Virus record (IMG/VR): IMGVR_UViG_3300025168_000044
Location: 1 to 64,000 of that record
Length of the DNA: 64,000 nucleotides
Strand: one strand, 5' to 3'
DNA from: a virus
Shown: positions 1 to 64,000 of the stretch, one piece after another
Layout: every line of letters begins with the position of its first letter
Position numbering within the stretch: position 1 is the first letter of the stretch
The notes under the pieces: model-generated
Seen by the model: the letters and a program-made list of their open reading frames with translations, nothing else
Told to the model about the DNA's origin: nothing
Databases searched by the model: none
Translations under genes and position numbers: made by a program

Positions 1-290
1 TATTCTAACTTCCCACTAACAACAACATATACAAGAGTACCGTCACAAATATAACTAAGCCAATAAGTACCTGTTGCTGATATTGTTGTAGCATCTCCAG
101 ACTTTATTTTTACAACACTTGTATTTATTGAAACAGTGTAGTTACTACCATTTACAAAAATTATATTGCCTGACTGACCTGTTGCTGCGGATACATTCGT
201 AAATGTAAATCCTGACGAAGTAATATTAGCAGTTGGAGTACATTTAAAATTATTAGTTACTGCCAAGTCAAAAGAACCGTCATTATCTAC
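1..290. repeat. Left copy of ~290-bp near-identical repeat
   Basis: Bases 1 to about 290 match 56803 to about 57090 with roughly five mismatches by eye, then similarity falls away abruptly. Both copies encode the C-terminus of a fibre-like protein. This is the evidence for a ~56.8-kb circular phage A genome and for a shared cassette with a second phage. Confidence 0.85.
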
Positions 291-1012
291 TGTAATTGCC
301 CCCCGATTCGCACCAGTAAATGTCTGATCATTAGCTAACGCAGCAGCATTATCCGCTTTTGTTCCTTGTGTTGATGTTGCATATGCTGTTGCAGCAGCAG
401 TTGCTGATGTCCCCAAACCTAAAGCACTTCTTGCTAAAGAAGCGGTTGCACTTCCGGTCCCACCAAGTGCCAAGGGAACTATACCGGCTGTAATTGCCTG
501 TCCAGACAAAGAAAGATAATTATCAGTTACGCTAGCAAGAGTGACATCAGTGGAATTGTCTGTCCCTGCCTCATCAACGCCTAAACTTGTTCTCAGGGTA
601 CCCCCAGATTCTGCCACCCATGTGATGCTGCTTCCAGTGCCGCTTCCGACAATGACGTTGCCATCTGTAGGCGTTAATGCCCCAATAGCCAGCAGTTCAG
701 CATCCTCATTGGCTAGGGGGTGCCATGCGGAACCACTCCCGTCATTATGAGAAAAATAGACTTTGCCTTCTGCATGAGCATGGGCTAGTGCCCCGTGATT
801 ATCTGCACTTGCTGCATAAGAACTGTTTAGAGCACTTAAAGAAGCGTATTGTGGGGGAGTGATCTTGGTGTGAGCAATTCGGTCAGCATTAGCAGTCGTG
901 ATGTCAGCATTGGTAATCGTGCCATCAGCAATTTTGCCTGTGACCACAATATTATCACTCAGGTCATCTGATGTGAGTGCAGCTGGGGTAGGGGGTTTCC
1001 CAATGTAGGCCA
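1..1012 (-). CDS. Tail fibre / tip-like protein, phage A copy
   Basis: About 337 residues starting at MAYIGKPP; the window edge removes the last base of the stop codon. The N-terminal part resembles small phage fibre or tail-appendage proteins, with low complexity and many Ala, Ser, Thr and Gly. The last ~90 residues (ending VVVSGKLE) are almost identical to the end of the protein at 56802-57710, whereas the middle parts differ, so the protein is modular with an exchangeable C-terminus. It is the last gene of the leftward capsid operon at this edge and would run into the gene at 56802-56062 if the genome is circular. Role in host contact is inferred. Confidence 0.65.
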
Positions 1013-1014
1013 TA

Positions 1015-1338
1015 TTAGTTCTCCAAGCACGAAATGATTACGTCTGCCACAGCACTGGCTGTGACTTTGAGCTTATCGCCATTTTCCAAAACGACCTTCT
1101 GATCGCCACCTACTACCGCCAAGGCTGAACCTACTCCAATGGGAGCAGCTCGAATGAGGTATCGGTCTTGATTACTGCTTTCAGAAGCATCATAGAGCTG
1201 TACATCACAGGTTATTGCGGCACTGGTTCCGGCGTTAGCCACAGAGAGCCCAATGACGGTGGCGCCTGCCGTTGGAGCGGTGTAGCATTCCGTGACCGAG
1301 GTCACATTGTGTTTGGTAGCATTTTTGAAGGTAGCCAT
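1015..1338 (-). CDS. Small virion protein (107 aa), paired with 57710-58042
   Basis: It starts MATFKNAT two bases upstream of the fibre-like gene. The C-terminal half contains AAPIGVGSALAVVGGDQKVV, closely matching AAPIGTGSSLVLIGGDQKVV in the protein at 57710-58042, which sits in the same place in the second virion gene set. It looks like a compact beta-rich structural protein. Its conserved place between two fibre-like genes suggests a tail-tip or fibre-attachment role, which is inference; I do not recognise a named family. Confidence 0.7.
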   Translation of the reverse strand: MATFKNATKHNVTSVTECYTAPTAGATVIGLSVANAGTSAAITCDVQLYDASESSNQDRYLIRAAPIGVGSALAVVGGDQKVVLENGDKLKVTASAVADVIISCLEN

Positions 1339-1340
1339 AA

Positions 1341-2162
1341 TTAACTCAGAGCAATTGCGAGTTGCAGGGCAGTCCCCGCTGGATCAACACTAATGGTTAC
1401 GTTGCCACTACTGTCTGGAAGAGAGTCGTTTACGGTACTGACCGCTCCAGTGCCATCAACTCCTTTGGGAATACCCAAATTCATGACAGGGTTGCTTGAT
1501 GTGCCTGTGATGGTAAAGGTTGGGGTAGCACTCGAAGCCAAGGCCGTAATTGTTCCGGCAGTAAAGCTGGGAGAAGTGCCGTCTATAGGCTTTGTAAAAT
1601 CGGCTGTCTGATCCGCACTGGAATCATCAAACGTAAAAGTAAATCGCTTTAGTGTCGTATCGCTGGGATGATCCGCTAGGGCTACTGTTGAGATGCCTCG
1701 TCCATCCACACCAGCTTGGACATTGAAAGAAGAGGTCGTTGTCACAGCCGTTGAATCTGGATAAGTGAAGGTCAGCGTATAGTTATTGGTGCTTGGTTGA
1801 TTAAGCGCAATACTAGATGGGATGGCTTGGGGGCCAGTATCACCCGTGTTGCCTTTGGGGATTGAGAAATCCAACACGGCAGCTGTATTTGAACCTGAAT
1901 TGCTAATTGTGGCACTTGAGCCTGAAGCCCCTGTGGTTACACTGCCCACGGTCACTGTAGCAGCGTCGCCTTTTTCTCCTGGGCGGTTGACCAAGAGCTG
2001 GGTCAGCTGAAGCATGTTTGTGGCAGTCTCGCCTGCATTGAAGCCAGAGAAAGCGCTTAGATCGACAGGGATATGGGAAGGGTTTAGGTCGGTGTTGACT
2101 GTGCTTAAATCCGAGCCTTTGATCTTTCTGGTAGTGATTTCGGTATTGGCAAGAGTAGTCAT
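1341..2162 (-). CDS. Collagen-like fibre protein
   Basis: It has 273 residues. After an N-terminal segment there are short Gly-rich stretches with GEKGD, PKGNTGDTGPQ and PKGVDGTG motifs, like the broken collagen-like segments common in phage fibres. A later motif, SLPDSSGNVTIS, is also typical of fibre repeats. It overlaps the upstream gene by four bases, implying translational coupling. The end (ALQLAIALS) resembles the end of the 672-residue fibre at 58046-60064 (VSFAIALG), supporting equivalent positions in two phages. Probably a trimeric fibre or appendage. Confidence 0.65.
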   Translation of the reverse strand: MTTLANTEITTRKIKGSDLSTVNTDLNPSHIPVDLSAFSGFNAGETATNMLQLTQLLVNRPGEKGDAATVTVGSVTTGASGSSATISNSGSNTAAVLDFSIPKGNTGDTGPQAIPSSIALNQPSTNNYTLTFTYPDSTAVTTTSSFNVQAGVDGRGISTVALADHPSDTTLKRFTFTFDDSSADQTADFTKPIDGTSPSFTAGTITALASSATPTFTITGTSSNPVMNLGIPKGVDGTGAVSTVNDSLPDSSGNVTISVDPAGTALQLAIALS

Positions 2163-3541
2163 GAGCTGCTAGTCGTTAGAGTCGTTGGGCTCCAGCTGGG
2201 GCCGTACATTCTGCGGCCTCCGTAGCGGGTAGGAAAAGGGATCGTCATGGTCATCCGGTCAACGCCTTCTGTGTGGCTGAGATCGTTTTGGCCTTCACGC
2301 CTCTGGCAATCGACAACAACCTCATAGAATTTTGCTCTCCAGAGCTGGCTTTTTTCTAGATTCCTAAGCTCATTTTCTTTGAGGAAAGCCCGTTCCAAGC
2401 AGCCATATACCAAAGCCTCCACATACATATCTGGCAGTAAAGTGCTGGCCGTTCCTGAGTAATTGGCAGTGTTGGTCGAGTCTCGAAAGGTCAGCTTCCC
2501 GTTAGCCACACCCTCAATTGTCCAGACGTAACCACTGACCGTGGAGGTGTTCTGGATTAGGCTGTTGGTCGAAATGATCGCAATAGAAACTCCAGAGCTG
2601 GTGGCAATGGCGTTTTTGTCAAGCCGGACTGCATAGCGATTGTGTTGGGCGGTAACTGAAGGGTTGTTTATTAGTGATAGGGCAATTGAAAAAATGGTCA
2701 CAGAAACTGCAGTCGTGCTTGAAGAAATTGGATTCTTGTCCAGAGTAATTGCGTATCGCCCATTTTGCGCAGCATCACTGCTTGTAATTTGGACAGAGCT
2801 GACAGAGCTGACTTTAGTATCAGGATCTAATACCCCTCCAGACTGAACAGAGGCTCCAACAAAATACTTAGTGTAATCAGCGGCATAAATGATGTTTGAA
2901 TTTAAATCAACATTTGCCGTATCAGTGCTATTGGCACTAACCTTGGAATCATCTGCCAGGATGTTGTCTGCACGAACAGAGGCTCCAACAAAATACTTAG
3001 TGTTATCAGCAGCATAAATGATTTCTGAACCATCCGTGGTGGTGGCTGTATCGCTCCCAGAGTTAACTACAAAGACAAGAGCTGAGGTTGAATCAGCAGG
3101 GCTGGTGACATTGTTCGATGCCGCCGTCATGTTGGTCAGGTGAGCGGTCTCTGTCGGGTAGGGCACAATCCGCAAGGTATTGGCATTCCGAGCATCCTTG
3201 ACTAAGTAAAGCGGTGTCCCCGTGGAGGCCAGCCAACCGCCAATGCCAGTAGTTGGGTGCTGGCCCATGTACTTCTGGTCTAATTGGCTGGAGGTCACAA
3301 TCTGGAGCTGCAAGCCCTGAAGGCGCACAAGCTTAACTACCGAGATGCTTGAAGGAACAGCCACAGTGGTGTTATTGAGTACCACATTTGCTGTTGCCGT
3401 GGCTCTTGGAAACTCCGTCAGCCTCAGCCATTCCTGTTGAGAGTCTTCGACATAAGAGCGCAACTCTGCCAAGGGCCAACGGATGTTGCCAGCATCCTGC
3501 AATAGTGCAGCAGCTCTTGAAGTGATCTCATCCAGTGTCAT
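2159..3541 (-). CDS. Head-tail adaptor/tail-tube-like protein with inserted repeat domain
   Basis: It has 460 residues. The N-terminus (MTLDEITSRAAALLQDAGN, then a segment with VEDSQQEWLRLTEFPRA) is like the helical start of phage head-to-tail adaptor or tail-tube A-type proteins, and the C-terminus (YVEALVYGCLERAFLKENE) is the matching helix where the protein is counted as one chain. Between them, around residues 170-340, lies an unusual Ser/Thr/Asp-rich insertion with two near-identical 43-residue units. The second phage has a shorter protein of this kind at 61851-62588. The adaptor role is an inference from architecture and position. Confidence 0.55.
   Translation of the reverse strand: MTLDEITSRAAALLQDAGNIRWPLAELRSYVEDSQQEWLRLTEFPRATATANVVLNNTTVAVPSSISVVKLVRLQGLQLQIVTSSQLDQKYMGQHPTTGIGGWLASTGTPLYLVKDARNANTLRIVPYPTETAHLTNMTAASNNVTSPADSTSALVFVVNSGSDTATTTDGSEIIYAADNTKYFVGASVRADNILADDSKVSANSTDTANVDLNSNIIYAADYTKYFVGASVQSGGVLDPDTKVSSVSSVQITSSDAAQNGRYAITLDKNPISSSTTAVSVTIFSIALSLINNPSVTAQHNRYAVRLDKNAIATSSGVSIAIISTNSLIQNTSTVSGYVWTIEGVANGKLTFRDSTNTANYSGTASTLLPDMYVEALVYGCLERAFLKENELRNLEKSQLWRAKFYEVVVDCQRREGQNDLSHTEGVDRMTMTIPFPTRYGGRRMYGPSWSPTTLTTSSS
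2845..3022. repeat. Two 49-bp near-identical direct repeats inside the adaptor gene
   Basis: Copies at 2845-2893 and 2974-3022 differ at two bases and are offset by 129 bp (43 codons), so the reading frame is kept. They encode YAAD-TKYFVGASV twice. Confidence 0.85.
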
Positions 3542-4143
3542 ATTGCACTTTTTCTTAAAACAAATTGCTCAGGCATAATGGCTGGCGCAGCTTGCTCAGA
3601 AGCAAGTGCTTCAGGATAAACTTCCTTGGTTGCAGGAGCAGGATCATCAAAGCCTGGGGCAAAACCTTTTGAATTCATTTGAGCGCGATAGTTCTGGGTT
3701 GCCGCTGGATTGATTTCGCCCATGATCAGCAGGTTCAGATGAACTGCTATTTCGCCTTTTGGTGGGACAATGATGATGAAGGGCCAACGTTGCTCATAGA
3801 TTGGCTCCAGCTCTCTGCTCATGTCCGATTGCTGGTACTTGGTTTCTACAGTTTCAGCCAAATGTAGAGCAAATTCATTAGGTACAATGGACGGGATACC
3901 TCGCATAATTGTGCAGTCAATGCCATTGATACTCCCCTTCCAAGGTAGCTTGGAGTTAGGGTCATGGCCTGCTTGCAATTGCAACACACAGCAATCTGGA
4001 GGAATCGTATTTTGATCACCATTATACTGAGGGCATAAATTCTTTAAGCCTCTGGTCTGGAAGTTATGACCAAGAGCCTTGTTGTAGTAACTGTTCGCCA
4101 TTCCTGGCTTATTAATTGGGGCAATATCCCAGGCATTTGCCAT
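3538..4143 (-). CDS. Virion-associated protein of unknown function (201 aa)
   Basis: It starts MANAWDIAPI and overlaps the downstream gene by four bases. The sequence is soluble-looking, with several Cys (NLCPQ, PPDCCVLQ), a central PFIIIVPPKGEIAVHLNLL beta segment and a Pro/Ala-rich tail. It lies two genes after the capsid gene in the structural operon, so a head or connector role is likely. I do not recognise a family. Confidence 0.65.
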   Translation of the reverse strand: MANAWDIAPINKPGMANSYYNKALGHNFQTRGLKNLCPQYNGDQNTIPPDCCVLQLQAGHDPNSKLPWKGSINGIDCTIMRGIPSIVPNEFALHLAETVETKYQQSDMSRELEPIYEQRWPFIIIVPPKGEIAVHLNLLIMGEINPAATQNYRAQMNSKGFAPGFDDPAPATKEVYPEALASEQAAPAIMPEQFVLRKSAI

Positions 4144-4149
4144 AAAAAA

Positions 4150-4181
4150 ACCTAAAAGCAGGGGCCACCGGAGCAGCCCCT
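4150..4181 (-). terminator. Hairpin with U-rich tail between capsid-distal genes
   Basis: On the minus strand a GGGGC/GCCCC stem at about 4161-4180 is followed by CTTTTAGGTTTTTTT, just before the ATG at 4143. It could partly terminate transcription after the abundantly needed capsid genes. This is a visual call without a folding calculation. Confidence 0.45.
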
Positions 4182-4188
4182 TGGTTAG

Positions 4189-4629
4189 TTACAGAAGTAG
4201 ATAGTTCGGTTGAACCATGTACTTTGCAGGATCATCTGGATCGAGCTTCCACTCAGAATTTGGCGCAAAAACATGCCAAATCTGGATGTAGGCTCGACCA
4301 GTGGTGCTATCACCAGTTCCTGTCACAGTTACCACCACCTTTTTATTAGCGTCCAAGGCACCAAAGCGCTTGGCATTAGCTGATGTAATAGCGTTAGTAG
4401 CATGAGTTAGAACTGTCGATGCCAGATAGGCATCTGCGGTAGTAGGGTTCCCCACTTTAATAGCGGACCCCGATGGGAAAACTGTAGTGACGATAACATC
4501 AATACGTTCAATCAGTGCTGTTTCCGGCATTTCAATGTCCATCGTCAAATTGCCATTGACTGTCGTACTCCAAACAGGCAGTTGGACAAATTGAGATGTG
4601 TTTGAGAGCCGGTTTACATTAGAGTTCAT
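4189..4629 (-). CDS. Head decoration/accessory protein candidate (146 aa)
   Basis: It lies 8 bp after the major capsid gene. The sequence is beta-rich (QLPVWSTTVNGNLTMDIEMP, KVVVTVTGTGDSTTGRAYIQIW) and has no membrane segment. Position directly after the capsid gene suggests a decoration or accessory head protein, as in many phages. I recognise no family, so this is inference from context. Confidence 0.6.
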   Translation of the reverse strand: MNSNVNRLSNTSQFVQLPVWSTTVNGNLTMDIEMPETALIERIDVIVTTVFPSGSAIKVGNPTTADAYLASTVLTHATNAITSANAKRFGALDANKKVVVTVTGTGDSTTGRAYIQIWHVFAPNSEWKLDPDDPAKYMVQPNYLLL

Positions 4630-4637
4630 TTGGCTCC

Positions 4638-5693
4638 TTACAATGAAGATACAGCTACTTCTAGCCGCATAATAAATTCATCACGCAAAATTACATTTCC
4701 ATACATATATTTATAGCCGATACTTCCTCTCTGATTCAAGGGGTCCTCTTTGGACGGGGAATCAGGTCGATGAACTACAGGTATGATGGAATTGAGGCCA
4801 CCCAAGCGAACCACTCCAATGGAGTTGGCGCCATAGATGATCACCGGATAAACGTCCACAGAAGTTGACCCAGCTGTTGTCAAAACTGGCATGGCTGGGC
4901 TGGTGCTTGCAGTTGTCCCCGCATTTTTAAATGGCTCATAGATGGTTGACTGCACAAATCTAACACCCTTGTAGGCCCCCATTTCACCCTCAAATGCGAC
5001 AGACGCATTGCTGTACTTCTCCACCGGCACAAAGTCGGTCAGTAGTTCCAGATCCACACGCAGGTTTGGATGGCACACTGCAACATAGGAGGCGCGAATT
5101 GGTTCAGAAGCAATATCCCGTGAAGGGCTCACAATCGTTGTGATCTTCTCGCAATCTTCCTCTTCCAGCTTGCGCACGGCCTGGGCAATCATGTTGGTGG
5201 TTATGATGCCATTAACCTGTGACCGATTCGTTACACTGGCCCCAGAGGCATTAACCCGAAAAACATTGGTGCCTGCTCGGAATTTCTTGAAATTCAGAAA
5301 CTCCATCTGCTCGGCAGCCTGTGTCGCTTGGGTCTCCGTTATAATTTGCTGGTAAGGCAACTGGCCGAAGGAATCCATCAGGTCGGTTGTTGTAATATAC
5401 CGCCCAAATTGTCTCATTTCGGTAGTCACTATGCGCTGAGATATAGAATCCCAATTCGGGGTTGTGCCCTCCGAAAGGGGCTCATCCCCAAAAGGCAGCT
5501 TCTCTATTCTTCTGAATCGAACTACTGCACTCTCATTTGCATTTTTTATATGCTCGGTTGCAAAACGAGCGGTGATGAGGTTTTTGGTGACATTCGGCAA
5601 CATATCCTGTTGCAGCCGAATCGCTTCCTCGACCTCTAGATCACCAAACAGCCGTCCTGCGACATCTGTAGGTGTACTTAAGACCGTTGACAT
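4638..5693 (-). CDS. Major capsid protein, N4-gp56-like
   Basis: It has 351 residues, a normal length for this family, and would build the icosahedral shell. The pattern is that of the N4-gp56 capsid family: an N-terminal arm, FRRIEKLPFGDEPLSEGTTP, the paired-tyrosine region around RQFGRYITTTDLMD, and later AVCHPNLRVDLE, where these proteins usually carry a His-Pro-(Asn) motif. It follows the scaffold gene at a 35-bp gap. A second, unrelated-looking capsid protein lies at 62726-63817, which argues that two phages are present in the window. Confidence 0.85.
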   Translation of the reverse strand: MSTVLSTPTDVAGRLFGDLEVEEAIRLQQDMLPNVTKNLITARFATEHIKNANESAVVRFRRIEKLPFGDEPLSEGTTPNWDSISQRIVTTEMRQFGRYITTTDLMDSFGQLPYQQIITETQATQAAEQMEFLNFKKFRAGTNVFRVNASGASVTNRSQVNGIITTNMIAQAVRKLEEEDCEKITTIVSPSRDIASEPIRASYVAVCHPNLRVDLELLTDFVPVEKYSNASVAFEGEMGAYKGVRFVQSTIYEPFKNAGTTASTSPAMPVLTTAGSTSVDVYPVIIYGANSIGVVRLGGLNSIIPVVHRPDSPSKEDPLNQRGSIGYKYMYGNVILRDEFIMRLEVAVSSL

Positions 5694-5728
5694 AGGTCAA
5701 ATCTCCATTAAAAACAGAGACTTCTAGG

Positions 5729-6700
5729 CTACCAAGGGCCAACCGTTGCAGCTTGCTGTTTCGGCTGGGAATCCCAGTACGCCTGCATCTCTGCCATCGT
5801 TGAATTTTCAGTAAGTTTTGATTTGGCGCGAGTGCGTGGAGCAGCAGCATTTGGAGTTCTTACCGGAGCAGCCGTCCTTGGTCGAGGAGGTGCAGATTGG
5901 GACTGAGGTGCAGCTGTGGTCTCAGCCACCTTCCCAACTTCCGGTTTTTGCATCAGAAATTCGCGCATCAATGCAGCAAAATCTTCTGCAGCCTGTTCAT
6001 AACTTTCATGGCCGTCCATTACCCCTGCTTGAGCAATTTTCAGTCGTTGGGGTGAGGCCGAAACCCACTGTCCCCATTGCTGAGAATTGTCTATTTCCAG
6101 AGCGTTGGTGATGCCAAGGCGTTCGTTGGTAAGTTGATGACGTTTCTGAGCATTCAAGGCTCTCTGATAATCAGAGCGTTCCTTGAGAAGTACGCCAAAC
6201 TCGCCTCGGACGTTTGTCATGAATTCAGGTAATAATGTTGCTAGTTCTCGGCTAATCGCATTTTTGGTTTCCGTGGCAATCACTTCGTTGATCACCGGAA
6301 AATCCTTGAGGAATTCCTGATGTTCCTTCGACCTTTCTGCAGGCTGGTCAACCGCCTTCAGGTCTCCATCACTCTTGGGCTCCTCTTTTGTCTTTGACAA
6401 CTTGTCTAACTGGGCCTGCATCTGCTGTAATTGCTGATTCACTTGTGTTGTTTGCGTTCGCAATAAAGAGTTTTCAGCCTCAACATTCTTGATGTGCTCA
6501 GTAGCCACTTGATGTCTTGTCTCCCAATCCTTGCCTCTTGCCTTGGGCTTGTCGCTTTTTGGCACAGCCTCCAGAGGGTCAGGAGTTGCCAGTTGGGCTT
6601 CAGCTTCAACAGATTGGTCATCTGCATCCCGCGAATCCCAAATTTCTTGCAGCTCATCCATCGTGTATGAGCTTTTTGAGCTTGCTTGGTCAGCAGCCAT
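5729..6700 (-). CDS. Capsid scaffolding protein
   Basis: It has 323 residues, is highly charged, and is predicted helical or coiled-coil around residues 70-120 (VEAENSLLRTQTTQVNQQLQ) and again near 160-200, with a Pro/Ala-rich C-terminal linker. That composition and the place between portal and capsid genes are typical of scaffolds, which guide shell assembly and leave or are degraded. Unusually, a short motif TM-x-E-x-Q-xx-WDS occurs at both ends: TMDELQEIWDS near residue 13 and TMAEMQAYWDS near residue 301. Confidence 0.8.
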   Translation of the reverse strand: MAADQASSKSSYTMDELQEIWDSRDADDQSVEAEAQLATPDPLEAVPKSDKPKARGKDWETRHQVATEHIKNVEAENSLLRTQTTQVNQQLQQMQAQLDKLSKTKEEPKSDGDLKAVDQPAERSKEHQEFLKDFPVINEVIATETKNAISRELATLLPEFMTNVRGEFGVLLKERSDYQRALNAQKRHQLTNERLGITNALEIDNSQQWGQWVSASPQRLKIAQAGVMDGHESYEQAAEDFAALMREFLMQKPEVGKVAETTAAPQSQSAPPRPRTAAPVRTPNAAAPRTRAKSKLTENSTMAEMQAYWDSQPKQQAATVGPW

Positions 6701-6752
6701 AGGGTCTTTCTGCAGTGGTCACTGCTTTTTAGATAAGTAAGTGTTTAGCAAA

Positions 6753-9104
6753 TCATAAAGGCTTTGCCGGAATTCCAGCAGGCCCTGCCGTTTGCCTAGG
6801 TTGAAGTTGTGGGTTGGTAGCGACTCTGGGGTCACCGGATCGCTCGTCACCCGTTTGAGGGATTCTTCGCATTTGAGCAGCATTTGCTCCTCCACCCATC
6901 GCCATTCTCTGCTGATCAACAGGTCGTGGAGCTGGTTGGGCTGTAGGTCCTGCTCCCCCTTCAGGTGCGAGGGCAGCTTCGAGTTCACCGACTCGTTGTC
7001 GTTGTAGGGCAGTGTCATATTCTTGATCAATTACTTGTTGTTCTTCGGCACGGGAAACTTGATCCTTGAGGAGATAGCTGTGCTGAGAAAGATCGCCAGG
7101 ATCCCCCAACATATCGCCATTCTTCAGACGCTCCAGCCGCTCCTGCATCTGCAAACGCCGCCGATCCTTGCCAATGGAAAGCATTTCTCTGAATCGGGCA
7201 TCACTCTCGCCTTGTGCCACTTCGTGTTGCAACTCCAAGCGTTTACGCTCATTGATGATTTCAGCCTCTGCCAGTTGCAACTTGAGCTGGGATTCCATGG
7301 CTTCCTGTTGTTCCTGTGCCACCTGATCTTCAGGCTTCAGCAGCAGCTCAGGATCCAAGCGGTAGGCTCTTAAAACTGATGGCAAGAGATGCCTGACATC
7401 AATGTGCCTCTCCAAAACTGGCATGGCTCCAATTAACTGCACAAACTGCAAGAGCTGCTGGTTGTGGATTTCTGATGCAACATACCTGTCGTAGCCAGTG
7501 GAGTAGGCTTCACAGTCCAGTTTGATGCGGTAATCATCACTGTCTGTCATCAACCAGCGGTATACATGGTCAATGCACTGTTGGATCATTGCCGACACAC
7601 TTCTTAAAACTGTCCCCATTGCCCGATTCATATTGCTATTCAGCAAGGACATCCCTGTAGCAGTCTGCGTCTGATATTTACTGGAATCACCTGTGCCAAG
7701 CGCTGGCTGGCTGGTGATCAAATCCGCTTCTCTTTCCAAGTATTGCAACAACTCCAAAAGCCCTTGTGACACATCTGGCACAATTAGGTTCCGCATTGCC
7801 GTGTCAGCCTGCCCTGGCCTTGCCCGAAAGACTCGGCCTGGCCCCAAATCTTGAAAGTTTTCGCCTGGAGCAAAAGCAGCTTCATCTGCTACCATCATCG
7901 GCATTGCTGCCAAGTGTTTCCCCATCACATACATTGATAGAGCAAAGTTGGCATGGTCCTGCAAATCTGATAAGGCCCAATAAATCCCATCGCCCCAAAT
8001 GCTTTGAGGATTCCGTTGCCAATACGCCGCAGAGTACGGGCAAACGCCGTCATAAGGATGGGGCACCAACTCAATGACCCTGTCTCCCAACATAACGATC
8101 TTAACTGGGAAAACTTCGGCGTCTCCAAGCCATTCTGTGTCCATCCGCTCTTCCAGATCGGCCTTGTCGAGATAGCCGTAAAACTCCAGCATCTCCATCT
8201 TGCGGTTATCAAAAGTGGCCTTGCCTTTTACTGGATCAGGTGGAGATGACTGATCGCCTCCAATCACTGTCACATCCCTCTCCAAGACATCCAATACTGC
8301 CTCCACATCATAAGCCCCTTGAGTTTCTTCCAAAAGACGGCGGACTTGTACCGTTGAGAGAAACTTGCGCTCAATCACATACTCTGCATCTTCAAAGCGG
8401 GTGGCCTCTGGAGCAGGAAAGATGTTGAAGCAGCTCACATACTGGGTGGTTGGGACCACTTCGCTTTCGAGCAACTGCTCCAGCTGATAATCCATCGGTC
8501 CCACAAACTTCCCACTGTAGACCGGATGAGAGCGATACTCCAAAACAGGGCTCTTCATAATCGCTGTGCCGTGTAAGCACATCTCGTGGATGGCATTGTG
8601 CAACTCACCCTGAAAATCCGTTTGCTCACAAATATCCCGAATCCGGTTCTCCAAGGCAGCTCGGCGATTCTCCAGCTCTGCTACAATGTCTACTCCTGCC
8701 TGTTGCGCATAACCCTGTGCTGCCTGCAAATACTGCATCCGTTCTTCCTCACTCATCTGGGTCATCAAATGAGCCCCAGGCAGCATGTCTGGAGGGATAA
8801 AACGTAAATGGCGGGAAGTCCGCATCTTGAAAGGAATCTCGCCTCCCTCAAAAAGCATGCTGGTGATCTTGGCAACCGCCCCCTGAACCTTTCGTCTTGT
8901 CAGGTTGAAACGGATATCTACCTGCTGACTGCTAGTGGGCAGAGTCTGGTAGAGCCTGCCTTGGTAGGCATCTTCCCCAGGTTGCCAACGCTCCACCTCT
9001 ACATCATTGCGAGACTGCTGCGCCAAAGAAAACTTCTCCCTGATCAGCATCACCAACGGGTCTCCCGACTCGGTCATTGAGGCTTGCGCGCCATAGACAC
9101 TCAA
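6753..9104 (-). CDS. Portal protein
   Basis: It has 783 residues, in the size range of P22/T7-type portals. The N-terminal region has the helical EVERWQPGEDAYQGRLY segment and FNLTRRKVQGAVAKITSML, typical of portal cores. The C-terminal third is long, helical, Gln/Glu-rich and then Pro-rich. It would form the dodecameric DNA channel and bind terminase. I accept a TTG start at 9104: an AAGGAG ribosome-binding site sits seven bases upstream and the TTG overlaps the stop codon of the small terminase gene; the first ATG (9077) lacks such a site. Confidence 0.85.
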   Translation of the reverse strand: MSVYGAQASMTESGDPLVMLIREKFSLAQQSRNDVEVERWQPGEDAYQGRLYQTLPTSSQQVDIRFNLTRRKVQGAVAKITSMLFEGGEIPFKMRTSRHLRFIPPDMLPGAHLMTQMSEEERMQYLQAAQGYAQQAGVDIVAELENRRAALENRIRDICEQTDFQGELHNAIHEMCLHGTAIMKSPVLEYRSHPVYSGKFVGPMDYQLEQLLESEVVPTTQYVSCFNIFPAPEATRFEDAEYVIERKFLSTVQVRRLLEETQGAYDVEAVLDVLERDVTVIGGDQSSPPDPVKGKATFDNRKMEMLEFYGYLDKADLEERMDTEWLGDAEVFPVKIVMLGDRVIELVPHPYDGVCPYSAAYWQRNPQSIWGDGIYWALSDLQDHANFALSMYVMGKHLAAMPMMVADEAAFAPGENFQDLGPGRVFRARPGQADTAMRNLIVPDVSQGLLELLQYLEREADLITSQPALGTGDSSKYQTQTATGMSLLNSNMNRAMGTVLRSVSAMIQQCIDHVYRWLMTDSDDYRIKLDCEAYSTGYDRYVASEIHNQQLLQFVQLIGAMPVLERHIDVRHLLPSVLRAYRLDPELLLKPEDQVAQEQQEAMESQLKLQLAEAEIINERKRLELQHEVAQGESDARFREMLSIGKDRRRLQMQERLERLKNGDMLGDPGDLSQHSYLLKDQVSRAEEQQVIDQEYDTALQRQRVGELEAALAPEGGAGPTAQPAPRPVDQQRMAMGGGANAAQMRRIPQTGDERSGDPRVATNPQLQPRQTAGPAGIPAKPL

Positions 9105-9556
9105 TTGACTACTCCTTGTCGGTTACTGAGCTGCTCGGCAATTTGCTGCAAAGCGGCCTGCCCTTCCTCCTTCATGGTTTTCAGCCTTGCCATCTCCTCC
9201 TTCTCGACTGCGGCAAAAGCTGCATCGGCACGGTCTGCCACCGAAACCTGAGCCGTTTCTGTCTCACGCCAGCCACCAACTGCCTTGAGGTAAAACATCT
9301 GAGCCCTAGTGTTGCCCTCCAAAGCGTCCTCAAAAAGCTTGTTGGCTACTCTGCGAACCCCAATGCTACGACCCTGTGCCAAAGCAGCTGCTACTTCATC
9401 AGAAGCATCCGCGTTTTTTAGCAAGGTCTGAGGGCTAATCCGTAAACAATGAGCTACCTGAGCGTTTGTCAGCCCGTTCTGACTCAACTCAATAATCTGC
9501 TCTAAAAGCACAGGGCTCTTCCAATCCAGTCTGTTCTGCCTTTTTCTAGTCGGCAT
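9101..9556 (-). CDS. Terminase small subunit
   Basis: It has 151 residues. A helix-turn-helix is visible at about residues 28-50 (GLTNAQVAHCLRISPQTLLK), followed by a helical oligomerisation region and a charged tail. It would recognise the packaging site and regulate the large subunit. It sits 14 bp downstream of the large-subunit gene and overlaps the portal start by four bases, an order (large, small, portal) seen in several short-tailed phages. No pac or cos site is recognisable. Confidence 0.8.
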   Translation of the reverse strand: MPTRKRQNRLDWKSPVLLEQIIELSQNGLTNAQVAHCLRISPQTLLKNADASDEVAAALAQGRSIGVRRVANKLFEDALEGNTRAQMFYLKAVGGWRETETAQVSVADRADAAFAAVEKEEMARLKTMKEEGQAALQQIAEQLSNRQGVVN

Positions 9557-9570
9557 AGGTCCTCATTAAT

Positions 9571-11433
9571 TTAAACAATCTCTTCCTCCATAGCACTGAA
9601 GCCCCGTGAACGTGTAGCGTCATAGGCTAAATAATGAGCCCCTGCCATTTGTGCAAAACGTGAAGAAGGCGGAATTTGCTGGCAACCATGAAGCGCTAAG
9701 GCCAGTGCCATTACTGTGTCATCATGAGCCCCTTCCTGCGCTTGCTCCTTGCCATTCGGGTCTACTACAAAACGTAACATCTCCTGCAAAATCACTGGGG
9801 ACTTGACCCTCAGCCATTCCTCCCTGACACACTCCTTCAAAAAGCCTAAAATCTGTGGGCGAGTTCGCTTGGTGGTTAAAAAGCCTAACTTCCTCGTTGG
9901 CCTACTCCCACGCTCATCCAACACCCTTTCTGCATAAATATTGGGGTAGCGGTAGTAATCACTTAGCCTCCTGACTGTAACCATGCCGTGGTTGTTGCGC
10001 TCGACAACCATCCATGCTTGATTGTAAAACCGCCCCAATGCCGTCAAATGCCCTGCCAATTCGTCGGGGTCACAGCGTAGCCGCAAAGTCGCTACCTCTT
10101 CATAGGTCACGGCATCCAACACCACTGCTACCGAATAATCAGCATCCCGCCTACCTGTCAAAATCCCCTCGGCTACATCACAGCCAATCCGATACTCACG
10201 GTCATAGACTGGGGGCGTATGCACTTTTAAAGGCCCCAAAGGCTCTGGCAACAGGTTAAAACGTAGCTCTTGCATTGCACCTAAAGTCTGCTCAATCCCA
10301 AAAGGCTCCCCCTCTCTGGCCTGAGCCTGCCAGCCTGTTAGCACACTGCGCCGAAAAACAGAGCGTGAAGAGCTGAGAAAGCTCTCCTCTGGCGATGACG
10401 GGTAGTCCTGGTGAAATTGGTCCAGCTCCCCTTGACAAACATCACTAATACAGCTGCGCCGCCAGTGTAAATGCTCCAGCGATACGCTAAAAATCTCTTC
10501 AGTATCCCCAGTTGCCATCTTGTACGTCTGACCCAGTAAACTAGCCTCCTCCTCACCCCCATACTTCTCCAGTGTCCCCAAACTCGCTTGAAATGCCTCA
10601 CGATCCCCCTCATTGCGGAATGGCCTTACATAGTCACTGAAACTCCACCACGGAAAGAAATCAGCCTCCCAAGCATTCGCTCCCTCGGCTGCCTGCCAGT
10701 AGCTGTTGTAGAAATGCCCCCCAACCCCATTCGCTGTAGACTCTAAAATCTGCTCGCCATGCCCGACCTTGGTGGTGCGCATCAAGGCTCCACAGTAGTC
10801 CGCTGCCCCATTCCCCCACCGGCTTACCTCACTCAAGTGCAAAAAGTTGATCTGGTCCCCAACTACATCGCTACCGCCTACCGTTGCTAACCGATACCTT
10901 GTGTTGCGGCCTCCACCCTCGACTGTCCCCCACTGTAACTCCCCCTTGTTGCCATAGAGCTTGGATGGCTTGAAGGCCGCCGGTAACTGGCTCTCCATCA
11001 GCCGCACCATGTTGAACAATGTGCGGGTGGTCTCCTCGCTGTTGGCTACCAGTAAGATCCGCTGGTTGCTCCTAATCAAACTGGCTAGAAAGAACCGCGC
11101 TATTACATACGTCGAAAGGCCAGAGCGCCTAGGCTTCAAAACTACCCGCCTTACATAGCCCTGACGGGCTAGCTGATCCTCTACCCTCGCGTGAAGTACC
11201 CGCTGGACAGAGTTTAAACGCAACGGGATCAATTCCCCTGAGCCAAATGCCTCTATGCGGAACAGCCGCTCAAATGCTGCCGAGGGGTGTGACCAGCAAA
11301 AACGTATAAGATCAGCTAGATCCATTTGTGGCCCCGCCGTGCCCCCTCCCCCCTCCAGATTAAGGGATTCCTTACTCTCTGAGTCCCTGAGCTCTGCGAT
11401 GTAGCCGTTTTCTAGGCTGTCGGCTGTGATCAT
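9571..11433 (-). CDS. Terminase large subunit
   Basis: It has 620 residues and would be the ATP-driven DNA packaging motor and nuclease. A Walker A-like KPRRSGLS lies at residues 100-107 and a Walker B-like INFLHLSE at 195-202 with Glu202. The C-terminal RNase H-like nuclease shows Asp in GCDVAEG (about residue 412) and the paired Asp in HDDTVMALALAL (about residue 577). It is the first gene of the leftward structural operon, divergent from the accessory operon. An alternative start at Met37 is possible. Confidence 0.92.
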   Translation of the reverse strand: MITADSLENGYIAELRDSESKESLNLEGGGGTAGPQMDLADLIRFCWSHPSAAFERLFRIEAFGSGELIPLRLNSVQRVLHARVEDQLARQGYVRRVVLKPRRSGLSTYVIARFFLASLIRSNQRILLVANSEETTRTLFNMVRLMESQLPAAFKPSKLYGNKGELQWGTVEGGGRNTRYRLATVGGSDVVGDQINFLHLSEVSRWGNGAADYCGALMRTTKVGHGEQILESTANGVGGHFYNSYWQAAEGANAWEADFFPWWSFSDYVRPFRNEGDREAFQASLGTLEKYGGEEEASLLGQTYKMATGDTEEIFSVSLEHLHWRRSCISDVCQGELDQFHQDYPSSPEESFLSSSRSVFRRSVLTGWQAQAREGEPFGIEQTLGAMQELRFNLLPEPLGPLKVHTPPVYDREYRIGCDVAEGILTGRRDADYSVAVVLDAVTYEEVATLRLRCDPDELAGHLTALGRFYNQAWMVVERNNHGMVTVRRLSDYYRYPNIYAERVLDERGSRPTRKLGFLTTKRTRPQILGFLKECVREEWLRVKSPVILQEMLRFVVDPNGKEQAQEGAHDDTVMALALALHGCQQIPPSSRFAQMAGAHYLAYDATRSRGFSAMEEEIV

Positions 11434-11780
11434 TTCCCAGTCATATGATATAGCATCATTTGCTCGTTGCCTTAACTGCTCGGTTTGCCGGTGCTGAATT
11501 ACCGATTTGCAGGTTTGCCGGTATTATAAGCCGATAGAATCAGCCGAGTCAGCCTTCTCGCGCAGAAGCTGTGGTTGTGTTTAACTCTGCTTTTTCAACT
11601 CCCGTGGACAATGTCGAGATAATTACGCAATATTGCGAAAAATTGCTTGACCTGTTGTTTTTGTTGCTTTACGCTTGACGTCCCACTCCAAGTGGGGCGG
11701 GGGAGATCTTGCCCGCAGCTTAACCCTAGCCTAGCGCCTGACGCGCTGAGCTTTTCAAATAATTGATAAGGATACCACGC
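11434..11780. promoter_or_regulatory. Divergent intergenic control region
   Basis: This 347-bp region lies between the leftward terminase operon and the rightward accessory operon. It holds direct repeats GGTTTGCCGGT at 11482-11492 and 11512-11522, a TATTATAA stretch just after the second, TTGACC near 11647 that could be a -35 box, and a CCCACT-CCA-AGTGGG hairpin at 11682-11696 like those between the downstream genes. A regulator binding the repeats is inferred. No gene is supported here. Confidence 0.5.
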
Positions 11781-12254
11781 ATGAAATACGCAATAGCTAT
11801 TTGCCTCGGCGTCGATATTGTTTCTTCAGCTGGCGGCTACATCGCAGCCTGTTGTTTAGCGGAAGATCGACTTGCTGAAGAGTTGATCCCGCTTCTCTAT
11901 AGCGACCTGCCTGAATACAACGGAGAGCAGTCGGACGGCTGCTTATCTTGGGTTCGTTGCACCGAAAAGGTTGCGGCGGAATATGGGCACCACGGCCAGC
12001 GTTTGCAGCCGGTGGCATTTGCAGAGCCGGCAGTATTCAGAGCGCCCACTGTTTTTGGATTAGACGAAAGATACCGATATTACTATGTAGCGGCAGGCAT
12101 TGACGAAGTGACTGTATACAACGGTCTAGTCGATTTCGACCCTGAACTAGCAGCCTGGAAAGAGCGGCACCCTACCGAGAGCGTCCCGCAAGGCTACAAG
12201 GCCGGCAGGGCAAAAAAGCTAAATGTTTGGCGAGCTGAGGAGGTAGTGCAATGA
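11781..12254 (+). CDS. Accessory protein of unknown function (157 aa)
   Basis: First gene of the rightward accessory operon. I choose ATG 11781, preceded by TAAGGAT, over an upstream TTG at 11763. The first ~30 residues (MKYAIAICLGVDIVSSAGGYIAACCLAE) are hydrophobic, but the following residues do not give a clear signal peptidase site. The rest is acidic and Tyr-rich. It overlaps the next gene by four bases. I do not recognise it. Confidence 0.6.
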   Translation: MKYAIAICLGVDIVSSAGGYIAACCLAEDRLAEELIPLLYSDLPEYNGEQSDGCLSWVRCTEKVAAEYGHHGQRLQPVAFAEPAVFRAPTVFGLDERYRYYYVAAGIDEVTVYNGLVDFDPELAAWKERHPTESVPQGYKAGRAKKLNVWRAEEVVQ

Positions 12255-12727
12255 AGCCAAGCAACAACCCTCCGAACCGATTGGCTCAGGATGAACAACG
12301 CATCCGCGTGACTGTTGATCTGCTTTGCTCAGGAGGTCTTGATCTTGTGGATCTTGAGCTGATCGCGAGCAGGTTTTTGAGCCAAGAGCTAGAACGCCCC
12401 GTTGATGGGCTCCATATGTCAGCGTTTCAAGGCATCAAGCCAGACAGGAGAGAAGCAATCATTGACGGCTTGCAAGACCTGAAAAAACTAGACCCTGCAG
12501 CGGAGAGCAGCATTGCGGATTGCCTGCCGGTATCACTGCATGACAGCGAGGCCGACTATTGGTTCAGCGCTGAGGCAGAGGATTTACTTGACGATATAAC
12601 GACAGCGATTGAGGAGGCGGCGGACACCGTATTGGATGCGGCAATGAACCCGCACGATGCCGAAATGGAGGAAGCCGTGCTTTCCCTGCATGACCCAGAA
12701 AGCGACCTAATCGACTGCTACAGCTGA
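12251..12727 (+). CDS. Acidic accessory protein (158 aa)
   Basis: The start overlaps the previous stop and is preceded by a strong GAGGAGG site. The protein is strongly acidic, especially the last 60 residues (EAEDLLDDITTAIEEAADTV and HDAEMEEAVLSLHDPESD). Small very acidic phage proteins are often DNA mimics that block host DNA-binding proteins; its place two genes before an ArdA homologue fits that, but this is inference. No family recognised. Confidence 0.6.
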   Translation: MKPSNNPPNRLAQDEQRIRVTVDLLCSGGLDLVDLELIASRFLSQELERPVDGLHMSAFQGIKPDRREAIIDGLQDLKKLDPAAESSIADCLPVSLHDSEADYWFSAEAEDLLDDITTAIEEAADTVLDAAMNPHDAEMEEAVLSLHDPESDLIDCYS

Positions 12728-12775
12728 AACACTAACCACGGGGGCCGAGAGACTCCCGCACAAAGGATCTACACA

Positions 12776-13324
12776 ATGAGCTTTCAAAAGTTTGTAGAAG
12801 GGCGGCAGGAGCCTCCCGAAGTGCTTGCCTATATATATGAAACGAATGCGGAAGCGGATTGGCAGGTTTTAGACTTGCCAGACGTAGAGGCGGATTTTCC
12901 GCGCCGTTGCTTTCAAGATGCCTTGGCGGCGGCCGAGCATATCGGTGGAGAGTTGATCCACGCCGAAGGGTGCGCAGGCCCTTGGATTGTAGTTGAAGTC
13001 AAGGACTACAACCGAGCCCTCGAAGACGAGGTGCACGGGCAAGACAGCTTTGGCGTGAGGCCACAGCCCCCACGCAAGAGAATTCCAGATTTTACAGCTG
13101 CACACGCTGAAGAGGCTTGCAGGGAGCTAATCGCCGAGGGCGCACGGCTGAACGCCACCAAGTTTGTTGTCGAGTTTGAGGGCCACCAGCTAGCGCCAAA
13201 GCAAGTGATTGCCAAGGCTGTCCAGCTAGCAACCGGCCAGCCGCTATCAATCCGAGAGTTTTCTGGCGGGGAGGAAAGTAACCGGCGTTTGCGCCGCGCT
13301 GGGTTGACAGTGAGCCGATTATGA
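12776..13324 (+). CDS. Protein with restriction-type head/reader domain
   Basis: It has 182 residues. The C-terminal ~74 residues have the pattern of the N-terminal head domain found in ScoMcrA-like and other HNH modification-dependent restriction enzymes: a Tyr/Phe-x-Val core (FVVEFEGHQLAPKQVIAKA) followed by a Phe-x-Gly-Gly-Glu motif (REFSGGEESNRRLRRAGLTV). No nuclease domain is attached. The N-terminal half is not recognised. It sits in front of a TGT-like gene and an ArdA gene, so an anti-restriction or competitor role is possible. The domain call is by eye. Confidence 0.5.
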   Translation: MSFQKFVEGRQEPPEVLAYIYETNAEADWQVLDLPDVEADFPRRCFQDALAAAEHIGGELIHAEGCAGPWIVVEVKDYNRALEDEVHGQDSFGVRPQPPRKRIPDFTAAHAEEACRELIAEGARLNATKFVVEFEGHQLAPKQVIAKAVQLATGQPLSIREFSGGEESNRRLRRAGLTVSRL

Positions 13325-14043
13325 TCGCATACCACGGAACGCCGATCAGCGGCGCCGAGGCAATCGTAAGCCGTGTCTTGCTGTCGAGGTTTGCCTTTGT
13401 TTCATTTGCGCGGCCCGATCAGCTAGAGCTTGTTTCTGAGGTCTGCGCTGGATTCGCCTTGGACAATGGGGCGTTTTCATTTTGGAGCCGAGGCGAGAAA
13501 CCCGACTGGGAGCTTTACCGCTCATTTGTGTTTGAGTGGTACAAGCACCCCGCTTTCCAGTTCGCCTTGATCCCTGACGAAGTCGAAGGGGGCGAGGCAA
13601 TCAATGAGGAGCTTTTGCGTGAATACCCCCTTCCCTCAGGCGTTCCGGTATTTCATCAAGGCGAGAGCTTGGAGCGCTTGGAGCGCTTGGTTACTAGCTA
13701 CGAGCGGGTAGCCTTGGCAAGCGTAGAGCGATACATACCGAGCGACAGCTTTTGGGCGTGGATTGGTGAGATGATGACAATTTGCTGTGATGCTCACGGC
13801 AGACCTCGTTGCAAGCTGCACGGCTTGCGGATGCTGAATCCTGAGATTTTCGAGCGCCTGCCGTTGGCGTCTGCTGACAGCACAAACCTTGCGCGCAATT
13901 GCAACCACCGCCAGCGCTGGTCTGGGCGCTATGTCCCCGTCGGGGCTGAGCTGCGCGGTTTAGTAATGCGTGACCGGATTGAATCATTCCAAAGCCCATG
14001 CCGCTTCGAAAAAGCGACAACCACACAACCAACATTTTTTTAA
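13321..14043 (+). CDS. TIM-barrel protein, DpdA/tRNA-guanine transglycosylase-like
   Basis: It has 240 residues and overlaps the previous gene (TTATGA). The order of motifs resembles phage DpdA-like transglycosylases: LDNGAF at 47-52, IPDEVEGGEA near 82, KLHGLRML at 165-172 and SADSTN at 184-189, followed by ARNCNH. DpdA exchanges guanine in DNA for a 7-deazaguanine, which can protect phage DNA from restriction. The protein is short for the family and no preQ0 biosynthesis gene is in the window, so it would have to use host precursor. Similarity is remote and judged by eye. Confidence 0.45.
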   Translation: MIAYHGTPISGAEAIVSRVLLSRFAFVSFARPDQLELVSEVCAGFALDNGAFSFWSRGEKPDWELYRSFVFEWYKHPAFQFALIPDEVEGGEAINEELLREYPLPSGVPVFHQGESLERLERLVTSYERVALASVERYIPSDSFWAWIGEMMTICCDAHGRPRCKLHGLRMLNPEIFERLPLASADSTNLARNCNHRQRWSGRYVPVGAELRGLVMRDRIESFQSPCRFEKATTTQPTFF

Positions 14044-14082
14044 ACCGTAGGGGGCAACACGCCCCCGCACAAAGGATGCACA

Positions 14083-14748
14083 ATGGTGAACTTAACAAAA
14101 AGCACAGACCCCCAACCAACGGCCCCAGAGCTTGGCCTTTGTATGAATTTAGACGGCACACAGCTGCAAGGCATATTCCCGCAAAACAAAAGATCGGATT
14201 TTCAGATTTGCGTTCAAAGCCTAAGCCACAAAAACGGCGGGCAGGTGGTTTGCGCGTGGCTGGACGTTGAGGATTTAGAAGTTGAAGACATAGAGTTAGC
14301 AATCGCCAGCTTCATGAAATACCTCGACAAGCGAGAGCGAGAGCGAGACCTAAAAGGCTACTGGTTCCTTGGGCCAGTGGAAGAGTGGGAGATTGCAGAC
14401 TACGATTTACCGTTTAAGTATGATGACTTTGAAGATTTAGTCCGCAAGGTCGAAATCTGCGCAGAAGAAGACGGGGCGTTTTTGCTCAAAGCCGCTCAAG
14501 ATTGCGGGGTCGACTGGGAGCGCGGGCTCAAACACCTAAAAGCCCGCATTATGTGGCGCGTCAAGAATAATCAGCATGGATGCATGAGCGATTCACGGCG
14601 GGATTGGGCTTGGGAACAATTAGGCGAGGCGGGTTGTCCTGAGCGTTTCAGATCGTGGATAGATTTAGACTTTGCTTTCAAGGAACTAATCGACGGCCAC
14701 ACTTATTATTATGACGATGATGACGGGCTAGTTATTTTTGACTGTTAA
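14083..14748 (+). CDS. ardA: ArdA-type anti-restriction protein
   Basis: ArdA proteins are elongated acidic DNA mimics that bind and inhibit type I restriction-modification enzymes. Here the three-part ArdA pattern is clear: QICVQSLSHKNGGQVVCAWL, then EEWEIADYDLPF at about residues 100-111 (compare EEYAIHDYELPF in Tn916 ArdA), then PERFRSWIDLDFAFKEL and a terminal YYYDDDDGLVIFD. At 221 residues it is longer than the usual 165-180, with extra N-terminal sequence. It is preceded by a perfect GGGGGC-AACAC-GCCCCC hairpin and an AAAGGAT site. Confidence 0.85.
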   Translation: MVNLTKSTDPQPTAPELGLCMNLDGTQLQGIFPQNKRSDFQICVQSLSHKNGGQVVCAWLDVEDLEVEDIELAIASFMKYLDKRERERDLKGYWFLGPVEEWEIADYDLPFKYDDFEDLVRKVEICAEEDGAFLLKAAQDCGVDWERGLKHLKARIMWRVKNNQHGCMSDSRRDWAWEQLGEAGCPERFRSWIDLDFAFKELIDGHTYYYDDDDGLVIFDC

Positions 14749-14795
14749 CCACAACCACGGGGGCAGGAGGCCCCCAGCACAAAGGATCTATTACA

Positions 14796-15215
14796 ATGAA
14801 AAATCTGATTGAGCAAGCGTTGCATGAATGGTTGAAGGCGGACACGGTGAAGGCTTGCGGCCATTCACAATTAGCGGTGATTAAGTGGGGGCCTTGGACG
14901 GAGGAGCCCGAAACCAAGCAACTGATAGAGCCGCAGTGGTTGGTAAGAATCAACAACCGAGGGCGTTCTTACAAAGTCCCCACAGATTCAGAGCTTGACC
15001 TTACAAATGACATGATCCGCGCGTTTTATATTGCGATCCATCAAGAGATTGCCAAAGAGTGCAAGCGCGTTCCCGCCGATGCAATCCAGATCCAAGCCTA
15101 CACGAACAACCACCCGACGGGGTTCCACATCCTTTTTCAGTACACGGAGAATTACCACGCCGCACGGCACGACCAGCAGCGTGAGCGTTTAAGCCTTCCG
15201 GCAATCGCCGAGTAA
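14796..15215 (+). CDS. Accessory protein of unknown function (139 aa)
   Basis: It starts MKNLIEQALHEWLKAD after an AAAGGATC site and a GGGGGC-AGGAG-GCCCCC hairpin at 14758-14778. The sequence looks like a small mixed alpha/beta soluble protein with QWLVRINNRGRSYKV and GFHILFQYTENYH strands. No family recognised; position between ArdA and other small genes suggests host takeover or defence avoidance. Confidence 0.6.
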   Translation: MKNLIEQALHEWLKADTVKACGHSQLAVIKWGPWTEEPETKQLIEPQWLVRINNRGRSYKVPTDSELDLTNDMIRAFYIAIHQEIAKECKRVPADAIQIQAYTNNHPTGFHILFQYTENYHAARHDQQRERLSLPAIAE

Positions 15216-15262
15216 CCAACCAACCAGCTCCCCCCTGGGGGGCTACTAACAAGTGAGGCATC

Positions 15263-15487
15263 ATGCACAAATTCACTAACGGCACAAGCTACACGACACA
15301 CAACGACGGAGATTATAAAGTCATCAGCCGCACGGCAAAGCGGATGACGATTAGCGACCAGTTTGGAGCGGTCAAAACCGTTGGCGTACTAATTGACGAG
15401 CGCGACCCCAAGCGAGGCGAATGGGCACGGCCCGAGGGTAAATATTCAATGTGCCCAGTGATTCGGGCAGAGCGGCCAAGCAACTAA
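15263..15487 (+). CDS. Small accessory protein (74 aa)
   Basis: It starts MHKFTNGTSYTTHNDGDYKV after a hairpin at 15227-15244 and a GTGAGG site. The sequence is basic and beta-rich with a compact strand pattern (YKVISRTAKRMTISDQFGAV), like small SH3- or OB-like folds, but this is only an impression. Function unknown. Confidence 0.55.
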   Translation: MHKFTNGTSYTTHNDGDYKVISRTAKRMTISDQFGAVKTVGVLIDERDPKRGEWARPEGKYSMCPVIRAERPSN

Positions 15488-15583
15488 GGAACCAGCCCAG
15501 AGGGCACAGCTGGCTCAGTTGTGCCCCCGAGGCTGGCGCTTTGGTAGCGTTGCAGCGTTTTGCTACTAACTAAAGGATCCACA

Positions 15584-16027
15584 ATGACCCGTACAGAATT
15601 TGTTACGAACTATTTGGGTTTAGCAGACCCAATGGTGACAGAGTTAACGATTGACCGGCTCAGGCGTCAAGCTGAGATGTTGCAGGAGCTGGAGCCGCAA
15701 AAGCTCCGAATGATTACAGACTCAGGGCACGGCTGGCTCGAAGTGAGCGTTTTGCAAGCGATTAACTTAGGGCTTTGTGCTACAGACTTCAGCGCCTTCA
15801 GCTACACAAACGGCGAATTTATTGGCCGTGAATTTATTTGGTCAATCTGGAGTCAATGCCCTCTAAATAATGGGCGGTTGCCAATCCATTGCTACTACCT
15901 TGAAGAAGACTGTGACGCCGTGATCTACCTGAGACGGCATCAGCTGGTGTATGAGTGTGAGCCAAGAATCACGCACGTTGAGCTAGATGGTGATTGCGAA
16001 ATACGGCGGTTGCCAGCGATCTACTAA
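15584..16027 (+). CDS. Accessory protein with GHGWLEV/LEEDCDA motifs (147 aa)
   Basis: I choose ATG 15584, which follows TAAAGGATC, over an upstream TTG. The protein contains DSGHGWLEV near residue 45 and YYLEEDCDAVIYLRR near residue 105, a motif pair I associate with small proteins of phages and plasmids without a known role. A long compound hairpin precedes the gene (15490-15570). Function unknown. Confidence 0.6.
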   Translation: MTRTEFVTNYLGLADPMVTELTIDRLRRQAEMLQELEPQKLRMITDSGHGWLEVSVLQAINLGLCATDFSAFSYTNGEFIGREFIWSIWSQCPLNNGRLPIHCYYLEEDCDAVIYLRRHQLVYECEPRITHVELDGDCEIRRLPAIY

Positions 16028-16073
16028 CCACAACCGGCCCCGCCTTGGGGCTACTGACTGAAAGGAAACACAA

Positions 16074-16643
16074 ATGAAAGCCACCATACTATTCCCTGCA
16101 ACACCCACCACCAACGGAGTGATGAATAAGCTACGAGCCTATGCTCAACTTCTCGCCAGCTGCCCATTTTTCAAGGGCGGCACCAACTTGCCTGAGATCG
16201 CAGGGTACTTCGGGGATGAAGATTACGAGGAGCTGAAGGACGTTTGCTGTCCTACCAACTGGCATTATGTCAGTGAGCGGGGCAACGAGGTGCAGGTTCG
16301 CAAAAAAGGATCCGCTTGGGCGGGTTCTTCAATTGAGCATTTTGGCTGCGCGGCGATGTGGGAACTGCACCTTGACTGCACTCGGGGCTGGTTGCGCTCT
16401 CACCCCTTGGGCTATGCCATCGCCAGGGATTTGGGGCGGATGCCTCAATTGCTGAGAAGCCTGAAATCACAAGAGCCTGAGCGCGGGGTTTGGGAACATC
16501 CCAAGCCAATGCAGGGCCGTAAAATCGCTGTCAAAGGGGGCTGGTGGCATGTCAGCGCAGACCCAAGCGGAAGGGTTGACAGCGCAATACTACGGACCAT
16601 TTTGCGGCGTAATGATCAAAGTGTGATGACGCTTCCGGCTTAA
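16074..16643 (+). CDS. Accessory protein of unknown function (189 aa)
   Basis: It starts MKATILFPATPTTNG after GAAAGG and a GCCCC-GCCTT-GGGGC hairpin at about 16037-16051. It is Trp- and Cys-containing (DVCCPTNWHYVSERG, FGCAAMWELHLDCTRGW) with a basic C-terminus. No family recognised. Confidence 0.6.
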   Translation: MKATILFPATPTTNGVMNKLRAYAQLLASCPFFKGGTNLPEIAGYFGDEDYEELKDVCCPTNWHYVSERGNEVQVRKKGSAWAGSSIEHFGCAAMWELHLDCTRGWLRSHPLGYAIARDLGRMPQLLRSLKSQEPERGVWEHPKPMQGRKIAVKGGWWHVSADPSGRVDSAILRTILRRNDQSVMTLPA

Positions 16644-16678
16644 TTTTTCTGAAGGACTTAATTTTTTCAAGGATTAGG

Positions 16679-16909
16679 ATGGGACTGCTAAAAAAATTTG
16701 GAGTGCTCAAACCAAAATCGTTTAAATACCAAATTAAACGAACGCACACCTACTATATGTCAGGTGAAATCTGGGCATCTAGTGAGGAGGCGGCAAGAGA
16801 AAGGATTGAGGGATTTAAAGATAGTGTCCCACCGGAATTGTTTGACCACACACACAACACTGAAATCGTACACATTAACGTAATCAAGGAGACAGATGGA
16901 TCTATTTGA
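16679..16909 (+). CDS. Small accessory protein (76 aa)
   Basis: It starts MGLLKKFGVLKPKSFKYQIK after AAGGATTAGG. There is no hairpin in the short leader, unlike its neighbours. The N-terminus is basic and the middle is an amphipathic helix (SSEEAARERIEGF). It overlaps the next gene by 14 bases in another frame. Function unknown. Confidence 0.55.
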   Translation: MGLLKKFGVLKPKSFKYQIKRTHTYYMSGEIWASSEEAARERIEGFKDSVPPELFDHTHNTEIVHINVIKETDGSI

Positions 16910-17246
16910 ATCGTTCCTAGAATTAACTGATAAAGTCCCCCCTGCGCCTGAGCCTGAGCGCTACCTAACCCTAAGCCCTTCAGACTGGCTGGATCGCGTG
17001 GAGCTGGTTGAGAGCACCGAGTTGCAAGTTGAAGGTTGCCCAGTGTCTATCGCATTGACTCCACGGATTGAAGCAGTGCATGAAGGACAGCGCTTCATGC
17101 TCCGAAGCACAGACAACGGGGTTCTACTGATCAATGGCAAAGCTCAGGAAACCCGATCAATGTTGCGCATGAGCCAGCGCGAATGGCTTCGCTTTCGTGA
17201 GCTGGTCGATCAAGCTCAGGCCAGAGGCAATGGCCGTTTACTGTAA
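16896..17246 (+). CDS. Accessory protein of unknown function (116 aa)
   Basis: It starts MDLFESFLELTDKV after an AAGGAGACAG site inside the end of the previous gene. The N-terminal third is acidic and Pro-rich, the C-terminal part basic and helical (LRMSQREWLRFRELVDQAQA). Not recognised. Confidence 0.55.
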   Translation: MDLFESFLELTDKVPPAPEPERYLTLSPSDWLDRVELVESTELQVEGCPVSIALTPRIEAVHEGQRFMLRSTDNGVLLINGKAQETRSMLRMSQREWLRFRELVDQAQARGNGRLL

Positions 17247-17290
17247 TAACCACAGCCCCGCCTTGGGGCTACTAACTAAAAGGACACACC

Positions 17291-17851
17291 ATGGATTTAA
17301 TCATCAACAGCACAAAAAAAATGAGCCGCAAGCCCTATCTCTGTCTTTGGCTTAAAGGCTATGAAAGACAATGGGCGCCAAAAGAAAAGGCAACAAGCAC
17401 TACTGTCAGATTCCAGCTGCTTGGGCTTGAAGCTGGTCAGGTAGTCGAGTGGAGAGCGAGTCTTTGGGATGGTCAAGATTTTACGAATCCAGCTGTACGC
17501 TGGGGGCTGGTGACGGATAACGACTTTATTCTGATTAGCCGCAATCTTTCAATTCACGCCCAGGTAGCTCACAGCAAGGGGGATCCGTTTGTACAAGCAA
17601 CTGGCAGTGATTACAGCGGGGATCTATCTGGGGGGTTAACAGCTGATGAAGAAGACCGGCTCCGAAATTCTTTGATTAATTGTGGCGGGGACTTTATTTG
17701 TTTCCGAAAGCGTAGTGGGGAGCTGTATCTGCCGGTGATGGAGGATGATAATGATATGTACTACGGCACTGTACAAGGCAAGGCTTGGACGCTACCAACT
17801 GTCAGGGTCGTGGGCTGTGCCGCTGCTGCCGCTGAAGAAGCTGAAGCCTAA
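17291..17851 (+). CDS. Accessory protein of unknown function (186 aa)
   Basis: It is preceded by the recurrent leader: GCCCC-GCCTT-GGGGC hairpin, CTACTAACTAAAAGG, then ATG. The protein is beta-rich and ends in an Ala/Glu run (CAAAAAEEAEA). Its core (FQLLGLEAGQVVEWRASLWD and NDFILISRNLSIHAQVAH) suggests a globular fold that I do not recognise. Confidence 0.55.
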   Translation: MDLIINSTKKMSRKPYLCLWLKGYERQWAPKEKATSTTVRFQLLGLEAGQVVEWRASLWDGQDFTNPAVRWGLVTDNDFILISRNLSIHAQVAHSKGDPFVQATGSDYSGDLSGGLTADEEDRLRNSLINCGGDFICFRKRSGELYLPVMEDDNDMYYGTVQGKAWTLPTVRVVGCAAAAAEEAEA

Positions 17852-17899
17852 TCAACATAACGCCCCGCCTTGGGGCTACTAACCTAAAGGGCAAACATA

Positions 17900-18223
17900 A
17901 TGGGAATGGAACTACTAAATAAATATGAGTTTTGGACGAACTATTCAGAATCGTATTCAGATGAGTATTTGTATCATAGTGCTCATGCTGATGAAGATAA
18001 CGGTATCCCTTATATATATGAGCAGACTCCAGAAGAACTCGTAGAAGCAGCTGCTGGAATGACCACAGAACATAATGACGATTGGTTTGTTGAACTGCTA
18101 TATCGGGTAATTGTGCAAGGCAAGACACTGCAGAATGCCTATGATTCGATAAAAACTGAATCCTCTGATTATGGAGGCCCAGGCGTTGACTTCTTACACC
18201 CAGCTCCAAGGCGGGGCTACTAA
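17900..18223 (+). CDS. Small acidic accessory protein (107 aa)
   Basis: It is preceded by the same GCCCC-GCCTT-GGGGC hairpin and CTACTAAC leader. It is acidic and Tyr/Glu-rich (SYSDEYLYHSAHADED). Its last codons (RRGY, stop) are made by the next hairpin-leader itself (GGC-TAC-TAA), so the coding sequence runs into the repeat of the following gene. Function unknown. Confidence 0.55.
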   Translation: MGMELLNKYEFWTNYSESYSDEYLYHSAHADEDNGIPYIYEQTPEELVEAAAGMTTEHNDDWFVELLYRVIVQGKTLQNAYDSIKTESSDYGGPGVDFLHPAPRRGY

Positions 18224-18236
18224 CTAAAGGAGACAT

Positions 18237-18587
18237 ATGCACAATTTTAATTGCCGATACGCAGATTTGGTGATCCACACTAGCTGCCCTGCATTTGTAG
18301 ATAAAAAAGGCCAGATCCCATATTTAAATGAATTAATGTGGGAGGATCCTGACAGCATCACCGTGCCGCAAGCAAAAATGGATAACGAGAATTGCCAAGG
18401 CAGCTACCACTATTTAAATGATAGCCCTGCCGACTTAAAACTGGTTTGTAACGAGCTGGATGAGCGGGGGATCAAATATCATGTCTTTTTTGATTGGCAA
18501 CCAGAGCAAGGGGCAACACCATCAAGCTATGTAATTTGGACACCAGAGATGGGCATGAGTGATTTTAAGGCAACCAATAACTTATAA
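18237..18587 (+). CDS. Accessory protein of unknown function (116 aa)
   Basis: It starts MHNFNCRYADLVIH after CTACTAACTAAAGGAGA. The sequence is soluble-looking, with acidic residues and a C-terminal FFDWQPEQGATPSSYVIW strand region. No family recognised. Confidence 0.55.
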   Translation: MHNFNCRYADLVIHTSCPAFVDKKGQIPYLNELMWEDPDSITVPQAKMDNENCQGSYHYLNDSPADLKLVCNELDERGIKYHVFFDWQPEQGATPSSYVIWTPEMGMSDFKATNNL

Positions 18588-18597
18588 AGGATTCACA

Positions 18598-18915
18598 GTG
18601 AAACTATTTTACGGGTTCCACTACCGAGGTGGGAGAAACACAACGACTGGCGATCCACACCCCACCACTGGGCGCATGAGCATTGCGGGAAATCTCAAGG
18701 TGTTTGCAACTGGGGAAGCAAGGGACGAATGGGTTGATGCAGAGATTTTTCATGTTCCCGATTCAGGATTTCGGGAAGCTGTCACCACCAAGCAACAAGC
18801 CAAGGAGTTGTGGGCTGGTCTGAGTATCAGTGAGTTTAACGAGTACATTAGACAAGAAGCAATCTTACTTGAGGATGACGCCGATTTTGATCACCACACT
18901 TGGCTGAGTTACTAG
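18598..18915 (+). CDS. Accessory protein of unknown function (105 aa)
   Basis: I choose the GTG at 18598, preceded by ATAAAGGATTCACA, which matches the operon's ribosome-binding pattern; an upstream ATG at 18559 lies inside the previous gene. It contains GFHYRGGRNTTTGDPHP near the start and an acidic C-terminus. Function unknown. Confidence 0.6.
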   Translation: MKLFYGFHYRGGRNTTTGDPHPTTGRMSIAGNLKVFATGEARDEWVDAEIFHVPDSGFREAVTTKQQAKELWAGLSISEFNEYIRQEAILLEDDADFDHHTWLSY

Positions 18916-18959
18916 CTCAGGGCAAATCGGTGCGGCAAGGATCGTGCCGGTTTCCCCGC

Positions 18960-19048
18960 AACTAGTAATTCGGCTAGTAAGTAAACTCACAGAATGAGTT
19001 CATAGGCTCACAGAATGAGTTTCATTCTTCACTGAATGAAGGACACAC
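18960..19048. repeat. Cluster of short hairpins and direct repeats upstream of 19050 gene
   Basis: AACTCA-CAGAA-TGAGTT forms a perfect 6-bp stem, CTCACAGAATGAGTT is repeated once more just after it, and TTCATTC/GAATGAA forms a 7-bp stem directly before the AAGGA site. It looks like a variant of the hairpin leaders seen before other genes in this operon. Confidence 0.6.
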
Positions 19049-19049
19049 A

Positions 19050-19388
19050 ATGAAGTTCATGACCACACCGATGAAAAAAAACATTACTGCTGGAGAGGAG
19101 GAAAATTTAGTCAAGGACTATATCAATAAGAACTGGAGCTATGACTCCATTAATGAAAGCAGGCATCTCCAAGGATTGAAAGGGTTGGAAGTCACTGAAA
19201 TGATGGAAGAATACAAAACACCAACACATGATTGGGGTTATCAAAAGCTAAAGCATCCTTGGGATGGATACCCAGCTGGCGCTTGGAGAATTGTTGATGA
19301 CCAAATTGGCTCTGAATTTGTGAGTGTTGTTTTTACAAAAGAAAAAGGGATCTGGGAGGTGATTAGTCTCGGTGAGGAAGGCTGGTGA
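19050..19388 (+). CDS. Accessory protein of unknown function (112 aa)
   Basis: It starts MKFMTTPMKKNITAGEEENL after a GAAGGA site and the hairpin cluster. It is helical and charged in the first half, with a Trp-rich end (GAWRIVDDQIGSEFVSVV). Not recognised. Confidence 0.55.
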   Translation: MKFMTTPMKKNITAGEEENLVKDYINKNWSYDSINESRHLQGLKGLEVTEMMEEYKTPTHDWGYQKLKHPWDGYPAGAWRIVDDQIGSEFVSVVFTKEKGIWEVISLGEEGW

Positions 19389-19636
19389 TCTTGTGCTGTT
19401 TAATGCCTATTTAAGCGTTTAATGTTTTAGCCAATAAAATCAGCATACTAGCGAGGAGGCAAAAGTGGGGAAATCTATAAGACCTAGATACAAATTTTTT
19501 AGATAAGTCAAGCACTGTTAAGTTTCTAATAAGTTAATAAGTATTTCTCCAATAAAATCAGCATACTAACAAGCGCGCTTTGTTGCGCGTTCACAGCGCG
19601 CACATTGGCGCGCATCAACTACAAAGAGAGAAAACT
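19389..19636. repeat. Intergenic region with 20-bp direct repeats and GCGC cluster
   Basis: A 20-bp direct repeat (CCAATAAAATCAGCATACTA) occurs at 19431-19450 and 19549-19568. Directly after the second copy, four GCGCGC-type blocks lie within about 45 bp (19572-19615) and can pair with one another. Between the repeats there is an AGGAGG followed by a 13-codon GTG reading frame (about 19466-19507), which may be chance. No longer gene is supported. The whole looks like a regulatory or recombination site. Confidence 0.6.
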
Positions 19637-19915
19637 ATGAGCTTTACTTGCAGGAGAGTGTGGCAACACTACGAAGACGATGAAGGCACAATGCGCTACG
19701 AATGCTGGGAAGTTGGGTTTGATGAGTTTATGGGCGGAACAGACGACAATGTAAGATACCAAGTCGTAGCCCGATTAGAAAATGCTACTGATGCCGCATG
19801 CCTTTGCAACTTTTTGAATGGCGGAGAGGGGCGTAGAGTTTTGAGGCCAGATGATCTGCGGGACGACCACGTTGCTAAACTGCTGGGCAACAACCTGCCA
19901 GAAAAAGCGTTATGA
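19637..19915 (+). CDS. Accessory protein of unknown function (92 aa)
   Basis: I choose ATG 19637 after AGAGAG. The protein starts MSFTCRRVWQHYEDDEG and is acidic in the first half; NATDAACLCNFLNGG lies in the middle. It overlaps the next gene by four bases, which begins a tightly coupled run of five genes. Function unknown. Confidence 0.55.
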   Translation: MSFTCRRVWQHYEDDEGTMRYECWEVGFDEFMGGTDDNVRYQVVARLENATDAACLCNFLNGGEGRRVLRPDDLRDDHVAKLLGNNLPEKAL

Positions 19916-20115
19916 TCGGCAAACGCTTCTCAAGGCTGCTAGTGCTGGAGCGTGTTCAAAAAGCTGGCAGCACTCACATTTTCTGGCGATGCCAGTGCGA
20001 GTGTGGCAACCAGCGCATTGTGCGCAACAGTGAGCTGTACGAGGGCACAACAAGGCACTGTGGTTGTCAACCGCGCAAGCAACATTGCTACACAGCAGCA
20101 GAGTATGCGAAATGA
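19912..20115 (+). CDS. Small zinc-ribbon protein (67 aa)
   Basis: The pattern MIGKRFSRLLVLERV...WRCQCECGNQRIV...RHCGC matches a small phage zinc-binding domain that often accompanies AP2 or HNH DNA-binding proteins. Four Cys (CQCECG and CGC) would hold one zinc ion. No nuclease domain is attached. A relative with the same pattern lies at 29530-29853. DNA or RNA binding is likely from the family pattern. Confidence 0.65.
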   Translation: MIGKRFSRLLVLERVQKAGSTHIFWRCQCECGNQRIVRNSELYEGTTRHCGCQPRKQHCYTAAEYAK

Positions 20116-20414
20116 ACATTTTTGAATCAGTGGATAAGCACTTCGGGGCTGTAGTTGCCAAAGATCCAATTAAAGGCAAACTGCATGTTGGCTACAGCTT
20201 GAAAGAGCTGAGGGCCTTGCCCATTCGCAAAGCTGGATTTTCTGAAGCAGTGGTCATTTGCTTAGAACGCTCCCGCATTTATGACCTGGGCCAGCTCACA
20301 GCGTTGACACAAAAAGAGCTGCTGCAAATCAAAGGGTTAGGGGACGGGAACCTGCTGGCAATTCTTAAGCTGTTGAGGCTACTTAATCTTAGATTAAAGA
20401 CTTATAAAAGATGA
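20112..20414 (+). CDS. RNA polymerase alpha-CTD-like HhH protein (100 aa)
   Basis: I choose ATG 20112, which overlaps the previous stop. Residues ~30-95 follow the pattern of the C-terminal domain of bacterial RNA polymerase alpha: a leading LKELRALPI, CLERSRIYDLGQLTALTQKE, then the helix-hairpin-helix LLQIKGLGDGNLLAILKLL, and a terminal basic LRLKTYKR. In the host, this domain binds UP elements and activators. A free phage version could compete for or redirect such contacts. The fold call is by eye; the function is inference. Confidence 0.6.
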   Translation: MNIFESVDKHFGAVVAKDPIKGKLHVGYSLKELRALPIRKAGFSEAVVICLERSRIYDLGQLTALTQKELLQIKGLGDGNLLAILKLLRLLNLRLKTYKR

Positions 20415-21106
20415 GGCTGCTGCAATACGCTTATCTACCAGAAGAGCTGAGGGCTACGAACTGGCAAGGACAGCCGTTGCATTTATGGCGGTTGCACGAT
20501 CTTTACGAGATCCCCAAAAACCAGTGCATGCACCGCATCAAGCGCTTCCGGCAGCCGTGGTGGCAAGAGGTGGGTCTAAGTGATCAGCCGCCAGCTTGGG
20601 TATTAGAAGATGAGTACAAGGTACGGTTTGACCCCATTTACTTGGGGGTGACGGAGCTGGTCAAACTATATAAGCATGACCACTTTTACGGTCTGGAGTC
20701 TGAACGTCAGGGAGTCAGGCTTCGAGTCCGCATTTTACTAACTAAAGAGCAAGAGGACGCTATGACAACACCACAATTAATCAAAGAATTGTACATAACC
20801 GGCGAGGATGGGCACGATTTCTTCCCGTATCATGATTATGAAGACCAAGGAATTGAGCTGACAAGGGCAGGAGCTTATGAATTTGCTGAAGAGATGCTTC
20901 CAGTGAAGTTGGATCTAGTTATTGAACAACTGAGGGAGGAACTTGCACAGTTAAAAAATACTGAGGCAATTGATGAGCTGAACTTATTGAATGAGCGCAG
21001 AAGAGTCTCTTCCAAAGTCGGCAGTTACACGAAAATGCAAAAGGGCGGGATGAAAGAGGAGTGGCTGCGTAGTTGTGCCGATTATATTTACAAAAAAGGT
21101 CAATAG
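20411..21106 (+). CDS. Accessory protein with possible internal start (231 aa)
   Basis: It overlaps the alpha-CTD-like gene by four bases. The first ~117 residues are basic and Trp/Tyr-rich (HRIKRFRQPWWQEVGL), the rest acidic and helical (VIEQLREELAQLKNTEAI). An in-frame ATG at 20762 (residue 118) is preceded by TACTAACTAAAG and AGAGG, the same leader used before other genes here, so a second shorter product or a fusion of two old genes is possible. No family recognised. Confidence 0.6.
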   Translation: MRLLQYAYLPEELRATNWQGQPLHLWRLHDLYEIPKNQCMHRIKRFRQPWWQEVGLSDQPPAWVLEDEYKVRFDPIYLGVTELVKLYKHDHFYGLESERQGVRLRVRILLTKEQEDAMTTPQLIKELYITGEDGHDFFPYHDYEDQGIELTRAGAYEFAEEMLPVKLDLVIEQLREELAQLKNTEAIDELNLLNERRRVSSKVGSYTKMQKGGMKEEWLRSCADYIYKKGQ

Positions 21107-21460
21107 ATGGTAACAACTGACTTGATAGACGAGGTATTAGCAACCTCTGAAATTAAAAAGTTACAATTTCGGGAACTTTTAGCAAGTAAAAGCAGTAATT
21201 TCCCTTGGGATCCTGCGGCAGACGGGATTCCCACTGGGGTGATTCACCCTTACCACTTCAAAAACTACAATGGCAAAGACTTGCGTAATTGGCGATTGAA
21301 GTCGGGGTTTTATGTCACACATTGCGCTAAAATTGCGAACATCTCGTCAAGCAGCTGGCGCGCTTACGAAAAGGGGCACCGGCCTCTTCCTGCACATTTT
21401 TTTATAATTCTTTTTTATATTGAAACTCTAAAAAGCTACTTCTTTGTTCAAAAGCGGTAG
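21107..21460 (+). CDS. XRE-like helix-turn-helix protein (117 aa)
   Basis: Last gene of the rightward operon. The C-terminal half (LRNWRLKSGFYVTHCAKIANISSSSWRAYEKGHRPLP) follows the XRE/Cro helix-turn-helix pattern: a Leu-Arg start, recognition helix with Ser-rich turn, and the YEKGHR end usual for this class. Likely a small DNA-binding regulator. Its end overlaps the end of the oppositely oriented gene at 21402 by 59 bp. Confidence 0.6.
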   Translation: MVTTDLIDEVLATSEIKKLQFRELLASKSSNFPWDPAADGIPTGVIHPYHFKNYNGKDLRNWRLKSGFYVTHCAKIANISSSSWRAYEKGHRPLPAHFFIILFYIETLKSYFFVQKR

Positions 21461-21731
21461 CCGTCACACGATAGATATTTAGCACTTGGCGCCCTTGGTT
21501 GTTTGGGAAGCACCAACAGCCCATCGTTGCTTTTTGCCGTTTACGCTTTCGACCTCGAAACAATGCCCTGCCCGTTTCCCACTTGAACAGCTGGCGGCTG
21601 ATAGATGCGGCCAGCTTTTGTCCATCCATCTCCTTCGGAAGCACTTTACTTCCAGGTTCATAGTGCAGGTAACAATCCTCTGCCCATTGTTCAATGCGCT
21701 TGATTCGGGCCTTGTGTAGCTCATTGCCCAA
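21402..21731 (-). CDS. Basic protein at end of replication operon (about 109 aa)
   Basis: The frame encodes a basic, plausible protein (KARIKRIEQWAEDCYLHYEP, then SISRQLFKWETGRALFRGRK). There is no good ATG; a TTG at 21731, inside the end of rusA, is my best start. Its position after RusA is where lambdoid phages keep late regulators, but I see no Q-protein signature. A competing frame (ATG 21724) is discussed among rejected items. Confidence 0.4.
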   Translation of the reverse strand: MGNELHKARIKRIEQWAEDCYLHYEPGSKVLPKEMDGQKLAASISRQLFKWETGRALFRGRKRKRQKATMGCWCFPNNQGRQVLNIYRVTATAFEQRSSFLEFQYKKEL

Positions 21732-22176
21732 GGTTTTTGACCATAAGTCCGCCGTTATACGACCAATACTTTGTAGCGATAATGCGCCAGACGTGACGAT
21801 CATCTTTAAAGATGGCATCAAGGACGGCTTTTGCAAGATTGTCAGTGTCCTTGGGACTGGTTTTGGCAGGCTTATCGTTCAACTCTTTTTTGCGGCGTTT
21901 GCTCCAGCTCTTCGGCATGGGCAGGTAAAAAATCATTTCTACCTGATCAGACAATTGGAACTTTGCAGCATTGCACTTTAGCCTCAGCTCGTCACAATAA
22001 GCCCGATATCTAATTTCATGAGGAGAAGGTTTCCAGCGTGATCGCTGGGATTGTCGGGGGGAAGTAACTGGATCGCATGCTATGAAAATCAAAAGGTTTG
22101 TATTAACGGCAGAGACCCCGTCTCCCCTCATTTTGCATTGGCGCTGAGCTTCATCAATGGAGATTAGTGAGTCCAT
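21721..22176 (-). CDS. rusA: RusA-type Holliday junction resolvase
   Basis: RusA dimers cut four-way DNA junctions produced during phage replication and recombination, before packaging. The signature is complete: KTSPKDTDNLAKAVLDAIFKDD gives the acidic residues (Asp110, Asp112, Asp120, Asp125/126 counted from ATG 22176), followed by VWRIIATKYWS. The N-terminal PVTSPRQSQRSRW segment fits the family. I choose ATG 22176 with AGGA upstream over a GTG at 22194. About 151 residues, slightly longer than the usual ~120. Confidence 0.88.
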   Translation of the reverse strand: MDSLISIDEAQRQCKMRGDGVSAVNTNLLIFIACDPVTSPRQSQRSRWKPSPHEIRYRAYCDELRLKCNAAKFQLSDQVEMIFYLPMPKSWSKRRKKELNDKPAKTSPKDTDNLAKAVLDAIFKDDRHVWRIIATKYWSYNGGLMVKNLGQ

Positions 22177-22333
22177 GAGATTTCCTGACTTCACAATTAA
22201 TTAGCACCTCCTCCTTATCTTCCTCACTCATGCCCCACCAGTGCATGATCTCCCACTCACTTCTTTTACAAACAATGCAATAGCCTTTGTGATTCAGCTC
22301 ACACTGTCTTTTTTTACATGGGGATTTGATCAT
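22154..22333 (-). CDS. DUF1289-like small Cys protein (59 aa)
   Basis: MIKSPCKKRQCELNHKGYC then IVCKRSEWEIMHWWGMSEED: four Cys (6, 11, 19, 22), then the W-x-x-MS-x-E-D motif that defines the DUF1289 family. Function of the family is unknown; a zinc-binding role is likely from the Cys pattern. It overlaps the rusA start by 23 bp. Phage copies are unusual in my knowledge. It is separated from the upstream gene by a 340-bp gap. Confidence 0.75.
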   Translation of the reverse strand: MIKSPCKKRQCELNHKGYCIVCKRSEWEIMHWWGMSEEDKEEVLINCEVRKSHGLTNLH

Positions 22334-22673
22334 ACTGTCTAATAGGGATGGCTGAGAGCGTTGAGTCGTAGCTGCTCTTCCTGCACATTGCAGTGTTCAA
22401 GAATTGCAATAACTCTTATTGCTTACCAAGATATGAATTCAGCACTATTTTTAGGGAGGAGTGCTGACTTGGTTACCCAGCCGTGTAAAGAAGGAGTGCA
22501 GCGTAAGCCAAGATAGCAGTGGCTATATTGCTTTTAAGCAGTTGTTCCGTTGCCGATAGCGGCTTGCATGGGGGGCCTCGTTATGAGGTGGCATCCAGTG
22601 AAAACGTAACGCCAAACAACTATTTAACGACACTCCTTATTAAAGGTATCAAAAGGTCTAGAAGGCTTTTGGC
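22334..22673. other. 340-bp gap inside the replication operon
   Basis: No supported gene. On the minus strand there is a 23-codon frame (about 22589 to 22518) without a convincing ribosome-binding site. The gap separates the five-zinc-knuckle gene from DUF1289/rusA and could hold a promoter or small RNA, but I see no strong -35/-10 pair or terminator. Confidence 0.4.
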
Positions 22674-23657
22674 TTAGGCGTCAGATTGATTCCCAAGTCC
22701 AAAAATATCAGTAGCGCATTCGGCATCAATACCTAGCTTAGATAATTCTCTCATGACGATTGATGTTTTTTCTGTGGGAGCATTAAGTTGAAGTTTTTGG
22801 ATGATACCTCCCTTAGCCAAGAACTTCGCGATTTCTTCCTTGTATTCAGTAGGGCTATCCAACTCATTTTTTTCAGTGATTTGTAAGTCAAAGGGGACAT
22901 GGGCACTAGATTCAGCGCCTTGGCAGATCGGCAAGATCATTGTGCGAACGCCTTTTGCAAACAACTCATCTCTCTTGCGTACTTTATCATCTTCTTGCTT
23001 GCAAAGCCGAGTCTTTCGAGCAAGTTCTTTACACTGTACTGAACAGTACATTTTCCTGTCTTTATGTGCCCCGTAAGTCGTAAAGACCTTACTGCAGTGA
23101 GAGCAAATAACCGTCCGGTTTTTGAGCAGCCTCCGAATTTTTGCGGTTGATAAGCATTCACTAGAACAGTAGACGTTTAAAATACTTTTTGGGCTGAAAG
23201 GCTTTCTACAAATTGCACAAGGAATACGCTTTTTATCAAGCTGGGCTTGCCTTGACTTGGCAGCATGAAAGGCAATTTTGCAGGACTCATTGCAATATCG
23301 CTGTTTGGTGTTCCTCGGTAAATATTTTTTAGAACAAAAATCGCAATGGGTTGACGTTTCTCGAAATAACTGAGCCCTCTCATCAACCCCGTTTCGCTTG
23401 TCCCTCTTCCTTTGGGTTGCTAATTCACGACAGTGCTTCTTACAGTATTTTGCTGAAGGGCTGCTAGCAGAAAAGTCTGTGCCACAAATCTCACACTTTT
23501 TTGCTTTCCACAGGAATTCACTGATTTTTTTATTCTTGTGGTAGATCGCTTCTGCACGGCAAGTGTACTTACAATACTTTTGTGCTGCATTATGGGGAGT
23601 AAATATCTTCTCGCATATAGCACATTTCCTTTCTGCATAAATAGATCTATTCCCCAT
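22674..23657 (-). CDS. Protein with five tandem zinc knuckles
   Basis: It has 327 residues. Five units share the pattern C-x2-C, about 13 residues, Y-C-x3-C: starting at Cys12 (CAICEKIFTP...KYCKYTC), then CEICGTDF, CDFCSKKY, CAICRKPF and CSHCSKVF, spaced about 40 residues apart and joined by basic linkers. The last ~100 residues lack Cys and are acidic. Each unit resembles a short zinc ribbon seen near HNH nucleases, but no nuclease motif is present. A role in nucleic-acid binding during replication is inferred from the operon. Confidence 0.7.
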   Translation of the reverse strand: MGNRSIYAERKCAICEKIFTPHNAAQKYCKYTCRAEAIYHKNKKISEFLWKAKKCEICGTDFSASSPSAKYCKKHCRELATQRKRDKRNGVDERAQLFRETSTHCDFCSKKYLPRNTKQRYCNESCKIAFHAAKSRQAQLDKKRIPCAICRKPFSPKSILNVYCSSECLSTAKIRRLLKNRTVICSHCSKVFTTYGAHKDRKMYCSVQCKELARKTRLCKQEDDKVRKRDELFAKGVRTMILPICQGAESSAHVPFDLQITEKNELDSPTEYKEEIAKFLAKGGIIQKLQLNAPTEKTSIVMRELSKLGIDAECATDIFGLGNQSDA

Positions 23658-24171
23658 ACGTCACAGCCTGTACTAAATCAGCAAAGCGCACTGGCCCCTT
23701 CGGCTTGGCGATAGGGGGGCCAGCTCCTCGGTTCCCCTTTTGTGCATACACGACTCCAATGCCGTCCTCCGTATCTATCACGTTGTAGCCATAGGGGGCT
23801 CGGCTCGTAGCCCAAAGAAATTTTGTGGCGGCCACCGGATCCATACGCCTATCGATTGCTTTGTATTCCTGCTCCATTGCCACCCAATCTTCAGAGTTTT
23901 TGCTTTCCAACAGCTTGGGTTGCTTGGCAGCTCTTGGGGGCCTCTGCTTCAGACCACTTAGCTCTAGAAACTCTCCTACAGTCGGGAAAAAACGGCCACG
24001 GTAGGCTGCTAGAAACCGGCTGATAGCTTCAGGCAGATCTTCCGCCTGCACATGAGAGTAAGCAAAGGCTGCAAACCACTGGTTATTGTAATCCACAGTA
24101 AAGCCACTCTTGGGAGCGCCATAGTGCATCTCTAGCTGCACTAACAGGTTGTCAACAATTTCAACTTTCAT
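23647..24171 (-). CDS. P-like replication protein / helicase loader candidate
   Basis: It is about 174 residues from ATG 24171, which has GAGG upstream; a TTG two codons earlier is less likely. The segment NQWFAAFAYSHVQAEDLPEAISRFLAAYRGRFFPTVGEFLELSG resembles the N-terminal part of lambda P and related replication proteins, especially R-x-FFPTVGEF. It directly follows the O-like initiator, the order seen in lambdoid phages. The loader role is inferred from both; the C-terminal part is not diagnostic. Confidence 0.5.
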   Translation of the reverse strand: MKVEIVDNLLVQLEMHYGAPKSGFTVDYNNQWFAAFAYSHVQAEDLPEAISRFLAAYRGRFFPTVGEFLELSGLKQRPPRAAKQPKLLESKNSEDWVAMEQEYKAIDRRMDPVAATKFLWATSRAPYGYNVIDTEDGIGVVYAQKGNRGAGPPIAKPKGPVRFADLVQAVTYGE

Positions 24172-25174
24172 TAGCAATCCTCAAATGCCGTTGCTTCCGT
24201 ATATCCGCTGCTGAGAGTTTAGTAGAATCTGCTATGGGTTGGGTACGCCCACGGCCACGCTCATAAAGCCAATCCTCGTTGACGGCTATGCCTGTGCTTT
24301 GCAGATAGTGTTCAAGGCCCAAAAAAATTTCTTCATGGGTAAGTGGAGGTTGATTCTGAAAGCCTTTAGTCGCACAGCGAACAACCTTGGTAAGCATATT
24401 TCTGGCACCATTGTACGTCCAACTAGAGCCCTTCATGTTTTCACGTTTTTCGTTAATTTGACGCCACTGGTCAGGGTCAACAATTTCTAGGTCAGACCGC
24501 CTAAATGGCAAAGTCGATTGGTATTGTTTATGATCATCCGGCAATTGCGTACGCCGCAGCGCCTCCTCAAAAATCGAATCCAGCGAAGCAAGGTTCAACT
24601 TTAACTTGGAGGCGGGAGCGAGTTGGGCAACCGTTTCCCCAGGGGGGACATGGGGGGATTCTTCTAGCTCATCTTTTAGCTTATCTTCTAGCTTATTTAG
24701 CTCTCTTACGGGCGTACTACTAAGAGCGTTCCGGCCACTTTGGCATGTTGTACCGGCCACTTTGGCACTTTGAGACCGGCCATTTTGGCATGTTGTACCG
24801 GCCACTTTGGCACTTTGAGATCGGCCACTTTGGCATGTTGTACCGGCCATTTTGGCATGTTGAGATCGGCCACTTTGGCCGGTCTGCGCTATGAATTCAG
24901 CAAGATTTTCAGGCATGACCAAGGGCCGAATGGCGTGGTTAAACTGGCGCCTTTGCACTTCAAGGATTCCTGCCTTTGTCAGAGCCTCTACGCTCCTACG
25001 ATACGTCCTTTCGGCAATGTCGAGAGTAACGCAAAGGGGCTCACCAGCATTGACATGCCAGCCATCATCAGCTTTTTTGCTTAAAAACTGTACACGGTGA
25101 TAAATCACGCCTGCCGTCCAGCCAAAGTGTTTCAGTATGAGTTTGTTCGCGCAGATGAAATCAGTCTCTTTCAT
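24161..25174 (-). CDS. O-like replication initiator with iterons in its gene
   Basis: It has 337 residues. The N-terminal ~95 residues look like a winged helix (CANKLILKHFGWTAGVIYHR, LDIAERTYRRSVEALTKAGIL) as in lambda O and other initiators. Residues ~98-150 are a 15-residue repeat (GRSQSAKVAGTTCQS type) encoded by tandem DNA repeats that are probably the initiator binding sites. The C-terminal ~170 residues are charged and helical and would contact a loader. It overlaps the genes on both sides. Confidence 0.65.
   Translation of the reverse strand: MKETDFICANKLILKHFGWTAGVIYHRVQFLSKKADDGWHVNAGEPLCVTLDIAERTYRRSVEALTKAGILEVQRRQFNHAIRPLVMPENLAEFIAQTGQSGRSQHAKMAGTTCQSGRSQSAKVAGTTCQNGRSQSAKVAGTTCQSGRNALSSTPVRELNKLEDKLKDELEESPHVPPGETVAQLAPASKLKLNLASLDSIFEEALRRTQLPDDHKQYQSTLPFRRSDLEIVDPDQWRQINEKRENMKGSSWTYNGARNMLTKVVRCATKGFQNQPPLTHEEIFLGLEHYLQSTGIAVNEDWLYERGRGRTQPIADSTKLSAADIRKQRHLRIANES
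24731..24880. repeat. Iteron array, putative replication origin
   Basis: Seven copies of CGGCCA(C/T)TTTGGC lie in alternating 22- and 23-bp units: starts at about 24731, 24753, 24776, 24798, 24821, 24843 and 24866. Two units make 45 bp, which keeps the reading frame. The core GGCCA-CTT-TGGCC is a palindrome in the last copy. Iterons inside the initiator gene are the arrangement of lambda ori. Confidence 0.75.
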
Positions 25175-25454
25175 CCGGCTGCCAGTCGTAATCCCAAGTG
25201 GAATCGTTGTAAGGATCGTCTTTGCGCATTAGCTTTTCCTCCATGGTTATGTCAGCTGCTATGAATGTTCTGCAGGTTTTCGTGTGCTGTTCGGAGCTGT
25301 GCTTCCCGCAGTAGGGGCACTTATAAAGCCAGCAGACCCTTCCGAGCTTTGCCTCAGCCGCGCGAATGCTTGCCCAATATGCCCTGCCAATCGCCTTAGT
25401 CTCTGCCTTAAAGGCTTTGAAGCGTTCAATCCCTTTTCCCTCTCCTTCATCCAT
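25161..25454 (-). CDS. Small zinc-ribbon protein (97 aa)
   Basis: It has CPYCGKHSSEQHTKTC at about residues 50-65, a likely single zinc site, then an acidic tail (DPYNDSTWDYDWQPDERD). Its stop overlaps the initiator start by 14 bases, as expected in this compact operon. It overlaps the AlpA-like gene by 196 bp in a different frame, which is unusual. Function unknown. Confidence 0.55.
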   Translation of the reverse strand: MDEGEGKGIERFKAFKAETKAIGRAYWASIRAAEAKLGRVCWLYKCPYCGKHSSEQHTKTCRTFIAADITMEEKLMRKDDPYNDSTWDYDWQPDERD

Positions 25455-25645
25455 TCAGTGATTTCTCTTTCGATCCAGCGACTCTGCTGCCCAACTAAAT
25501 AGGCTCTTGGGAATCTACTCGTCTTGTCCTTGCTCAGTTTGTAAACATAGTATCTAGTGATCCCCGTAATCTTTTCCACTTCCGACACTTTAATCATCTT
25601 GTCAGTCGGCTGTAGCTCCAAGATGTACTCAAAATCAAGGTTCAT
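25259..25645 (-). CDS. AlpA-family DNA-binding regulator
   Basis: Residues ~17-68 (IKVSEVEKITGITRYYVYKL, then RFPRAYLVGQQSRWIEREITEWM) match the AlpA/MerR-like winged helix of small prophage regulators. The normal domain ends near residue 70. The remaining ~60 residues are basic and Ser/Ala-rich and lie over the start of the zinc-ribbon gene in another frame, so they may be a chance read-through tail or, less likely, the result of a frameshift. Confidence 0.65.
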   Translation of the reverse strand: MNLDFEYILELQPTDKMIKVSEVEKITGITRYYVYKLSKDKTSRFPRAYLVGQQSRWIEREITEWMKEREKGLNASKPLRQRLRRLAGHIGQAFARLRQSSEGSAGFISAPTAGSTAPNSTRKPAEHS

Positions 25646-26616
25646 TCATATTCTCGGACAACATCATTTAGCAGGGCTTGTAGATCGTCCAAACACACTG
25701 GTTCGACTTTCCCTCTGACCTTGGCAACCAAGGTGTTTAGCTCTTGCTGGAGCCCTTTCTTGCCACCCATCTCCCGCAGCTGCTCTTGACTCTCAATACC
25801 CTCAAACCGAAAAGACAGGTAGTCAACCGCCTTTTTCGGAGATCGCTTTAGATTTGGGTCCTCACGATCTTTAATACTTTGCAGCCGAGCATCAACCGCT
25901 CCCTGGTCAAAAGGGATATCATCACCTAATACTTGGCCCTCCCCATTGGCTGAATCACTGATTGGATACTCCCCTTCAAACAGCTTGTTTATATCAACCT
26001 CAGACTCAGCTAAAGCCTCTGCAATGTGTGCTTTAAGCGGCCGTTTCTCCCCTTCTCGCACCATGTATTCAACTTTAGGGAACCCATCAAAATTTTCCTG
26101 CTTAATAGTGGTTCTATTAATTTTGATGTCGTACCCAACGTGGTCTTTTGACTCATTCTTAATCTTTGGCCTATCGTATGGGTCTCCCAAATCGGGGTCA
26201 TTCATTAGTACGACTAACCCCTCACGGATCTTTCTTTGATAAATAATCCAGACTCGAATCATTTCTAGGTCGTAGTCCCAAACAACAAAGGCCCAAAACA
26301 ATTTTGAGGTATTGTTCTTTTGCTGTTCCTTTTCAGACATCACCCGCCCATTTAATTGCTCATATTTGTTGTGATTGTCCTGAATTATAGGCTTTATGCG
26401 GTTATCTGGCCTTGGATTCTTTGGGTTTTCTGCCTTAAAGCGATGAGGGCGATCCTTTTCGTCCCCTCTGTAACGCTCCCAAATTTCAAATCCTACAGCC
26501 GCAAGGTTTGGGCTTTCAATTCCTCCCAAAATCCTGATTTTGCTGGCTCCTTCAACTGGCTTAAAAAATTCATCGCTTTTGGTCGGCTCCCGATATTCGT
26601 CTGGTACTAATGGCAT
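25642..26616 (-). CDS. Probable ssDNA-binding protein
   Basis: I place the start at ATG 26616 (MPLVPDEYREPTKSDEFF); an upstream TTG at 26673 has poorer coding character. The N-terminal FFKPVEGASKIRILGGIES is like the start of phage single-stranded DNA-binding proteins (KPxEGxxxIRIL). There is an internal beta-rich core (LFWAFVVWDYDLEMIRVWII, GYDIKINRTTIKQENF) and an acidic segment before a basic C-terminus. It sits upstream of the initiator, where an SSB is expected. Confidence is limited because no Cys cluster or classical acidic tail is present. Confidence 0.5.
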   Translation of the reverse strand: MPLVPDEYREPTKSDEFFKPVEGASKIRILGGIESPNLAAVGFEIWERYRGDEKDRPHRFKAENPKNPRPDNRIKPIIQDNHNKYEQLNGRVMSEKEQQKNNTSKLFWAFVVWDYDLEMIRVWIIYQRKIREGLVVLMNDPDLGDPYDRPKIKNESKDHVGYDIKINRTTIKQENFDGFPKVEYMVREGEKRPLKAHIAEALAESEVDINKLFEGEYPISDSANGEGQVLGDDIPFDQGAVDARLQSIKDREDPNLKRSPKKAVDYLSFRFEGIESQEQLREMGGKKGLQQELNTLVAKVRGKVEPVCLDDLQALLNDVVREYE

Positions 26617-26673
26617 AATGGCTTTTGCTTTTTTTGTTATAAACTTTATGAGCTTGAGAGGGGAAAGCCGCAA

Positions 26674-26799
26674 ACAGGTTAGGCAGTAAGCGAAGAGGTT
26701 GGACGCTTACACGGCGGGGCCTTATCCCTTTCGACTACACACATAGACGTAGCGTTGTTTAGGCACAAACAGGATGGTTAGTCCAAGGCCAAAGGATCG
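26674..26799. other. Short intergenic gap in early operon
   Basis: I see no gene. An imperfect inverted repeat (TAGACGTAGCG near 26750 and CGCTACATAGTC near 26801) is the only structure noticed, and it may be chance. Confidence 0.3.
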
Positions 26800-26985
26800 C
26801 TACATAGTCGTTAGCTTGCTGCTTTTCCCAAAATCAGAATGTACCCACTTTCCTTTAGAGGTGTACTTCAAATATGACTCAACTACTGAGGACAGTGACC
26901 CCCTTAACCCAACTAACTTACTGTTTTGAGCCATCCCGCCATTGATTTCATCAACCAATACTTTGCATTCTTGTAATTCTTTCAT
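26800..26985 (-). CDS. Small early protein (61 aa)
   Basis: It starts MKELQECKVLVDEINGG and overlaps the upstream gene by four bases (coupled start). Helical in the first third and basic at the end (YLKYTSKGKWVHSDFGKSSK). Function unknown; its place in the early operon suggests regulation or replication support. Confidence 0.55.
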   Translation of the reverse strand: MKELQECKVLVDEINGGMAQNSKLVGLRGSLSSVVESYLKYTSKGKWVHSDFGKSSKLTTM

Positions 26986-27173
26986 CTTTTACCCATCACT
27001 GCCTGTAACTGCTGAGACAAGCTGGCTTCTTTCCCCTTTCTTGTTGCCGCTTCCGCCGCTATTGCCCTTTCGGTGCTAAGAATGCGCACTAACGTCTCAA
27101 ACGTCTGCTCTAGGGAATGCAGACGTTGCGATTGCTTTTCAAGGGCATCTAGTAAGGCTTCCTCATTACTCAC
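26982..27173 (-). CDS. Small coiled-coil protein (63 aa)
   Basis: It starts MSNEEALLDALEKQSQRLHSLEQTFETLVRI, an ideal heptad pattern, so a coiled-coil dimer is likely. The segment AATRKGKEA is encoded by a 27-bp stretch identical to one in the virion gene at 44054-46153. Function unknown. Confidence 0.6.
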   Translation of the reverse strand: MSNEEALLDALEKQSQRLHSLEQTFETLVRILSTERAIAAEAATRKGKEASLSQQLQAVMGKR

Positions 27174-27444
27174 TGGACAGCTCCGCTTGGATATTCATCA
27201 TCTCTTTCTGATATCGTTTATTCCACGCGTCCCGCATGTGCTTGGTGTTTTCAAACCTCTTGATCGCAGGCCATTTCTTACAAAACATAAGGATCTTATC
27301 CCTTTCAGGCTTTGTAAAAACAGTGGAAGGCCCGATCTTTTTCCCTTTTGGGATTCTCCCATCCCTACGCCATTTGCGCAGTGTCTGACGCGAGAAACCT
27401 GTTTCTTCTGATAAATCGGCAACTGAATATAGAGTCTGAGACAA
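27166..27444 (-). CDS. MerR/excisionase-like DNA-binding protein (92 aa)
   Basis: First gene of the leftward early operon, divergent from the repressor. The TTG start at 27444 is supported by AAGG upstream. VADLSEETGFSRQTLRKWRRDGRIPKGKKIG is a winged-helix motif of the MerR/excisionase type. By position it could be the Cro-like antagonist of the repressor, the excisionase, or both; the sequence cannot decide. Confidence 0.6.
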   Translation of the reverse strand: MSQTLYSVADLSEETGFSRQTLRKWRRDGRIPKGKKIGPSTVFTKPERDKILMFCKKWPAIKRFENTKHMRDAWNKRYQKEMMNIQAELSSE

Positions 27445-27512
27445 GATCGCCTTGTACTTTATGGCTTAAATGCTAATAGCCTGAGTAATGATTGCGTTGT
27501 TCTCTAATCGTA

Positions 27513-27541
27513 TTGACTATGATCAGAACAAGGCGTATCAG
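27513..27541 (+). promoter_or_regulatory. Putative rightward repressor/integrase promoter
   Basis: TTGACT at 27513-27518 and TATCAG at 27536-27541 with a 17-bp spacer. It would transcribe the repressor and integrase genes after a ~120-nt leader. Confidence 0.5.
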
Positions 27542-27563
27542 TTATAAAAATTAATTTATACGC
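27533..27563. promoter_or_regulatory. Palindromic operator candidate
   Basis: GCGTAT at 27533-27538 is mirrored by ATACGC at 27558-27563 around an AT-rich centre. It overlaps the rightward -10 box and borders the leftward -10 box, so a bound repressor or Cro-like protein could control both. Confidence 0.5.
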
Positions 27564-27592
27564 AAGATATGCTCATGAACCTAGCAAGTCAA
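27564..27592 (-). promoter_or_regulatory. Putative leftward early promoter
   Basis: On the minus strand TTGACT (27587-27592) and TATCTT (27564-27569) with a 17-bp spacer. It would start the early/replication operon and faces the rightward promoter. Confidence 0.5.
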
Positions 27593-27660
27593 CAGTAATT
27601 TTAAAAATTGCAACCGTGCTTCAAATACAGACTTGCATTTATATACATTAAAAGGAATTT

Positions 27661-28275
27661 ATGGGTTTTTCTCTTTCAACGAAATGCAGAAGTGGTTTAA
27701 GAAAGGCGTTAAAAGTAGAAGGACATTCGCAAAAAAAGGCAGCTGAGGTAACGGGTTTAAATCCAGAAGATGTAAGTAGGCTGCTAAGTGGTTCTGCAGG
27801 GGTGGGTGCCGAAAGAGGGAAAATTTTGTGCGATTATTACAGTGTTCCACTAGAAATTCGTCTCGAAGACGAAGAAACGACTAATTATACTGAAGTACCT
27901 TTATATGATCGGCCAATTGTCATGAACAACGGGAAAACAAACCTTGTAGAGACTGTTGAACTGCCGGAAGCATGGATGCCAAAAAGCGCAGACTCATCTG
28001 TCGGGTTAGTAAAAATGGTTGGGGATTCAATGGCGCCTACATTTAATGTCGGAGACATTATTGGGGTGCAGTTTGGGAGTGGTTTCATTGCCAATGGCAT
28101 GTATGCATGCCGTGTACATGACACCGTCATGATTGCTAAACTGCAAAGGAAGTTTAATAGCTTCCGTATCATTTTTGATAACCCACAGTACGAGGACCTT
28201 GATTGCAACGATAGCATGAGGGCAGAAGACTTTGAAATTATTGGAAAAGTTAACTACGCCGCTAAATTTTTTTAA
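27661..28275 (+). CDS. CI-like repressor with S24 peptidase-fold domain
   Basis: It has 204 residues. A helix-turn-helix lies at about 22-44 (HSQKKAAEVTGLNPEDVSRL). The C-terminal domain has Ser123 in GDSM and Lys160 in MIAK, spaced 37 residues as in LexA. The expected Ala-Gly or Cys-Gly cleavage dipeptide about 35 residues before the Ser is not seen. It would keep the lysogenic state by binding operators in the adjacent control region. The SD AAAAGGA precedes ATG 27661. Confidence 0.85.
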   Translation: MGFSLSTKCRSGLRKALKVEGHSQKKAAEVTGLNPEDVSRLLSGSAGVGAERGKILCDYYSVPLEIRLEDEETTNYTEVPLYDRPIVMNNGKTNLVETVELPEAWMPKSADSSVGLVKMVGDSMAPTFNVGDIIGVQFGSGFIANGMYACRVHDTVMIAKLQRKFNSFRIIFDNPQYEDLDCNDSMRAEDFEIIGKVNYAAKFF

Positions 28276-28293
28276 CTTAAACTCAGGACGCAC

Positions 28294-29502
28294 ATGCCAC
28301 GGAATCAGGTCCCTTACTTTGTGGAGCGAGGGAGTATCTTCGCACGGTTATATGAGTATCAGGACTCTGGGCAAAGAGCCCCCACAGTAAAAATGTGTTC
28401 AACAGAGCAAAGGGATTTTGATCCGTCAGGCAAACGCCGCACTAAAGCACAGGAGGAAAAGTTTTTGCGGGGGTGTTTAATTGAAGCTACTAAAAAGTTC
28501 ATTGAAAGAAAGGGAGGAGAAAAAAAGACTGAATCAACGAAGTACAGATGGCTCCATGTTGTGCAACTTTTTCTGGATTCTAAAGCACTGACGGATCACA
28601 AGGGGGCCTCTACGCAAAAGGGGTATGCTGTTGCTACCCAGCATTTTTATGATTGTGTTGGAGACATTGACATCTCTGAGATAAAGCTTTTGCACGGGCA
28701 GAAATTTGCCGCTCACTTAATTAAAAGGGATGTGGGGCCGTACACCATCAACAGTTACATTACGCAAGTAAAAGCCGTCTTGAATTGGGCAGAGGAAAAT
28801 GAAATTATCTATAAGGCTCCTAAATTTAAAAAGGTTAGAGAGCCTGAGAAAAAACCGTCTTTTTATTCAATGGAGGCCATTCACAAACTACAAAAGTATA
28901 TAGAAGAGCTCATAAATAGTGACCCCAAATGGAAGGCTGATCGTATGCAGCATCTTCGGGCTATGTTTATGATGTGGGGAACGGGATGCAGGGTAGGAGA
29001 AGCTATGTATTTACCACTGAAGCGCATTAACCTTGAAACAGGCCAAATCTGGATTGCTCCAGTTAAAAACGACTTTGATACGGTTATCTGGCGCCCCAAA
29101 AAAGATATAGAAAGATATTATCCAATGGGCGATAGCCTAATTGAATTTTTGCAAAAAGATTCGGCTCTAAGACCGCCTAAAGAAAAATTTTACCTAGACA
29201 GTGGGTATGGGACTCCACGGTATCGGGCGGCAACCACTCTGGCTCATGCTTTTAAAAAGTATCAGATAAAACTTGGGATCGCTGGCCCCACAGGTAGACG
29301 CCCCAAGGCTAATCACGGCTTTAGAGCTACTACTGCGACCTTAATGTTACGAGGTGGGGTTGACTCCTATGTCGCAATGAAAACCATAGGGCACAAAAAG
29401 ATTTCCACAACTGAACATTATATGAGCGAGGACCTTGATTTACGGAAAAAGGCCATCAATGTTGTTGATCAGCAGTACAAGGATAAAAAAACCGACCCTT
29501 AA
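28294..29502 (+). CDS. Tyrosine-type integrase
   Basis: It has 402 residues and would integrate phage A at attB by strand exchange. The catalytic set is visible: Arg233 in GCRVGEA, His341 and Arg344 in HGFR, His367 in IGHKK, and Tyr376 in EHYMS. The N-terminal region has a SAM-like core-binding domain (residues ~75-190). It follows the repressor by 18 bp and is probably co-transcribed with it. The attP-like tRNA-Asn fragment lies 0.8 kb downstream. Confidence 0.92.
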   Translation: MPRNQVPYFVERGSIFARLYEYQDSGQRAPTVKMCSTEQRDFDPSGKRRTKAQEEKFLRGCLIEATKKFIERKGGEKKTESTKYRWLHVVQLFLDSKALTDHKGASTQKGYAVATQHFYDCVGDIDISEIKLLHGQKFAAHLIKRDVGPYTINSYITQVKAVLNWAEENEIIYKAPKFKKVREPEKKPSFYSMEAIHKLQKYIEELINSDPKWKADRMQHLRAMFMMWGTGCRVGEAMYLPLKRINLETGQIWIAPVKNDFDTVIWRPKKDIERYYPMGDSLIEFLQKDSALRPPKEKFYLDSGYGTPRYRAATTLAHAFKKYQIKLGIAGPTGRRPKANHGFRATTATLMLRGGVDSYVAMKTIGHKKISTTEHYMSEDLDLRKKAINVVDQQYKDKKTDP

Positions 29503-29529
29503 ATTTTTGTTTAGGAGATAACCTAGGGC

Positions 29530-29853
29530 ATGATTTTAGAACCACATCCTGGCTTAAAAAACTCGTCAAAGGCCCATCGGTTTAAGAAGTGTCTTGTCGG
29601 CGAACAGTTTGGACGGTGGAAGGTTTTGTTAAGGGCTCCTGACATAGACTATCACATAGTCTACTGGTGCCAATGCCAGTGCGGATTCATTGGCAGAGTA
29701 CAAAAAAGGTCTTTAGCTTCTGGCAAAAGTAGGAGCTGCGGATGTTTAAAAAGTGAACTGAATCGTAAAGAGTTCAAGTTTAGATGGGAAAATGGCTTTC
29801 ATAAAAATGGGAAGCTAACTCCTATAAAAAAAAGTAGCCCAGAATCCGATTGA
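29530..29853 (+). CDS. Small zinc-ribbon protein (107 aa)
   Basis: It has the same layout as the protein at 19912-20115: VGEQFGRWKVLLRA, then YWCQCQCGFIGRV and SRSCGCLK. Here extra basic sequence is added at both ends (FKFRWENGFHKNGKLTPIKK). It follows the integrase by 27 bp with GGAG upstream. DNA binding is likely; a role in integration or excision is possible from position only. Confidence 0.6.
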   Translation: MILEPHPGLKNSSKAHRFKKCLVGEQFGRWKVLLRAPDIDYHIVYWCQCQCGFIGRVQKRSLASGKSRSCGCLKSELNRKEFKFRWENGFHKNGKLTPIKKSSPESD

Positions 29854-29864
29854 AAGGTTATCTG

Positions 29865-29892
29865 AGCGGATCGGGTCCCTGATCCTACCGCT
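29865..29892. terminator. Hairpin between convergent genes
   Basis: AGCGG...CCGCT arms enclose GATCGGG-TC-CCTGATC. It lies between the ends of the plus-strand zinc gene and the minus-strand holin gene and could be a bidirectional terminator. No long T run follows, so this is tentative. Confidence 0.35.
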
Positions 29893-30262
29893 TCCAAAAA
29901 CGTGTGATACCCCGTACACCAAATGCTGCTGCCACAACTGTGGCAAACATGGCTTTATACCAATCAGGTACGGCCTCTAAATTTTGAAACCCTACCCGAA
30001 CCAGCTCCTCGCAACCAGGAACCCAGCACAGGATTAGCGGGATTGACAGCACAATAGTCAGGTACTCGTCTTTCCAGCTCGACTCTGAATTCCGCATCGC
30101 CGCCAGATCCCAATCGCTTTCGCTTAAAGATTTTCGCTCAAAAACTCTTGCCTCAGCAATCTTGTAAGCAACTTCTGCTTGTGCCTTGGCTTTGCTTTTT
30201 TCTTGGTGATTGTCGATGAAGCCAGTGGCTAAGTCAAAAACTTTGGGGATCAATGACCACAT
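29885..30262 (-). CDS. Holin with three membrane segments
   Basis: It has 125 residues. The segment ESSWKDEYLTIVLSIPLILCW then WYKAMFATVVAAAFGVRG matches the GTA-type three-TM holin family, with a helical charged N-terminal half. It would form the inner-membrane lesion that releases the endolysin. It is the distal gene of the leftward late operon, far from the endolysin at 54784-55161. The attP lies between it and the giant gene. Confidence 0.75.
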   Translation of the reverse strand: MWSLIPKVFDLATGFIDNHQEKSKAKAQAEVAYKIAEARVFERKSLSESDWDLAAMRNSESSWKDEYLTIVLSIPLILCWVPGCEELVRVGFQNLEAVPDWYKAMFATVVAAAFGVRGITRFWKR

Positions 30263-30334
30263 TTTATTACCGATGAAATGCCGATAAATTTAGGAAATTG
30301 CTCTGAGGCTGTCCTAAATGCTGGCCTTGCATAT

Positions 30335-30381
30335 GACTGTTAATCAATGGGTCCCTGGTTCGAGTCCAGGTTGGGGAGCCA
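30335..30381 (+). other. attP core: 3' half of tRNA-Asn(GTT)
   Basis: GACTGTTAATC (anticodon loop CTGTTAA with GTT) is followed 3' by a CCTGG-TTCGAGT-CCAGG T-arm and TTGGGGAG-CCA. The 5' half (expected to begin TCCCCAA) is absent upstream, so this is not a whole tRNA gene. Integration here would restore the host tRNA gene. Integrase lies 0.8 kb away. Confidence 0.85.
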
Positions 30382-30486
30382 ACAAAATCAGGCACTTAGC
30401 TACTCTTGAGGGGTGTAAAATTAAAAACCGTGAAAAACCGGCGCAGTAAATATGCGGCCTGAAAGACCGGCCAATCACCGGCAAAA
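30382..30486. promoter_or_regulatory. AT/GC-mixed repeat region flanking attP
   Basis: Three ACCGG-type units (near 30434, 30466 and 30474) and a GGCC-x9-GGCC inverted pair lie within 60 bp between the attP core and the giant gene's stop. They could be arm-type integrase sites. No gene. Confidence 0.3.
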
Positions 30487-33400
30487 TTAATCAGTAATTG
30501 TGGCTGGGAGAGGCCGAGCAGTTCCCAGCAACTTTTCGTACTGTTTCATAATCGCTTTGGTAAAGTATTCGTTCTTTTCCCTTATTCGCTCAATTTTTTC
30601 TTCATCACTTAAATTTTGATTGCCAGCAATTTTTTGTGATTCTCTTACTTGTCGTGATTTTAATTGACCGAGCTTATAGCTTTGCAGTTCAATGTTTCGG
30701 CGTTGAGCATTTAGTGGATCTACACTGTAAAGGTTGGCCCCTGCAAAGGTGCGCCCCAAAGATTGGCCCAGTGTGCGCTTAGGCTGGCCTTCACTGTCTA
30801 CTAAAGTGCTTTCATCATATAACATTGGGATCATCCCTTCTGCTGACAAAGCATCAATGAGCTGCCTGATCACGCCGCCCGTGGAGGGTATGGGCACATC
30901 ACTATCTGAGGTAATATATTTATGTGCCTCATCAATCATGCCTCGCAAAATTGCAGGCTGAAGCTGGTTAGATAACCAAACCGATCTTTGTACATCCTGG
31001 TCTTCTTCTGGCAAATAATCGTCAATGAACTTCCGTTTAGTAAAAGGATCTACACCTGTTCGGTAGCCTGCTACTAGATTCAACAAAAAGCTTTGAAGAA
31101 TACCTGATTGAGCTGCGGCGCTGTCAACATTACCTCGGCTTAATTCTTCTGCCGCTCTGGTATACATGCCCCAAGGGATGTAGTACGTCTGATCAATGAG
31201 TTGAAAGCGGTCCATGCTGTCTTTAAATGGGAACAAGGCCAGCGATGGGTTCTTTTCTGCCCATTCACCTCTAGCTTTTTTGAGCGCCTCGACTGAATCT
31301 TCTTCATCCTCTTCAAACATTTCCTCTATGGTTTGCTTAAAGCCAAACTGTATTATTTTGCTGAGAGTATTAAAGAGCTTGTACTGCCATGCTAGCAACA
31401 GCAAGGATCGACGGCCTACCCCTGCAGGGTCGCGTTTTAAAGCTCTTGGGAAAGTTTCCAGAACCTTAGCAGTATAGGTTATAAAGGCAGCCCCTAGCGG
31501 AGAGGTTCTTGTGGTGCGAACCCACGGGCGCACCAGCGAGTAATCAAACAAAGCATCCTCTGCCAGCCTGACCGCTTCCTCCTCACTTAGCCCCTTTTCT
31601 TCCATTGCATACATGACCACGCTCATCTTATCCATGAACTCCATGTTCTGGTAGATAAAGCCTCCCTTGTCTACAATGTACTTGTTCCAAAGGTTTGCTA
31701 GATGCAGGTAGTAAATTTCGGCTGCAGAAAAGTCCTTGAATTCTTCAATAGGCAGCCCTGTCATTTCTGACAGCTCTCGCTTTTCGGCTGGAGAAAGTTT
31801 ATTCTTTTGCGTCTTGAGCTTGATTTGAAACTCAGCAACTTCCTGCCGAATGCGTTTTAGCTCCTGATTAGAAAACGTCCCAACACCTAAGCCATACTTT
31901 TCAAAAATCTCCTTATACTGCCGGTCTTTTTGATTGGCATCATTACTGAGCAAACTCTGAACAGCTCGGATATTATAGCTTAAAGCATTTACACCCAATT
32001 TCCTTGTGTTGATAGGGAATGGTGGCATTCCTGTGATCACATACATCCAGAGCTTGTTGGAAACAAAGTTCCTAGCCATCGACGGTGGGTTGAGGGCTAC
32101 ACTGAACAGCTTTTGGTAGCGCTGGTACTTTGCCGCAACACTGTCATCGCCAAAAAGAAACTTTGTCATGAAGTCATCTTTGCCTGGCTCAATTTGCGTG
32201 AAGCCTACGATGTCATCATAAATCTCCTGCTTCACCCACATCCCACGAAGAGCCCCATAGCGTTTGTCCTTTGGCATCTTTGCCCAGCCTTCAAAAGCAG
32301 TGGCACTTTCATCAGTGGGTAACCCCATTCGGCCCAATGCTTCTCGCTTGTAGTCATCCATGCGCTTGGTCAGGGTGTAAAGAGCCTGCTGGTACTTTGC
32401 GCTTTTCGTTGGAGCAATCTGGTCTCGGATCCTTTGGGCTTCTTCACTCAGGTAGCTGGCTGTCACATCGTAGCCTCGCATCCCTATAATTGGATCCAAG
32501 ACTTTCAGCATTTCAACCAAGGCAGCTGTTTCTAAATTGTTCGATAGCCATGATGCAGCAGCTCGTTGCTTTTCATTAGCCTGAATGGGTTGTTGTTGAT
32601 CTAATGCCAGCACCACAATTGGTTCCAACCCCTTAGCCCTTCGCTTTAAGCGCCGTTGGTTTCTGAAAGGCCGGTCAGGGTCTGTGCGCTCCAGCTCTGT
32701 TTGGAGGCGAGTAAACTGGCTGCGGATATAGCTCCATAGCTTTTGCTCTGCCAAGGCGGCTTCCACCTGAGCAGGTTGGCCGGTATCAGTTTCCAACATC
32801 GACTGCTGCCCAGCAGAAATTGCTCTTTGGTCATCAACATTCTGAGAAAGTTTAGCGCTGGTCCCAGAAATCCAATCGCCGAAGATATCAAGGACACTGA
32901 GCAAGTTCGATGGGATAATCTGAGGTTCCAACTCATGCAAACGGAGGTTTTGTGATAGCTGAATAGCCTCCTCCTGCGTCATTTGATTTGCATCCAGCAT
33001 CTCATTGATGATCTGTTGCATCTCATCATGGAGACTAAAGCCCGTAAATTGATCCTGCAAAGTCCAGGCAGGGTTTTCTGCCAAAGATTGAAAGTATTCG
33101 AGCAAGGCAATGTCACGGCCCACGGTTCCAACACTTTGAGCTGCTAAGAATGCGGGATCTTTCACAATGCCCAAAATCTCTTGGACTAATAAATCTGTTG
33201 GGTTGTCCCCAGTGAGCTTCCTGCGATTGGTGTAGTTCAACGGTGAGGGCTTGCGGCCAGTGGATAGAACCGCATTGACTTCATCGGGTAGGAGGTACTT
33301 CAAATAAACTTGAGGCAAATACTTGAAGCGATACTTCTCATAGGACTCTTGGGGAATCTGCCCAAGGTCTACCAGCTGCTGCCCTAAGTCATCAATCTCA

Positions 33401-36400
33401 TCTCTGGTCTTGACCGCTATCGCACGATCACTCTCAATGGTCACAGATTCTTCAGGCAACCCCTGCGTCAGCATCTCGTAAATTTCAGTCGGGGTTTCAG
33501 CTGTGCGGATACCATCATAGATTTCCCGCTGAACGCGCTCGGCCTTCTGGATCTTACCTTTTGCCAAATTTCTAAGTGTCAGCAGCTCGTCACGATGCTT
33601 GACATAAGCAAAGGGGTCAACAAAGCCGCTTACCCCGCTGGCAATCCGCTTGATGCGGTAAATCAGCTTGGCTGGGTCAAACAGGTTTTCAAAGAAATTG
33701 ATATTGGTAAATTTTTTACCAAGGCTTTGCTTCTCTTCTTCATTGAGAGGCCGTCTACCTCTGGGTCTGAGGCTAAACAGCTCATCTCGCTTTGTATCAA
33801 TCACTCGGTAATCCTCATTGGTAAAGAGGATCCCACGGTTAATTTCAGGTTCAATCTTTGGAATGGAGGGTAGTGCGTTCAGCTGCGTTTCATATTCGGC
33901 AAATGAAGCCAGATTTGCCGAGTTGGTTTCCGAAACCGTCCTTTTATTTATGCCAACATTGACATCACTGGCAACTGCCTCATAGTTCTTGGCGATCTTG
34001 CCTAGATGGTTTGGATAGCGCTGGTCATAAAATAGCCTTGTGCCTTCTTGAGCACCTGCTGCAGTAAGATTGTTACGAATGGTTTGATCGCCAGAGGATA
34101 AAACTATGCCATCGTAGCCTTCTCGCGCAGCCAGCTTCGTAATGAACTCCAAGCCTCGACGCCACCAGTTTTCCTGCAGAAAGTTTGGAGGCACACCCGA
34201 ATTGTTCCGTTTGTCTTTAATTTCACCTACTTTATCCGACAGAGCCTTAATCTCAGAGTCTGCTGCTGCAAATAAATCAGCTGCTCTTGCATCATATGGT
34301 GCTGCATCATCCTGTCGGCCCATTTCATTGATAATGGCCCTGTTTAATCTGCCAATGTCTTGATTGACAATGGCCCCATTACCATAGACTGCTCTGATTT
34401 GATCCAAAGTTAGTGGATTACTATCCCTCAGCATATGCTGGACAAAATCCTCAGAGTCTACAAATTTGTCAAAGAATGTGCGTATTGTGCGTAGCCGAAA
34501 AACATCCTGCATTTTCGCCACATCCCAAGGGTTCATTCGCTGATACCTTAAAACTTCTTCATCTGTGAGAGGCTTCAAGTTTTCATTCAATTGAAAAAAT
34601 TCATCAGCATCAATTCTGTCACGGCCTTGCTCTACTATAAATCTTCTTTCGCCTTCAATAAAGTTTGGGCCAGACTCTGCCTCATACGGTGCACCCCTAG
34701 TCATTACCGCACTTTGAAAGTACGGGTTACTAAACTCGTAGGAAAACAATTCGGTTAAAATAACATTCGCAGATTTTTCAAATTGTGAATTGCTTGACAA
34801 AGATATGTCCCTTGCAGCAGCAAGTTTCCTGTCTAGTTCGTTTTCGGCATTTTCTCGAGCATTTTGAATATCTTGATCTGAAGGTCTTGGCGCAATTCGG
34901 TTGTCAACATACTCCTGGTACACTTGGCCTAGATTGTTAAAAAGTTCCTGCTGCCTAAGTTTAATAGAAGTTTCCGTTTGGATTTGATCTTCTAACAACT
35001 GTTTGCTTTCTCCAGAACTTAGAGGCTCATTGCCGAATTTTCTTCCTTGCTGGAAACGGTCAGATTGCAGTTGATCCATAAATAAAACTTTTTCACCATC
35101 TGAAGTCCTGCGATCCTGCACCAAAAAGAAGAAAAGCGAATTGGGAACTGGGAAATGGTCCCCTTGGATGGTGTAATCATACTTGGGTTGGTTCTGTTCC
35201 ATATTTTTATGGACAAGCACGATTTGCCGGTAGTTACTGCCCCCAGGTTCCTGACTTAAAACGTACTCTGATTCCGCAGAAGTATGCACAAGCACTTCAG
35301 GGATAGCCGCATTTTTGGCTACTTCTTCCACAACGATGGGCCGGTTGGGGTTGCCATCGACAAACGTCTCTTTATCACCAAACAGCGTTTGCACTTCTTG
35401 CGTAGGGCGGCGGCTCATTGCCACCCGCTTGCTTCGAGCCATGTCAATCAGCCGGTCATACGCGTTCCCTGCTGGCATTCCGTCATAAATGTATTGTTGC
35501 CGGTGTTTGCCTCGGGCCTTGAGGAATTTGCTTTCACTTGCAAAGTCGGCGCGTACCGGCTCAGGGGGCAGATCCTGCAGAACCTCAACGAGCTTGCTTT
35601 CAAACATCGGGCGGTCTACGTTACGCCTTTCGCCGGTCTTTGGATCCGTCACCTTAATGCCAGCAACTAAAGGCTGATCGACAATGTTGCTTGGATCAAA
35701 AGTGCGCCTTAGCGAAAATAATTTTCCTCCTTCGTCAACAGGCTTCGTTAAGTTCCTTTGGTCTGTGGGCAATCCCTTTACAGCATTTTTAGCCAAAACC
35801 AGCGCACCTACCTGAATAACTTCATCAGCGGTATTTAGAGGCATCCCATCAGTTTTGTCATAAAACCAAGAGTACCTATGTGGCTTATACCCAACTTGAG
35901 TCCAAGTGCTACCATCGGCATCACGGTAAGTAGCCTTCCCTAGCGGGTTGTCCATTATGCTGACGGCTTGATTATATAAAGCTTCGGGGTCTTCATTGAC
36001 AAATGTCCCATTGATTAAGGCAAAAGGAGATTTGGCCGCCTCCCCCATTGCTACCTGCAATGCTTTCTTGGCAATGTTGTCAGCTCCAAAAGTCACATCA
36101 GTGATCTTGGCTGCCTTGCCATAGCCTATTGGTGCCCCGCTGCTATCGTGAATTGTTGGGGTGTATACTCCATAAGACTTATAGCTTGGAATGTCTAAAC
36201 GCAGCCCAACGCGAATCCCGTCAATTATAAATTTTGTAAGACCTATAAGACCCTTGTTACCTTTTAGTTTATTGCTATCAAGGGCGTTTACATGGTCGCT
36301 CCAAGGCCGTATGGACGGCGTGCTTTCTAGTGGTACTATTGGGTCAAATTCCCTTACGGCTGCTAAATATTTTTGTTGAGCTGCAAGCATCTTCGCTTCT

Positions 36401-39400
36401 GTTTCGTATTGGGCCTGTCCATACTTTCTTGCTGCCTCAATCAATTGTGGCGATGGGTCTTCAAGAAATTTCCCTTTGTTTGCGGACTTCCACGCAGTAA
36501 CTGCTTCTTCAGATGTGTCTGCAGCAGCAAGGTTCCGTTCGTAGCTAGGGGCGCCTTCAACACCTACCTGGGGCTTGCGCCTTAGCGAGAACAACGCCCC
36601 CTGGCTTGGGTCTTCCAGCACAGACTCATCAACAGAAAAAAAGTTCTCAACTAGCTTTTCATAGCCTAGTGGAGATTCATCTACTAAGTCTGTTGCATAC
36701 AGTTTTAAATGCTCATAGAACTTATCAAACTTCTTGCGCATTGAAGTAATGCTGGCCTTGCGAGTATTGCCCCGCATACTGCGCACCAGTATTCTTTGAG
36801 CCTTATCCTTAAAAGGCATCAATTCCCCGATGTTGCTAAAATCTTCAGCAGCAGCAGGGTTTTTTTCTAGGTCGTTATATACTGCTTCTGCTTCTCGCCA
36901 ATCTTGATAGATCCTATCTGTCAACCCTTGCAGCTCTTGCTTTAGGTTTTGATTCAGCTGCATCGCATCAACGGCTTGTAGCAAGTTTAGGCGTTTGGGC
37001 ACACTATCTCTTAGAGCGCCAACTTGTGCTGGGATTTCAGTAGCAAGTGAGATTTGGTCAACCAGCTCCTTGGGGTACGCTTTGGTAAAGAGTGCTAGTG
37101 TAAAAATCTTTTCACCCTCTTTTGTAAGCCCTCCATCTTCAGTAAAGTAAAGTTTGTATTCAGTGGCGTTTGGCACAAGCGCTTGAATCCGCTCTCGCAC
37201 ACCTTTTCTGGTGATTGCTAACCCATCTTCAGTAATAAGGCTTTGGACATCAATGCTGTTCATCTGGTTGCCCAGATCCCTTGCCTTCTCTGCCAGAGAC
37301 AGCACCTCGACTTGGGGCTTGTTCTCAATGTTTGCAATTTTTTCAATAGTGCCTTGGGGCAGATCCTCGGTAAAGCGCCGCACCATGATAAGCCGTGTGC
37401 CATTGGCCTTGGCTTCATTGATCCGCTCCAACACGGTGCTAGGGCTAAAGCCTAAGCCTTCTGCTCTTTCCAGCAGTTCGTCCTCGTAGTTTTGCCAGAA
37501 CTGGCTTTCTCGCTGGTTCTCTTGATTTGTGGCTTGTTCAGCAAGATACTTTAGGGCTCTAGAGCGATTATTGCCACTGAGGACTGCGCCCTGGTTGTTG
37601 ATGATGGGGGCTCCCATGCCAGGGTCAGGGCTGTTTCCTAAGAAGCGAGTCTCGTCAGGCTCCCCGATAATCTCACGCAGCTTGGGATCTGCCTGCAAAG
37701 AAGTCCGGTCCCTAGGCTGCACTCCAGCAGCTCTGGCAAAATCTGGGTTGATGGAGCCATCCAACTCATTGCTAATAAATATGTCATCGACATTGACCAA
37801 AGCCACCTGAGCTGGGGCATTTTCACTGACTGCTGCAATGTCTCTTGGGATATTGGCCTCAACGCCGCCATCGACTTGGACAGGAGTGGGGGTGATTGTG
37901 GGGGGGGTTAAAGCTAGCGGTTGTTCTGTGGGATTAACAAACGCTGATAATATTGCTTCTCTGCCACGTTGGACAATGCTGAAAACTTCTTGCTTAAGTT
38001 CTTTTTTGCCGCTTGGCAATAAAGGTGAAACACTACTGTCAGCCAAAACATTAAAGTCCTCAGCTCCTCGACGTTTTGCAATGATTTCACCTACACGGGA
38101 ATAAGCCGATTGCATTACTTCTGGAGAATCCAAGTTTACTTCAAGGTTCTTACCTGATAAATACATCCCAACAGCATCTCCCCTAAAATCTAGCTCAAAT
38201 GTTTCCAAAATAGCGTTGGCAAGCTCATCATCCCGAAGAGCATTGCGAACACTTTGCTCTATAGGTTGCCTACCCATTTCATACTCAACCCGATCCATTG
38301 CAATGCGGCTATCAAGCAGAGACTTAGCCTTTTGAAGATCCTTTTTGTTAATTGTTTTTTCAATTTCATTAATACGAACATCTTCATTCAGTTGTTTTGC
38401 TACTTCGTATTCTGATTTTTTTGCAAACCAATCACTCCCATATTTAGCAACCATTTGGTCATCAAAATCATCAATGCTTTGTTGAAGAGTTTTACCTTCT
38501 GCTTGCAGTTTAGCTAATTTTTTCTCACTTTTAGTTCGATAAAAACCAGCGGTAAAATTGGTTGGCTTAAGCTCTTCCTCTATATTGAACAATTCAACGG
38601 CACGGCGTAACAGCTGAATTTGAGCCTGCCTTTGCTCTTCGCTGTCTCTTTCAACCCGCTGACCATTTACCCTAATTTTACTTTCATAATACCCTGTTAA
38701 ATAGGCATCAAACGCCAAATTCCCAATTGCTTTTGGAGTAGTAAACTCAGCAAGGTCAAAATTAAGCAGGGCTGTGTAGTTTGTCCCACTTGCTTTTTCT
38801 ATGCTTTTTGCTTTTGCAACTTCATACCTTATAGAGTTTTGATGTGCAGCATCCATTGGCTCCAGCACCACATCAAGCTGTCCATCCTGCAGACTCAAGC
38901 GACCGACCGCCTCGGTTTTGCCAAACAGCCCTGTTGGCATAATGTTGCGCAACCTCACCAGCTCAGAGTTGTTTTGTTCAGAAACTAAAATTTCTGCAAT
39001 TTGCGGGGCTACCGGACGGCCTTGCGGATCAACAACAGGGTCATCCCCTAGATGTGTATTGAATTCAGCAATCAGCTCTTCTGGACTTAGCAGGTAGTTA
39101 AAAAACTTTACATCAGGTTTTTCTTCCTGCTGCATGGCTGCATCCACTTTAGATCGCAAGCCTGGATAAAGAAAATCTTCAATCTGTTGCAGCTCTTCAT
39201 CAATGTCAGGTAATTGATTAATGCGATCACCGACAAGACTATGAGTGGCATGACCCAATTCATGCAGAATGACATGAGCAATTTCTGTGTTGTCAGCATC
39301 CAGTGCAAAATCTAGATCAAGGCCAACTCCACCATTAAAATGCGCTCCGTTCCAAGTATAACTTCTTTCATGCAGCCGAATGTTCCCTAATTGGTTGCCA

Positions 39401-42400
39401 TAGCGGTCCACAACCTTCTGTTCAGGATTTTCAACAACTGGCTTGGTTTCATTGTATTCAATTTCTTGGAACTTGCGTTCTCTCCTCGTTGGGCTCGAAA
39501 GAGTATCTTCCTCGTTACCACCACTAATCCTTACGTTTGTTTCAACTGCGTCTTCTTCAAGCTCTGGCTGGTTACGCCGATCAATAAGCGTAGGTGTACG
39601 ATCCAGCATAAAAATGTTCCTGACCTCATCTTGGTCAAGACCTGCTAGGGAGTCATCGGTTTCACGGCCATTGGTCCCCTCCATCTCACTCGGGACTTCT
39701 GGCGCGGGAGGCATGACCACAGCTGGAGACTCTGGGCTGACGCCGCTGGCTGCCTCCTCCTCTTGCAGAGCTTCAAGCTGCCGGTCAAATTGCTCTTGAT
39801 AGGCTCTGATTTCTGCATCAGTAGCTTCAGCATCCAAAGGCTCCAACGTTGTTGTTGGCTCCTGAGCAACTGGCTGTATTTCTGGTGGTGGAGTGCGCTC
39901 AAGGCTTTCTATGTCAACGCTGGATTCTGGAACTGCCTGCTGCTCTGCTTCTGCCAGAGTTGGTGCTGCCCTCTCTGGCAACTCCACAGTGAATGGGAAG
40001 TCATCATTCTCAAAGACTTCTTTCAGCAGACGGCTTTGATCTCTAGTGCTAAGATCCTCAAACTTTTTACCTTTGGCAATTCGCTTACCCGCTGTGCTGA
40101 CTTTGCCTGCTGGAGTCTTTATTGCTGCCCCAACCAGCTCTCTCGTAGCATCTGGCAAACTGGCAAACCAAGGCTTAATTGCCTCCTCCTGCTCAACTCG
40201 TAGCATCTCCTTCGTAGCCCTTGCCGTTGGAGCTGCAGCTTTTACTGGCTCAACAGCAGGAGGCTCTGCCAGAACTGGGGCCTCTTGAGCTAGACTGGTA
40301 TCGGATTCCGGCACTTCTGGTGCAACAGCTTCAGGCATTTCTAGGGCTTCTTCCTGCTCTACCAACTCCTCAAAAGTTCGGCCTTCTGGCAATTTCTTTT
40401 CAACCACACTTCTAAACAGCCTTGCACCATCAGAATCTTCTTTACCATCGCGTTTTAGTTGTAGGTATTTTCTGAAAGTCTTCCACGCTGATTCTGGTAA
40501 ATTAATAATTTCTGGAGGCGCAACCTCTGGTAGCGTTGCCTCTTCCACAACAGGACCAGGGGCTGGTTTTGAAGCCACTTCCTCTTCAATGGCATTCGGC
40601 AAGGTTTTGAGGTCAGGGGCTTCTGGTGGGTCAAGTCGGTCATCATTGGCAACCAGCAGTTTAAGGTTGTCTGTTGGCACATTCCGCTCAACTCTGCCCG
40701 TTTCGGTCATGAGCATGTCTACAGAACCATCCTCATTAGTTTCGAGGATTACCCCAGCCATCCCACTTTTTTCAGCAACATCATCCAAGCCTATCATCTC
40801 GCCGCTTTGATAAGTTGGAGCTGCAGGCTCAACTTGTTCTGTGAGGATTGCATTGCCATCTGAAGTTTCCTCAATATCCACATCCTCTAAAGGTAGTGAC
40901 CCACCTCTCGGAGCTGGCTGTGGGCGCTCTGGCAAAACTGTTTCTTGGCTGGTCAGTGGGGGGATAGTCAGGTCTTCTGTTGGCTCCGTTGTTACCTCTG
41001 GCTCTGCCCTGCCAAAGAGGCGGCTGGCTTCTTCCTGCAACGGCGTTTGCGGCGCTACATCTGCGCCTATTTGATCGCCAAGTGTCGCAGGTGTCGCAAC
41101 TGTCGCAACTGTCGCAGACTCTTCACTGCCAATCTGATCGCCCTCTTGAGCTGGAGCCTCTTGAGCTGGAGCCTCTGGTGGAGGAGTTGTTTCGGGTGGT
41201 TTCTGTTTGGTGGCCCGTGGTGGCTGACGTTTCTTTCCACCGTCTGTTTGCTGTTTAACGATTTCAGCAAATAAACTTCTCAGCTCAATTTCAGATGCCT
41301 TAGCAATGTTGCCTCGACTCTCTGCCAGCTTCTGCCGAAGACCCGCCTGCCACTGTGCCTTGAGCTGCCCTTTTTCCGCATACTTGTTGACAATCCATTC
41401 CTCTGTTGCCGTCAGGTCATTGGCATTGGGGTAGCGTTCCTGGCGGAAGGCGTCAATCTCTTCCCCAAAAGTGATATACATCCTTTGAAGCAAGGAATCC
41501 CGATCCTCATCACTCATGATGTCGCGCAGTCCTTGATGACCTACATACTCATGCTCAATGACTTCAACAGCTCTAATCGCCATCCGTTCAACAGGGGAGA
41601 GCTTAAACTCTTTACCTTGGCTTAGAAAACCCGTGATGTTTAATCCTGAGACAAAATCTGGGCGGGGTTCTAGGGATCCTGAAGCAATGTTTTCTGCAAT
41701 AAAAGTGATTGTCTGAGTGCCCTTGTCAAAATAGCCTTCCGCCTGAGAATTGATCTGAGCCTTTGGGAATAGCGCTTGTGCTTCTTCCACAGTTCCAACC
41801 ACCTTGACCTTCCCAGCTTGGACCCGATCTCTCAACGACTTATTGCTTTTTGCCAGAAGCTTAATTGCAAACTGCAAAACTTGGGGGGTAGCAACAATCT
41901 CTTGAGCATTTCGGTTAGTCAGCTCATTAAAAGTTTCTTGTTGCCCTTTTGAAATAGGTTCGGCTTCTAGTGAGCCAGATGGAACACTATCTTGTCTGGT
42001 TTCAACCTGTTCCCCTGCGAAGATGCCGCCTTCCTCGGTCTGGGTTACCCCAGATTCAATGTCAAAATTTGGATCCAACAAATTGGGCTCAGGAGTAGGC
42101 CCTTCTGCTTGCCCACTCAGCATCCCTTCAGCCCCTTGCAGCTCCTCTTGCCTTACCGCATCCCCAAATAAAGTATCCAACAAGTTGGGCTGGCCTTCCC
42201 CAAACGCCCCCTCATCTGATTGATTTGGCATTTTATATTTGTCATACCATGCTCTCAGGCTTTGCTCTTTTGCTGCGACTGCCTCTGCAGAATTGGCAAT
42301 CTTTTGGCCCAAACGCCGTTGCCTAACCGTTTCAAACTGCTGCTGCATCCCATCGGGGCCTTCCAGCATGTACTGGCCCGATGTAACAAACCCAGAGATA

Positions 42401-44052
42401 GTTCCGCCAGCAGCAGCTTCCATTGCTGCCGACTTAATGGCTTCCATATCATCCCAAAGGTGAGCTTCTTCATTAGTAATGTCATCACCTAGCACTTCCT
42501 TTAGAGCAACCTGCATCCCGTCTCTGACTGCCTTGTAGTCAAAGAATCCAGTAATCCCTTCTGTAAATGCGTCATAGGCTACGTTTTTAGCCATGAACTC
42601 TGAAAGACTTGCTGCATTTCGGATAGTATAAATGCTTGCGGCATCTGCGAGTGAAGCCAAATTAAAAACAAGGCTTTTCCCATCCTTACCATCAATTTTA
42701 AATGCGCTGTCTGGCGCTTTATCTGTATCCACAACTCTATATAGATACATCCGGTTATCACTAACCTCTCGAACCAAAGTGCTTTCGGCTCTCATCATTG
42801 CAGTTTGCAACGCTTCATCATCAGGATACCGCAACCGTAATTTGTCACGAATGGCCTTACGGCGAGGATCTAGCGGGACATTTTCGTTAAAAAGTAATTT
42901 TAATTCTGCAACCCCAGAACCAACATTTTGGCTGGTGGCGGCATCTAAGGAGCCAGTGACTACACCACTTTTGGCAGCTAAGGGCCCAGCAAAAGACGCA
43001 ATTGCTCCAACCGTCAACCCTTGGACAAGAGCTGGGGTAGAACTAGGAAGCGTTTGGGAAAATTCGCCAAGAATAAAGTTTTTGCCTTGAAAGGGAGTAA
43101 GCTGATCTCCCGTAAATTCATCATACTTTTGGCGCTCCTCTGAAGTCACTTCCTGCTGGGTTGCAATTTTTTTCGCAATGGCAGCCAGCTCATTGGTAAA
43201 GGTTTGCGGCTTCCAGCTTTCTCCTAATTCTCTAATGTCCAGCAAAAGCGCGTCAGAAACTAAATTGGTGTCTATGCCTAGCTGAGATAATGTATCACTG
43301 CCATAAAGCGCTCGGCTGGATGCGCCAACTAGCAAATCACCAAAGGCACTAGCAGTTGCAGTGGGAACATTTTTTAAGCCAATGCCCAAGTTCTGCAGCT
43401 CTTCCTTTGCAACCTGAAGCGCTCTCTGGTTTTCTTGCTCTACAAAGGCTTCATCCTCTTTCCGCACAGCTGGTGGAAGGACCTGTTCTAGATTCCGCAA
43501 CTTTCCCAACTGGATCCGCTCGGCTTCCATTGCTTGCAGCTGATTTGCGCCTTCGAGTTGGGCATCAGGCTGAGGTTGGATAACTGCTGGAGTTAGGGCA
43601 AATGGCCCAGTGTTCGGGGCAGCAAACAACTTAGGTGAAGAAGAGTCAGGAGGGGGGACAGGTGGTGGTTCCAGATTTTGCTTAGGGGCTGGCGGGGCTT
43701 CTGCAGAAAATTGCTGAAAATAGTCAGGGATTTGCTGAGAGGCCGGATCAAATTCTAGGTTCAGCTCTGGTTGAGGGAACTCCAAGTTGGTAGGTTCTAA
43801 ATCCCCAACAGCTTCAAATAAATCAAGAAGTTGTAACGCTTGTTGGGCGCTTGTGCCATCACGCAAGAAGTTTTCAAACAGTTCAACCCGTTTTTCATCA
43901 CTTGTCTGATTACTTTGCAGAATTTCTTCAGGCATCCGCAACGGCCCAGGTGGGGCAATCTTTGGGGTGTCAATGCCAAGGTAATCAATATTGGTTTCCC
44001 TGTCAGATCTAGCATAGAAAGGGGCAAATTGGTTGCTGCCAAATTGAGCCAT
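30487..44052 (-). CDS. Giant polyvalent/ejected virion protein (4,521 aa)
   Basis: The N-terminal ~830 residues are mostly Pro/Gln-rich linker with helical blocks and a domain before a metal-site motif HEYVGH at 834-839. A long Pro/Glu/Ala-rich linker (about 920-1480) leads to a classic zinc peptidase motif HELGH at 1597-1601. Around 2100-2200 lies SGNNRSRAL (Ser2159), the signature of the DdrB-like ParB domain. Further domains have LQSDRFQQGRKFG and a EGYDGIVLSSGDQ motif as in large polyvalent proteins, then ALNPPSMARNFVSN near 3990. These families are known in proteins carried by phages and conjugative elements into the host. Injection with the DNA is inferred. Confidence 0.85.
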   Translation of the reverse strand: MAQFGSNQFAPFYARSDRETNIDYLGIDTPKIAPPGPLRMPEEILQSNQTSDEKRVELFENFLRDGTSAQQALQLLDLFEAVGDLEPTNLEFPQPELNLEFDPASQQIPDYFQQFSAEAPPAPKQNLEPPPVPPPDSSSPKLFAAPNTGPFALTPAVIQPQPDAQLEGANQLQAMEAERIQLGKLRNLEQVLPPAVRKEDEAFVEQENQRALQVAKEELQNLGIGLKNVPTATASAFGDLLVGASSRALYGSDTLSQLGIDTNLVSDALLLDIRELGESWKPQTFTNELAAIAKKIATQQEVTSEERQKYDEFTGDQLTPFQGKNFILGEFSQTLPSSTPALVQGLTVGAIASFAGPLAAKSGVVTGSLDAATSQNVGSGVAELKLLFNENVPLDPRRKAIRDKLRLRYPDDEALQTAMMRAESTLVREVSDNRMYLYRVVDTDKAPDSAFKIDGKDGKSLVFNLASLADAASIYTIRNAASLSEFMAKNVAYDAFTEGITGFFDYKAVRDGMQVALKEVLGDDITNEEAHLWDDMEAIKSAAMEAAAGGTISGFVTSGQYMLEGPDGMQQQFETVRQRRLGQKIANSAEAVAAKEQSLRAWYDKYKMPNQSDEGAFGEGQPNLLDTLFGDAVRQEELQGAEGMLSGQAEGPTPEPNLLDPNFDIESGVTQTEEGGIFAGEQVETRQDSVPSGSLEAEPISKGQQETFNELTNRNAQEIVATPQVLQFAIKLLAKSNKSLRDRVQAGKVKVVGTVEEAQALFPKAQINSQAEGYFDKGTQTITFIAENIASGSLEPRPDFVSGLNITGFLSQGKEFKLSPVERMAIRAVEVIEHEYVGHQGLRDIMSDEDRDSLLQRMYITFGEEIDAFRQERYPNANDLTATEEWIVNKYAEKGQLKAQWQAGLRQKLAESRGNIAKASEIELRSLFAEIVKQQTDGGKKRQPPRATKQKPPETTPPPEAPAQEAPAQEGDQIGSEESATVATVATPATLGDQIGADVAPQTPLQEEASRLFGRAEPEVTTEPTEDLTIPPLTSQETVLPERPQPAPRGGSLPLEDVDIEETSDGNAILTEQVEPAAPTYQSGEMIGLDDVAEKSGMAGVILETNEDGSVDMLMTETGRVERNVPTDNLKLLVANDDRLDPPEAPDLKTLPNAIEEEVASKPAPGPVVEEATLPEVAPPEIINLPESAWKTFRKYLQLKRDGKEDSDGARLFRSVVEKKLPEGRTFEELVEQEEALEMPEAVAPEVPESDTSLAQEAPVLAEPPAVEPVKAAAPTARATKEMLRVEQEEAIKPWFASLPDATRELVGAAIKTPAGKVSTAGKRIAKGKKFEDLSTRDQSRLLKEVFENDDFPFTVELPERAAPTLAEAEQQAVPESSVDIESLERTPPPEIQPVAQEPTTTLEPLDAEATDAEIRAYQEQFDRQLEALQEEEAASGVSPESPAVVMPPAPEVPSEMEGTNGRETDDSLAGLDQDEVRNIFMLDRTPTLIDRRNQPELEEDAVETNVRISGGNEEDTLSSPTRRERKFQEIEYNETKPVVENPEQKVVDRYGNQLGNIRLHERSYTWNGAHFNGGVGLDLDFALDADNTEIAHVILHELGHATHSLVGDRINQLPDIDEELQQIEDFLYPGLRSKVDAAMQQEEKPDVKFFNYLLSPEELIAEFNTHLGDDPVVDPQGRPVAPQIAEILVSEQNNSELVRLRNIMPTGLFGKTEAVGRLSLQDGQLDVVLEPMDAAHQNSIRYEVAKAKSIEKASGTNYTALLNFDLAEFTTPKAIGNLAFDAYLTGYYESKIRVNGQRVERDSEEQRQAQIQLLRRAVELFNIEEELKPTNFTAGFYRTKSEKKLAKLQAEGKTLQQSIDDFDDQMVAKYGSDWFAKKSEYEVAKQLNEDVRINEIEKTINKKDLQKAKSLLDSRIAMDRVEYEMGRQPIEQSVRNALRDDELANAILETFELDFRGDAVGMYLSGKNLEVNLDSPEVMQSAYSRVGEIIAKRRGAEDFNVLADSSVSPLLPSGKKELKQEVFSIVQRGREAILSAFVNPTEQPLALTPPTITPTPVQVDGGVEANIPRDIAAVSENAPAQVALVNVDDIFISNELDGSINPDFARAAGVQPRDRTSLQADPKLREIIGEPDETRFLGNSPDPGMGAPIINNQGAVLSGNNRSRALKYLAEQATNQENQRESQFWQNYEDELLERAEGLGFSPSTVLERINEAKANGTRLIMVRRFTEDLPQGTIEKIANIENKPQVEVLSLAEKARDLGNQMNSIDVQSLITEDGLAITRKGVRERIQALVPNATEYKLYFTEDGGLTKEGEKIFTLALFTKAYPKELVDQISLATEIPAQVGALRDSVPKRLNLLQAVDAMQLNQNLKQELQGLTDRIYQDWREAEAVYNDLEKNPAAAEDFSNIGELMPFKDKAQRILVRSMRGNTRKASITSMRKKFDKFYEHLKLYATDLVDESPLGYEKLVENFFSVDESVLEDPSQGALFSLRRKPQVGVEGAPSYERNLAAADTSEEAVTAWKSANKGKFLEDPSPQLIEAARKYGQAQYETEAKMLAAQQKYLAAVREFDPIVPLESTPSIRPWSDHVNALDSNKLKGNKGLIGLTKFIIDGIRVGLRLDIPSYKSYGVYTPTIHDSSGAPIGYGKAAKITDVTFGADNIAKKALQVAMGEAAKSPFALINGTFVNEDPEALYNQAVSIMDNPLGKATYRDADGSTWTQVGYKPHRYSWFYDKTDGMPLNTADEVIQVGALVLAKNAVKGLPTDQRNLTKPVDEGGKLFSLRRTFDPSNIVDQPLVAGIKVTDPKTGERRNVDRPMFESKLVEVLQDLPPEPVRADFASESKFLKARGKHRQQYIYDGMPAGNAYDRLIDMARSKRVAMSRRPTQEVQTLFGDKETFVDGNPNRPIVVEEVAKNAAIPEVLVHTSAESEYVLSQEPGGSNYRQIVLVHKNMEQNQPKYDYTIQGDHFPVPNSLFFFLVQDRRTSDGEKVLFMDQLQSDRFQQGRKFGNEPLSSGESKQLLEDQIQTETSIKLRQQELFNNLGQVYQEYVDNRIAPRPSDQDIQNARENAENELDRKLAAARDISLSSNSQFEKSANVILTELFSYEFSNPYFQSAVMTRGAPYEAESGPNFIEGERRFIVEQGRDRIDADEFFQLNENLKPLTDEEVLRYQRMNPWDVAKMQDVFRLRTIRTFFDKFVDSEDFVQHMLRDSNPLTLDQIRAVYGNGAIVNQDIGRLNRAIINEMGRQDDAAPYDARAADLFAAADSEIKALSDKVGEIKDKRNNSGVPPNFLQENWWRRGLEFITKLAAREGYDGIVLSSGDQTIRNNLTAAGAQEGTRLFYDQRYPNHLGKIAKNYEAVASDVNVGINKRTVSETNSANLASFAEYETQLNALPSIPKIEPEINRGILFTNEDYRVIDTKRDELFSLRPRGRRPLNEEEKQSLGKKFTNINFFENLFDPAKLIYRIKRIASGVSGFVDPFAYVKHRDELLTLRNLAKGKIQKAERVQREIYDGIRTAETPTEIYEMLTQGLPEESVTIESDRAIAVKTRDEIDDLGQQLVDLGQIPQESYEKYRFKYLPQVYLKYLLPDEVNAVLSTGRKPSPLNYTNRRKLTGDNPTDLLVQEILGIVKDPAFLAAQSVGTVGRDIALLEYFQSLAENPAWTLQDQFTGFSLHDEMQQIINEMLDANQMTQEEAIQLSQNLRLHELEPQIIPSNLLSVLDIFGDWISGTSAKLSQNVDDQRAISAGQQSMLETDTGQPAQVEAALAEQKLWSYIRSQFTRLQTELERTDPDRPFRNQRRLKRRAKGLEPIVVLALDQQQPIQANEKQRAAASWLSNNLETAALVEMLKVLDPIIGMRGYDVTASYLSEEAQRIRDQIAPTKSAKYQQALYTLTKRMDDYKREALGRMGLPTDESATAFEGWAKMPKDKRYGALRGMWVKQEIYDDIVGFTQIEPGKDDFMTKFLFGDDSVAAKYQRYQKLFSVALNPPSMARNFVSNKLWMYVITGMPPFPINTRKLGVNALSYNIRAVQSLLSNDANQKDRQYKEIFEKYGLGVGTFSNQELKRIRQEVAEFQIKLKTQKNKLSPAEKRELSEMTGLPIEEFKDFSAAEIYYLHLANLWNKYIVDKGGFIYQNMEFMDKMSVVMYAMEEKGLSEEEAVRLAEDALFDYSLVRPWVRTTRTSPLGAAFITYTAKVLETFPRALKRDPAGVGRRSLLLLAWQYKLFNTLSKIIQFGFKQTIEEMFEEDEEDSVEALKKARGEWAEKNPSLALFPFKDSMDRFQLIDQTYYIPWGMYTRAAEELSRGNVDSAAAQSGILQSFLLNLVAGYRTGVDPFTKRKFIDDYLPEEDQDVQRSVWLSNQLQPAILRGMIDEAHKYITSDSDVPIPSTGGVIRQLIDALSAEGMIPMLYDESTLVDSEGQPKRTLGQSLGRTFAGANLYSVDPLNAQRRNIELQSYKLGQLKSRQVRESQKIAGNQNLSDEEKIERIREKNEYFTKAIMKQYEKLLGTARPLPATITD

Positions 44053-44053
44053 G

Positions 44054-46153
44054 TTATTGCCCCCTATTATTTAGCGCCTGTTGAAGCATTTGTTGAAAAA
44101 GGGGGTTGCTTGAAAGTAATCCTAATGCCTTGGGGTCATTCATTACTCTATCTACAAGCCCCTCAAACGCATTATTGGTATAACCGGCTCCGCGCACATT
44201 TGCCAAATTGCCATTAGCAGAGCCTGCAGCTGGGGCTTCTTTCCCCTTTCTTGTTGCCGCCGCCTTCTTCAACTTTGCCTCATTTTTTTCGGCTGTATTT
44301 TGTTCGGTGCGATTACGTTCTAAAAGTCGTTGATTTATTGCAGAATCTTTTGTTAAATCAGGTAAGGTTTGTTGGAGATTGTATTGGTTAACAAGAGTTC
44401 CGTTTTCTCTCAAAACTTGGTTATAGTTCATCCCTACCCCCCCTATAGGAGCAAGGGTTTCTTGGTCAAGCCTGAGAACATTCTCTAAATTAGATTGATT
44501 TTCTTGCCCACCACCTTGGGTACGTTGCCTACCCCCAATTGAGGTTCTTAGATTAGGTTCCCCTTGAGGACGGCTAACGGGAGCTTCGATTGTATTTCCT
44601 TGCCCTGCAGCTTGATCAGCGCTGGGGCTAGAAAAATCAAATTTGAGTAGATTACTGAGAAACCCATATTCTTGAGTGTCTGGTGGTGGCTCCAGCTTTT
44701 GCTTAGGGGCTGGTTCTGGGGCTGCTTGTAAACTTAAACGCTTTAGTGGGTTTTGGGGCAGCTGTTCTATTGCAGCATTTATAGAATTCCGTGCCCGTTC
44801 AACTGCTTCATTAGACGGTTCATACAATGCTATGTAGGAATCCAACAACCCTTGCAAAACTTCAGGTGATTGGGCAACTGATTGCCCTAAAATGTCTGTT
44901 TTCTCTTTGTCAATCTGAGCGACTTTTGAAATAAACAGTTTGTCATTGGTATTTTGATTATCACTCTTAAGAACACTCAACAAATCTTGGGCTAAATCTT
45001 CGTCCATATCAGCATTTTGAGCTGCTACCAAAAATTGTTCATCAGACATTTTGTCTGTGCCAACTAAAGATTTTGCATTTTCTAACACCTTCTTTGCTTG
45101 TTCTAGCCTTGGTGCAGTTTCTAACTCAAACTTTTTTAGATTTACCTCAATGGAAAACCGTAGTTGTGCATCTGCGCTGAGTCTCTCATAATCCTCACTT
45201 GCCACCAAAGCTGGGAAACTTTGCGCCAGCTTTTTATACTCATCTTTTGTGGTAACCTTACCTAGCATGTCTTGAAAGGGTTTTAGATTTTCGCGGTCCC
45301 GCTTCAGTTCATTGTTTTCTGCAGTATCCACAGCAGCCTCAAATCTAAAATTGTCTCTTGTAATTGCTACTTTTGCAGCATTGGCTTCCCTTTCAATTTG
45401 CGCACGATCCTTTGCAAATTTCCTTTTGATACTAGGAGGAGCGTTGTCATACGCAGCTAATGCGCTTTCAGCATCCCCGCCATTTATGAAAGAGGTAATA
45501 GCGTTTTGCACTTTTGCAACTTGGGTTGAATAATCAAAAGGGTTGTTGCCGCCGACTGCTTCCGTTGCTTGCTGTTCTAGCTTTTGGAAATCAAGCATGT
45601 AGCTTGGATTGTCATCGCCTAGTTCATACTTTGTCCGATGGGAAGAATTTAACTGGTCAATCATGCTGGTTGTGGCCGCTGGAGCCATGTCTCTTGCTTC
45701 AGCAACTTTCAGCAGATTATTCAGGTTGGTGGTGTAGTCATTTTGCTGCTTTGCCAGCTCTCGCTCTTGAAAAGCCCCATAGGCGCCCATCACTTGAGGG
45801 GCTACTTGGTTGATCGTTTCAAAACTGCTTGGCTGCGTGTAGGGCATCCCTGTCAACTCTTGCTCGTTGTAAGGTTTGACCATACTGTTAGCACCACTTC
45901 CCAAGGTACTGCCAAGCTGGTAGCCCATCGCCATGGTTGCAGGGTTGTATCCCGTAGCCATTCCAGCCACAGCTGCTCCTGCCACTCCACCCAGAGTGCC
46001 AACCAACCCCCGATTGCTTCTAGCGTTTGAGGCTGCTCTCCGAGCTGCTGCAGCTTCCTCTTGTTGCCGTTTGATTTCACGGCGTTGCTTGCGATTGGCT
46101 AAAGCGTTGCCAAAATTCATTAACGATTGTCCGTAATTAGGGAAACTAGCCAT
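44054..46153 (-). CDS. Ejection/internal virion protein (699 aa)
   Basis: Residues ~48-90 are a Gly/Ala-rich membrane-like segment (GLVGTLGGVAGAAVAGMATG), typical of short-tailed-phage proteins that extend the tail into the envelope. The rest is helical (KVLENAKSLVGTDKMSDEQF) and Pro/Gln-rich. A PAPKQKLEPPP motif near residue 485 is shared with the giant protein. It precedes the giant gene by 1 bp. Role in DNA translocation is inferred from sequence character and position. Confidence 0.6.
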   Translation of the reverse strand: MASFPNYGQSLMNFGNALANRKQRREIKRQQEEAAAARRAASNARSNRGLVGTLGGVAGAAVAGMATGYNPATMAMGYQLGSTLGSGANSMVKPYNEQELTGMPYTQPSSFETINQVAPQVMGAYGAFQERELAKQQNDYTTNLNNLLKVAEARDMAPAATTSMIDQLNSSHRTKYELGDDNPSYMLDFQKLEQQATEAVGGNNPFDYSTQVAKVQNAITSFINGGDAESALAAYDNAPPSIKRKFAKDRAQIEREANAAKVAITRDNFRFEAAVDTAENNELKRDRENLKPFQDMLGKVTTKDEYKKLAQSFPALVASEDYERLSADAQLRFSIEVNLKKFELETAPRLEQAKKVLENAKSLVGTDKMSDEQFLVAAQNADMDEDLAQDLLSVLKSDNQNTNDKLFISKVAQIDKEKTDILGQSVAQSPEVLQGLLDSYIALYEPSNEAVERARNSINAAIEQLPQNPLKRLSLQAAPEPAPKQKLEPPPDTQEYGFLSNLLKFDFSSPSADQAAGQGNTIEAPVSRPQGEPNLRTSIGGRQRTQGGGQENQSNLENVLRLDQETLAPIGGVGMNYNQVLRENGTLVNQYNLQQTLPDLTKDSAINQRLLERNRTEQNTAEKNEAKLKKAAATRKGKEAPAAGSANGNLANVRGAGYTNNAFEGLVDRVMNDPKALGLLSSNPLFQQMLQQALNNRGQ

Positions 46154-46155
46154 AT

Positions 46156-48786
46156 TTAATCGTTAGCTATGATGTTGTTAGTCGCATTGGAAATATCAAT
46201 GTCTCCAGAAGTTTGAGCCGAAGAGCCGGTCAATGTGTTGATATTGTTGAGAATGCTTTGCCCATAATTAGTCACCAGAGGGCTCATCGTGATGTACGGA
46301 TTGGTGGCTGCCAGCTGATTCGTTAGGTAGTTCCCAACATTACCCACCCCAGCATTTGCAAAGTTGATTGCCTGCCCCCCTGCAGCCAATTGGCTATTTG
46401 CCGCATTGGCGCTGATCCCTGCTGATGTGTTGTATAATTCCGCTTGTTGAATAGCAGCTCCTGCTTGTTGTCCTAAAAGCCCAACACCTTGCATCAAAGC
46501 GTTGGCTTTGTTGCTGATTAGATTGCCTTCAGAAAGTAAAGTATTGATTCCCATGCCATAAGCTGTACCTCGACCTGCTAGGCTGCGTTCGACACCACCG
46601 AGCAAGGAGGCTGAATTGCTCATGGCCTGAGCGCCCATGTTGAAGCTGTCAATTGCAGCTTGCCGTCTGGCTTGTTGAAGCGAGTTAGTTCGGTTGTTCT
46701 CCAACTCCATTAGAGCAGAAGTATACGCTGGTGAGTTCGGGCTCATCCCGCTTTGAGCAAATTGCGTATTGAGGGTTTCTCGAACGCCTTGTGCGCTCTG
46801 CTGCACTTGATCAGCAGCATCACTGTAAAGGAGATCCAGATAATTACGATACGGCGTAGGGCTACGAGATTCATTAAACATTTCACGATATTGAGCGCCT
46901 ACTTCATCATAGTCACTAGCCAGATCCTGAGTCAGAGATTCGTAAGGCCGCAGACGGTTGATTACTTCTTGATAATCCTGAGCAATCCCCCCTTCGCCTG
47001 GAGTAGAGCCGACCAGCTGCGTTTCATATTCGGCAAATCTGGCTTCAAAGGATTGGGGATTATAGACGGGGTTGCCATCTGAATCCGTGGTGTAGGCGCC
47101 AAAGCGATCACCAATGTCCGCAATCGCTTGCCCCATGTCGCGCATGTTATCAATGTCCTGCTCTGCTAGATCAATTGCGCCGCCTTCATCCAGCAGTTCA
47201 CTGACCACATTTTCTACACGATCATAAACTGTGGATTCCTCAATGACATTGCCCTCAGAATCCACTTCAATAGGTTGGCCGTTAAAGGTGTAGCTCTCTG
47301 CCGTTGCTGTGGATCCATCCGTTTGCAGGGTATTTCCTGTTGAATCCTGAAAGGTCCCATCGCCTTGCTGGGTATAGGTTGTTTGATCAATGACAACGCT
47401 GGCCCCCTGAGAAAACTGAGCAAATTCGGTATACCCAGATTCTGGTGTAATAATACCTACCTCATCTTCACCAACAGCTTTTCCTTTGGATGTAATGCCA
47501 ACAAAATTTCCATCGGCATCATAGACAAATTGCCCATATCCATCCCCACCCATTTCTTTAACAAATGAACTGGGGTCACGGTTATAGCTTGTTCTAAGAG
47601 AAGGGATTTCTACACCTAAATCTGTCGTTTTAGCAGGGGATTGTTCTTCCGTAGGGGGTGTGTCACTAACAGTAAACCCTGCTGGCAGGTTGTTCATATC
47701 TAACTGCCCAGCAATCGGATTGTTAATCTGAGCGTCAGGAAACAACTCTTGAAGTTGAGGCAACCCCTCTGGAGTCACAGGGTCAATTGGTTTTTGCCCA
47801 GGCACCAGCTCATAACCTTCTGCTAGGGTTTCCCCATCTGCCCCATAAATGCTTTCGCCTGTTTTAACCTTGATGCTGCCATCAGCTGCACTAGAGAGCT
47901 TGCTAAACACGCCGCCCTCTCTTGCCCCATTATCACCTGTTGGGGTACCAAAAAGATGATTCATTATGCCATCACGGATCCCAGCATTCTTTGCGTATTC
48001 CTTGCTGAGTATGCCAGTGCCATCATAGCCAGACAGCACGTTGTACGGCGTTTCCGTTGGCTCAAAAGATCCTGTTGTCTCATTGAAGTTGGCATAAACC
48101 ATTTGTCCTTGGCCGTTGTCCATTAAAATGGTTTCTTCCCCACCACCACTTGGCTGATAAACGTATACGCCTCGGTCTTCATCAAAAACAAAGGTGTCGC
48201 TATACGCTTGGTCAATTTCTTCTTTTGAAAGCTGGCTGTATTCAGCCTTGCCCAGCAGCATCTGCGACATATACTGAATCTGGGCTATCGTTTTTGGCGA
48301 AAGCCGAATCTGGCTATCCTCAAAGGTTGAGTTCATCCATTCGTTAAAAGCCTCTAGCGGGTCTTCAGCTTCCACGACCTGAGTGACAAACTCTTCCGCT
48401 TCCGCTTCTGTTACCCCACCACTATCACTGGTGGTGGTTGTGGAATTATTAAGGGTTTCGCCTGTTTTTGGATCTACCCCACCACCACCAAGGTTAATTG
48501 GCGTCCCTTGAGTAATGAACTCTGAAATTTGTTGAAGAACTCCTTTTTCTTCCTCTTCATCCTCCTCTGTGGTCTGACTGTTTACAATGATGTCCCCAAG
48601 GCTTTTCTCTGGGTCATCATTGTACTCCCGTAGCCCTGTCATTGGGTTCCGACCACCAGAGCCGCCTAGGCGTTTGAGCATTTGGGCTTCTTCAGGATTG
48701 ATGTGCGCAAGGATGGTGTCTCCCCCTCGCCCCATTTGTTCAGCTTGCTTAAGCACGCTTTTCATCCCTGAGCTGTAAGCATTCAT
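46156..48786 (-). CDS. Ejection/internal virion protein (876 aa)
   Basis: The N-terminal part is acidic and Gly-rich with many low-complexity stretches. The C-terminal ~280 residues are helical and resemble P22-type DNA-ejection proteins: DQVQQSAQGVRETLNTQFAQ, GMSPNSPAYTSALMELENNR, then Ala/Gly-rich LLGGVERSLAGRGTAYGMGI. It shares FAEYETQL with the giant protein, encoded by an identical 25-bp stretch. It overlaps the upstream gene by four bases. Confidence 0.6.
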   Translation of the reverse strand: MNAYSSGMKSVLKQAEQMGRGGDTILAHINPEEAQMLKRLGGSGGRNPMTGLREYNDDPEKSLGDIIVNSQTTEEDEEEEKGVLQQISEFITQGTPINLGGGGVDPKTGETLNNSTTTTSDSGGVTEAEAEEFVTQVVEAEDPLEAFNEWMNSTFEDSQIRLSPKTIAQIQYMSQMLLGKAEYSQLSKEEIDQAYSDTFVFDEDRGVYVYQPSGGGEETILMDNGQGQMVYANFNETTGSFEPTETPYNVLSGYDGTGILSKEYAKNAGIRDGIMNHLFGTPTGDNGAREGGVFSKLSSAADGSIKVKTGESIYGADGETLAEGYELVPGQKPIDPVTPEGLPQLQELFPDAQINNPIAGQLDMNNLPAGFTVSDTPPTEEQSPAKTTDLGVEIPSLRTSYNRDPSSFVKEMGGDGYGQFVYDADGNFVGITSKGKAVGEDEVGIITPESGYTEFAQFSQGASVVIDQTTYTQQGDGTFQDSTGNTLQTDGSTATAESYTFNGQPIEVDSEGNVIEESTVYDRVENVVSELLDEGGAIDLAEQDIDNMRDMGQAIADIGDRFGAYTTDSDGNPVYNPQSFEARFAEYETQLVGSTPGEGGIAQDYQEVINRLRPYESLTQDLASDYDEVGAQYREMFNESRSPTPYRNYLDLLYSDAADQVQQSAQGVRETLNTQFAQSGMSPNSPAYTSALMELENNRTNSLQQARRQAAIDSFNMGAQAMSNSASLLGGVERSLAGRGTAYGMGINTLLSEGNLISNKANALMQGVGLLGQQAGAAIQQAELYNTSAGISANAANSQLAAGGQAINFANAGVGNVGNYLTNQLAATNPYITMSPLVTNYGQSILNNINTLTGSSAQTSGDIDISNATNNIIAND

Positions 48787-49568
48787 CTCGTTTCCTCGGT
48801 TTGTTGTGACATGGTTCGTTGTTCCAAATCGCTTAGGGTCCTATCCGTTTCAACAACAAAAACTTTACCTGCTGTTGGATTGAGTACCCGATATTGCAGG
48901 ACAAAGCCTACGGTCCCGCTCGGGAAGTATAGTTTCTCTGTCTTGGTTGCTGTTGAGGTCAGATTGTAGACTTTGTCGATGGCAACCCCGTCCAGATACC
49001 ATTGGAGCTCGACAGAGCCCCGATAGGTGATCTGAAACTCAGCATGAGTCCTGATCCCTCTATAAAATCTGGGAGGCAAGGCTCTTGGAATAGCCCAAAG
49101 GATTTCCGCATCCGCAGCAGAATCGGCTGTATTGTGAATGTGGGGTACAAACCCATAGCTAATTGGGTCAAAATAAAGCCGAAGGGTTTCCGTCACTTCA
49201 GTGGTGGAAGCCTCTTTTTTTGTTGCGACGGTATACAGTGTATCTTTAGCGTTTCCATCTACATAAACTTGAGGGCGTAAAGTACCAGCTCCTCGGAAAC
49301 CAATCTCGTAGTAGTGGAAAAGCTGCTGCTCTAGGAAGCTCTCCACCGGCACGGTTTCAAATACATAATTAAGCAGTGAAGTAGATGAGCTTGAGAGATG
49401 GCCGATATAGCCAGAGGTAGCCACTGGCAGAGTCAGGCGCCGCCCCCGAAAACTATTATGGTTTGGAAGGTTCACCGCTGTCATGATATTTAAGCCATCA
49501 ACACTCACAGTGATTGTCGGTGCCCCCACATACTCAACTCTCAAAGCGGTGAATAAAACCCGATTCAT
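48783..49568 (-). CDS. Tail-associated protein of unknown function (261 aa)
   Basis: The sequence is beta-rich (VEYVGAPTITVSVDGLNIMT, RGSVELQWYLDGVAIDKVYN), with no membrane segment, and it overlaps both neighbours by four bases. Position between a large tail-like protein and ejection proteins suggests a tail component. No family recognised. Confidence 0.55.
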   Translation of the reverse strand: MNRVLFTALRVEYVGAPTITVSVDGLNIMTAVNLPNHNSFRGRRLTLPVATSGYIGHLSSSSTSLLNYVFETVPVESFLEQQLFHYYEIGFRGAGTLRPQVYVDGNAKDTLYTVATKKEASTTEVTETLRLYFDPISYGFVPHIHNTADSAADAEILWAIPRALPPRFYRGIRTHAEFQITYRGSVELQWYLDGVAIDKVYNLTSTATKTEKLYFPSGTVGFVLQYRVLNPTAGKVFVVETDRTLSDLEQRTMSQQTEETR

Positions 49569-49762
49569 GAGAATTCGTTTGTCAACGCAGTCTTAATCGC
49601 TGCAAGATCGGCGTTACTGCTACTTGTGATGATCTCCACAATCTTGTCAACCTGTGCTTGTAGATTCGCTGTGTTGTCATAAGTCTGCCGAAATGACTCA
49701 CGGATTTTTGGATCTTCTACCAAAAAATATTGTTCGTAATTGCTGTTTTTTTGTTGTGCCAT
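49565..49762 (-). CDS. Small helical protein (65 aa)
   Basis: It starts MAQQKNSNYEQYFLVEDPKI, with a helical stretch NLQAQVDKIVEIITSSSNADL. One base separates it from the upstream large tail gene. Function unknown. Confidence 0.55.
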   Translation of the reverse strand: MAQQKNSNYEQYFLVEDPKIRESFRQTYDNTANLQAQVDKIVEIITSSSNADLAAIKTALTNEFS

Positions 49763-49763
49763 A

Positions 49764-52700
49764 TTAGCTCGTTATCACTTCATATTCGGTATCAATCCAA
49801 TCAACCTTGCCTGTTGACCAGTTGATTTCCACACTCCAAGTGTCTGCCACAGGCAGCCCGTAAAGCGTATTGGCCGTGTTCGTTGTGGGGAGATGCACTC
49901 TCGCTGGCTCAGAGCGCGTACCGCTCTCAATCGTGACTGTAACCGGAGTTGCTACTGCGGGATCGGCTGTATCAAAGAAAACAGCCTTCCCATCTAGAAA
50001 GACTTGTACCGTCCCACTACCCGTACCATTGATGGTCACATTGCGCACTAGCTTCAGACTGCCAAATGCCCCGCCGTCAAACTCTCTGGATTTATAATTA
50101 AACCCAAGACGGCTACTCCCACCTCGAATCACACCTCTGCGGGAAAAAAGCTGATTTACAGATGAGCGGTAATACAAAACAGGAGGGAGCGTTTGGCCTG
50201 AATTATTTGCAGGAGTTGTGCTGCTGCCCTCTTTTAAATCTATGCGGCTGATTGGGAACCCTTGTAGCGAAAAATCGACGGCAAAGCCTGTTTCTGTCCC
50301 ATCCACGACATAGTAAACATCTTCAAATTGCGCAGCATGGAGCTGTGACCCAGTAGCCAGACCTAGTGTAGCTAACCGGCCTCGCGTGATATTGACTACA
50401 GATTCTCCGTTATAGGCACAAATCCCTGTTTGTGAAACCCAGACTAAATACTGCCCGACCTGAGCGATGGTCCGTTCTTGGTTTTTGGGTAATCCCTCTG
50501 TTGAAGCCAATTTTGATTTGCGCATTTGATCGTGGCGGCTACCTGTGACTCTAAAAACCCCTGAGCCTGTCCAGACAATTAACTCACCTGGGTAGCTGTG
50601 CAAACCAGTAATACTGCTTTCAAACTCAACGTATCCAGCCAGCGGCCAGTTACGAGGGTTGTTGTACTCGCTGACAAAAAGGAAAGAGTCAGACTTGTTT
50701 ACATTTAAACCCCCATATCTAGCGGCTGGCGTGGATTCGGTCCCGACTGCAAAAAAGAAGTTGTTGCTCTCTTTTAAAAACCGCAAATACGTTGGAGCTG
50801 CTGTCTGAGTTGCCCCGCTAGTTAACCCCCCAGTGGTTAATCCTGTTGCAAAAATGTCTAGAAAGTCGCTGGTCCCTGTGATCGCACCTGAATTTACTCC
50901 ATTGCCGTTGCGATCAAACACATCAAAACACCGCACAACAGCATAAGTATCATCCACTTCAGAGCTAGTGTTTGTGCCAGTAATTACTTTTTTCTCCAAC
51001 CAAAAGTCTGCAGCTAAAAATCGCTTATTTGCCCCAGGATTAGGCGTTGATCCGGTTTGTGCAACCAGCGTAATAGTTGGGGCAGCATTGCCAGCAAACG
51101 TGATCCCGACGGTGTTGGCCTTGGCGGGCGAATTGCTACCAACAGTCACAAAAGTGTCTTGGTAAGCGTAGAATTTGAGCCGATACGCTTCACCTGTTTC
51201 CAAGTTAGAAAAGCTGACTTGTTTGCTGGTAGCGCCAGTATTGCTCGCATCATAGGCAAAAGTTACTGCCGGTCTATTTTGATAAGTTGAACCGGCAAAG
51301 ACACTTTCTGGAGCAATGTAGCCAAGATCAACTGTAGCCGTGTTGTCACGCCTCTCCAGTTTGTAAGCTACCAAGGGCGTTGTCGAATTTATGGAGGTGT
51401 GAAGATCCGGCAGAGCAATCGTGAAGTTTAAGCGTTGGGGGCTGTTGAGCAAATTCAGCGAATTGCTTAGAACAAGGGGTTCTTGAGTGGTTACTTGCGT
51501 ATAATCTGCACTGAGTTGAGGGAGGTAGTTGCTTTGGCGCACACTGCGCAAAAAATAACCATGCCCCGTCAGGGTAAATGCACGGTTTGCTGCCAGCCAG
51601 TTGTAGCCTCTTGCCGTGTCCTCATCTTCTGAACCGACATCGCTGTCAGACGCATAGACTTTGTAGAGCTTGCGACGGGCGTCATCGTAGGTAAAAGCCG
51701 GTGTGGTGGGGATAGAAGCTACTGCTGGGATTAAATCTGTACGGTCACTATATGTGTAATTTGTGATCGTATCTGTGAGATTACTATATGTGTAAGTGGC
51801 ATTGGTTGTGAAACTGTCCGTATGAAGGCTATAGGTGTAGTTTGTATTTGTGCTGGCTGTAGTTCTGTTAGTTAAATTATAATAATGAACTGTTGCTACG
51901 TCTCCAGTAGCAAAATTGCTTTGATCGTATGTCGTAAGACCAAAGCTACCAATATTGTAACTGTACGTTCCGTCAGAAACCTGCGTAGGGCGGCTACTTG
52001 AATTATTGTAGAAATAATTTGCTACCGCAGGGTTTGTGACATCTGCGGCGAAAACAACCACACTATTCCACCAAACACGAACCCACCAAAGGTCTGATGT
52101 ATCATAATAGTAATATCCGTAGATTTTTGTAGTCACCCCAGCGCTTGTTGATTGTGAAATAAGACCGGCTCTTACAAAAAAGTAACCTGCATAGGCTGAG
52201 TTATTATATCCAGTTGTACTACTGTTCATATAACAGGACGTAGAATTTTTGGCTTGGGTTCCGGCTGCGACAGACGCACCAAGTTCAGACGAGGAAGTCG
52301 TGAGCCCCGTGAACGACCGAAGAAGCGTAGAGTTAAAATAAAGTGTGAGGCTGCCGTAGGCGCCCGTGCCACTACTTGTCTCTTCTGTTTTCCAGTAAAA
52401 TCCGCTGGATATCCCACCAGTTTGCATAACTAATTTTTTCAGGAATATCCATTTGTAATCGTATCCTATGCCTGTTGTCGCACTTGAAGGGGGTGTTTCT
52501 GTTGTACCCCCACTTGTCCCTGTCCCGAGCCGTGTGTAGAAATTATTGTAAGCAATTGAATTTCCAGCACCATCTTGGAGAGCTGACCCAGTATATGTGG
52601 TTGGAGCATAATAATAAGTGGCCCCATTGCGCGTATAGGTATTAAAAGTGTAGTTATCCATCCCAGAGCGGGAGTCTGAGAAATTTGTCCCTGGGGCATA

Positions 52701-53591
52701 CACAGGGGTAAATTGGCTGACCGATGAAGAGCTTAATGTGACCGTGGAGCCAGCAGACCCGCCCGTTGGTTCTTGAATAGCCACCTGCCCTGCCTCTTGA
52801 TAAAAAGTGTCCCCATCATGGTACCACTCAATCTTATTTCTAGCGGTATCTACTTGGCCTGTAGTAGTATACGGGGGAGTGAATTGAAAAGCGGTAGTAG
52901 ACAATACCGAAAAAGTCTGCGTTGTACTGCCAGTTGCATTTTGAATTTTACCGTTGTCTGGGTGCTGAAAGTAGGTAATATTATTTTTAGTCCAAGCGAC
53001 TCTTCCTCTAGCTGTGTCTGTAGAGCCTTGTTGATAAACTGGATCAAATTCACTAGCGTTGCTAGTCGTTACCGTAACGGTCTGTGCTGAAGTCCCTGTC
53101 GAGCCGGTGACTTGGCTGACAAGAATTTCTGAAGTGGCAAGGTTTTCAGAAGTTGCAGTTGCATTAGTGGCACTAAAAGTTGAAGTTCCTGGCGAGTTGA
53201 AATTAATTGTCTCCGCTTGCTGGGCACCATCTCGAAAAACCCTGAGTTGCCCATCGCTATGCCCAACTCCAAACGTCACATATAAGTCTTTGTTCCATAA
53301 GGAAAAATCCGTTGAGTTTGCATAGTAAGGCGTGGTTGAAGGGACACCCGTGTCATCTTGAGAATAGATACTTACCCAACGCCCAGCAAAGAGAATATCG
53401 CTTAAGTTCCCGGGCTCATAAAAATAACTACCGCCAGCTTTTTCAGCAGTATTGAGCTGTTCACGGCCTTCCAGCCTCACTAATGCCAAATCAACATTGC
53501 TCATATCTTGGCCTTGCGTTTCGCCAATCGTATGGCCGCTAATCTTGTTGTTCAGGCCCCCGCGAAAATCGACAATGATGCTTTTAGCCAT
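49764..53591 (-). CDS. Large tail protein, propeller-like ends (1,275 aa)
   Basis: It starts MAKSIIVDFRGGLNNKISGH; the GGLN start resembles the 578-residue protein at 60102-61838 (NGGLNSNENH). The N- and C-terminal parts have repeating beta-strand blocks with features such as SEYNNPRNWPLAGYVEF and WTGSGVFRVTGSRHDQMRKS that suggest a propeller-like tail-nozzle fold. The middle is a Ser/Thr/Tyr-rich region, probably a long insertion of surface-exposed repeats (about residues 110-640). Tail-tube or nozzle role is inferred. Confidence 0.55.
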   Translation of the reverse strand: MAKSIIVDFRGGLNNKISGHTIGETQGQDMSNVDLALVRLEGREQLNTAEKAGGSYFYEPGNLSDILFAGRWVSIYSQDDTGVPSTTPYYANSTDFSLWNKDLYVTFGVGHSDGQLRVFRDGAQQAETINFNSPGTSTFSATNATATSENLATSEILVSQVTGSTGTSAQTVTVTTSNASEFDPVYQQGSTDTARGRVAWTKNNITYFQHPDNGKIQNATGSTTQTFSVLSTTAFQFTPPYTTTGQVDTARNKIEWYHDGDTFYQEAGQVAIQEPTGGSAGSTVTLSSSSVSQFTPVYAPGTNFSDSRSGMDNYTFNTYTRNGATYYYAPTTYTGSALQDGAGNSIAYNNFYTRLGTGTSGGTTETPPSSATTGIGYDYKWIFLKKLVMQTGGISSGFYWKTEETSSGTGAYGSLTLYFNSTLLRSFTGLTTSSSELGASVAAGTQAKNSTSCYMNSSTTGYNNSAYAGYFFVRAGLISQSTSAGVTTKIYGYYYYDTSDLWWVRVWWNSVVVFAADVTNPAVANYFYNNSSSRPTQVSDGTYSYNIGSFGLTTYDQSNFATGDVATVHYYNLTNRTTASTNTNYTYSLHTDSFTTNATYTYSNLTDTITNYTYSDRTDLIPAVASIPTTPAFTYDDARRKLYKVYASDSDVGSEDEDTARGYNWLAANRAFTLTGHGYFLRSVRQSNYLPQLSADYTQVTTQEPLVLSNSLNLLNSPQRLNFTIALPDLHTSINSTTPLVAYKLERRDNTATVDLGYIAPESVFAGSTYQNRPAVTFAYDASNTGATSKQVSFSNLETGEAYRLKFYAYQDTFVTVGSNSPAKANTVGITFAGNAAPTITLVAQTGSTPNPGANKRFLAADFWLEKKVITGTNTSSEVDDTYAVVRCFDVFDRNGNGVNSGAITGTSDFLDIFATGLTTGGLTSGATQTAAPTYLRFLKESNNFFFAVGTESTPAARYGGLNVNKSDSFLFVSEYNNPRNWPLAGYVEFESSITGLHSYPGELIVWTGSGVFRVTGSRHDQMRKSKLASTEGLPKNQERTIAQVGQYLVWVSQTGICAYNGESVVNITRGRLATLGLATGSQLHAAQFEDVYYVVDGTETGFAVDFSLQGFPISRIDLKEGSSTTPANNSGQTLPPVLYYRSSVNQLFSRRGVIRGGSSRLGFNYKSREFDGGAFGSLKLVRNVTINGTGSGTVQVFLDGKAVFFDTADPAVATPVTVTIESGTRSEPARVHLPTTNTANTLYGLPVADTWSVEINWSTGKVDWIDTEYEVITS

Positions 53592-53867
53592 TTAGCACTC
53601 CCACCGCTTCCGGCTCCAGAAATTTGCACTTAACTTATTATTTCCCAAGGGTTTGCTCCTAGCACAATAGCTCTTCTTAGCCTTTGCATTGTTTTTGCGC
53701 ACTGGTAAATTTGGGTCTCCAAATCGTACTAAACGCACTTGATCGCCTGACTTAGCAAGAACGGCATATTCCTTTTTGCCTCCTGAAGTCCGAACCGGCG
53801 AATTGTATTTCTTGAAAGTAATTCCGCCCCGAGTCATCTTGCTGGATTTACTTTTTTCTTTTGGCAT
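53592..53867 (-). CDS. Basic protein (91 aa)
   Basis: Lys/Arg-rich, with FKKYNSPVRTSGGKKEYAVL and VRLVRFGDPNLPVRKNNAKA, a pattern I know from small conserved virion-module proteins of aquatic phages; its function there is not established. It starts inside the end of the next basic gene. DNA binding is plausible. Confidence 0.6.
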   Translation of the reverse strand: MPKEKSKSSKMTRGGITFKKYNSPVRTSGGKKEYAVLAKSGDQVRLVRFGDPNLPVRKNNAKAKKSYCARSKPLGNNKLSANFWSRKRWEC

Positions 53868-54120
53868 GAGCCCCTTTTTTTGTGGCTACATTTGTTGGTT
53901 TTCCACCAATTGCTTGAGCTTTTGAGCGTTTACGGCGTACTGCCGATTGCTTTTCAGAATCACTCATTTTAGAAGCTTTAGAACTTGGGACACATTTCGG
54001 GTATCCTTTAGAGCTGGTAGATGCTTTCTTGCGACCACATGGCGGGTGAGAGCCATCTTTCTTTTTACGAGAGATGTCTACCCATTTCTGTTTATGCCAA
54101 CTGTCTAACCCTCCTTTTGC
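53848..54120 (-). CDS. DUF5872-like basic protein (90 aa)
   Basis: I choose ATG 54120 (MAKGGLDSWHKQKWVDISRK) over an upstream GTG-like start. The pattern KWVDISRKKKDGSHPPCGRKKA, then YPKCVPSSKASKMSDSEKQS, matches DUF5872-type small basic proteins of phages and aquatic bacteria. Two Cys could bind zinc. Likely nucleic-acid binding; the exact role is not known. Confidence 0.6.
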   Translation of the reverse strand, partial: AKGGLDSWHKQKWVDISRKKKDGSHPPCGRKKASTSSKGYPKCVPSSKASKMSDSEKQSAVRRKRSKAQAIGGKPTNVATKKGAHAKRKK

Positions 54121-54183
54121 CATTACTTGCCTTTCTTTTTCTTGGGCTTTTTCGACCAAGTGCCGCCCATTTCCTTGTATCTC

Positions 54184-54432
54184 TTACTTGCGTAGCTGTT
54201 TGAGTATGCGCTTGGTACCACTTTGTACTTCCGTTTTGCTTCCGCTTGGGCTTTGGCCCAGAGACTCGGATTGTTGGGCTTGTTTTCGCTCATTTTCTAC
54301 CGCTTTTTGCAAAGGTTTTTTGTTGAGGCTGGGCTCAGGGATGTAGTCCTCCAAATGAGGGTCCCAGCGACACCAGCCGTACTCTGGGGACCACATCGTT
54401 TGAATACGCTTTGCTGTGCGGCCATACCTCAC
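54184..54432 (-). CDS. Small Trp-containing protein (82 aa)
   Basis: The GTG start at 54432 is preceded by AAGGAG and overlaps the previous stop codon, so it is well supported. The sequence begins MRYGRTAKRIQTMWSPEYGW and ends in a basic helical tail. It sits in the run of small basic genes between tail and lysis genes. Function unknown. Confidence 0.55.
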   Translation of the reverse strand: MRYGRTAKRIQTMWSPEYGWCRWDPHLEDYIPEPSLNKKPLQKAVENERKQAQQSESLGQSPSGSKTEVQSGTKRILKQLRK

Positions 54433-54605
54433 TACTGCTCCTTGGCCTTTTTTTTGGCTGTAGCTGACAGATCCTTCATGTGAAAAAGCGGCTTACTACT
54501 TGCCGTGTGCGTTGCACCAGTATGTAAAGCCCCATCTTTCATCTTATGCGTAGGTCCGTTATAGGCTTTGCCTGTCCGAAAGTAGTGTTTAGCTCCAGCA
54601 GCCAT
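54432..54605 (-). CDS. Small His/Lys-rich protein (57 aa)
   Basis: ATG 54605 overlaps the stop of the upstream 27-residue gene (TGATGG). Sequence MAAGAKHYFRTGKAYNGPTH, then KMKDGALHTGATHTASSKPL. A longer upstream extension exists but is less likely because the short upstream gene and coupling explain the region better. Function unknown. Confidence 0.6.
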   Translation of the reverse strand: MAAGAKHYFRTGKAYNGPTHKMKDGALHTGATHTASSKPLFHMKDLSATAKKKAKEQ

Positions 54606-54688
54606 CAGTACCCCTTCTTCTTTTTCACCACTTTTTTTTTCTTGGCAACCGGCTTTTTCGACATTGGCTTTTTCTTCATACCGTACAT
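54605..54688 (-). CDS. 27-residue Lys-rich peptide
   Basis: ATG 54688 has AGGAG upstream. It encodes MYGMKKKPMSKKPVAKKKKV and a few more Lys, 13 Lys in 27 residues, and its TGA overlaps the next start. Similar short Lys-rich peptides occur in aquatic phages. It may neutralise packaged DNA; this is inference. Confidence 0.55.
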   Translation of the reverse strand: MYGMKKKPMSKKPVAKKKKVVKKKKGY

Positions 54689-54783
54689 AACAGCTCCTAG
54701 TTAAATTGGTGAGGGCTTTTGGGCTCGCTGCAGGCAGACCCCTCTGCCTTTGGCTTACGCCAAGAGAACCCAGCCCCCATGTG

Positions 54784-55161
54784 TTAATAAGTCCAAACAG
54801 TTGGCCGATAACGATCACTGTCCTCAGCTTCCAAATCATCAATGTGGAGGAAACGCCCTCCAGCCACCCCTATGCCAAGCATCCCGTATTTCAGGGCCAA
54901 TTTGAGCAGTAGGTGCATGTCCCCACCACGGCATGACAGATCAGCAGCCCTGCCTGTCGTATGAGGCCCTGTTCGGCTTTTAGTCCCACTCACTTTTTCG
55001 TTGTGATCAGGGCACCGATAGCCCGAATTTATTTTGATTGGCTTCTGATATTCACTGCGAATGCACTGCAGCTTATCAATAAATTTATCGCTCATCAGGT
55101 TTCCCCCACAGCCACATTTGCATATAAACTCAGTTGCACTGAAATTGATTGTATCCTTCAT
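54784..55161 (-). CDS. M15-type peptidase endolysin
   Basis: It has 125 residues. Metal ligands typical of M15 peptidases are seen: His67 in GPHTTGRAADL, Asp74, and His106 in GRFLHIDD, with Arg49 region GYRCPDHNEKV. Such enzymes cut peptide stems of peptidoglycan at the end of infection. The N-terminal CKCGCGG region could form a small metal site. It overlaps the next upstream gene by four bases. No signal peptide, so export would depend on the holin. Confidence 0.85.
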   Translation of the reverse strand: MKDTINFSATEFICKCGCGGNLMSDKFIDKLQCIRSEYQKPIKINSGYRCPDHNEKVSGTKSRTGPHTTGRAADLSCRGGDMHLLLKLALKYGMLGIGVAGGRFLHIDDLEAEDSDRYRPTVWTY

Positions 55162-55502
55162 TTGCTGTTCTTTGTTTCTTGCTGCATGATGATTTTAAGC
55201 TCATTGATGCTGGTGTGAAGATCCTGCAAAACTTTAGTTGTATTTTCCATAATACCCATCAGGCTTTGATAGCTCGACTTCTGGAGCTCCAAGACTCTGA
55301 TGTCGCTAGCAGTGTCTTTTTCGTCAAATCTCTTACGTTCTTCAGATGCCTCCAACCGTAGTTTCTCCCGCTCAAGCTGGTGTTCTTGCTCTTTTCGATC
55401 AAATGTCTGGTTTAGAAAGCGGATGTACCAAAAGGCGCAACCGAGAACTAACGTTGATGTCCCAAGTTGTTGGGCCATTTCGACAAACCCTGCATCAATC
55501 AT
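55158..55502 (-). CDS. Membrane-anchored coiled-coil lysis protein candidate
   Basis: I choose ATG 55502, with GGAG upstream, over an earlier TTG or ATG. One hydrophobic segment (LGTSTLVLGCAFWYIRF) is followed by a charged coiled coil. This looks like an inner-membrane spanin (i-spanin) or accessory holin; its position next to the endolysin supports a lysis role. No outer-membrane partner was identified. Confidence 0.55.
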   Translation of the reverse strand: MIDAGFVEMAQQLGTSTLVLGCAFWYIRFLNQTFDRKEQEHQLEREKLRLEASEERKRFDEKDTASDIRVLELQKSSYQSLMGIMENTTKVLQDLHTSINELKIIMQQETKNSK

Positions 55503-55503
55503 A

Positions 55504-56052
55504 TCAAGACTCCGGCCAACGATTAATAATAGCCCTTCCAACTAAATTACGATTCTCTTCGTCATACTTTGCGTCGAATAGAGCCTTAAACTCTTCTAGA
55601 GTAGTAGTGCCTTTAATAGCAGTTTCTATTGAGTTACATGCTGCTCTAACAGATGCTCTATAGTCTAAAGTCTCTTGTGGTACTGCTTTATTATTTTCCT
55701 GATTACGGATAATCATCCAGTCTGTTGGAGTTAATTTAGAACTACAAGTAGCTTTGGCTTTTGCAATATGTTTGGTCTTTAATCCCTGTTGAATCTGCGG
55801 ATTACCTTCAACGTCTAAAACAGCGTTACCTTCTTCATCTACTACTTTAACATCCTCTAAATTTCTAGCGTTATTAGCTGACCAGTAGAACCTGTTATCA
55901 TAAGATTCTGGAACTACTTGCTCTTGCCAAGTAAGTCCCATGTCACGCTTAAACTCGTCTGTCCACCTAGTCCAAACACTAGGATGCATTACTCCATTAT
56001 CATCTGTCCAACTTCTGCCTGCTAGTATCGTAACACCATTGTATTGCCACAT
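55504..56052 (-). CDS. Tail-fibre assembly-like protein (182 aa)
   Basis: It starts MWQYNGVTILAGRSWTDDNG and ends in the helical DYRASVRAACNSIETAIKGT segment, a pattern of small chaperone-like proteins next to fibres in aquatic phages. The DNA here is visibly more AT-rich than the lysis genes downstream, matching the region to the right. This marks a possible module boundary near 55.5 kb. Confidence 0.5.
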   Translation of the reverse strand: MWQYNGVTILAGRSWTDDNGVMHPSVWTRWTDEFKRDMGLTWQEQVVPESYDNRFYWSANNARNLEDVKVVDEEGNAVLDVEGNPQIQQGLKTKHIAKAKATCSSKLTPTDWMIIRNQENNKAVPQETLDYRASVRAACNSIETAIKGTTTLEEFKALFDAKYDEENRNLVGRAIINRWPES

Positions 56053-56061
56053 ATTTTCACT

Positions 56062-56802
56062 CTAGGTTAATGTTAAATCGTTACTACCAGCAGAATCGTC
56101 ACCGATATTAGAAGAGTTCGTAAATTTTAAATAGAAGCCATTAGTTCCATAATTAGTAATCCCAGAAAAATCCGTTTTTGGCTGATACACAGAATCAACG
56201 GTTTGCGCAAAATCACTCGGACTATATACAAAACCGTCAATATAATGGACATCACTTAATTCGACATGGCAATAACCGGAACTGCCATAAGGATTTCTGC
56301 CAATAACAAATGTGTTAATGCCGGAATCTGTTTTATTTAATGCGTAAAATGTGTGATTCGCCGGGGGATAAGTGTTTCCTGTGCCAGTTGGACCCGTTAT
56401 ATTTACGTTGTCAACAAATATTTTAACACGATTAGTATCAAGCGTTTGCGTATAATCAATTGACATAACTATATGATACAAAGTGCCTGCGACTGGCCCA
56501 GCAGTTGATCTTTTGTAGTAGGTATAAGTGTTTCTTTCAATCAACCACCATGTCCCTGCACCCTGACGCACTAGCATAGTGTCATCAGTACCGTCCCCTT
56601 GGCCGAATAATGTATGATCACCAGTAGCAGAAATAGTGACGAATTTAACCCAAGCACTAAACGTCATTTTTTGCGTAGATCCAGCAGTAGTTACAGTCCG
56701 CGATAAAAAATTACTAGTACCGTTTAAAGTGAGAATTTCGTTGCTATCAAACCCAGACCACGGGCCACTGCTGCTATGTACTGTTCCTTGTATAATGCTC
56801 AT
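56062..56802 (-). CDS. LamG-like (concanavalin-fold) tail protein
   Basis: It has 246 residues. The middle region (MTFSAWVKFVTISATGDHTL, then TLYHIVMSIDYTQTLDTNRV) follows the LamG/concanavalin pattern, and VELSDVHYIDGFVYSPSDFA is the common end of such domains. Carbohydrate binding at the host surface is a likely role. The stop of the next gene overlaps its start (TAATG). Confidence 0.7.
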   Translation of the reverse strand: MSIIQGTVHSSSGPWSGFDSNEILTLNGTSNFLSRTVTTAGSTQKMTFSAWVKFVTISATGDHTLFGQGDGTDDTMLVRQGAGTWWLIERNTYTYYKRSTAGPVAGTLYHIVMSIDYTQTLDTNRVKIFVDNVNITGPTGTGNTYPPANHTFYALNKTDSGINTFVIGRNPYGSSGYCHVELSDVHYIDGFVYSPSDFAQTVDSVYQPKTDFSGITNYGTNGFYLKFTNSSNIGDDSAGSNDLTLT

Positions 56803-57710
56803 TATTCTAACTTCCCACTAACAACAACATATACAAGAGTACCGTCACAAATATAACTAAGCCAATAAGTACCTGTTGCTGATATTGTTGTAGCATCTCC
56901 AGACTTTATTTTTACAACACTTGTATTTACTGAAACAGTGTAATTACTGCCATTTACAAAAATTATATTGCCTGACTGACCTGCTGCTGCGGATACATTC
57001 GTAAATGTAAATCCTGACGAAGTAATATGAGCAGTTGGAGTACATTTAAAATTATTAGTTACTGCCAAGTCAAAAGAACCACCATTTGTAGTTGAATTTG
57101 CTGTAACCGTACCTCTATTTGCTGCAGTAAATGTCTGATCTGCAGTTAAGTCAGCAAGATCAGCATTATAGGCTTGAACGTCTGTTCCAATAGCTAACCC
57201 AAGTGTAGTACGTTGGTCTGAAGCAGTAGCATCAGCTAGCAATGCTCTTCCTACTGCAGTCAAATCAGCAACTGCATAAGTATCTAAATCAGTAGCATAA
57301 ATCATTTTATTTGCTGCAGTAGTTAACCCACTAATAGAAGTTAGTCCTGCATCTAATGGCTGAACGTCAGCTTCTTTTGCTAATCTTACCCAACTAGTTC
57401 CATGAGCAAAATAAGCATTGAAATCACTTACTCCTCCAACAACGTCTGTTTCGTCTGCATGAACATGAGCAAATCTACCATGATTAGCACTTGCTGTAGG
57501 TAATAAACTATAACTAGAGTACAGTGGAGGTGCTATTTTTTCATCATGTATAGCTGCTCCAGAAGATACACTAGCATTTACTACTGCATTTGAAGCTAAC
57601 TTATCAGCAGTTACTGCATCATCAGCTAGATCTACTTCTACAATAATACCGTCTGCAATATCTGCTGAAGTTAAAGGTGAAGCTGCTGGGGTTTTTCCTA
57701 TATAAGCCAT
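56802..57710 (-). CDS. Tail fibre / tip-like protein, phage B copy
   Basis: It has 302 residues and starts MAYIGKTPAASPL, like the phage A copy at 1-1012. The C-terminal ~90 residues are nearly identical to that copy; the middle is different. It has the alternating Ala/Asp/Thr-rich low-complexity look of fibre proteins. It is followed by the LamG-like gene in the direction of transcription. Confidence 0.65.
   Translation of the reverse strand: MAYIGKTPAASPLTSADIADGIIVEVDLADDAVTADKLASNAVVNASVSSGAAIHDEKIAPPLYSSYSLLPTASANHGRFAHVHADETDVVGGVSDFNAYFAHGTSWVRLAKEADVQPLDAGLTSISGLTTAANKMIYATDLDTYAVADLTAVGRALLADATASDQRTTLGLAIGTDVQAYNADLADLTADQTFTAANRGTVTANSTTNGGSFDLAVTNNFKCTPTAHITSSGFTFTNVSAAAGQSGNIIFVNGSNYTVSVNTSVVKIKSGDATTISATGTYWLSYICDGTLVYVVVSGKLE
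56803..57090. repeat. Right copy of ~290-bp near-identical repeat
   Basis: Matches bases 1 to ~290 with roughly five mismatches by eye. Beyond ~57090 the two sequences diverge completely although they encode similar protein types. Confidence 0.85.
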
Positions 57711-58042
57711 TATGTAGACTCCAATACTGATACAATTACATCTGCTGAAGATGCTGTATTTGAGGTAATAGTTATTTTATCTCCAGTTTCTAGCACTACT
57801 TTCTGATCTCCTCCAATTAGTACAAGAGAAGATCCTGTGCCTATAGGTGCTGCTTTGACTATAAAGGGAGTAGCAGAAGCACTAGAATCTGTAATAGTTG
57901 CATCTATTGTAATAGAAGAACTATGCCTGTTAGCTACTGTAGCACCAATGACAGTAGCAGTTACTCCACTTCCAGCAGTGTATACATCCTCTCCTGTCGT
58001 ACCTACTGAAACTTTTACTGCATTTTTAAATACATTAGCCAT
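57710..58042 (-). CDS. Small virion protein, paired with 1015-1338
   Basis: It has 110 residues; AAPIGTGSSLVLIGGDQKVV is shared with the 107-residue protein at 1015-1338. Same location, between fibre-like genes. Role unknown, probably tail tip. Confidence 0.65.
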   Translation of the reverse strand: MANVFKNAVKVSVGTTGEDVYTAGSGVTATVIGATVANRHSSSITIDATITDSSASATPFIVKAAPIGTGSSLVLIGGDQKVVLETGDKITITSNTASSADVIVSVLEST

Positions 58043-58045
58043 AAA

Positions 58046-60064
58046 TTATCCTAAAGCAATTGCAAATGATACTGCTTCATCTGTAGTTCCTAAATTAGTT
58101 CTAGCTGTGGCAGCATTAGTTAAGTCACTTAAATTATTTGTTTTATCTAGAATATTAGTTAGTCCTGTTGCTCCTTGTTCCCAAGAAGACCCATTATAGA
58201 CTTTTAACTTACTGACTGCAGTATCAAAAACTAAGTCTCCTGCATCTAAAGAAGAAGTAGGTTCGCCACTCTGTATTCTATATCTAGTAGCAAAAGTATT
58301 TACGTTAGTAATATTAGTAGCTACTGCTGCTACATTTGCAGCATTGGCAATTGTATTCCAAGCAGTATTTCCTAAGTCATATACTCTCAGAGAATTTAGA
58401 GTAGTATCCCAATACAAAGCACCGTCTAGCAGAGTACTACCGTCATTGTCTACTGAAGGAGCAGAAGACTTACTTCCTAAGTATCTGTCATCGAAACTGT
58501 CTAATGCAGTTTCTGCAGCAGTTTTTGCAGTTTCTGCAGCAGTTTTAGCCGCTACTGCTGAAGCAGCTTCTGCTTGAGTATTAATAAGGGCAGTTGAAAC
58601 AGCAAGAGCAGAAGCTGCAGCATTATTTTCAGAAGTAGAAGCAGCAAGAGCAGAAGCTGCAGCATTATTTTCAGAAGTAGAAGCAGCTTGTTCTGAAGCA
58701 GCAGCAGCAGCAGCAGAGGCAGTAGCATTTGCTGCAGTAGCAACCTGCCCGTCTACATATGTTCTATTGGTTAGATCATTTCCTGTAGAAGGAGCAGCAG
58801 AAGAAGTAATTTTATGTGTACCCATGTCTATAGCTGATGCCATAGTCTGAGCATTTGCGCTGGTCTTACTTAGAAAATTTGTATCTACATAAATTTTTGT
58901 GGTGGCATGTAAAGTAGAACTAGGAAAAGCTACAGTAGATCCCCCACTTATTGTAGCTGCTGGTAAAGTCAATGCTCCTGTTAAAGTACCACCAGAAAAA
59001 GGAAGTTTAGCATCTAAAAGATTATTAACTGAGACAGAGAAAGTAGGATCATCATTTATAGAAGTAGCTAACTCCTTTAAAGTATCTAATGCTGGTGGCG
59101 CAAGGGCTACTAGAGTTGCAACTGCATCATCTACATATTTTCTAGTGGCAGCATCATTGGGGTTTTGAGGAGCAGTAAGATTTGTAATTGTTTTGCCAGT
59201 GTTAGCATCACTGGTCATGTCCAAAATACCAGTAATGGTGACATTGTTAAATGTAGAAGTTCCAGTAGCAGTAGAAATATTACCAGAAACGTCCCCAGTT
59301 AATGGGCCTGACAAAGTTTCACCTACCCCAGAAGCATTTACAGATCCGGTTAAATCTCCTACGAAAGAACTAGTCGCAGTAATATTTGTAGCATGTATAT
59401 CAGTAGCTGTAATTGCTGCTGCTACTGCTGCTCCTATTATCGTTCCGTCTATATTTCCAGCACCAATATCTACGTTTGATAATTCAGCAGTTCCAGAAGT
59501 CTGCTTTATAGCAGCAGTAGTCATTTCTCCAGTAAAAGAAGAAGTTGCATCTACTGCCAGAATATCTACGTTGGCTGTACCGTCTAAATGAAGATCTTTA
59601 AACTCTAGAGTAGAAGATCCTATGTCTACCGTATCATCTGCAGAAGGGAGAAGCTGTGTTCCATTATTTGATACGGATAATACTTCTTGCCAAGTTGCTA
59701 CTCCAGTATTGTTTGACGAATTAACAGAAGCATCTACACAAATAAAGTATTTATTTGTAGTTACATTTATCCAAATAGAACCTACATTGTAGCCTTGATT
59801 TGCAGAGTTTGCTGGTTGAGGATTACCAGTAGCTGTAGTGTTGTTTAGTCCTGACACTCCCCCATTTGATGAAGGAAGAAAACCAGAAATAGAAGTAGTT
59901 AAATTTATAAGTGGGCCTTCTCCTGTTGTATTCCCATTATGGCTATGCCCTGTAGATTTTTGAAATGCTAGTGCTAATTGATTAAACTCACTATTCAAGG
60001 GACTAGAAGTAATATTAGCACCAGGAATAATCGTTGCGGCAGACTTTCTTATATATCCAGCCAT
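58046..60064 (-). CDS. Long tail fibre with Ala-rich repeats (672 aa)
   Basis: It starts MAGYIRKSAATIIPG and has a long stretch of fibre-like repeats (SNVDIGAGNIDGTIIGAAVA and GDLTGSVNASGVGETLSGPL), then an Ala/Ser-rich coiled region around residues 440-520 (NNAAASALAASTSE repeats) and a C-terminal segment. Ala-rich triple coiled coils are common in phage fibres. It corresponds in position to the shorter 273-residue fibre of phage A. Confidence 0.65.
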   Translation of the reverse strand: MAGYIRKSAATIIPGANITSSPLNSEFNQLALAFQKSTGHSHNGNTTGEGPLINLTTSISGFLPSSNGGVSGLNNTTATGNPQPANSANQGYNVGSIWINVTTNKYFICVDASVNSSNNTGVATWQEVLSVSNNGTQLLPSADDTVDIGSSTLEFKDLHLDGTANVDILAVDATSSFTGEMTTAAIKQTSGTAELSNVDIGAGNIDGTIIGAAVAAAITATDIHATNITATSSFVGDLTGSVNASGVGETLSGPLTGDVSGNISTATGTSTFNNVTITGILDMTSDANTGKTITNLTAPQNPNDAATRKYVDDAVATLVALAPPALDTLKELATSINDDPTFSVSVNNLLDAKLPFSGGTLTGALTLPAATISGGSTVAFPSSTLHATTKIYVDTNFLSKTSANAQTMASAIDMGTHKITSSAAPSTGNDLTNRTYVDGQVATAANATASAAAAAASEQAASTSENNAAASALAASTSENNAAASALAVSTALINTQAEAASAVAAKTAAETAKTAAETALDSFDDRYLGSKSSAPSVDNDGSTLLDGALYWDTTLNSLRVYDLGNTAWNTIANAANVAAVATNITNVNTFATRYRIQSGEPTSSLDAGDLVFDTAVSKLKVYNGSSWEQGATGLTNILDKTNNLSDLTNAATARTNLGTTDEAVSFAIALG

Positions 60065-60101
60065 TTTTACTTACCTTTTATTTTTGTATTCATTATTTTC
60101 A

Positions 60102-61838
60102 TTATCTTCTTCCTGCTACAGAAAATTCAAACACCATTCCTTGTATGGAATAAGGATCAAATGCACCTAGCGTAACAAAAGTAAGCTGTACAGCATAGCC
60201 ACTTCCTTGTATGGAAGTAGTAATAATTGGTTTATCTGTACCACCATAAACAACATTTGTTACTCCGTAATCCACACCTAATGCTCCGTATTTTACTGGA
60301 GCACCAGCAGAGTCTTGAGAATATGCTGCTGGATTTGTAACTCTAGGATCATCCCAGTCATAAGTAAGTCCCATTTGCATTGTCAATGGGCCTTCTGCTC
60401 TGACAAAAGCATTTACTTTTCTAAAAACTTTTCTAGTCTCTGTATCTCCTAAGTCAAAATAAGGAGTAGAATATACAGATAAGATATCTTCGCCATTAAA
60501 TGTTTTACCTGACTCTTGTTGATAAACTTTACCGTCATAATCTCCATGTATCACTAATTCTTGAGTAATATTTAGACTACTTGCAGTAGTAGTTTTGATG
60601 TACGCAGAGTCACAACATGAGGCTCTTATGCCTAGCAAAGTACCAAACTCCCAACCTAGTTTCTGATCTGCAGATCTTAATCCGCCAATAACTCCAAAAG
60701 AAGAAGGTACAGTAGTAGTGTCATTCCCAATAAAAAATCTTACTTGAGATTTAGATCTGATGACTACTGCATTCAGAGTAGTTAAGTCAAATGTAACCGA
60801 TAAATCTCCTAAGACCTGTTGAATATTTTTGGATATTGTTTCTATTTCAACGTCACCAATTCTACTTGTTCCAGCTACAGGTCTAAATCCGTCTGGAGAA
60901 AGAAATATTAAATCTCCTCCAATTTCTACTACACTGTCTCTGGCTACACATCCTACATTAGCAGTTACATTATCAATTACAAACCCTGCAGTAACATCTG
61001 GTGTGGCTTTTTTAATGGCATTATCACCAAAAATAAATAGATTTGTACGGAACGGTTTAAATTGAACTACATCAAAACCTACTACTACTTGTCCTGCTCC
61101 AGGTGATGTATCAAATTGAAGTGGATCACTAGCAGCAGAATACGCTACTACTGCCGAATTTGAAGTGTCACCAGACAAAAATAAATGATTTTCAAAATTA
61201 TCTACTAAAGCAGGTTTATCTAAACAATTAGGCCCACCTGGACTATTAGTACCTCCACTATTATTTTTTAGTACTATTTCCCAACTTGTACCGTTAAAAA
61301 TTATTGCTGGGTTAACTCCGTCTACAAAAACTATTCTATTACCGTCTCCAAAATTAAATTTAGTAAATCTTACTTTATTTACTGTAGTAGTTCCGTCTGT
61401 AGTTAGTCTGGTCAGAGGAGTAACAGAGGAAGCATTTACGTCATGACCTGCACCACTTCTTGTAGTAGTTAAAGAATATTTGACCCAATGGTTATTAACT
61501 ACAGATCTATAAAAACTATATGTGTCTGTTGTAGGATCTTTTCTGGCAGCAATAATAATATTTCCTAAAGTAGGATCATCGTATAAAGCTGTACAGAGTA
61601 CTGGCCCTCTTGCTGTTGTTGTTGCTCCTTTTACTTCTGAATAATTGGTCGATGCACTAGTGCCAGCATTATACTCAGTAAATCCTTCTATTCTTCTGTA
61701 CCCACCAAAAAGACTTACTTCGTAGTTTACTAACCTAGTTGCAGCACCTGGGTTATTATCAGATAAATCCAGATGATTTTCATTGGAGTTTAATCCTCCG
61801 TTACAAATTACTTTGTATGACTGTATTTGGTCAGGCAT
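60102..61838 (-). CDS. Tail-nozzle/tube-B-like protein (578 aa)
   Basis: It starts MPDQIQSYKVICNGGLNSNE, then GGYRRIEGFTEYN, with propeller-like strands (FLSPDGFRPVAGTSRIGDVE and KVYQQESGKTFNGEDILSVY) later. This looks like the short-tailed-phage tail-tube B or nozzle type and is shorter than the phage A protein at 49764-53591 that shares the GGLN start. Position after the tube-A-like gene supports it. Confidence 0.55.
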   Translation of the reverse strand: MPDQIQSYKVICNGGLNSNENHLDLSDNNPGAATRLVNYEVSLFGGYRRIEGFTEYNAGTSASTNYSEVKGATTTARGPVLCTALYDDPTLGNIIIAARKDPTTDTYSFYRSVVNNHWVKYSLTTTRSGAGHDVNASSVTPLTRLTTDGTTTVNKVRFTKFNFGDGNRIVFVDGVNPAIIFNGTSWEIVLKNNSGGTNSPGGPNCLDKPALVDNFENHLFLSGDTSNSAVVAYSAASDPLQFDTSPGAGQVVVGFDVVQFKPFRTNLFIFGDNAIKKATPDVTAGFVIDNVTANVGCVARDSVVEIGGDLIFLSPDGFRPVAGTSRIGDVEIETISKNIQQVLGDLSVTFDLTTLNAVVIRSKSQVRFFIGNDTTTVPSSFGVIGGLRSADQKLGWEFGTLLGIRASCCDSAYIKTTTASSLNITQELVIHGDYDGKVYQQESGKTFNGEDILSVYSTPYFDLGDTETRKVFRKVNAFVRAEGPLTMQMGLTYDWDDPRVTNPAAYSQDSAGAPVKYGALGVDYGVTNVVYGGTDKPIITTSIQGSGYAVQLTFVTLGAFDPYSIQGMVFEFSVAGRR

Positions 61839-61850
61839 TAGTACTAATCA

Positions 61851-62588
61851 TCAAATATAACTGGATGCTGAAATTCTTTTTGCAGCTAAAACTCTAGTGT
61901 CTGTAATATGATCATACTTATTTATCAAGATACTTTGGATGTTTTTTATCCCCTGCTGAAAGACACTCAAAGCTAGTCCTGCTGCTTCGTTATTGTCCCT
62001 AAACATATACATATAGTAAAGAGCACCTTCTACAATTGTAGGATCATATTGAGAAGGTATTCTTGTCTCAGCAGTAGCACCATTAGCTGTGTCATTTACT
62101 AAATCATCAGAGATTAGGAAGTACCTAAAGTTTACTGTGTAGGCTTTATCGGGGGAAGGAGTTACACCAAAACCTGTACCGTGTTTAGGAAAAACAAATT
62201 GAGGAATACTTACTCCAGTAGTTTCTGAAGAAGAGTCTATATCTCTGTGTCTGTTGTAGTACTCATCCCTTTCCATATATCTTAAAGTAACAAAAGAAGA
62301 TCCTAACGTACTGTCTTTCTTTATCTGAAAACTGTTCCAGTCTGCAACTTTTAGATTTGTAGGCCAAGAGTATTCTTCTTGACCTATAGTTAGAACTTGA
62401 TCTGCATTTGTAGCGTTAAAAGGCCATTCAAATTCTGCTTGATTAATTTGCCTAATAGAATTTTGTACAGAGTCTTTGGCTAAAGCCTGTACACCTAAGA
62501 CTGTAGTAAAAGCAGCTTCTGCAATTTCTACCTCATTTAATCTTCTAAGTACTTGATTTGTAAGATGTAAAAAAGTAGATCCAGACAT
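61851..62588 (-). CDS. Tail-tube A/adaptor-like protein (245 aa)
   Basis: It starts MSGSTFLHLTNQVLRRLNEV; SVQNSIRQINQAEFEWPFNA and YDPTIVEGALYYMYMFRDNN are typical of helical adaptor proteins of short-tailed phages (T7 gp11-like). It lies between the capsid and tube-B-like genes, the T7-like order. No insertion is seen, unlike the phage A version at 2159-3541. Confidence 0.6.
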   Translation of the reverse strand: MSGSTFLHLTNQVLRRLNEVEIAEAAFTTVLGVQALAKDSVQNSIRQINQAEFEWPFNATNADQVLTIGQEEYSWPTNLKVADWNSFQIKKDSTLGSSFVTLRYMERDEYYNRHRDIDSSSETTGVSIPQFVFPKHGTGFGVTPSPDKAYTVNFRYFLISDDLVNDTANGATAETRIPSQYDPTIVEGALYYMYMFRDNNEAAGLALSVFQQGIKNIQSILINKYDHITDTRVLAAKRISASSYI

Positions 62589-62725
62589 TGCTCTTATGCT
62601 TTAAATTGTAATTCAGTTTAGTTTGACTGGCAGTAGTGAAGCCCGTCCAGATCTAGAGGGAGTAGACTAGGACGGGGCAAGTACTGAAATGCCCTACCAG
62701 AAAAAGACATTCCAGCACATTTACA
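62589..62725. other. Short gap after capsid gene of phage B
   Basis: 137 bp without a gene. A possible minus-strand hairpin lies around 62640-62680, with inverted CCCGTC/GACGGG; it could end or weaken transcription after the capsid gene. Not tested by folding. Confidence 0.35.
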
Positions 62726-63817
62726 TTAAGAGGACAGATTATAGTGAGCAGTAAAAATAGCTTCTGGGCGTAGTATTTTACGTCCGTATAGCTGCATACC
62801 CCTAACTGTATCTGAGAAAGTATCATGTGACCGATAACTTTCTGTCTTAGCTAGTTGTTGTGCTGTACTTACTGCAGACATATGACCTGCTACCACTACT
62901 CCAAAGTTGGTCTGAGAACCTGCTGAAGCAGTTGCTGGGCCAGTTCCTCTAAAAGGCAAGTTATTGGACTTATAGGTTTTAAATCCTCTAATCAACCCTT
63001 CTCCTACTCGACCATTCCTAATTTCAGATCCACCACCAAAGTCACGGTCTACAAACTTTGAAGATTCGTCCATTAGAATTTCGTAGAATACTGGGTCAGC
63101 AACAAACCAACGGTCTGCTGTATCTACATTAGCTGAATCCATTAAACGTCCAAAACGATTTAGAAGTTCTAGAGGAGAAGTAATTGCGGAACTTCCTCCG
63201 TCTGCTTTAATGGGAATAGATGTCAAAGCATCTACTGTAGGTGAAGCAGTGGTACTTCCTGCGCCACCACCAGACGAGTGGAAAGTAGTAATGTTCAGTC
63301 TGTTAGCAGCTAGTAGTTCTGTATTTCCAGCAGAAGAATTAGCTTTTGTACCTGGAATATCCGCAGTTTCTCTAATAACCCACTTACTACCGTCGTACTT
63401 ATACCCAGACAAATACCCTAGTACCTCTGAATCAAAAGCATCTCGCAACTTATAAGCTGCACGGTCTGTTGCTAGATCCATAAAGTTGATATGGCTATGA
63501 GCTACTTCAATGTCATCAATTTTGAAAAGGTAGTAGTTAGCTTGATCAATTGTCATGGTAAAATCTAGATCAGTCAGAGTCGTAATCCCAGCAGTTACGT
63601 CTGTACCCCTAGCGTAAGTTGAAATGGTGATATCCGGTTCTTTGATAATACGGACACTGTCACCAAAATTAGAAATTTCACCCATGTAATCGGTATTGGT
63701 AATATCTTCACATATAGAAGATTTACGAAATTCTTTCTGGGCTTTTTGAGAGAAAATTACTGGTGAAAAATTACCAGTGTTTAAATTAGTGTAACTACTT
63801 GCTTTTGCAAACGCCAT
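62726..63817 (-). CDS. Major capsid protein, second type
   Basis: It has 363 residues. MAFAKASSYTNLNTGNFSPV is followed by the N-arm and E-loop-like region (KEPDITISTYARGTDVTAGI) and later conserved ends (FAKTESYRSHDTFSDTVRGM-like, then YGRKILRPEAIFTAHYN). This is the usual look of a capsid protein of T7-like or marine short-tailed phages and is not similar by eye to the N4-gp56-like protein at 4638-5693. It is the first gene of the second structural set in this window. Confidence 0.75.
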   Translation of the reverse strand: MAFAKASSYTNLNTGNFSPVIFSQKAQKEFRKSSICEDITNTDYMGEISNFGDSVRIIKEPDITISTYARGTDVTAGITTLTDLDFTMTIDQANYYLFKIDDIEVAHSHINFMDLATDRAAYKLRDAFDSEVLGYLSGYKYDGSKWVIRETADIPGTKANSSAGNTELLAANRLNITTFHSSGGGAGSTTASPTVDALTSIPIKADGGSSAITSPLELLNRFGRLMDSANVDTADRWFVADPVFYEILMDESSKFVDRDFGGGSEIRNGRVGEGLIRGFKTYKSNNLPFRGTGPATASAGSQTNFGVVVAGHMSAVSTAQQLAKTESYRSHDTFSDTVRGMQLYGRKILRPEAIFTAHYNLSS

Positions 63818-64000
63818 GTAGACCTTTAGCCTTATTATTATGTAATGACTGATTCAAAATGAAACTAAGGAGAATGCTAGATCTGAGAAGAGGCTACAAA
63901 AGTAACTTAGGTAGATTTGTGTCTGGTTCACAAATGGCTAAGATTTGCAGGTAATCTTCAAGTAAAAGAAACTGCATCTCTATTGACTAAGTTACTTAGA
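63818..64000. other. Right edge of window
   Basis: 183 bp upstream of the phage B capsid gene with no recognised gene. A promoter or scaffold-gene end would be expected here; I see no scaffold coding on either strand in the visible part. Confidence 0.35.

Follow-up and report, generated by a model that had tools for sequence, protein, structure and literature searches.

The window, i.e., the analysed stretch of 64,000 nucleotides from the start of the viral IMG/VR record IMGVR_UViG_3300025168_000044, carries on its minus strand a single open reading frame of 4,521 codons without internal stop. It runs uninterrupted from 30487 to 44052, exactly where a protein of 4,521 aa had been predicted. 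The gene possesses a strong Shine-Dalgarno sequence (AGGGGG) as ribosome-binding site, and its ATG begins 1 base past the stop of the upstream 699-aa gene (TAACATG). It is the last gene of a late operon with the following order:

49764..53591, minus strand: 1,275-aa gene; 3 cysteines; the C-terminal part matches PHROG 511 'internal virion protein'
48783..49568, minus strand: 261-aa gene; 0 cysteines
46156..48786, minus strand: 876-aa gene, putative ejection protein; 0 cysteines
44054..46153, minus strand: 699-aa gene, putative ejection protein; 0 cysteines; position as that of N4 gp51
30487..44052, minus strand: giant gene, putative polyvalent/ejection protein of 4,521 aa; final gene of the late operon; 0 cysteines

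Residues 8-64 of the 876-aa protein resemble the product of a gene upstream of a related giant gene (L161). The late-gene context on this one strand comprises the PHROG 511 internal virion protein, an endolysin and further late genes, and genes for terminase, portal and major head protein were found at 4.6-11.4 kb on the strand shared with the giant gene. The phage of the giant gene, termed phage A, has portal/head-tail genes of the podovirus type (phrog_332, phrog_1216). As a CI-like repressor and an integrase are encoded at 27.7-29.5 kb, phage A is probably temperate. At 22674-23657 a 327-aa protein matches HNH endonuclease families; its 23 cysteines set it sharply apart from the late genes without cysteine.

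The full IMG/VR record comprises 90,956 bp. Past ~55.5 kb the GC content is lower, and terminase, portal and major head protein are encoded a second time. Because of these two sets and the GC shift near 55 kb, the 91-kb record probably represents a fusion of two phages in a single contig (or elements lying side by side). The second gene set (window ~55500-64000, L002 and L003; 55.5-91 kb of the record) includes an SU10-type adaptor, a DNA polymerase and a ribonucleotide reductase at 30-39% GC, and the second phage also encodes a Mom-like DNA modification protein (L002:15488-16300; PHROG 1384, E=3e-31). Phage A thus measures ~55.4 kb, of which the giant gene occupies 13,566 of about 55,400 bp (24.5%), in agreement with the quarter of the genome that had been estimated.

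Upstream of its C-terminal part the giant protein showed the following features, all encoded on the minus strand:

42907..43065, minus strand: stretch of highest hydrophobicity, residues 330-382; lies near the N-terminus and may interact with membranes; weakly resembles relative L225
41536..41553, minus strand: HEYVGH (HExxxH) motif, residues 834-839; motif class described in PMC5512222
39613..41205, minus strand: P/E-rich low-complexity stretch by composition, residues 950-1480; separates the two putative peptidase regions
39250..39264, minus strand: HELGH zincin-like motif, residues 1597-1601; sole HExxH in the protein
36712..37821, minus strand: DdrB-like ParB domain plus C-terminal extension, residues 2078-2447; related to P1/D6 DdrB
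35761..36546, minus strand: widespread domain, residues 2503-2764; overlaps Pfam PF25735 (L5_gp82)
34948..35280, minus strand: 'QSD' region, residues 2925-3035; weakly common to the related giants L250, L185, L234, L168 and L163 (E about 1e-3)

The ddrB-ParB domain was the sole curated Pfam domain over threshold. PF18763 matched residues 2078-2203 with E=2.2e-12 and 47.6 bits against a cut-off of 27.6, which bears out the DdrB-like ParB motif of the original prediction. A PHROG 5143 match carries this region on to residue 2447, and the DdrB of phage D6 aligns with residues 2085-2376 at ~26% identity. In the P1-like contigs L090-L139, DdrB homologues were observed as open reading frames of either ~1,010 or ~460-500 aa, which suggests a split or truncation of the DdrB gene in many P1-like phages.

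Two metal-peptidase-like motifs had been predicted as well. HELGH at residue 1597 is a true HExxH and is surrounded by a weak PF01863 match under the cut-off; HEYVGH at residue 834 turned out to be an HExxxH, not an HExxH. According to Iyer et al. (2017, PMC5512222), one set of polyvalent metallopeptidases uses the HEXXXH form. In zincins of polyvalent proteins the motif lies on a zincin fold and is complemented by a Glu ligand further downstream. The MPTase-PolyVal model (PF18818) did not match the giant protein even at E<=10. Assigned from such short motifs, zincin-type peptidase domains are probable in the giant. Domains of the large-polyvalent class, also predicted, were not recovered, with no LPD or MPTase-PolyVal Pfam model reaching threshold. 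Still, with ddrB-ParB, the 2503-2764 domain, the HExxH/HExxxH motifs and the C-terminal module, domains of disparate activity are combined in one chain. Together with relatives bearing ART-PolyVal, InPase, RadC, GGDEF and Acb1, this upholds the classification as a multidomain polyvalent-type protein. A PDB sequence search with the whole giant protein yielded chance matches only.

The domain at residues 2503-2764, which overlaps a weak PF25735 match, occurs in at least 590 IMG/VR stretches, both within giants and beside portal genes (L036, L069, L005 and L006 among the examples). It is also part of a roseophage protein encoded next to the portal gene (gp54 in CRP-9). Its AF2 model reached a pLDDT of 89.6, and Foldseek found no fold for it in the PDB at E<=0.001. 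Among the carriers is a second cysteine-free giant (L036:1661-15232; 4,524 codons) with two HExxH motifs, a DUF3293/SAM-lyase-like domain and LPD23, which has only the 2503-2764 domain in common with the 4,521-aa protein of the window. The giant of L069 (3,302 aa) is cysteine-free too, and a 1,944-aa open reading frame (L017:962-6793) joins a zeta-toxin domain to a domain of the 2503-2764 type.

For the first 700 residues of the giant no profile-level match to relatives was obtained. A cluster linking this N-terminus to other giants was discarded; it was based on one local hit in a hydrophobic stretch (E=2e-5) and failed at the profile level. The best 19-residue hydropathy of the whole protein was 1.49 at residue 342, compared to 1.21 in the C-terminal quarter. 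Thus, of the helical membrane-associated C-terminus predicted originally, the helical part was retained, since the last ~1,080 residues are predicted almost wholly helical, and the membrane association was not.

The original prediction had missed the delivery-like module at the C-terminus, which organises the giant protein, as well as the missing cysteines. The module comprises:

30517..33657, minus strand: C-terminal module, residues ~3466-4512; conserved in 137 IMG/VR relatives and ctwe8250
32503..32985, minus strand: insert in the module, about residues 3690-3850; absent from relatives (alignment columns 281-466)
31342..32298, minus strand: module core, about residues 3919-4237; homologous by profile comparison to C2 of the N4 virion RNA polymerase (vRNAP), about N4 residues 3120-3455
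31471..31548, minus strand: signature FDYSxV ... P-x-G-x2-FITYT, residues 4169-4194; source of a DNA pattern for finding the family

Among 50,697 phage records, the closest and only relative of the C-terminal part was a 2,166-aa 'DNA repair protein' of the uncultivated podovirus ctwe8250. Single-sequence scans of IMG/VR with residues 3301-4521 and 1751-2600 gave no match, nor did a two-sequence alignment used as query. A degenerate DNA pattern (FDY...R..P.G..F-x-x-Y), made by hand from the giant and ctwe8250 sequences, retrieved 32 IMG/VR contigs, all 32 of which encode relatives, and a profile built from these extended the family to 137 IMG/VR relatives. In 84,980 prokaryote genomes searched with the patterns no relative of the module was detected. 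Pfam gave no meaningful match to the module, LPD models included, and PHROG marginal matches only; a match to a protein bearing LPD38 (PF18857) had E=0.018, with the alignment lying outside the LPD38 stretch. An AF2 model from 57 sequences (pLDDT 75.8, pTM 0.73) was almost all helical. When it was searched against BFVD, segments of annotated polyvalent proteins (ART-PolyVal, zeta toxin and LPD of unspecified kind) were matched with E values down to 1.7e-15. The C-terminal ends of other giants (L036, L063, L066, L069 and others) were considered as the same module, and this was not demonstrable.

With a length of ~1,050 residues the module ends compact proteins (~1,030-1,120 aa) as well as giants of up to 4,111 aa. 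The N-terminal part of the compact members matched the LUZ100 internal virion protein D (gp47) with a hhalign E value of 1.9e-28. The giants vary ahead of the module, with ddrB-ParB in L158 and L161 and ART-PolyVal in L152, L168 and others. Scanning the parts before the module in 34 members, we found ART-PolyVal in 8, InPase in 4 (E=6e-58 in one relative), RadC in 3, GGDEF in 2, and LPD23 and Acb1 in 1 each. The Acb1 domain (residues 918-1057, E=1e-35) resides in a 2,268-aa protein (L233:5474-12277) which combines the module, Acb1 and a methyltransferase domain in one frame; judged by these domains, it is a candidate for a pre-packaged anti-CBASS enzyme.

Profile-profile comparison connected the module to N4. 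An alignment of C2 (about residues 2376-3500 in N4) from ten Schitoviridae vRNAPs was compared with the module by hhalign, initially giving E=8.1e-9, with reversed and block-shuffled controls at E 0.1-0.5. Using 52 dereplicated modules plus the giant, the value improved to E=7.6e-10 (prob 96.5, 254 columns). Against five divergent vRNAPs only, E=2e-8 was obtained, and the sequence of the giant alone reached E=3e-4 against the N4 family. Unrelated controls (LUZ100 gp47, the ddrB and the 2503-2764 alignments) remained at E 0.3-0.7, and all controls had E>=0.09. The aligned blocks are collinear, for example giant LAEDALFDYSLVRPWVRTTRTSPLGAAFITYTAKVLETFPRALKRDP with N4 VTEEFINYDRLPGRFRGYMESMGLMWFYNFKIRSIKVAMSMIRNNP, and the match spans about 255 profile columns, corresponding to the module core and not to the whole module. 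A plain HMM comparison gave an N4 match in the wrong place and without significance, and the profile-profile comparison with controls was used instead. The C-termini of other giants did not match N4. Foldseek with the medium-confidence module model against the PDB returned nothing at E<=0.001, N4 vRNAP included, in a setting where the N4 entries (9pnq, 9pnr and 11gp for the C-terminal domain) are in the sequence copy and perhaps not in the fold library. In BFVD the model weakly matched segments of a Vibrio phage virion RNA polymerase (E=0.04, prob 0.98) and of an N4-type relative. Hence, the predicted link to N4 C2 has strong support from sequence profiles and weak support from structure. No vRNAP Pfam domain was found in the giant protein by the same library that finds four in N4.

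Encapsidation of N4 vRNAP reportedly depends on its C-terminal 1,400 aa, and the polymerase with its HExxH domain is packaged uncut (PMC5512222). Of the C-terminal pair of N4 domains, only the metallopeptidase domain was reported in a wider range of proteins (PMC5512222). According to a 2025 preprint, the C-terminal domain of N4 vRNAP has a new fold, with no significant structural homologue of C2, and this large domain inhibits the polymerase (PMC12633501). The occurrence of a C2 core across a wide family in which no RNA polymerase is detectable speaks for packaging or ejection as its conserved role and against transcription control. The family offers many natural cargo swaps for testing this role.

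The giant contains not one cysteine in 4,521 residues, compared to 47 expected at the rate of the other genes of the window (1.05%). In the two remaining frames of this DNA there are 153 and 252 TGY codons, so chance can hardly account for so long an open frame without cysteine. The entire family follows this pattern: 55 non-redundant module-bearing proteins contain 2 cysteines in 105,784 residues versus 1,424 expected from the rate in other genes of the same contigs (1.35%), and 54 of the 55 have none. Upstream of the module genes of the family, the first gene product shows 4 cysteines in 12,309 residues, the second 0 in 5,579 and the third 18 in 2,321. Family open reading frames were taken from one stop to the next and started at the first Met, which makes small N-terminal errors possible in these counts. 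The exclusion covers the giant and two upstream partners and then fades, as the third upstream gene is less depleted.

A comparable distribution is found in well-known podoviruses. In N4, cysteine is missing from vRNAP (0/3,500), gp51 (0/644) and gp52 (0/150); the controls gp53, the 94-kDa protein and the 160-kDa protein contain 4, 2 and 11, and the major coat protein also has 0. In T7, gp15 plus gp16 have 0 in 2,065 residues, gp14 has 1, and gp11, gp12 and gp17 have 2, 5 and 3. The LUZ100 internal virion proteins C and D have none. The lack of cysteines in N4-type vRNAPs was explained by passage through the tail (PMC3915230) and was noted also in PMC4837373; a review of ejection proteins from 2022 makes no mention of cysteine (PMC8954989). 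The cysteine rule would provide a sequence-only marker for proteins crossing the phage tail.

Taken together, we consider it likely that the giant is the terminal and largest ejection protein of a podovirus-like phage, built from cargo and a delivery module. The place of its gene, last in the late operon after three cysteine-free genes, the absence of cysteine and the homology of the C-terminal module to N4 C2 lend independent, though indirect, support to the injected virion protein of the original prediction. Presence in the virion, ejection, refolding and the targets of each enzymatic part are inferred. The C-terminal helical module of ~1,050 residues would be the packaging/delivery part. 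The N-terminal ~3,400 residues would represent the cargo, in which uncharacterised domains accompany the DdrB-like ParB domain and the probable peptidase domains of zincin type. From storage in the head the protein would be threaded, at least partly unfolded, through the narrow tail with two or three smaller cysteine-free partners, and the missing cysteines would reflect this unfolded passage. After refolding in the host it may protect the incoming DNA or blunt host defences, and its probable peptidase domains may cleave the giant itself or target proteins of the host.

A purely structural role, as for the ejectosome protein gp16 of T7, would explain the same place in the operon. Here, N-terminal domains would serve assembly or envelope penetration, and the enzyme-like domains would be remnants or spacers and not counter-defence effectors. 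The compact members of ~1,050-1,120 aa, with their N-terminal match to LUZ100 'internal virion D' (E=1.9e-28), fit such a role. However, it does not predict that relatives swap intact enzymatic domains on the same module (Acb1, E=1e-35; InPase, E=6e-58), and we regard it as unlikely. Only about half that probability is given to a head protein resembling the P1 Dar proteins, which would be cut by its own peptidase before packaging, with only the DdrB-ParB-bearing fragment injected. P1 DdrB is indeed processed before packaging (PMC5512222), the ddrB homology extends to about residue 2376 and two peptidase-like motifs are at hand; but the exclusion of cysteine over all 4,521 residues points to passage of the whole chain, and the HExxH-bearing vRNAP of N4 is packaged uncut (PMC5512222).

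Giants remaining in the tail exist as well: the tape measure protein of P23-45 has 5,002 residues and a fused RNA polymerase (PMC10770324). That the giant is such a tape-measure-type tail protein is nevertheless highly improbable, given the podovirus-type portal/head-tail genes (phrog_332, phrog_1216), its place at the end of the late operon after ejection-type genes and a homology to N4 C2, not to a tape measure protein. An assembly artefact in the gene or its surroundings might be suspected from the 91-kb record with its duplicate terminase, portal and major head protein sets and the GC shift near 55 kb. The probable join, however, lies about 11 kb from the giant gene, the giant is read from a single coherent frame that lacks cysteine, and independent contigs carry module-bearing giants of comparable size in the same context, which leaves this explanation hardly any weight.

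Extending the reading as a terminal ejection protein, N4 vRNAP may be one instance of a general delivery cassette, a proposal to which we give slightly better than even chances. A C2-type module would load huge cysteine-free multi-enzyme chains into podovirus heads and through tails, payloads such as RNA polymerase, DdrB-ParB, ADP-ribosyltransferase and Acb1 would be exchangeable, and strict cysteine exclusion would mark the module protein and its two upstream partners. If this is true, phages can bring ready-made counter-defence protein into the cell ahead of all phage gene expression, and ejectosomes can be found by cysteine exclusion from sequence alone. Acb1 built into a module-bearing protein predicts inhibition of defence from the first moment of infection.

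Polyvalent injected proteins, the cysteine-free N4 polymerase and larger phage proteins are already known. Acb1 is of the 2H phosphoesterase fold class. As a 2H phosphoesterase domain was already among the polyvalent domains listed in 2017, the Acb1-type payload as such extends known themes. As far as the open-access literature was checked, three points are new: the occurrence of a C2-type module in proteins other than RNA polymerases, the exchangeability of its payloads, Acb1 among them, and the exclusion of cysteine throughout the family, limited to about three genes; no description of the breadth of the module, the N4 C2 link or this exclusion was found there.

Of the known systems, the P1/D6 DdrB proteins share ~26% identity with residues 2085-2376 of the giant. 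Unlike the giant, they comprise about 450-1,010 aa, belong to P1-like phages and show no detectable C2-type module. The polyvalent proteins (Iyer et al., 2017, PMC5512222) agree in their large size, multidomain architecture, ddrB-ParB, HExxH/HExxxH motifs and late-gene context, and like them the relatives of the giant carry ART-PolyVal, InPase and LPD23; the C-terminal module, in contrast, matches none of the Pfam LPD models. T7 gp16 and the LUZ100 internal virion protein D resemble the giant in their operon place and lack of cysteine, and LUZ100 gp47 is matched by the N-terminal part of the compact family members, whereas the C-terminal module matches neither of the two (E=0.1 against T7 gp16). 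The protein of ctwe8250 (UOF79314; MW202615) has the module, an HExxH motif, no cysteine and a position after structural genes in common with the giant, but comprises only 2,166 aa, and its remainder is not recognisably homologous. N4 gp50 (Schitoviridae) differs in bearing an RNA polymerase, a domain undetectable in the giant with its cargo of ddrB-ParB and other domains. Like the giant, it is huge, free of cysteine, equipped with an HExxH domain and encoded last in a structural operon after two cysteine-free ejection proteins (gp51 and gp52).
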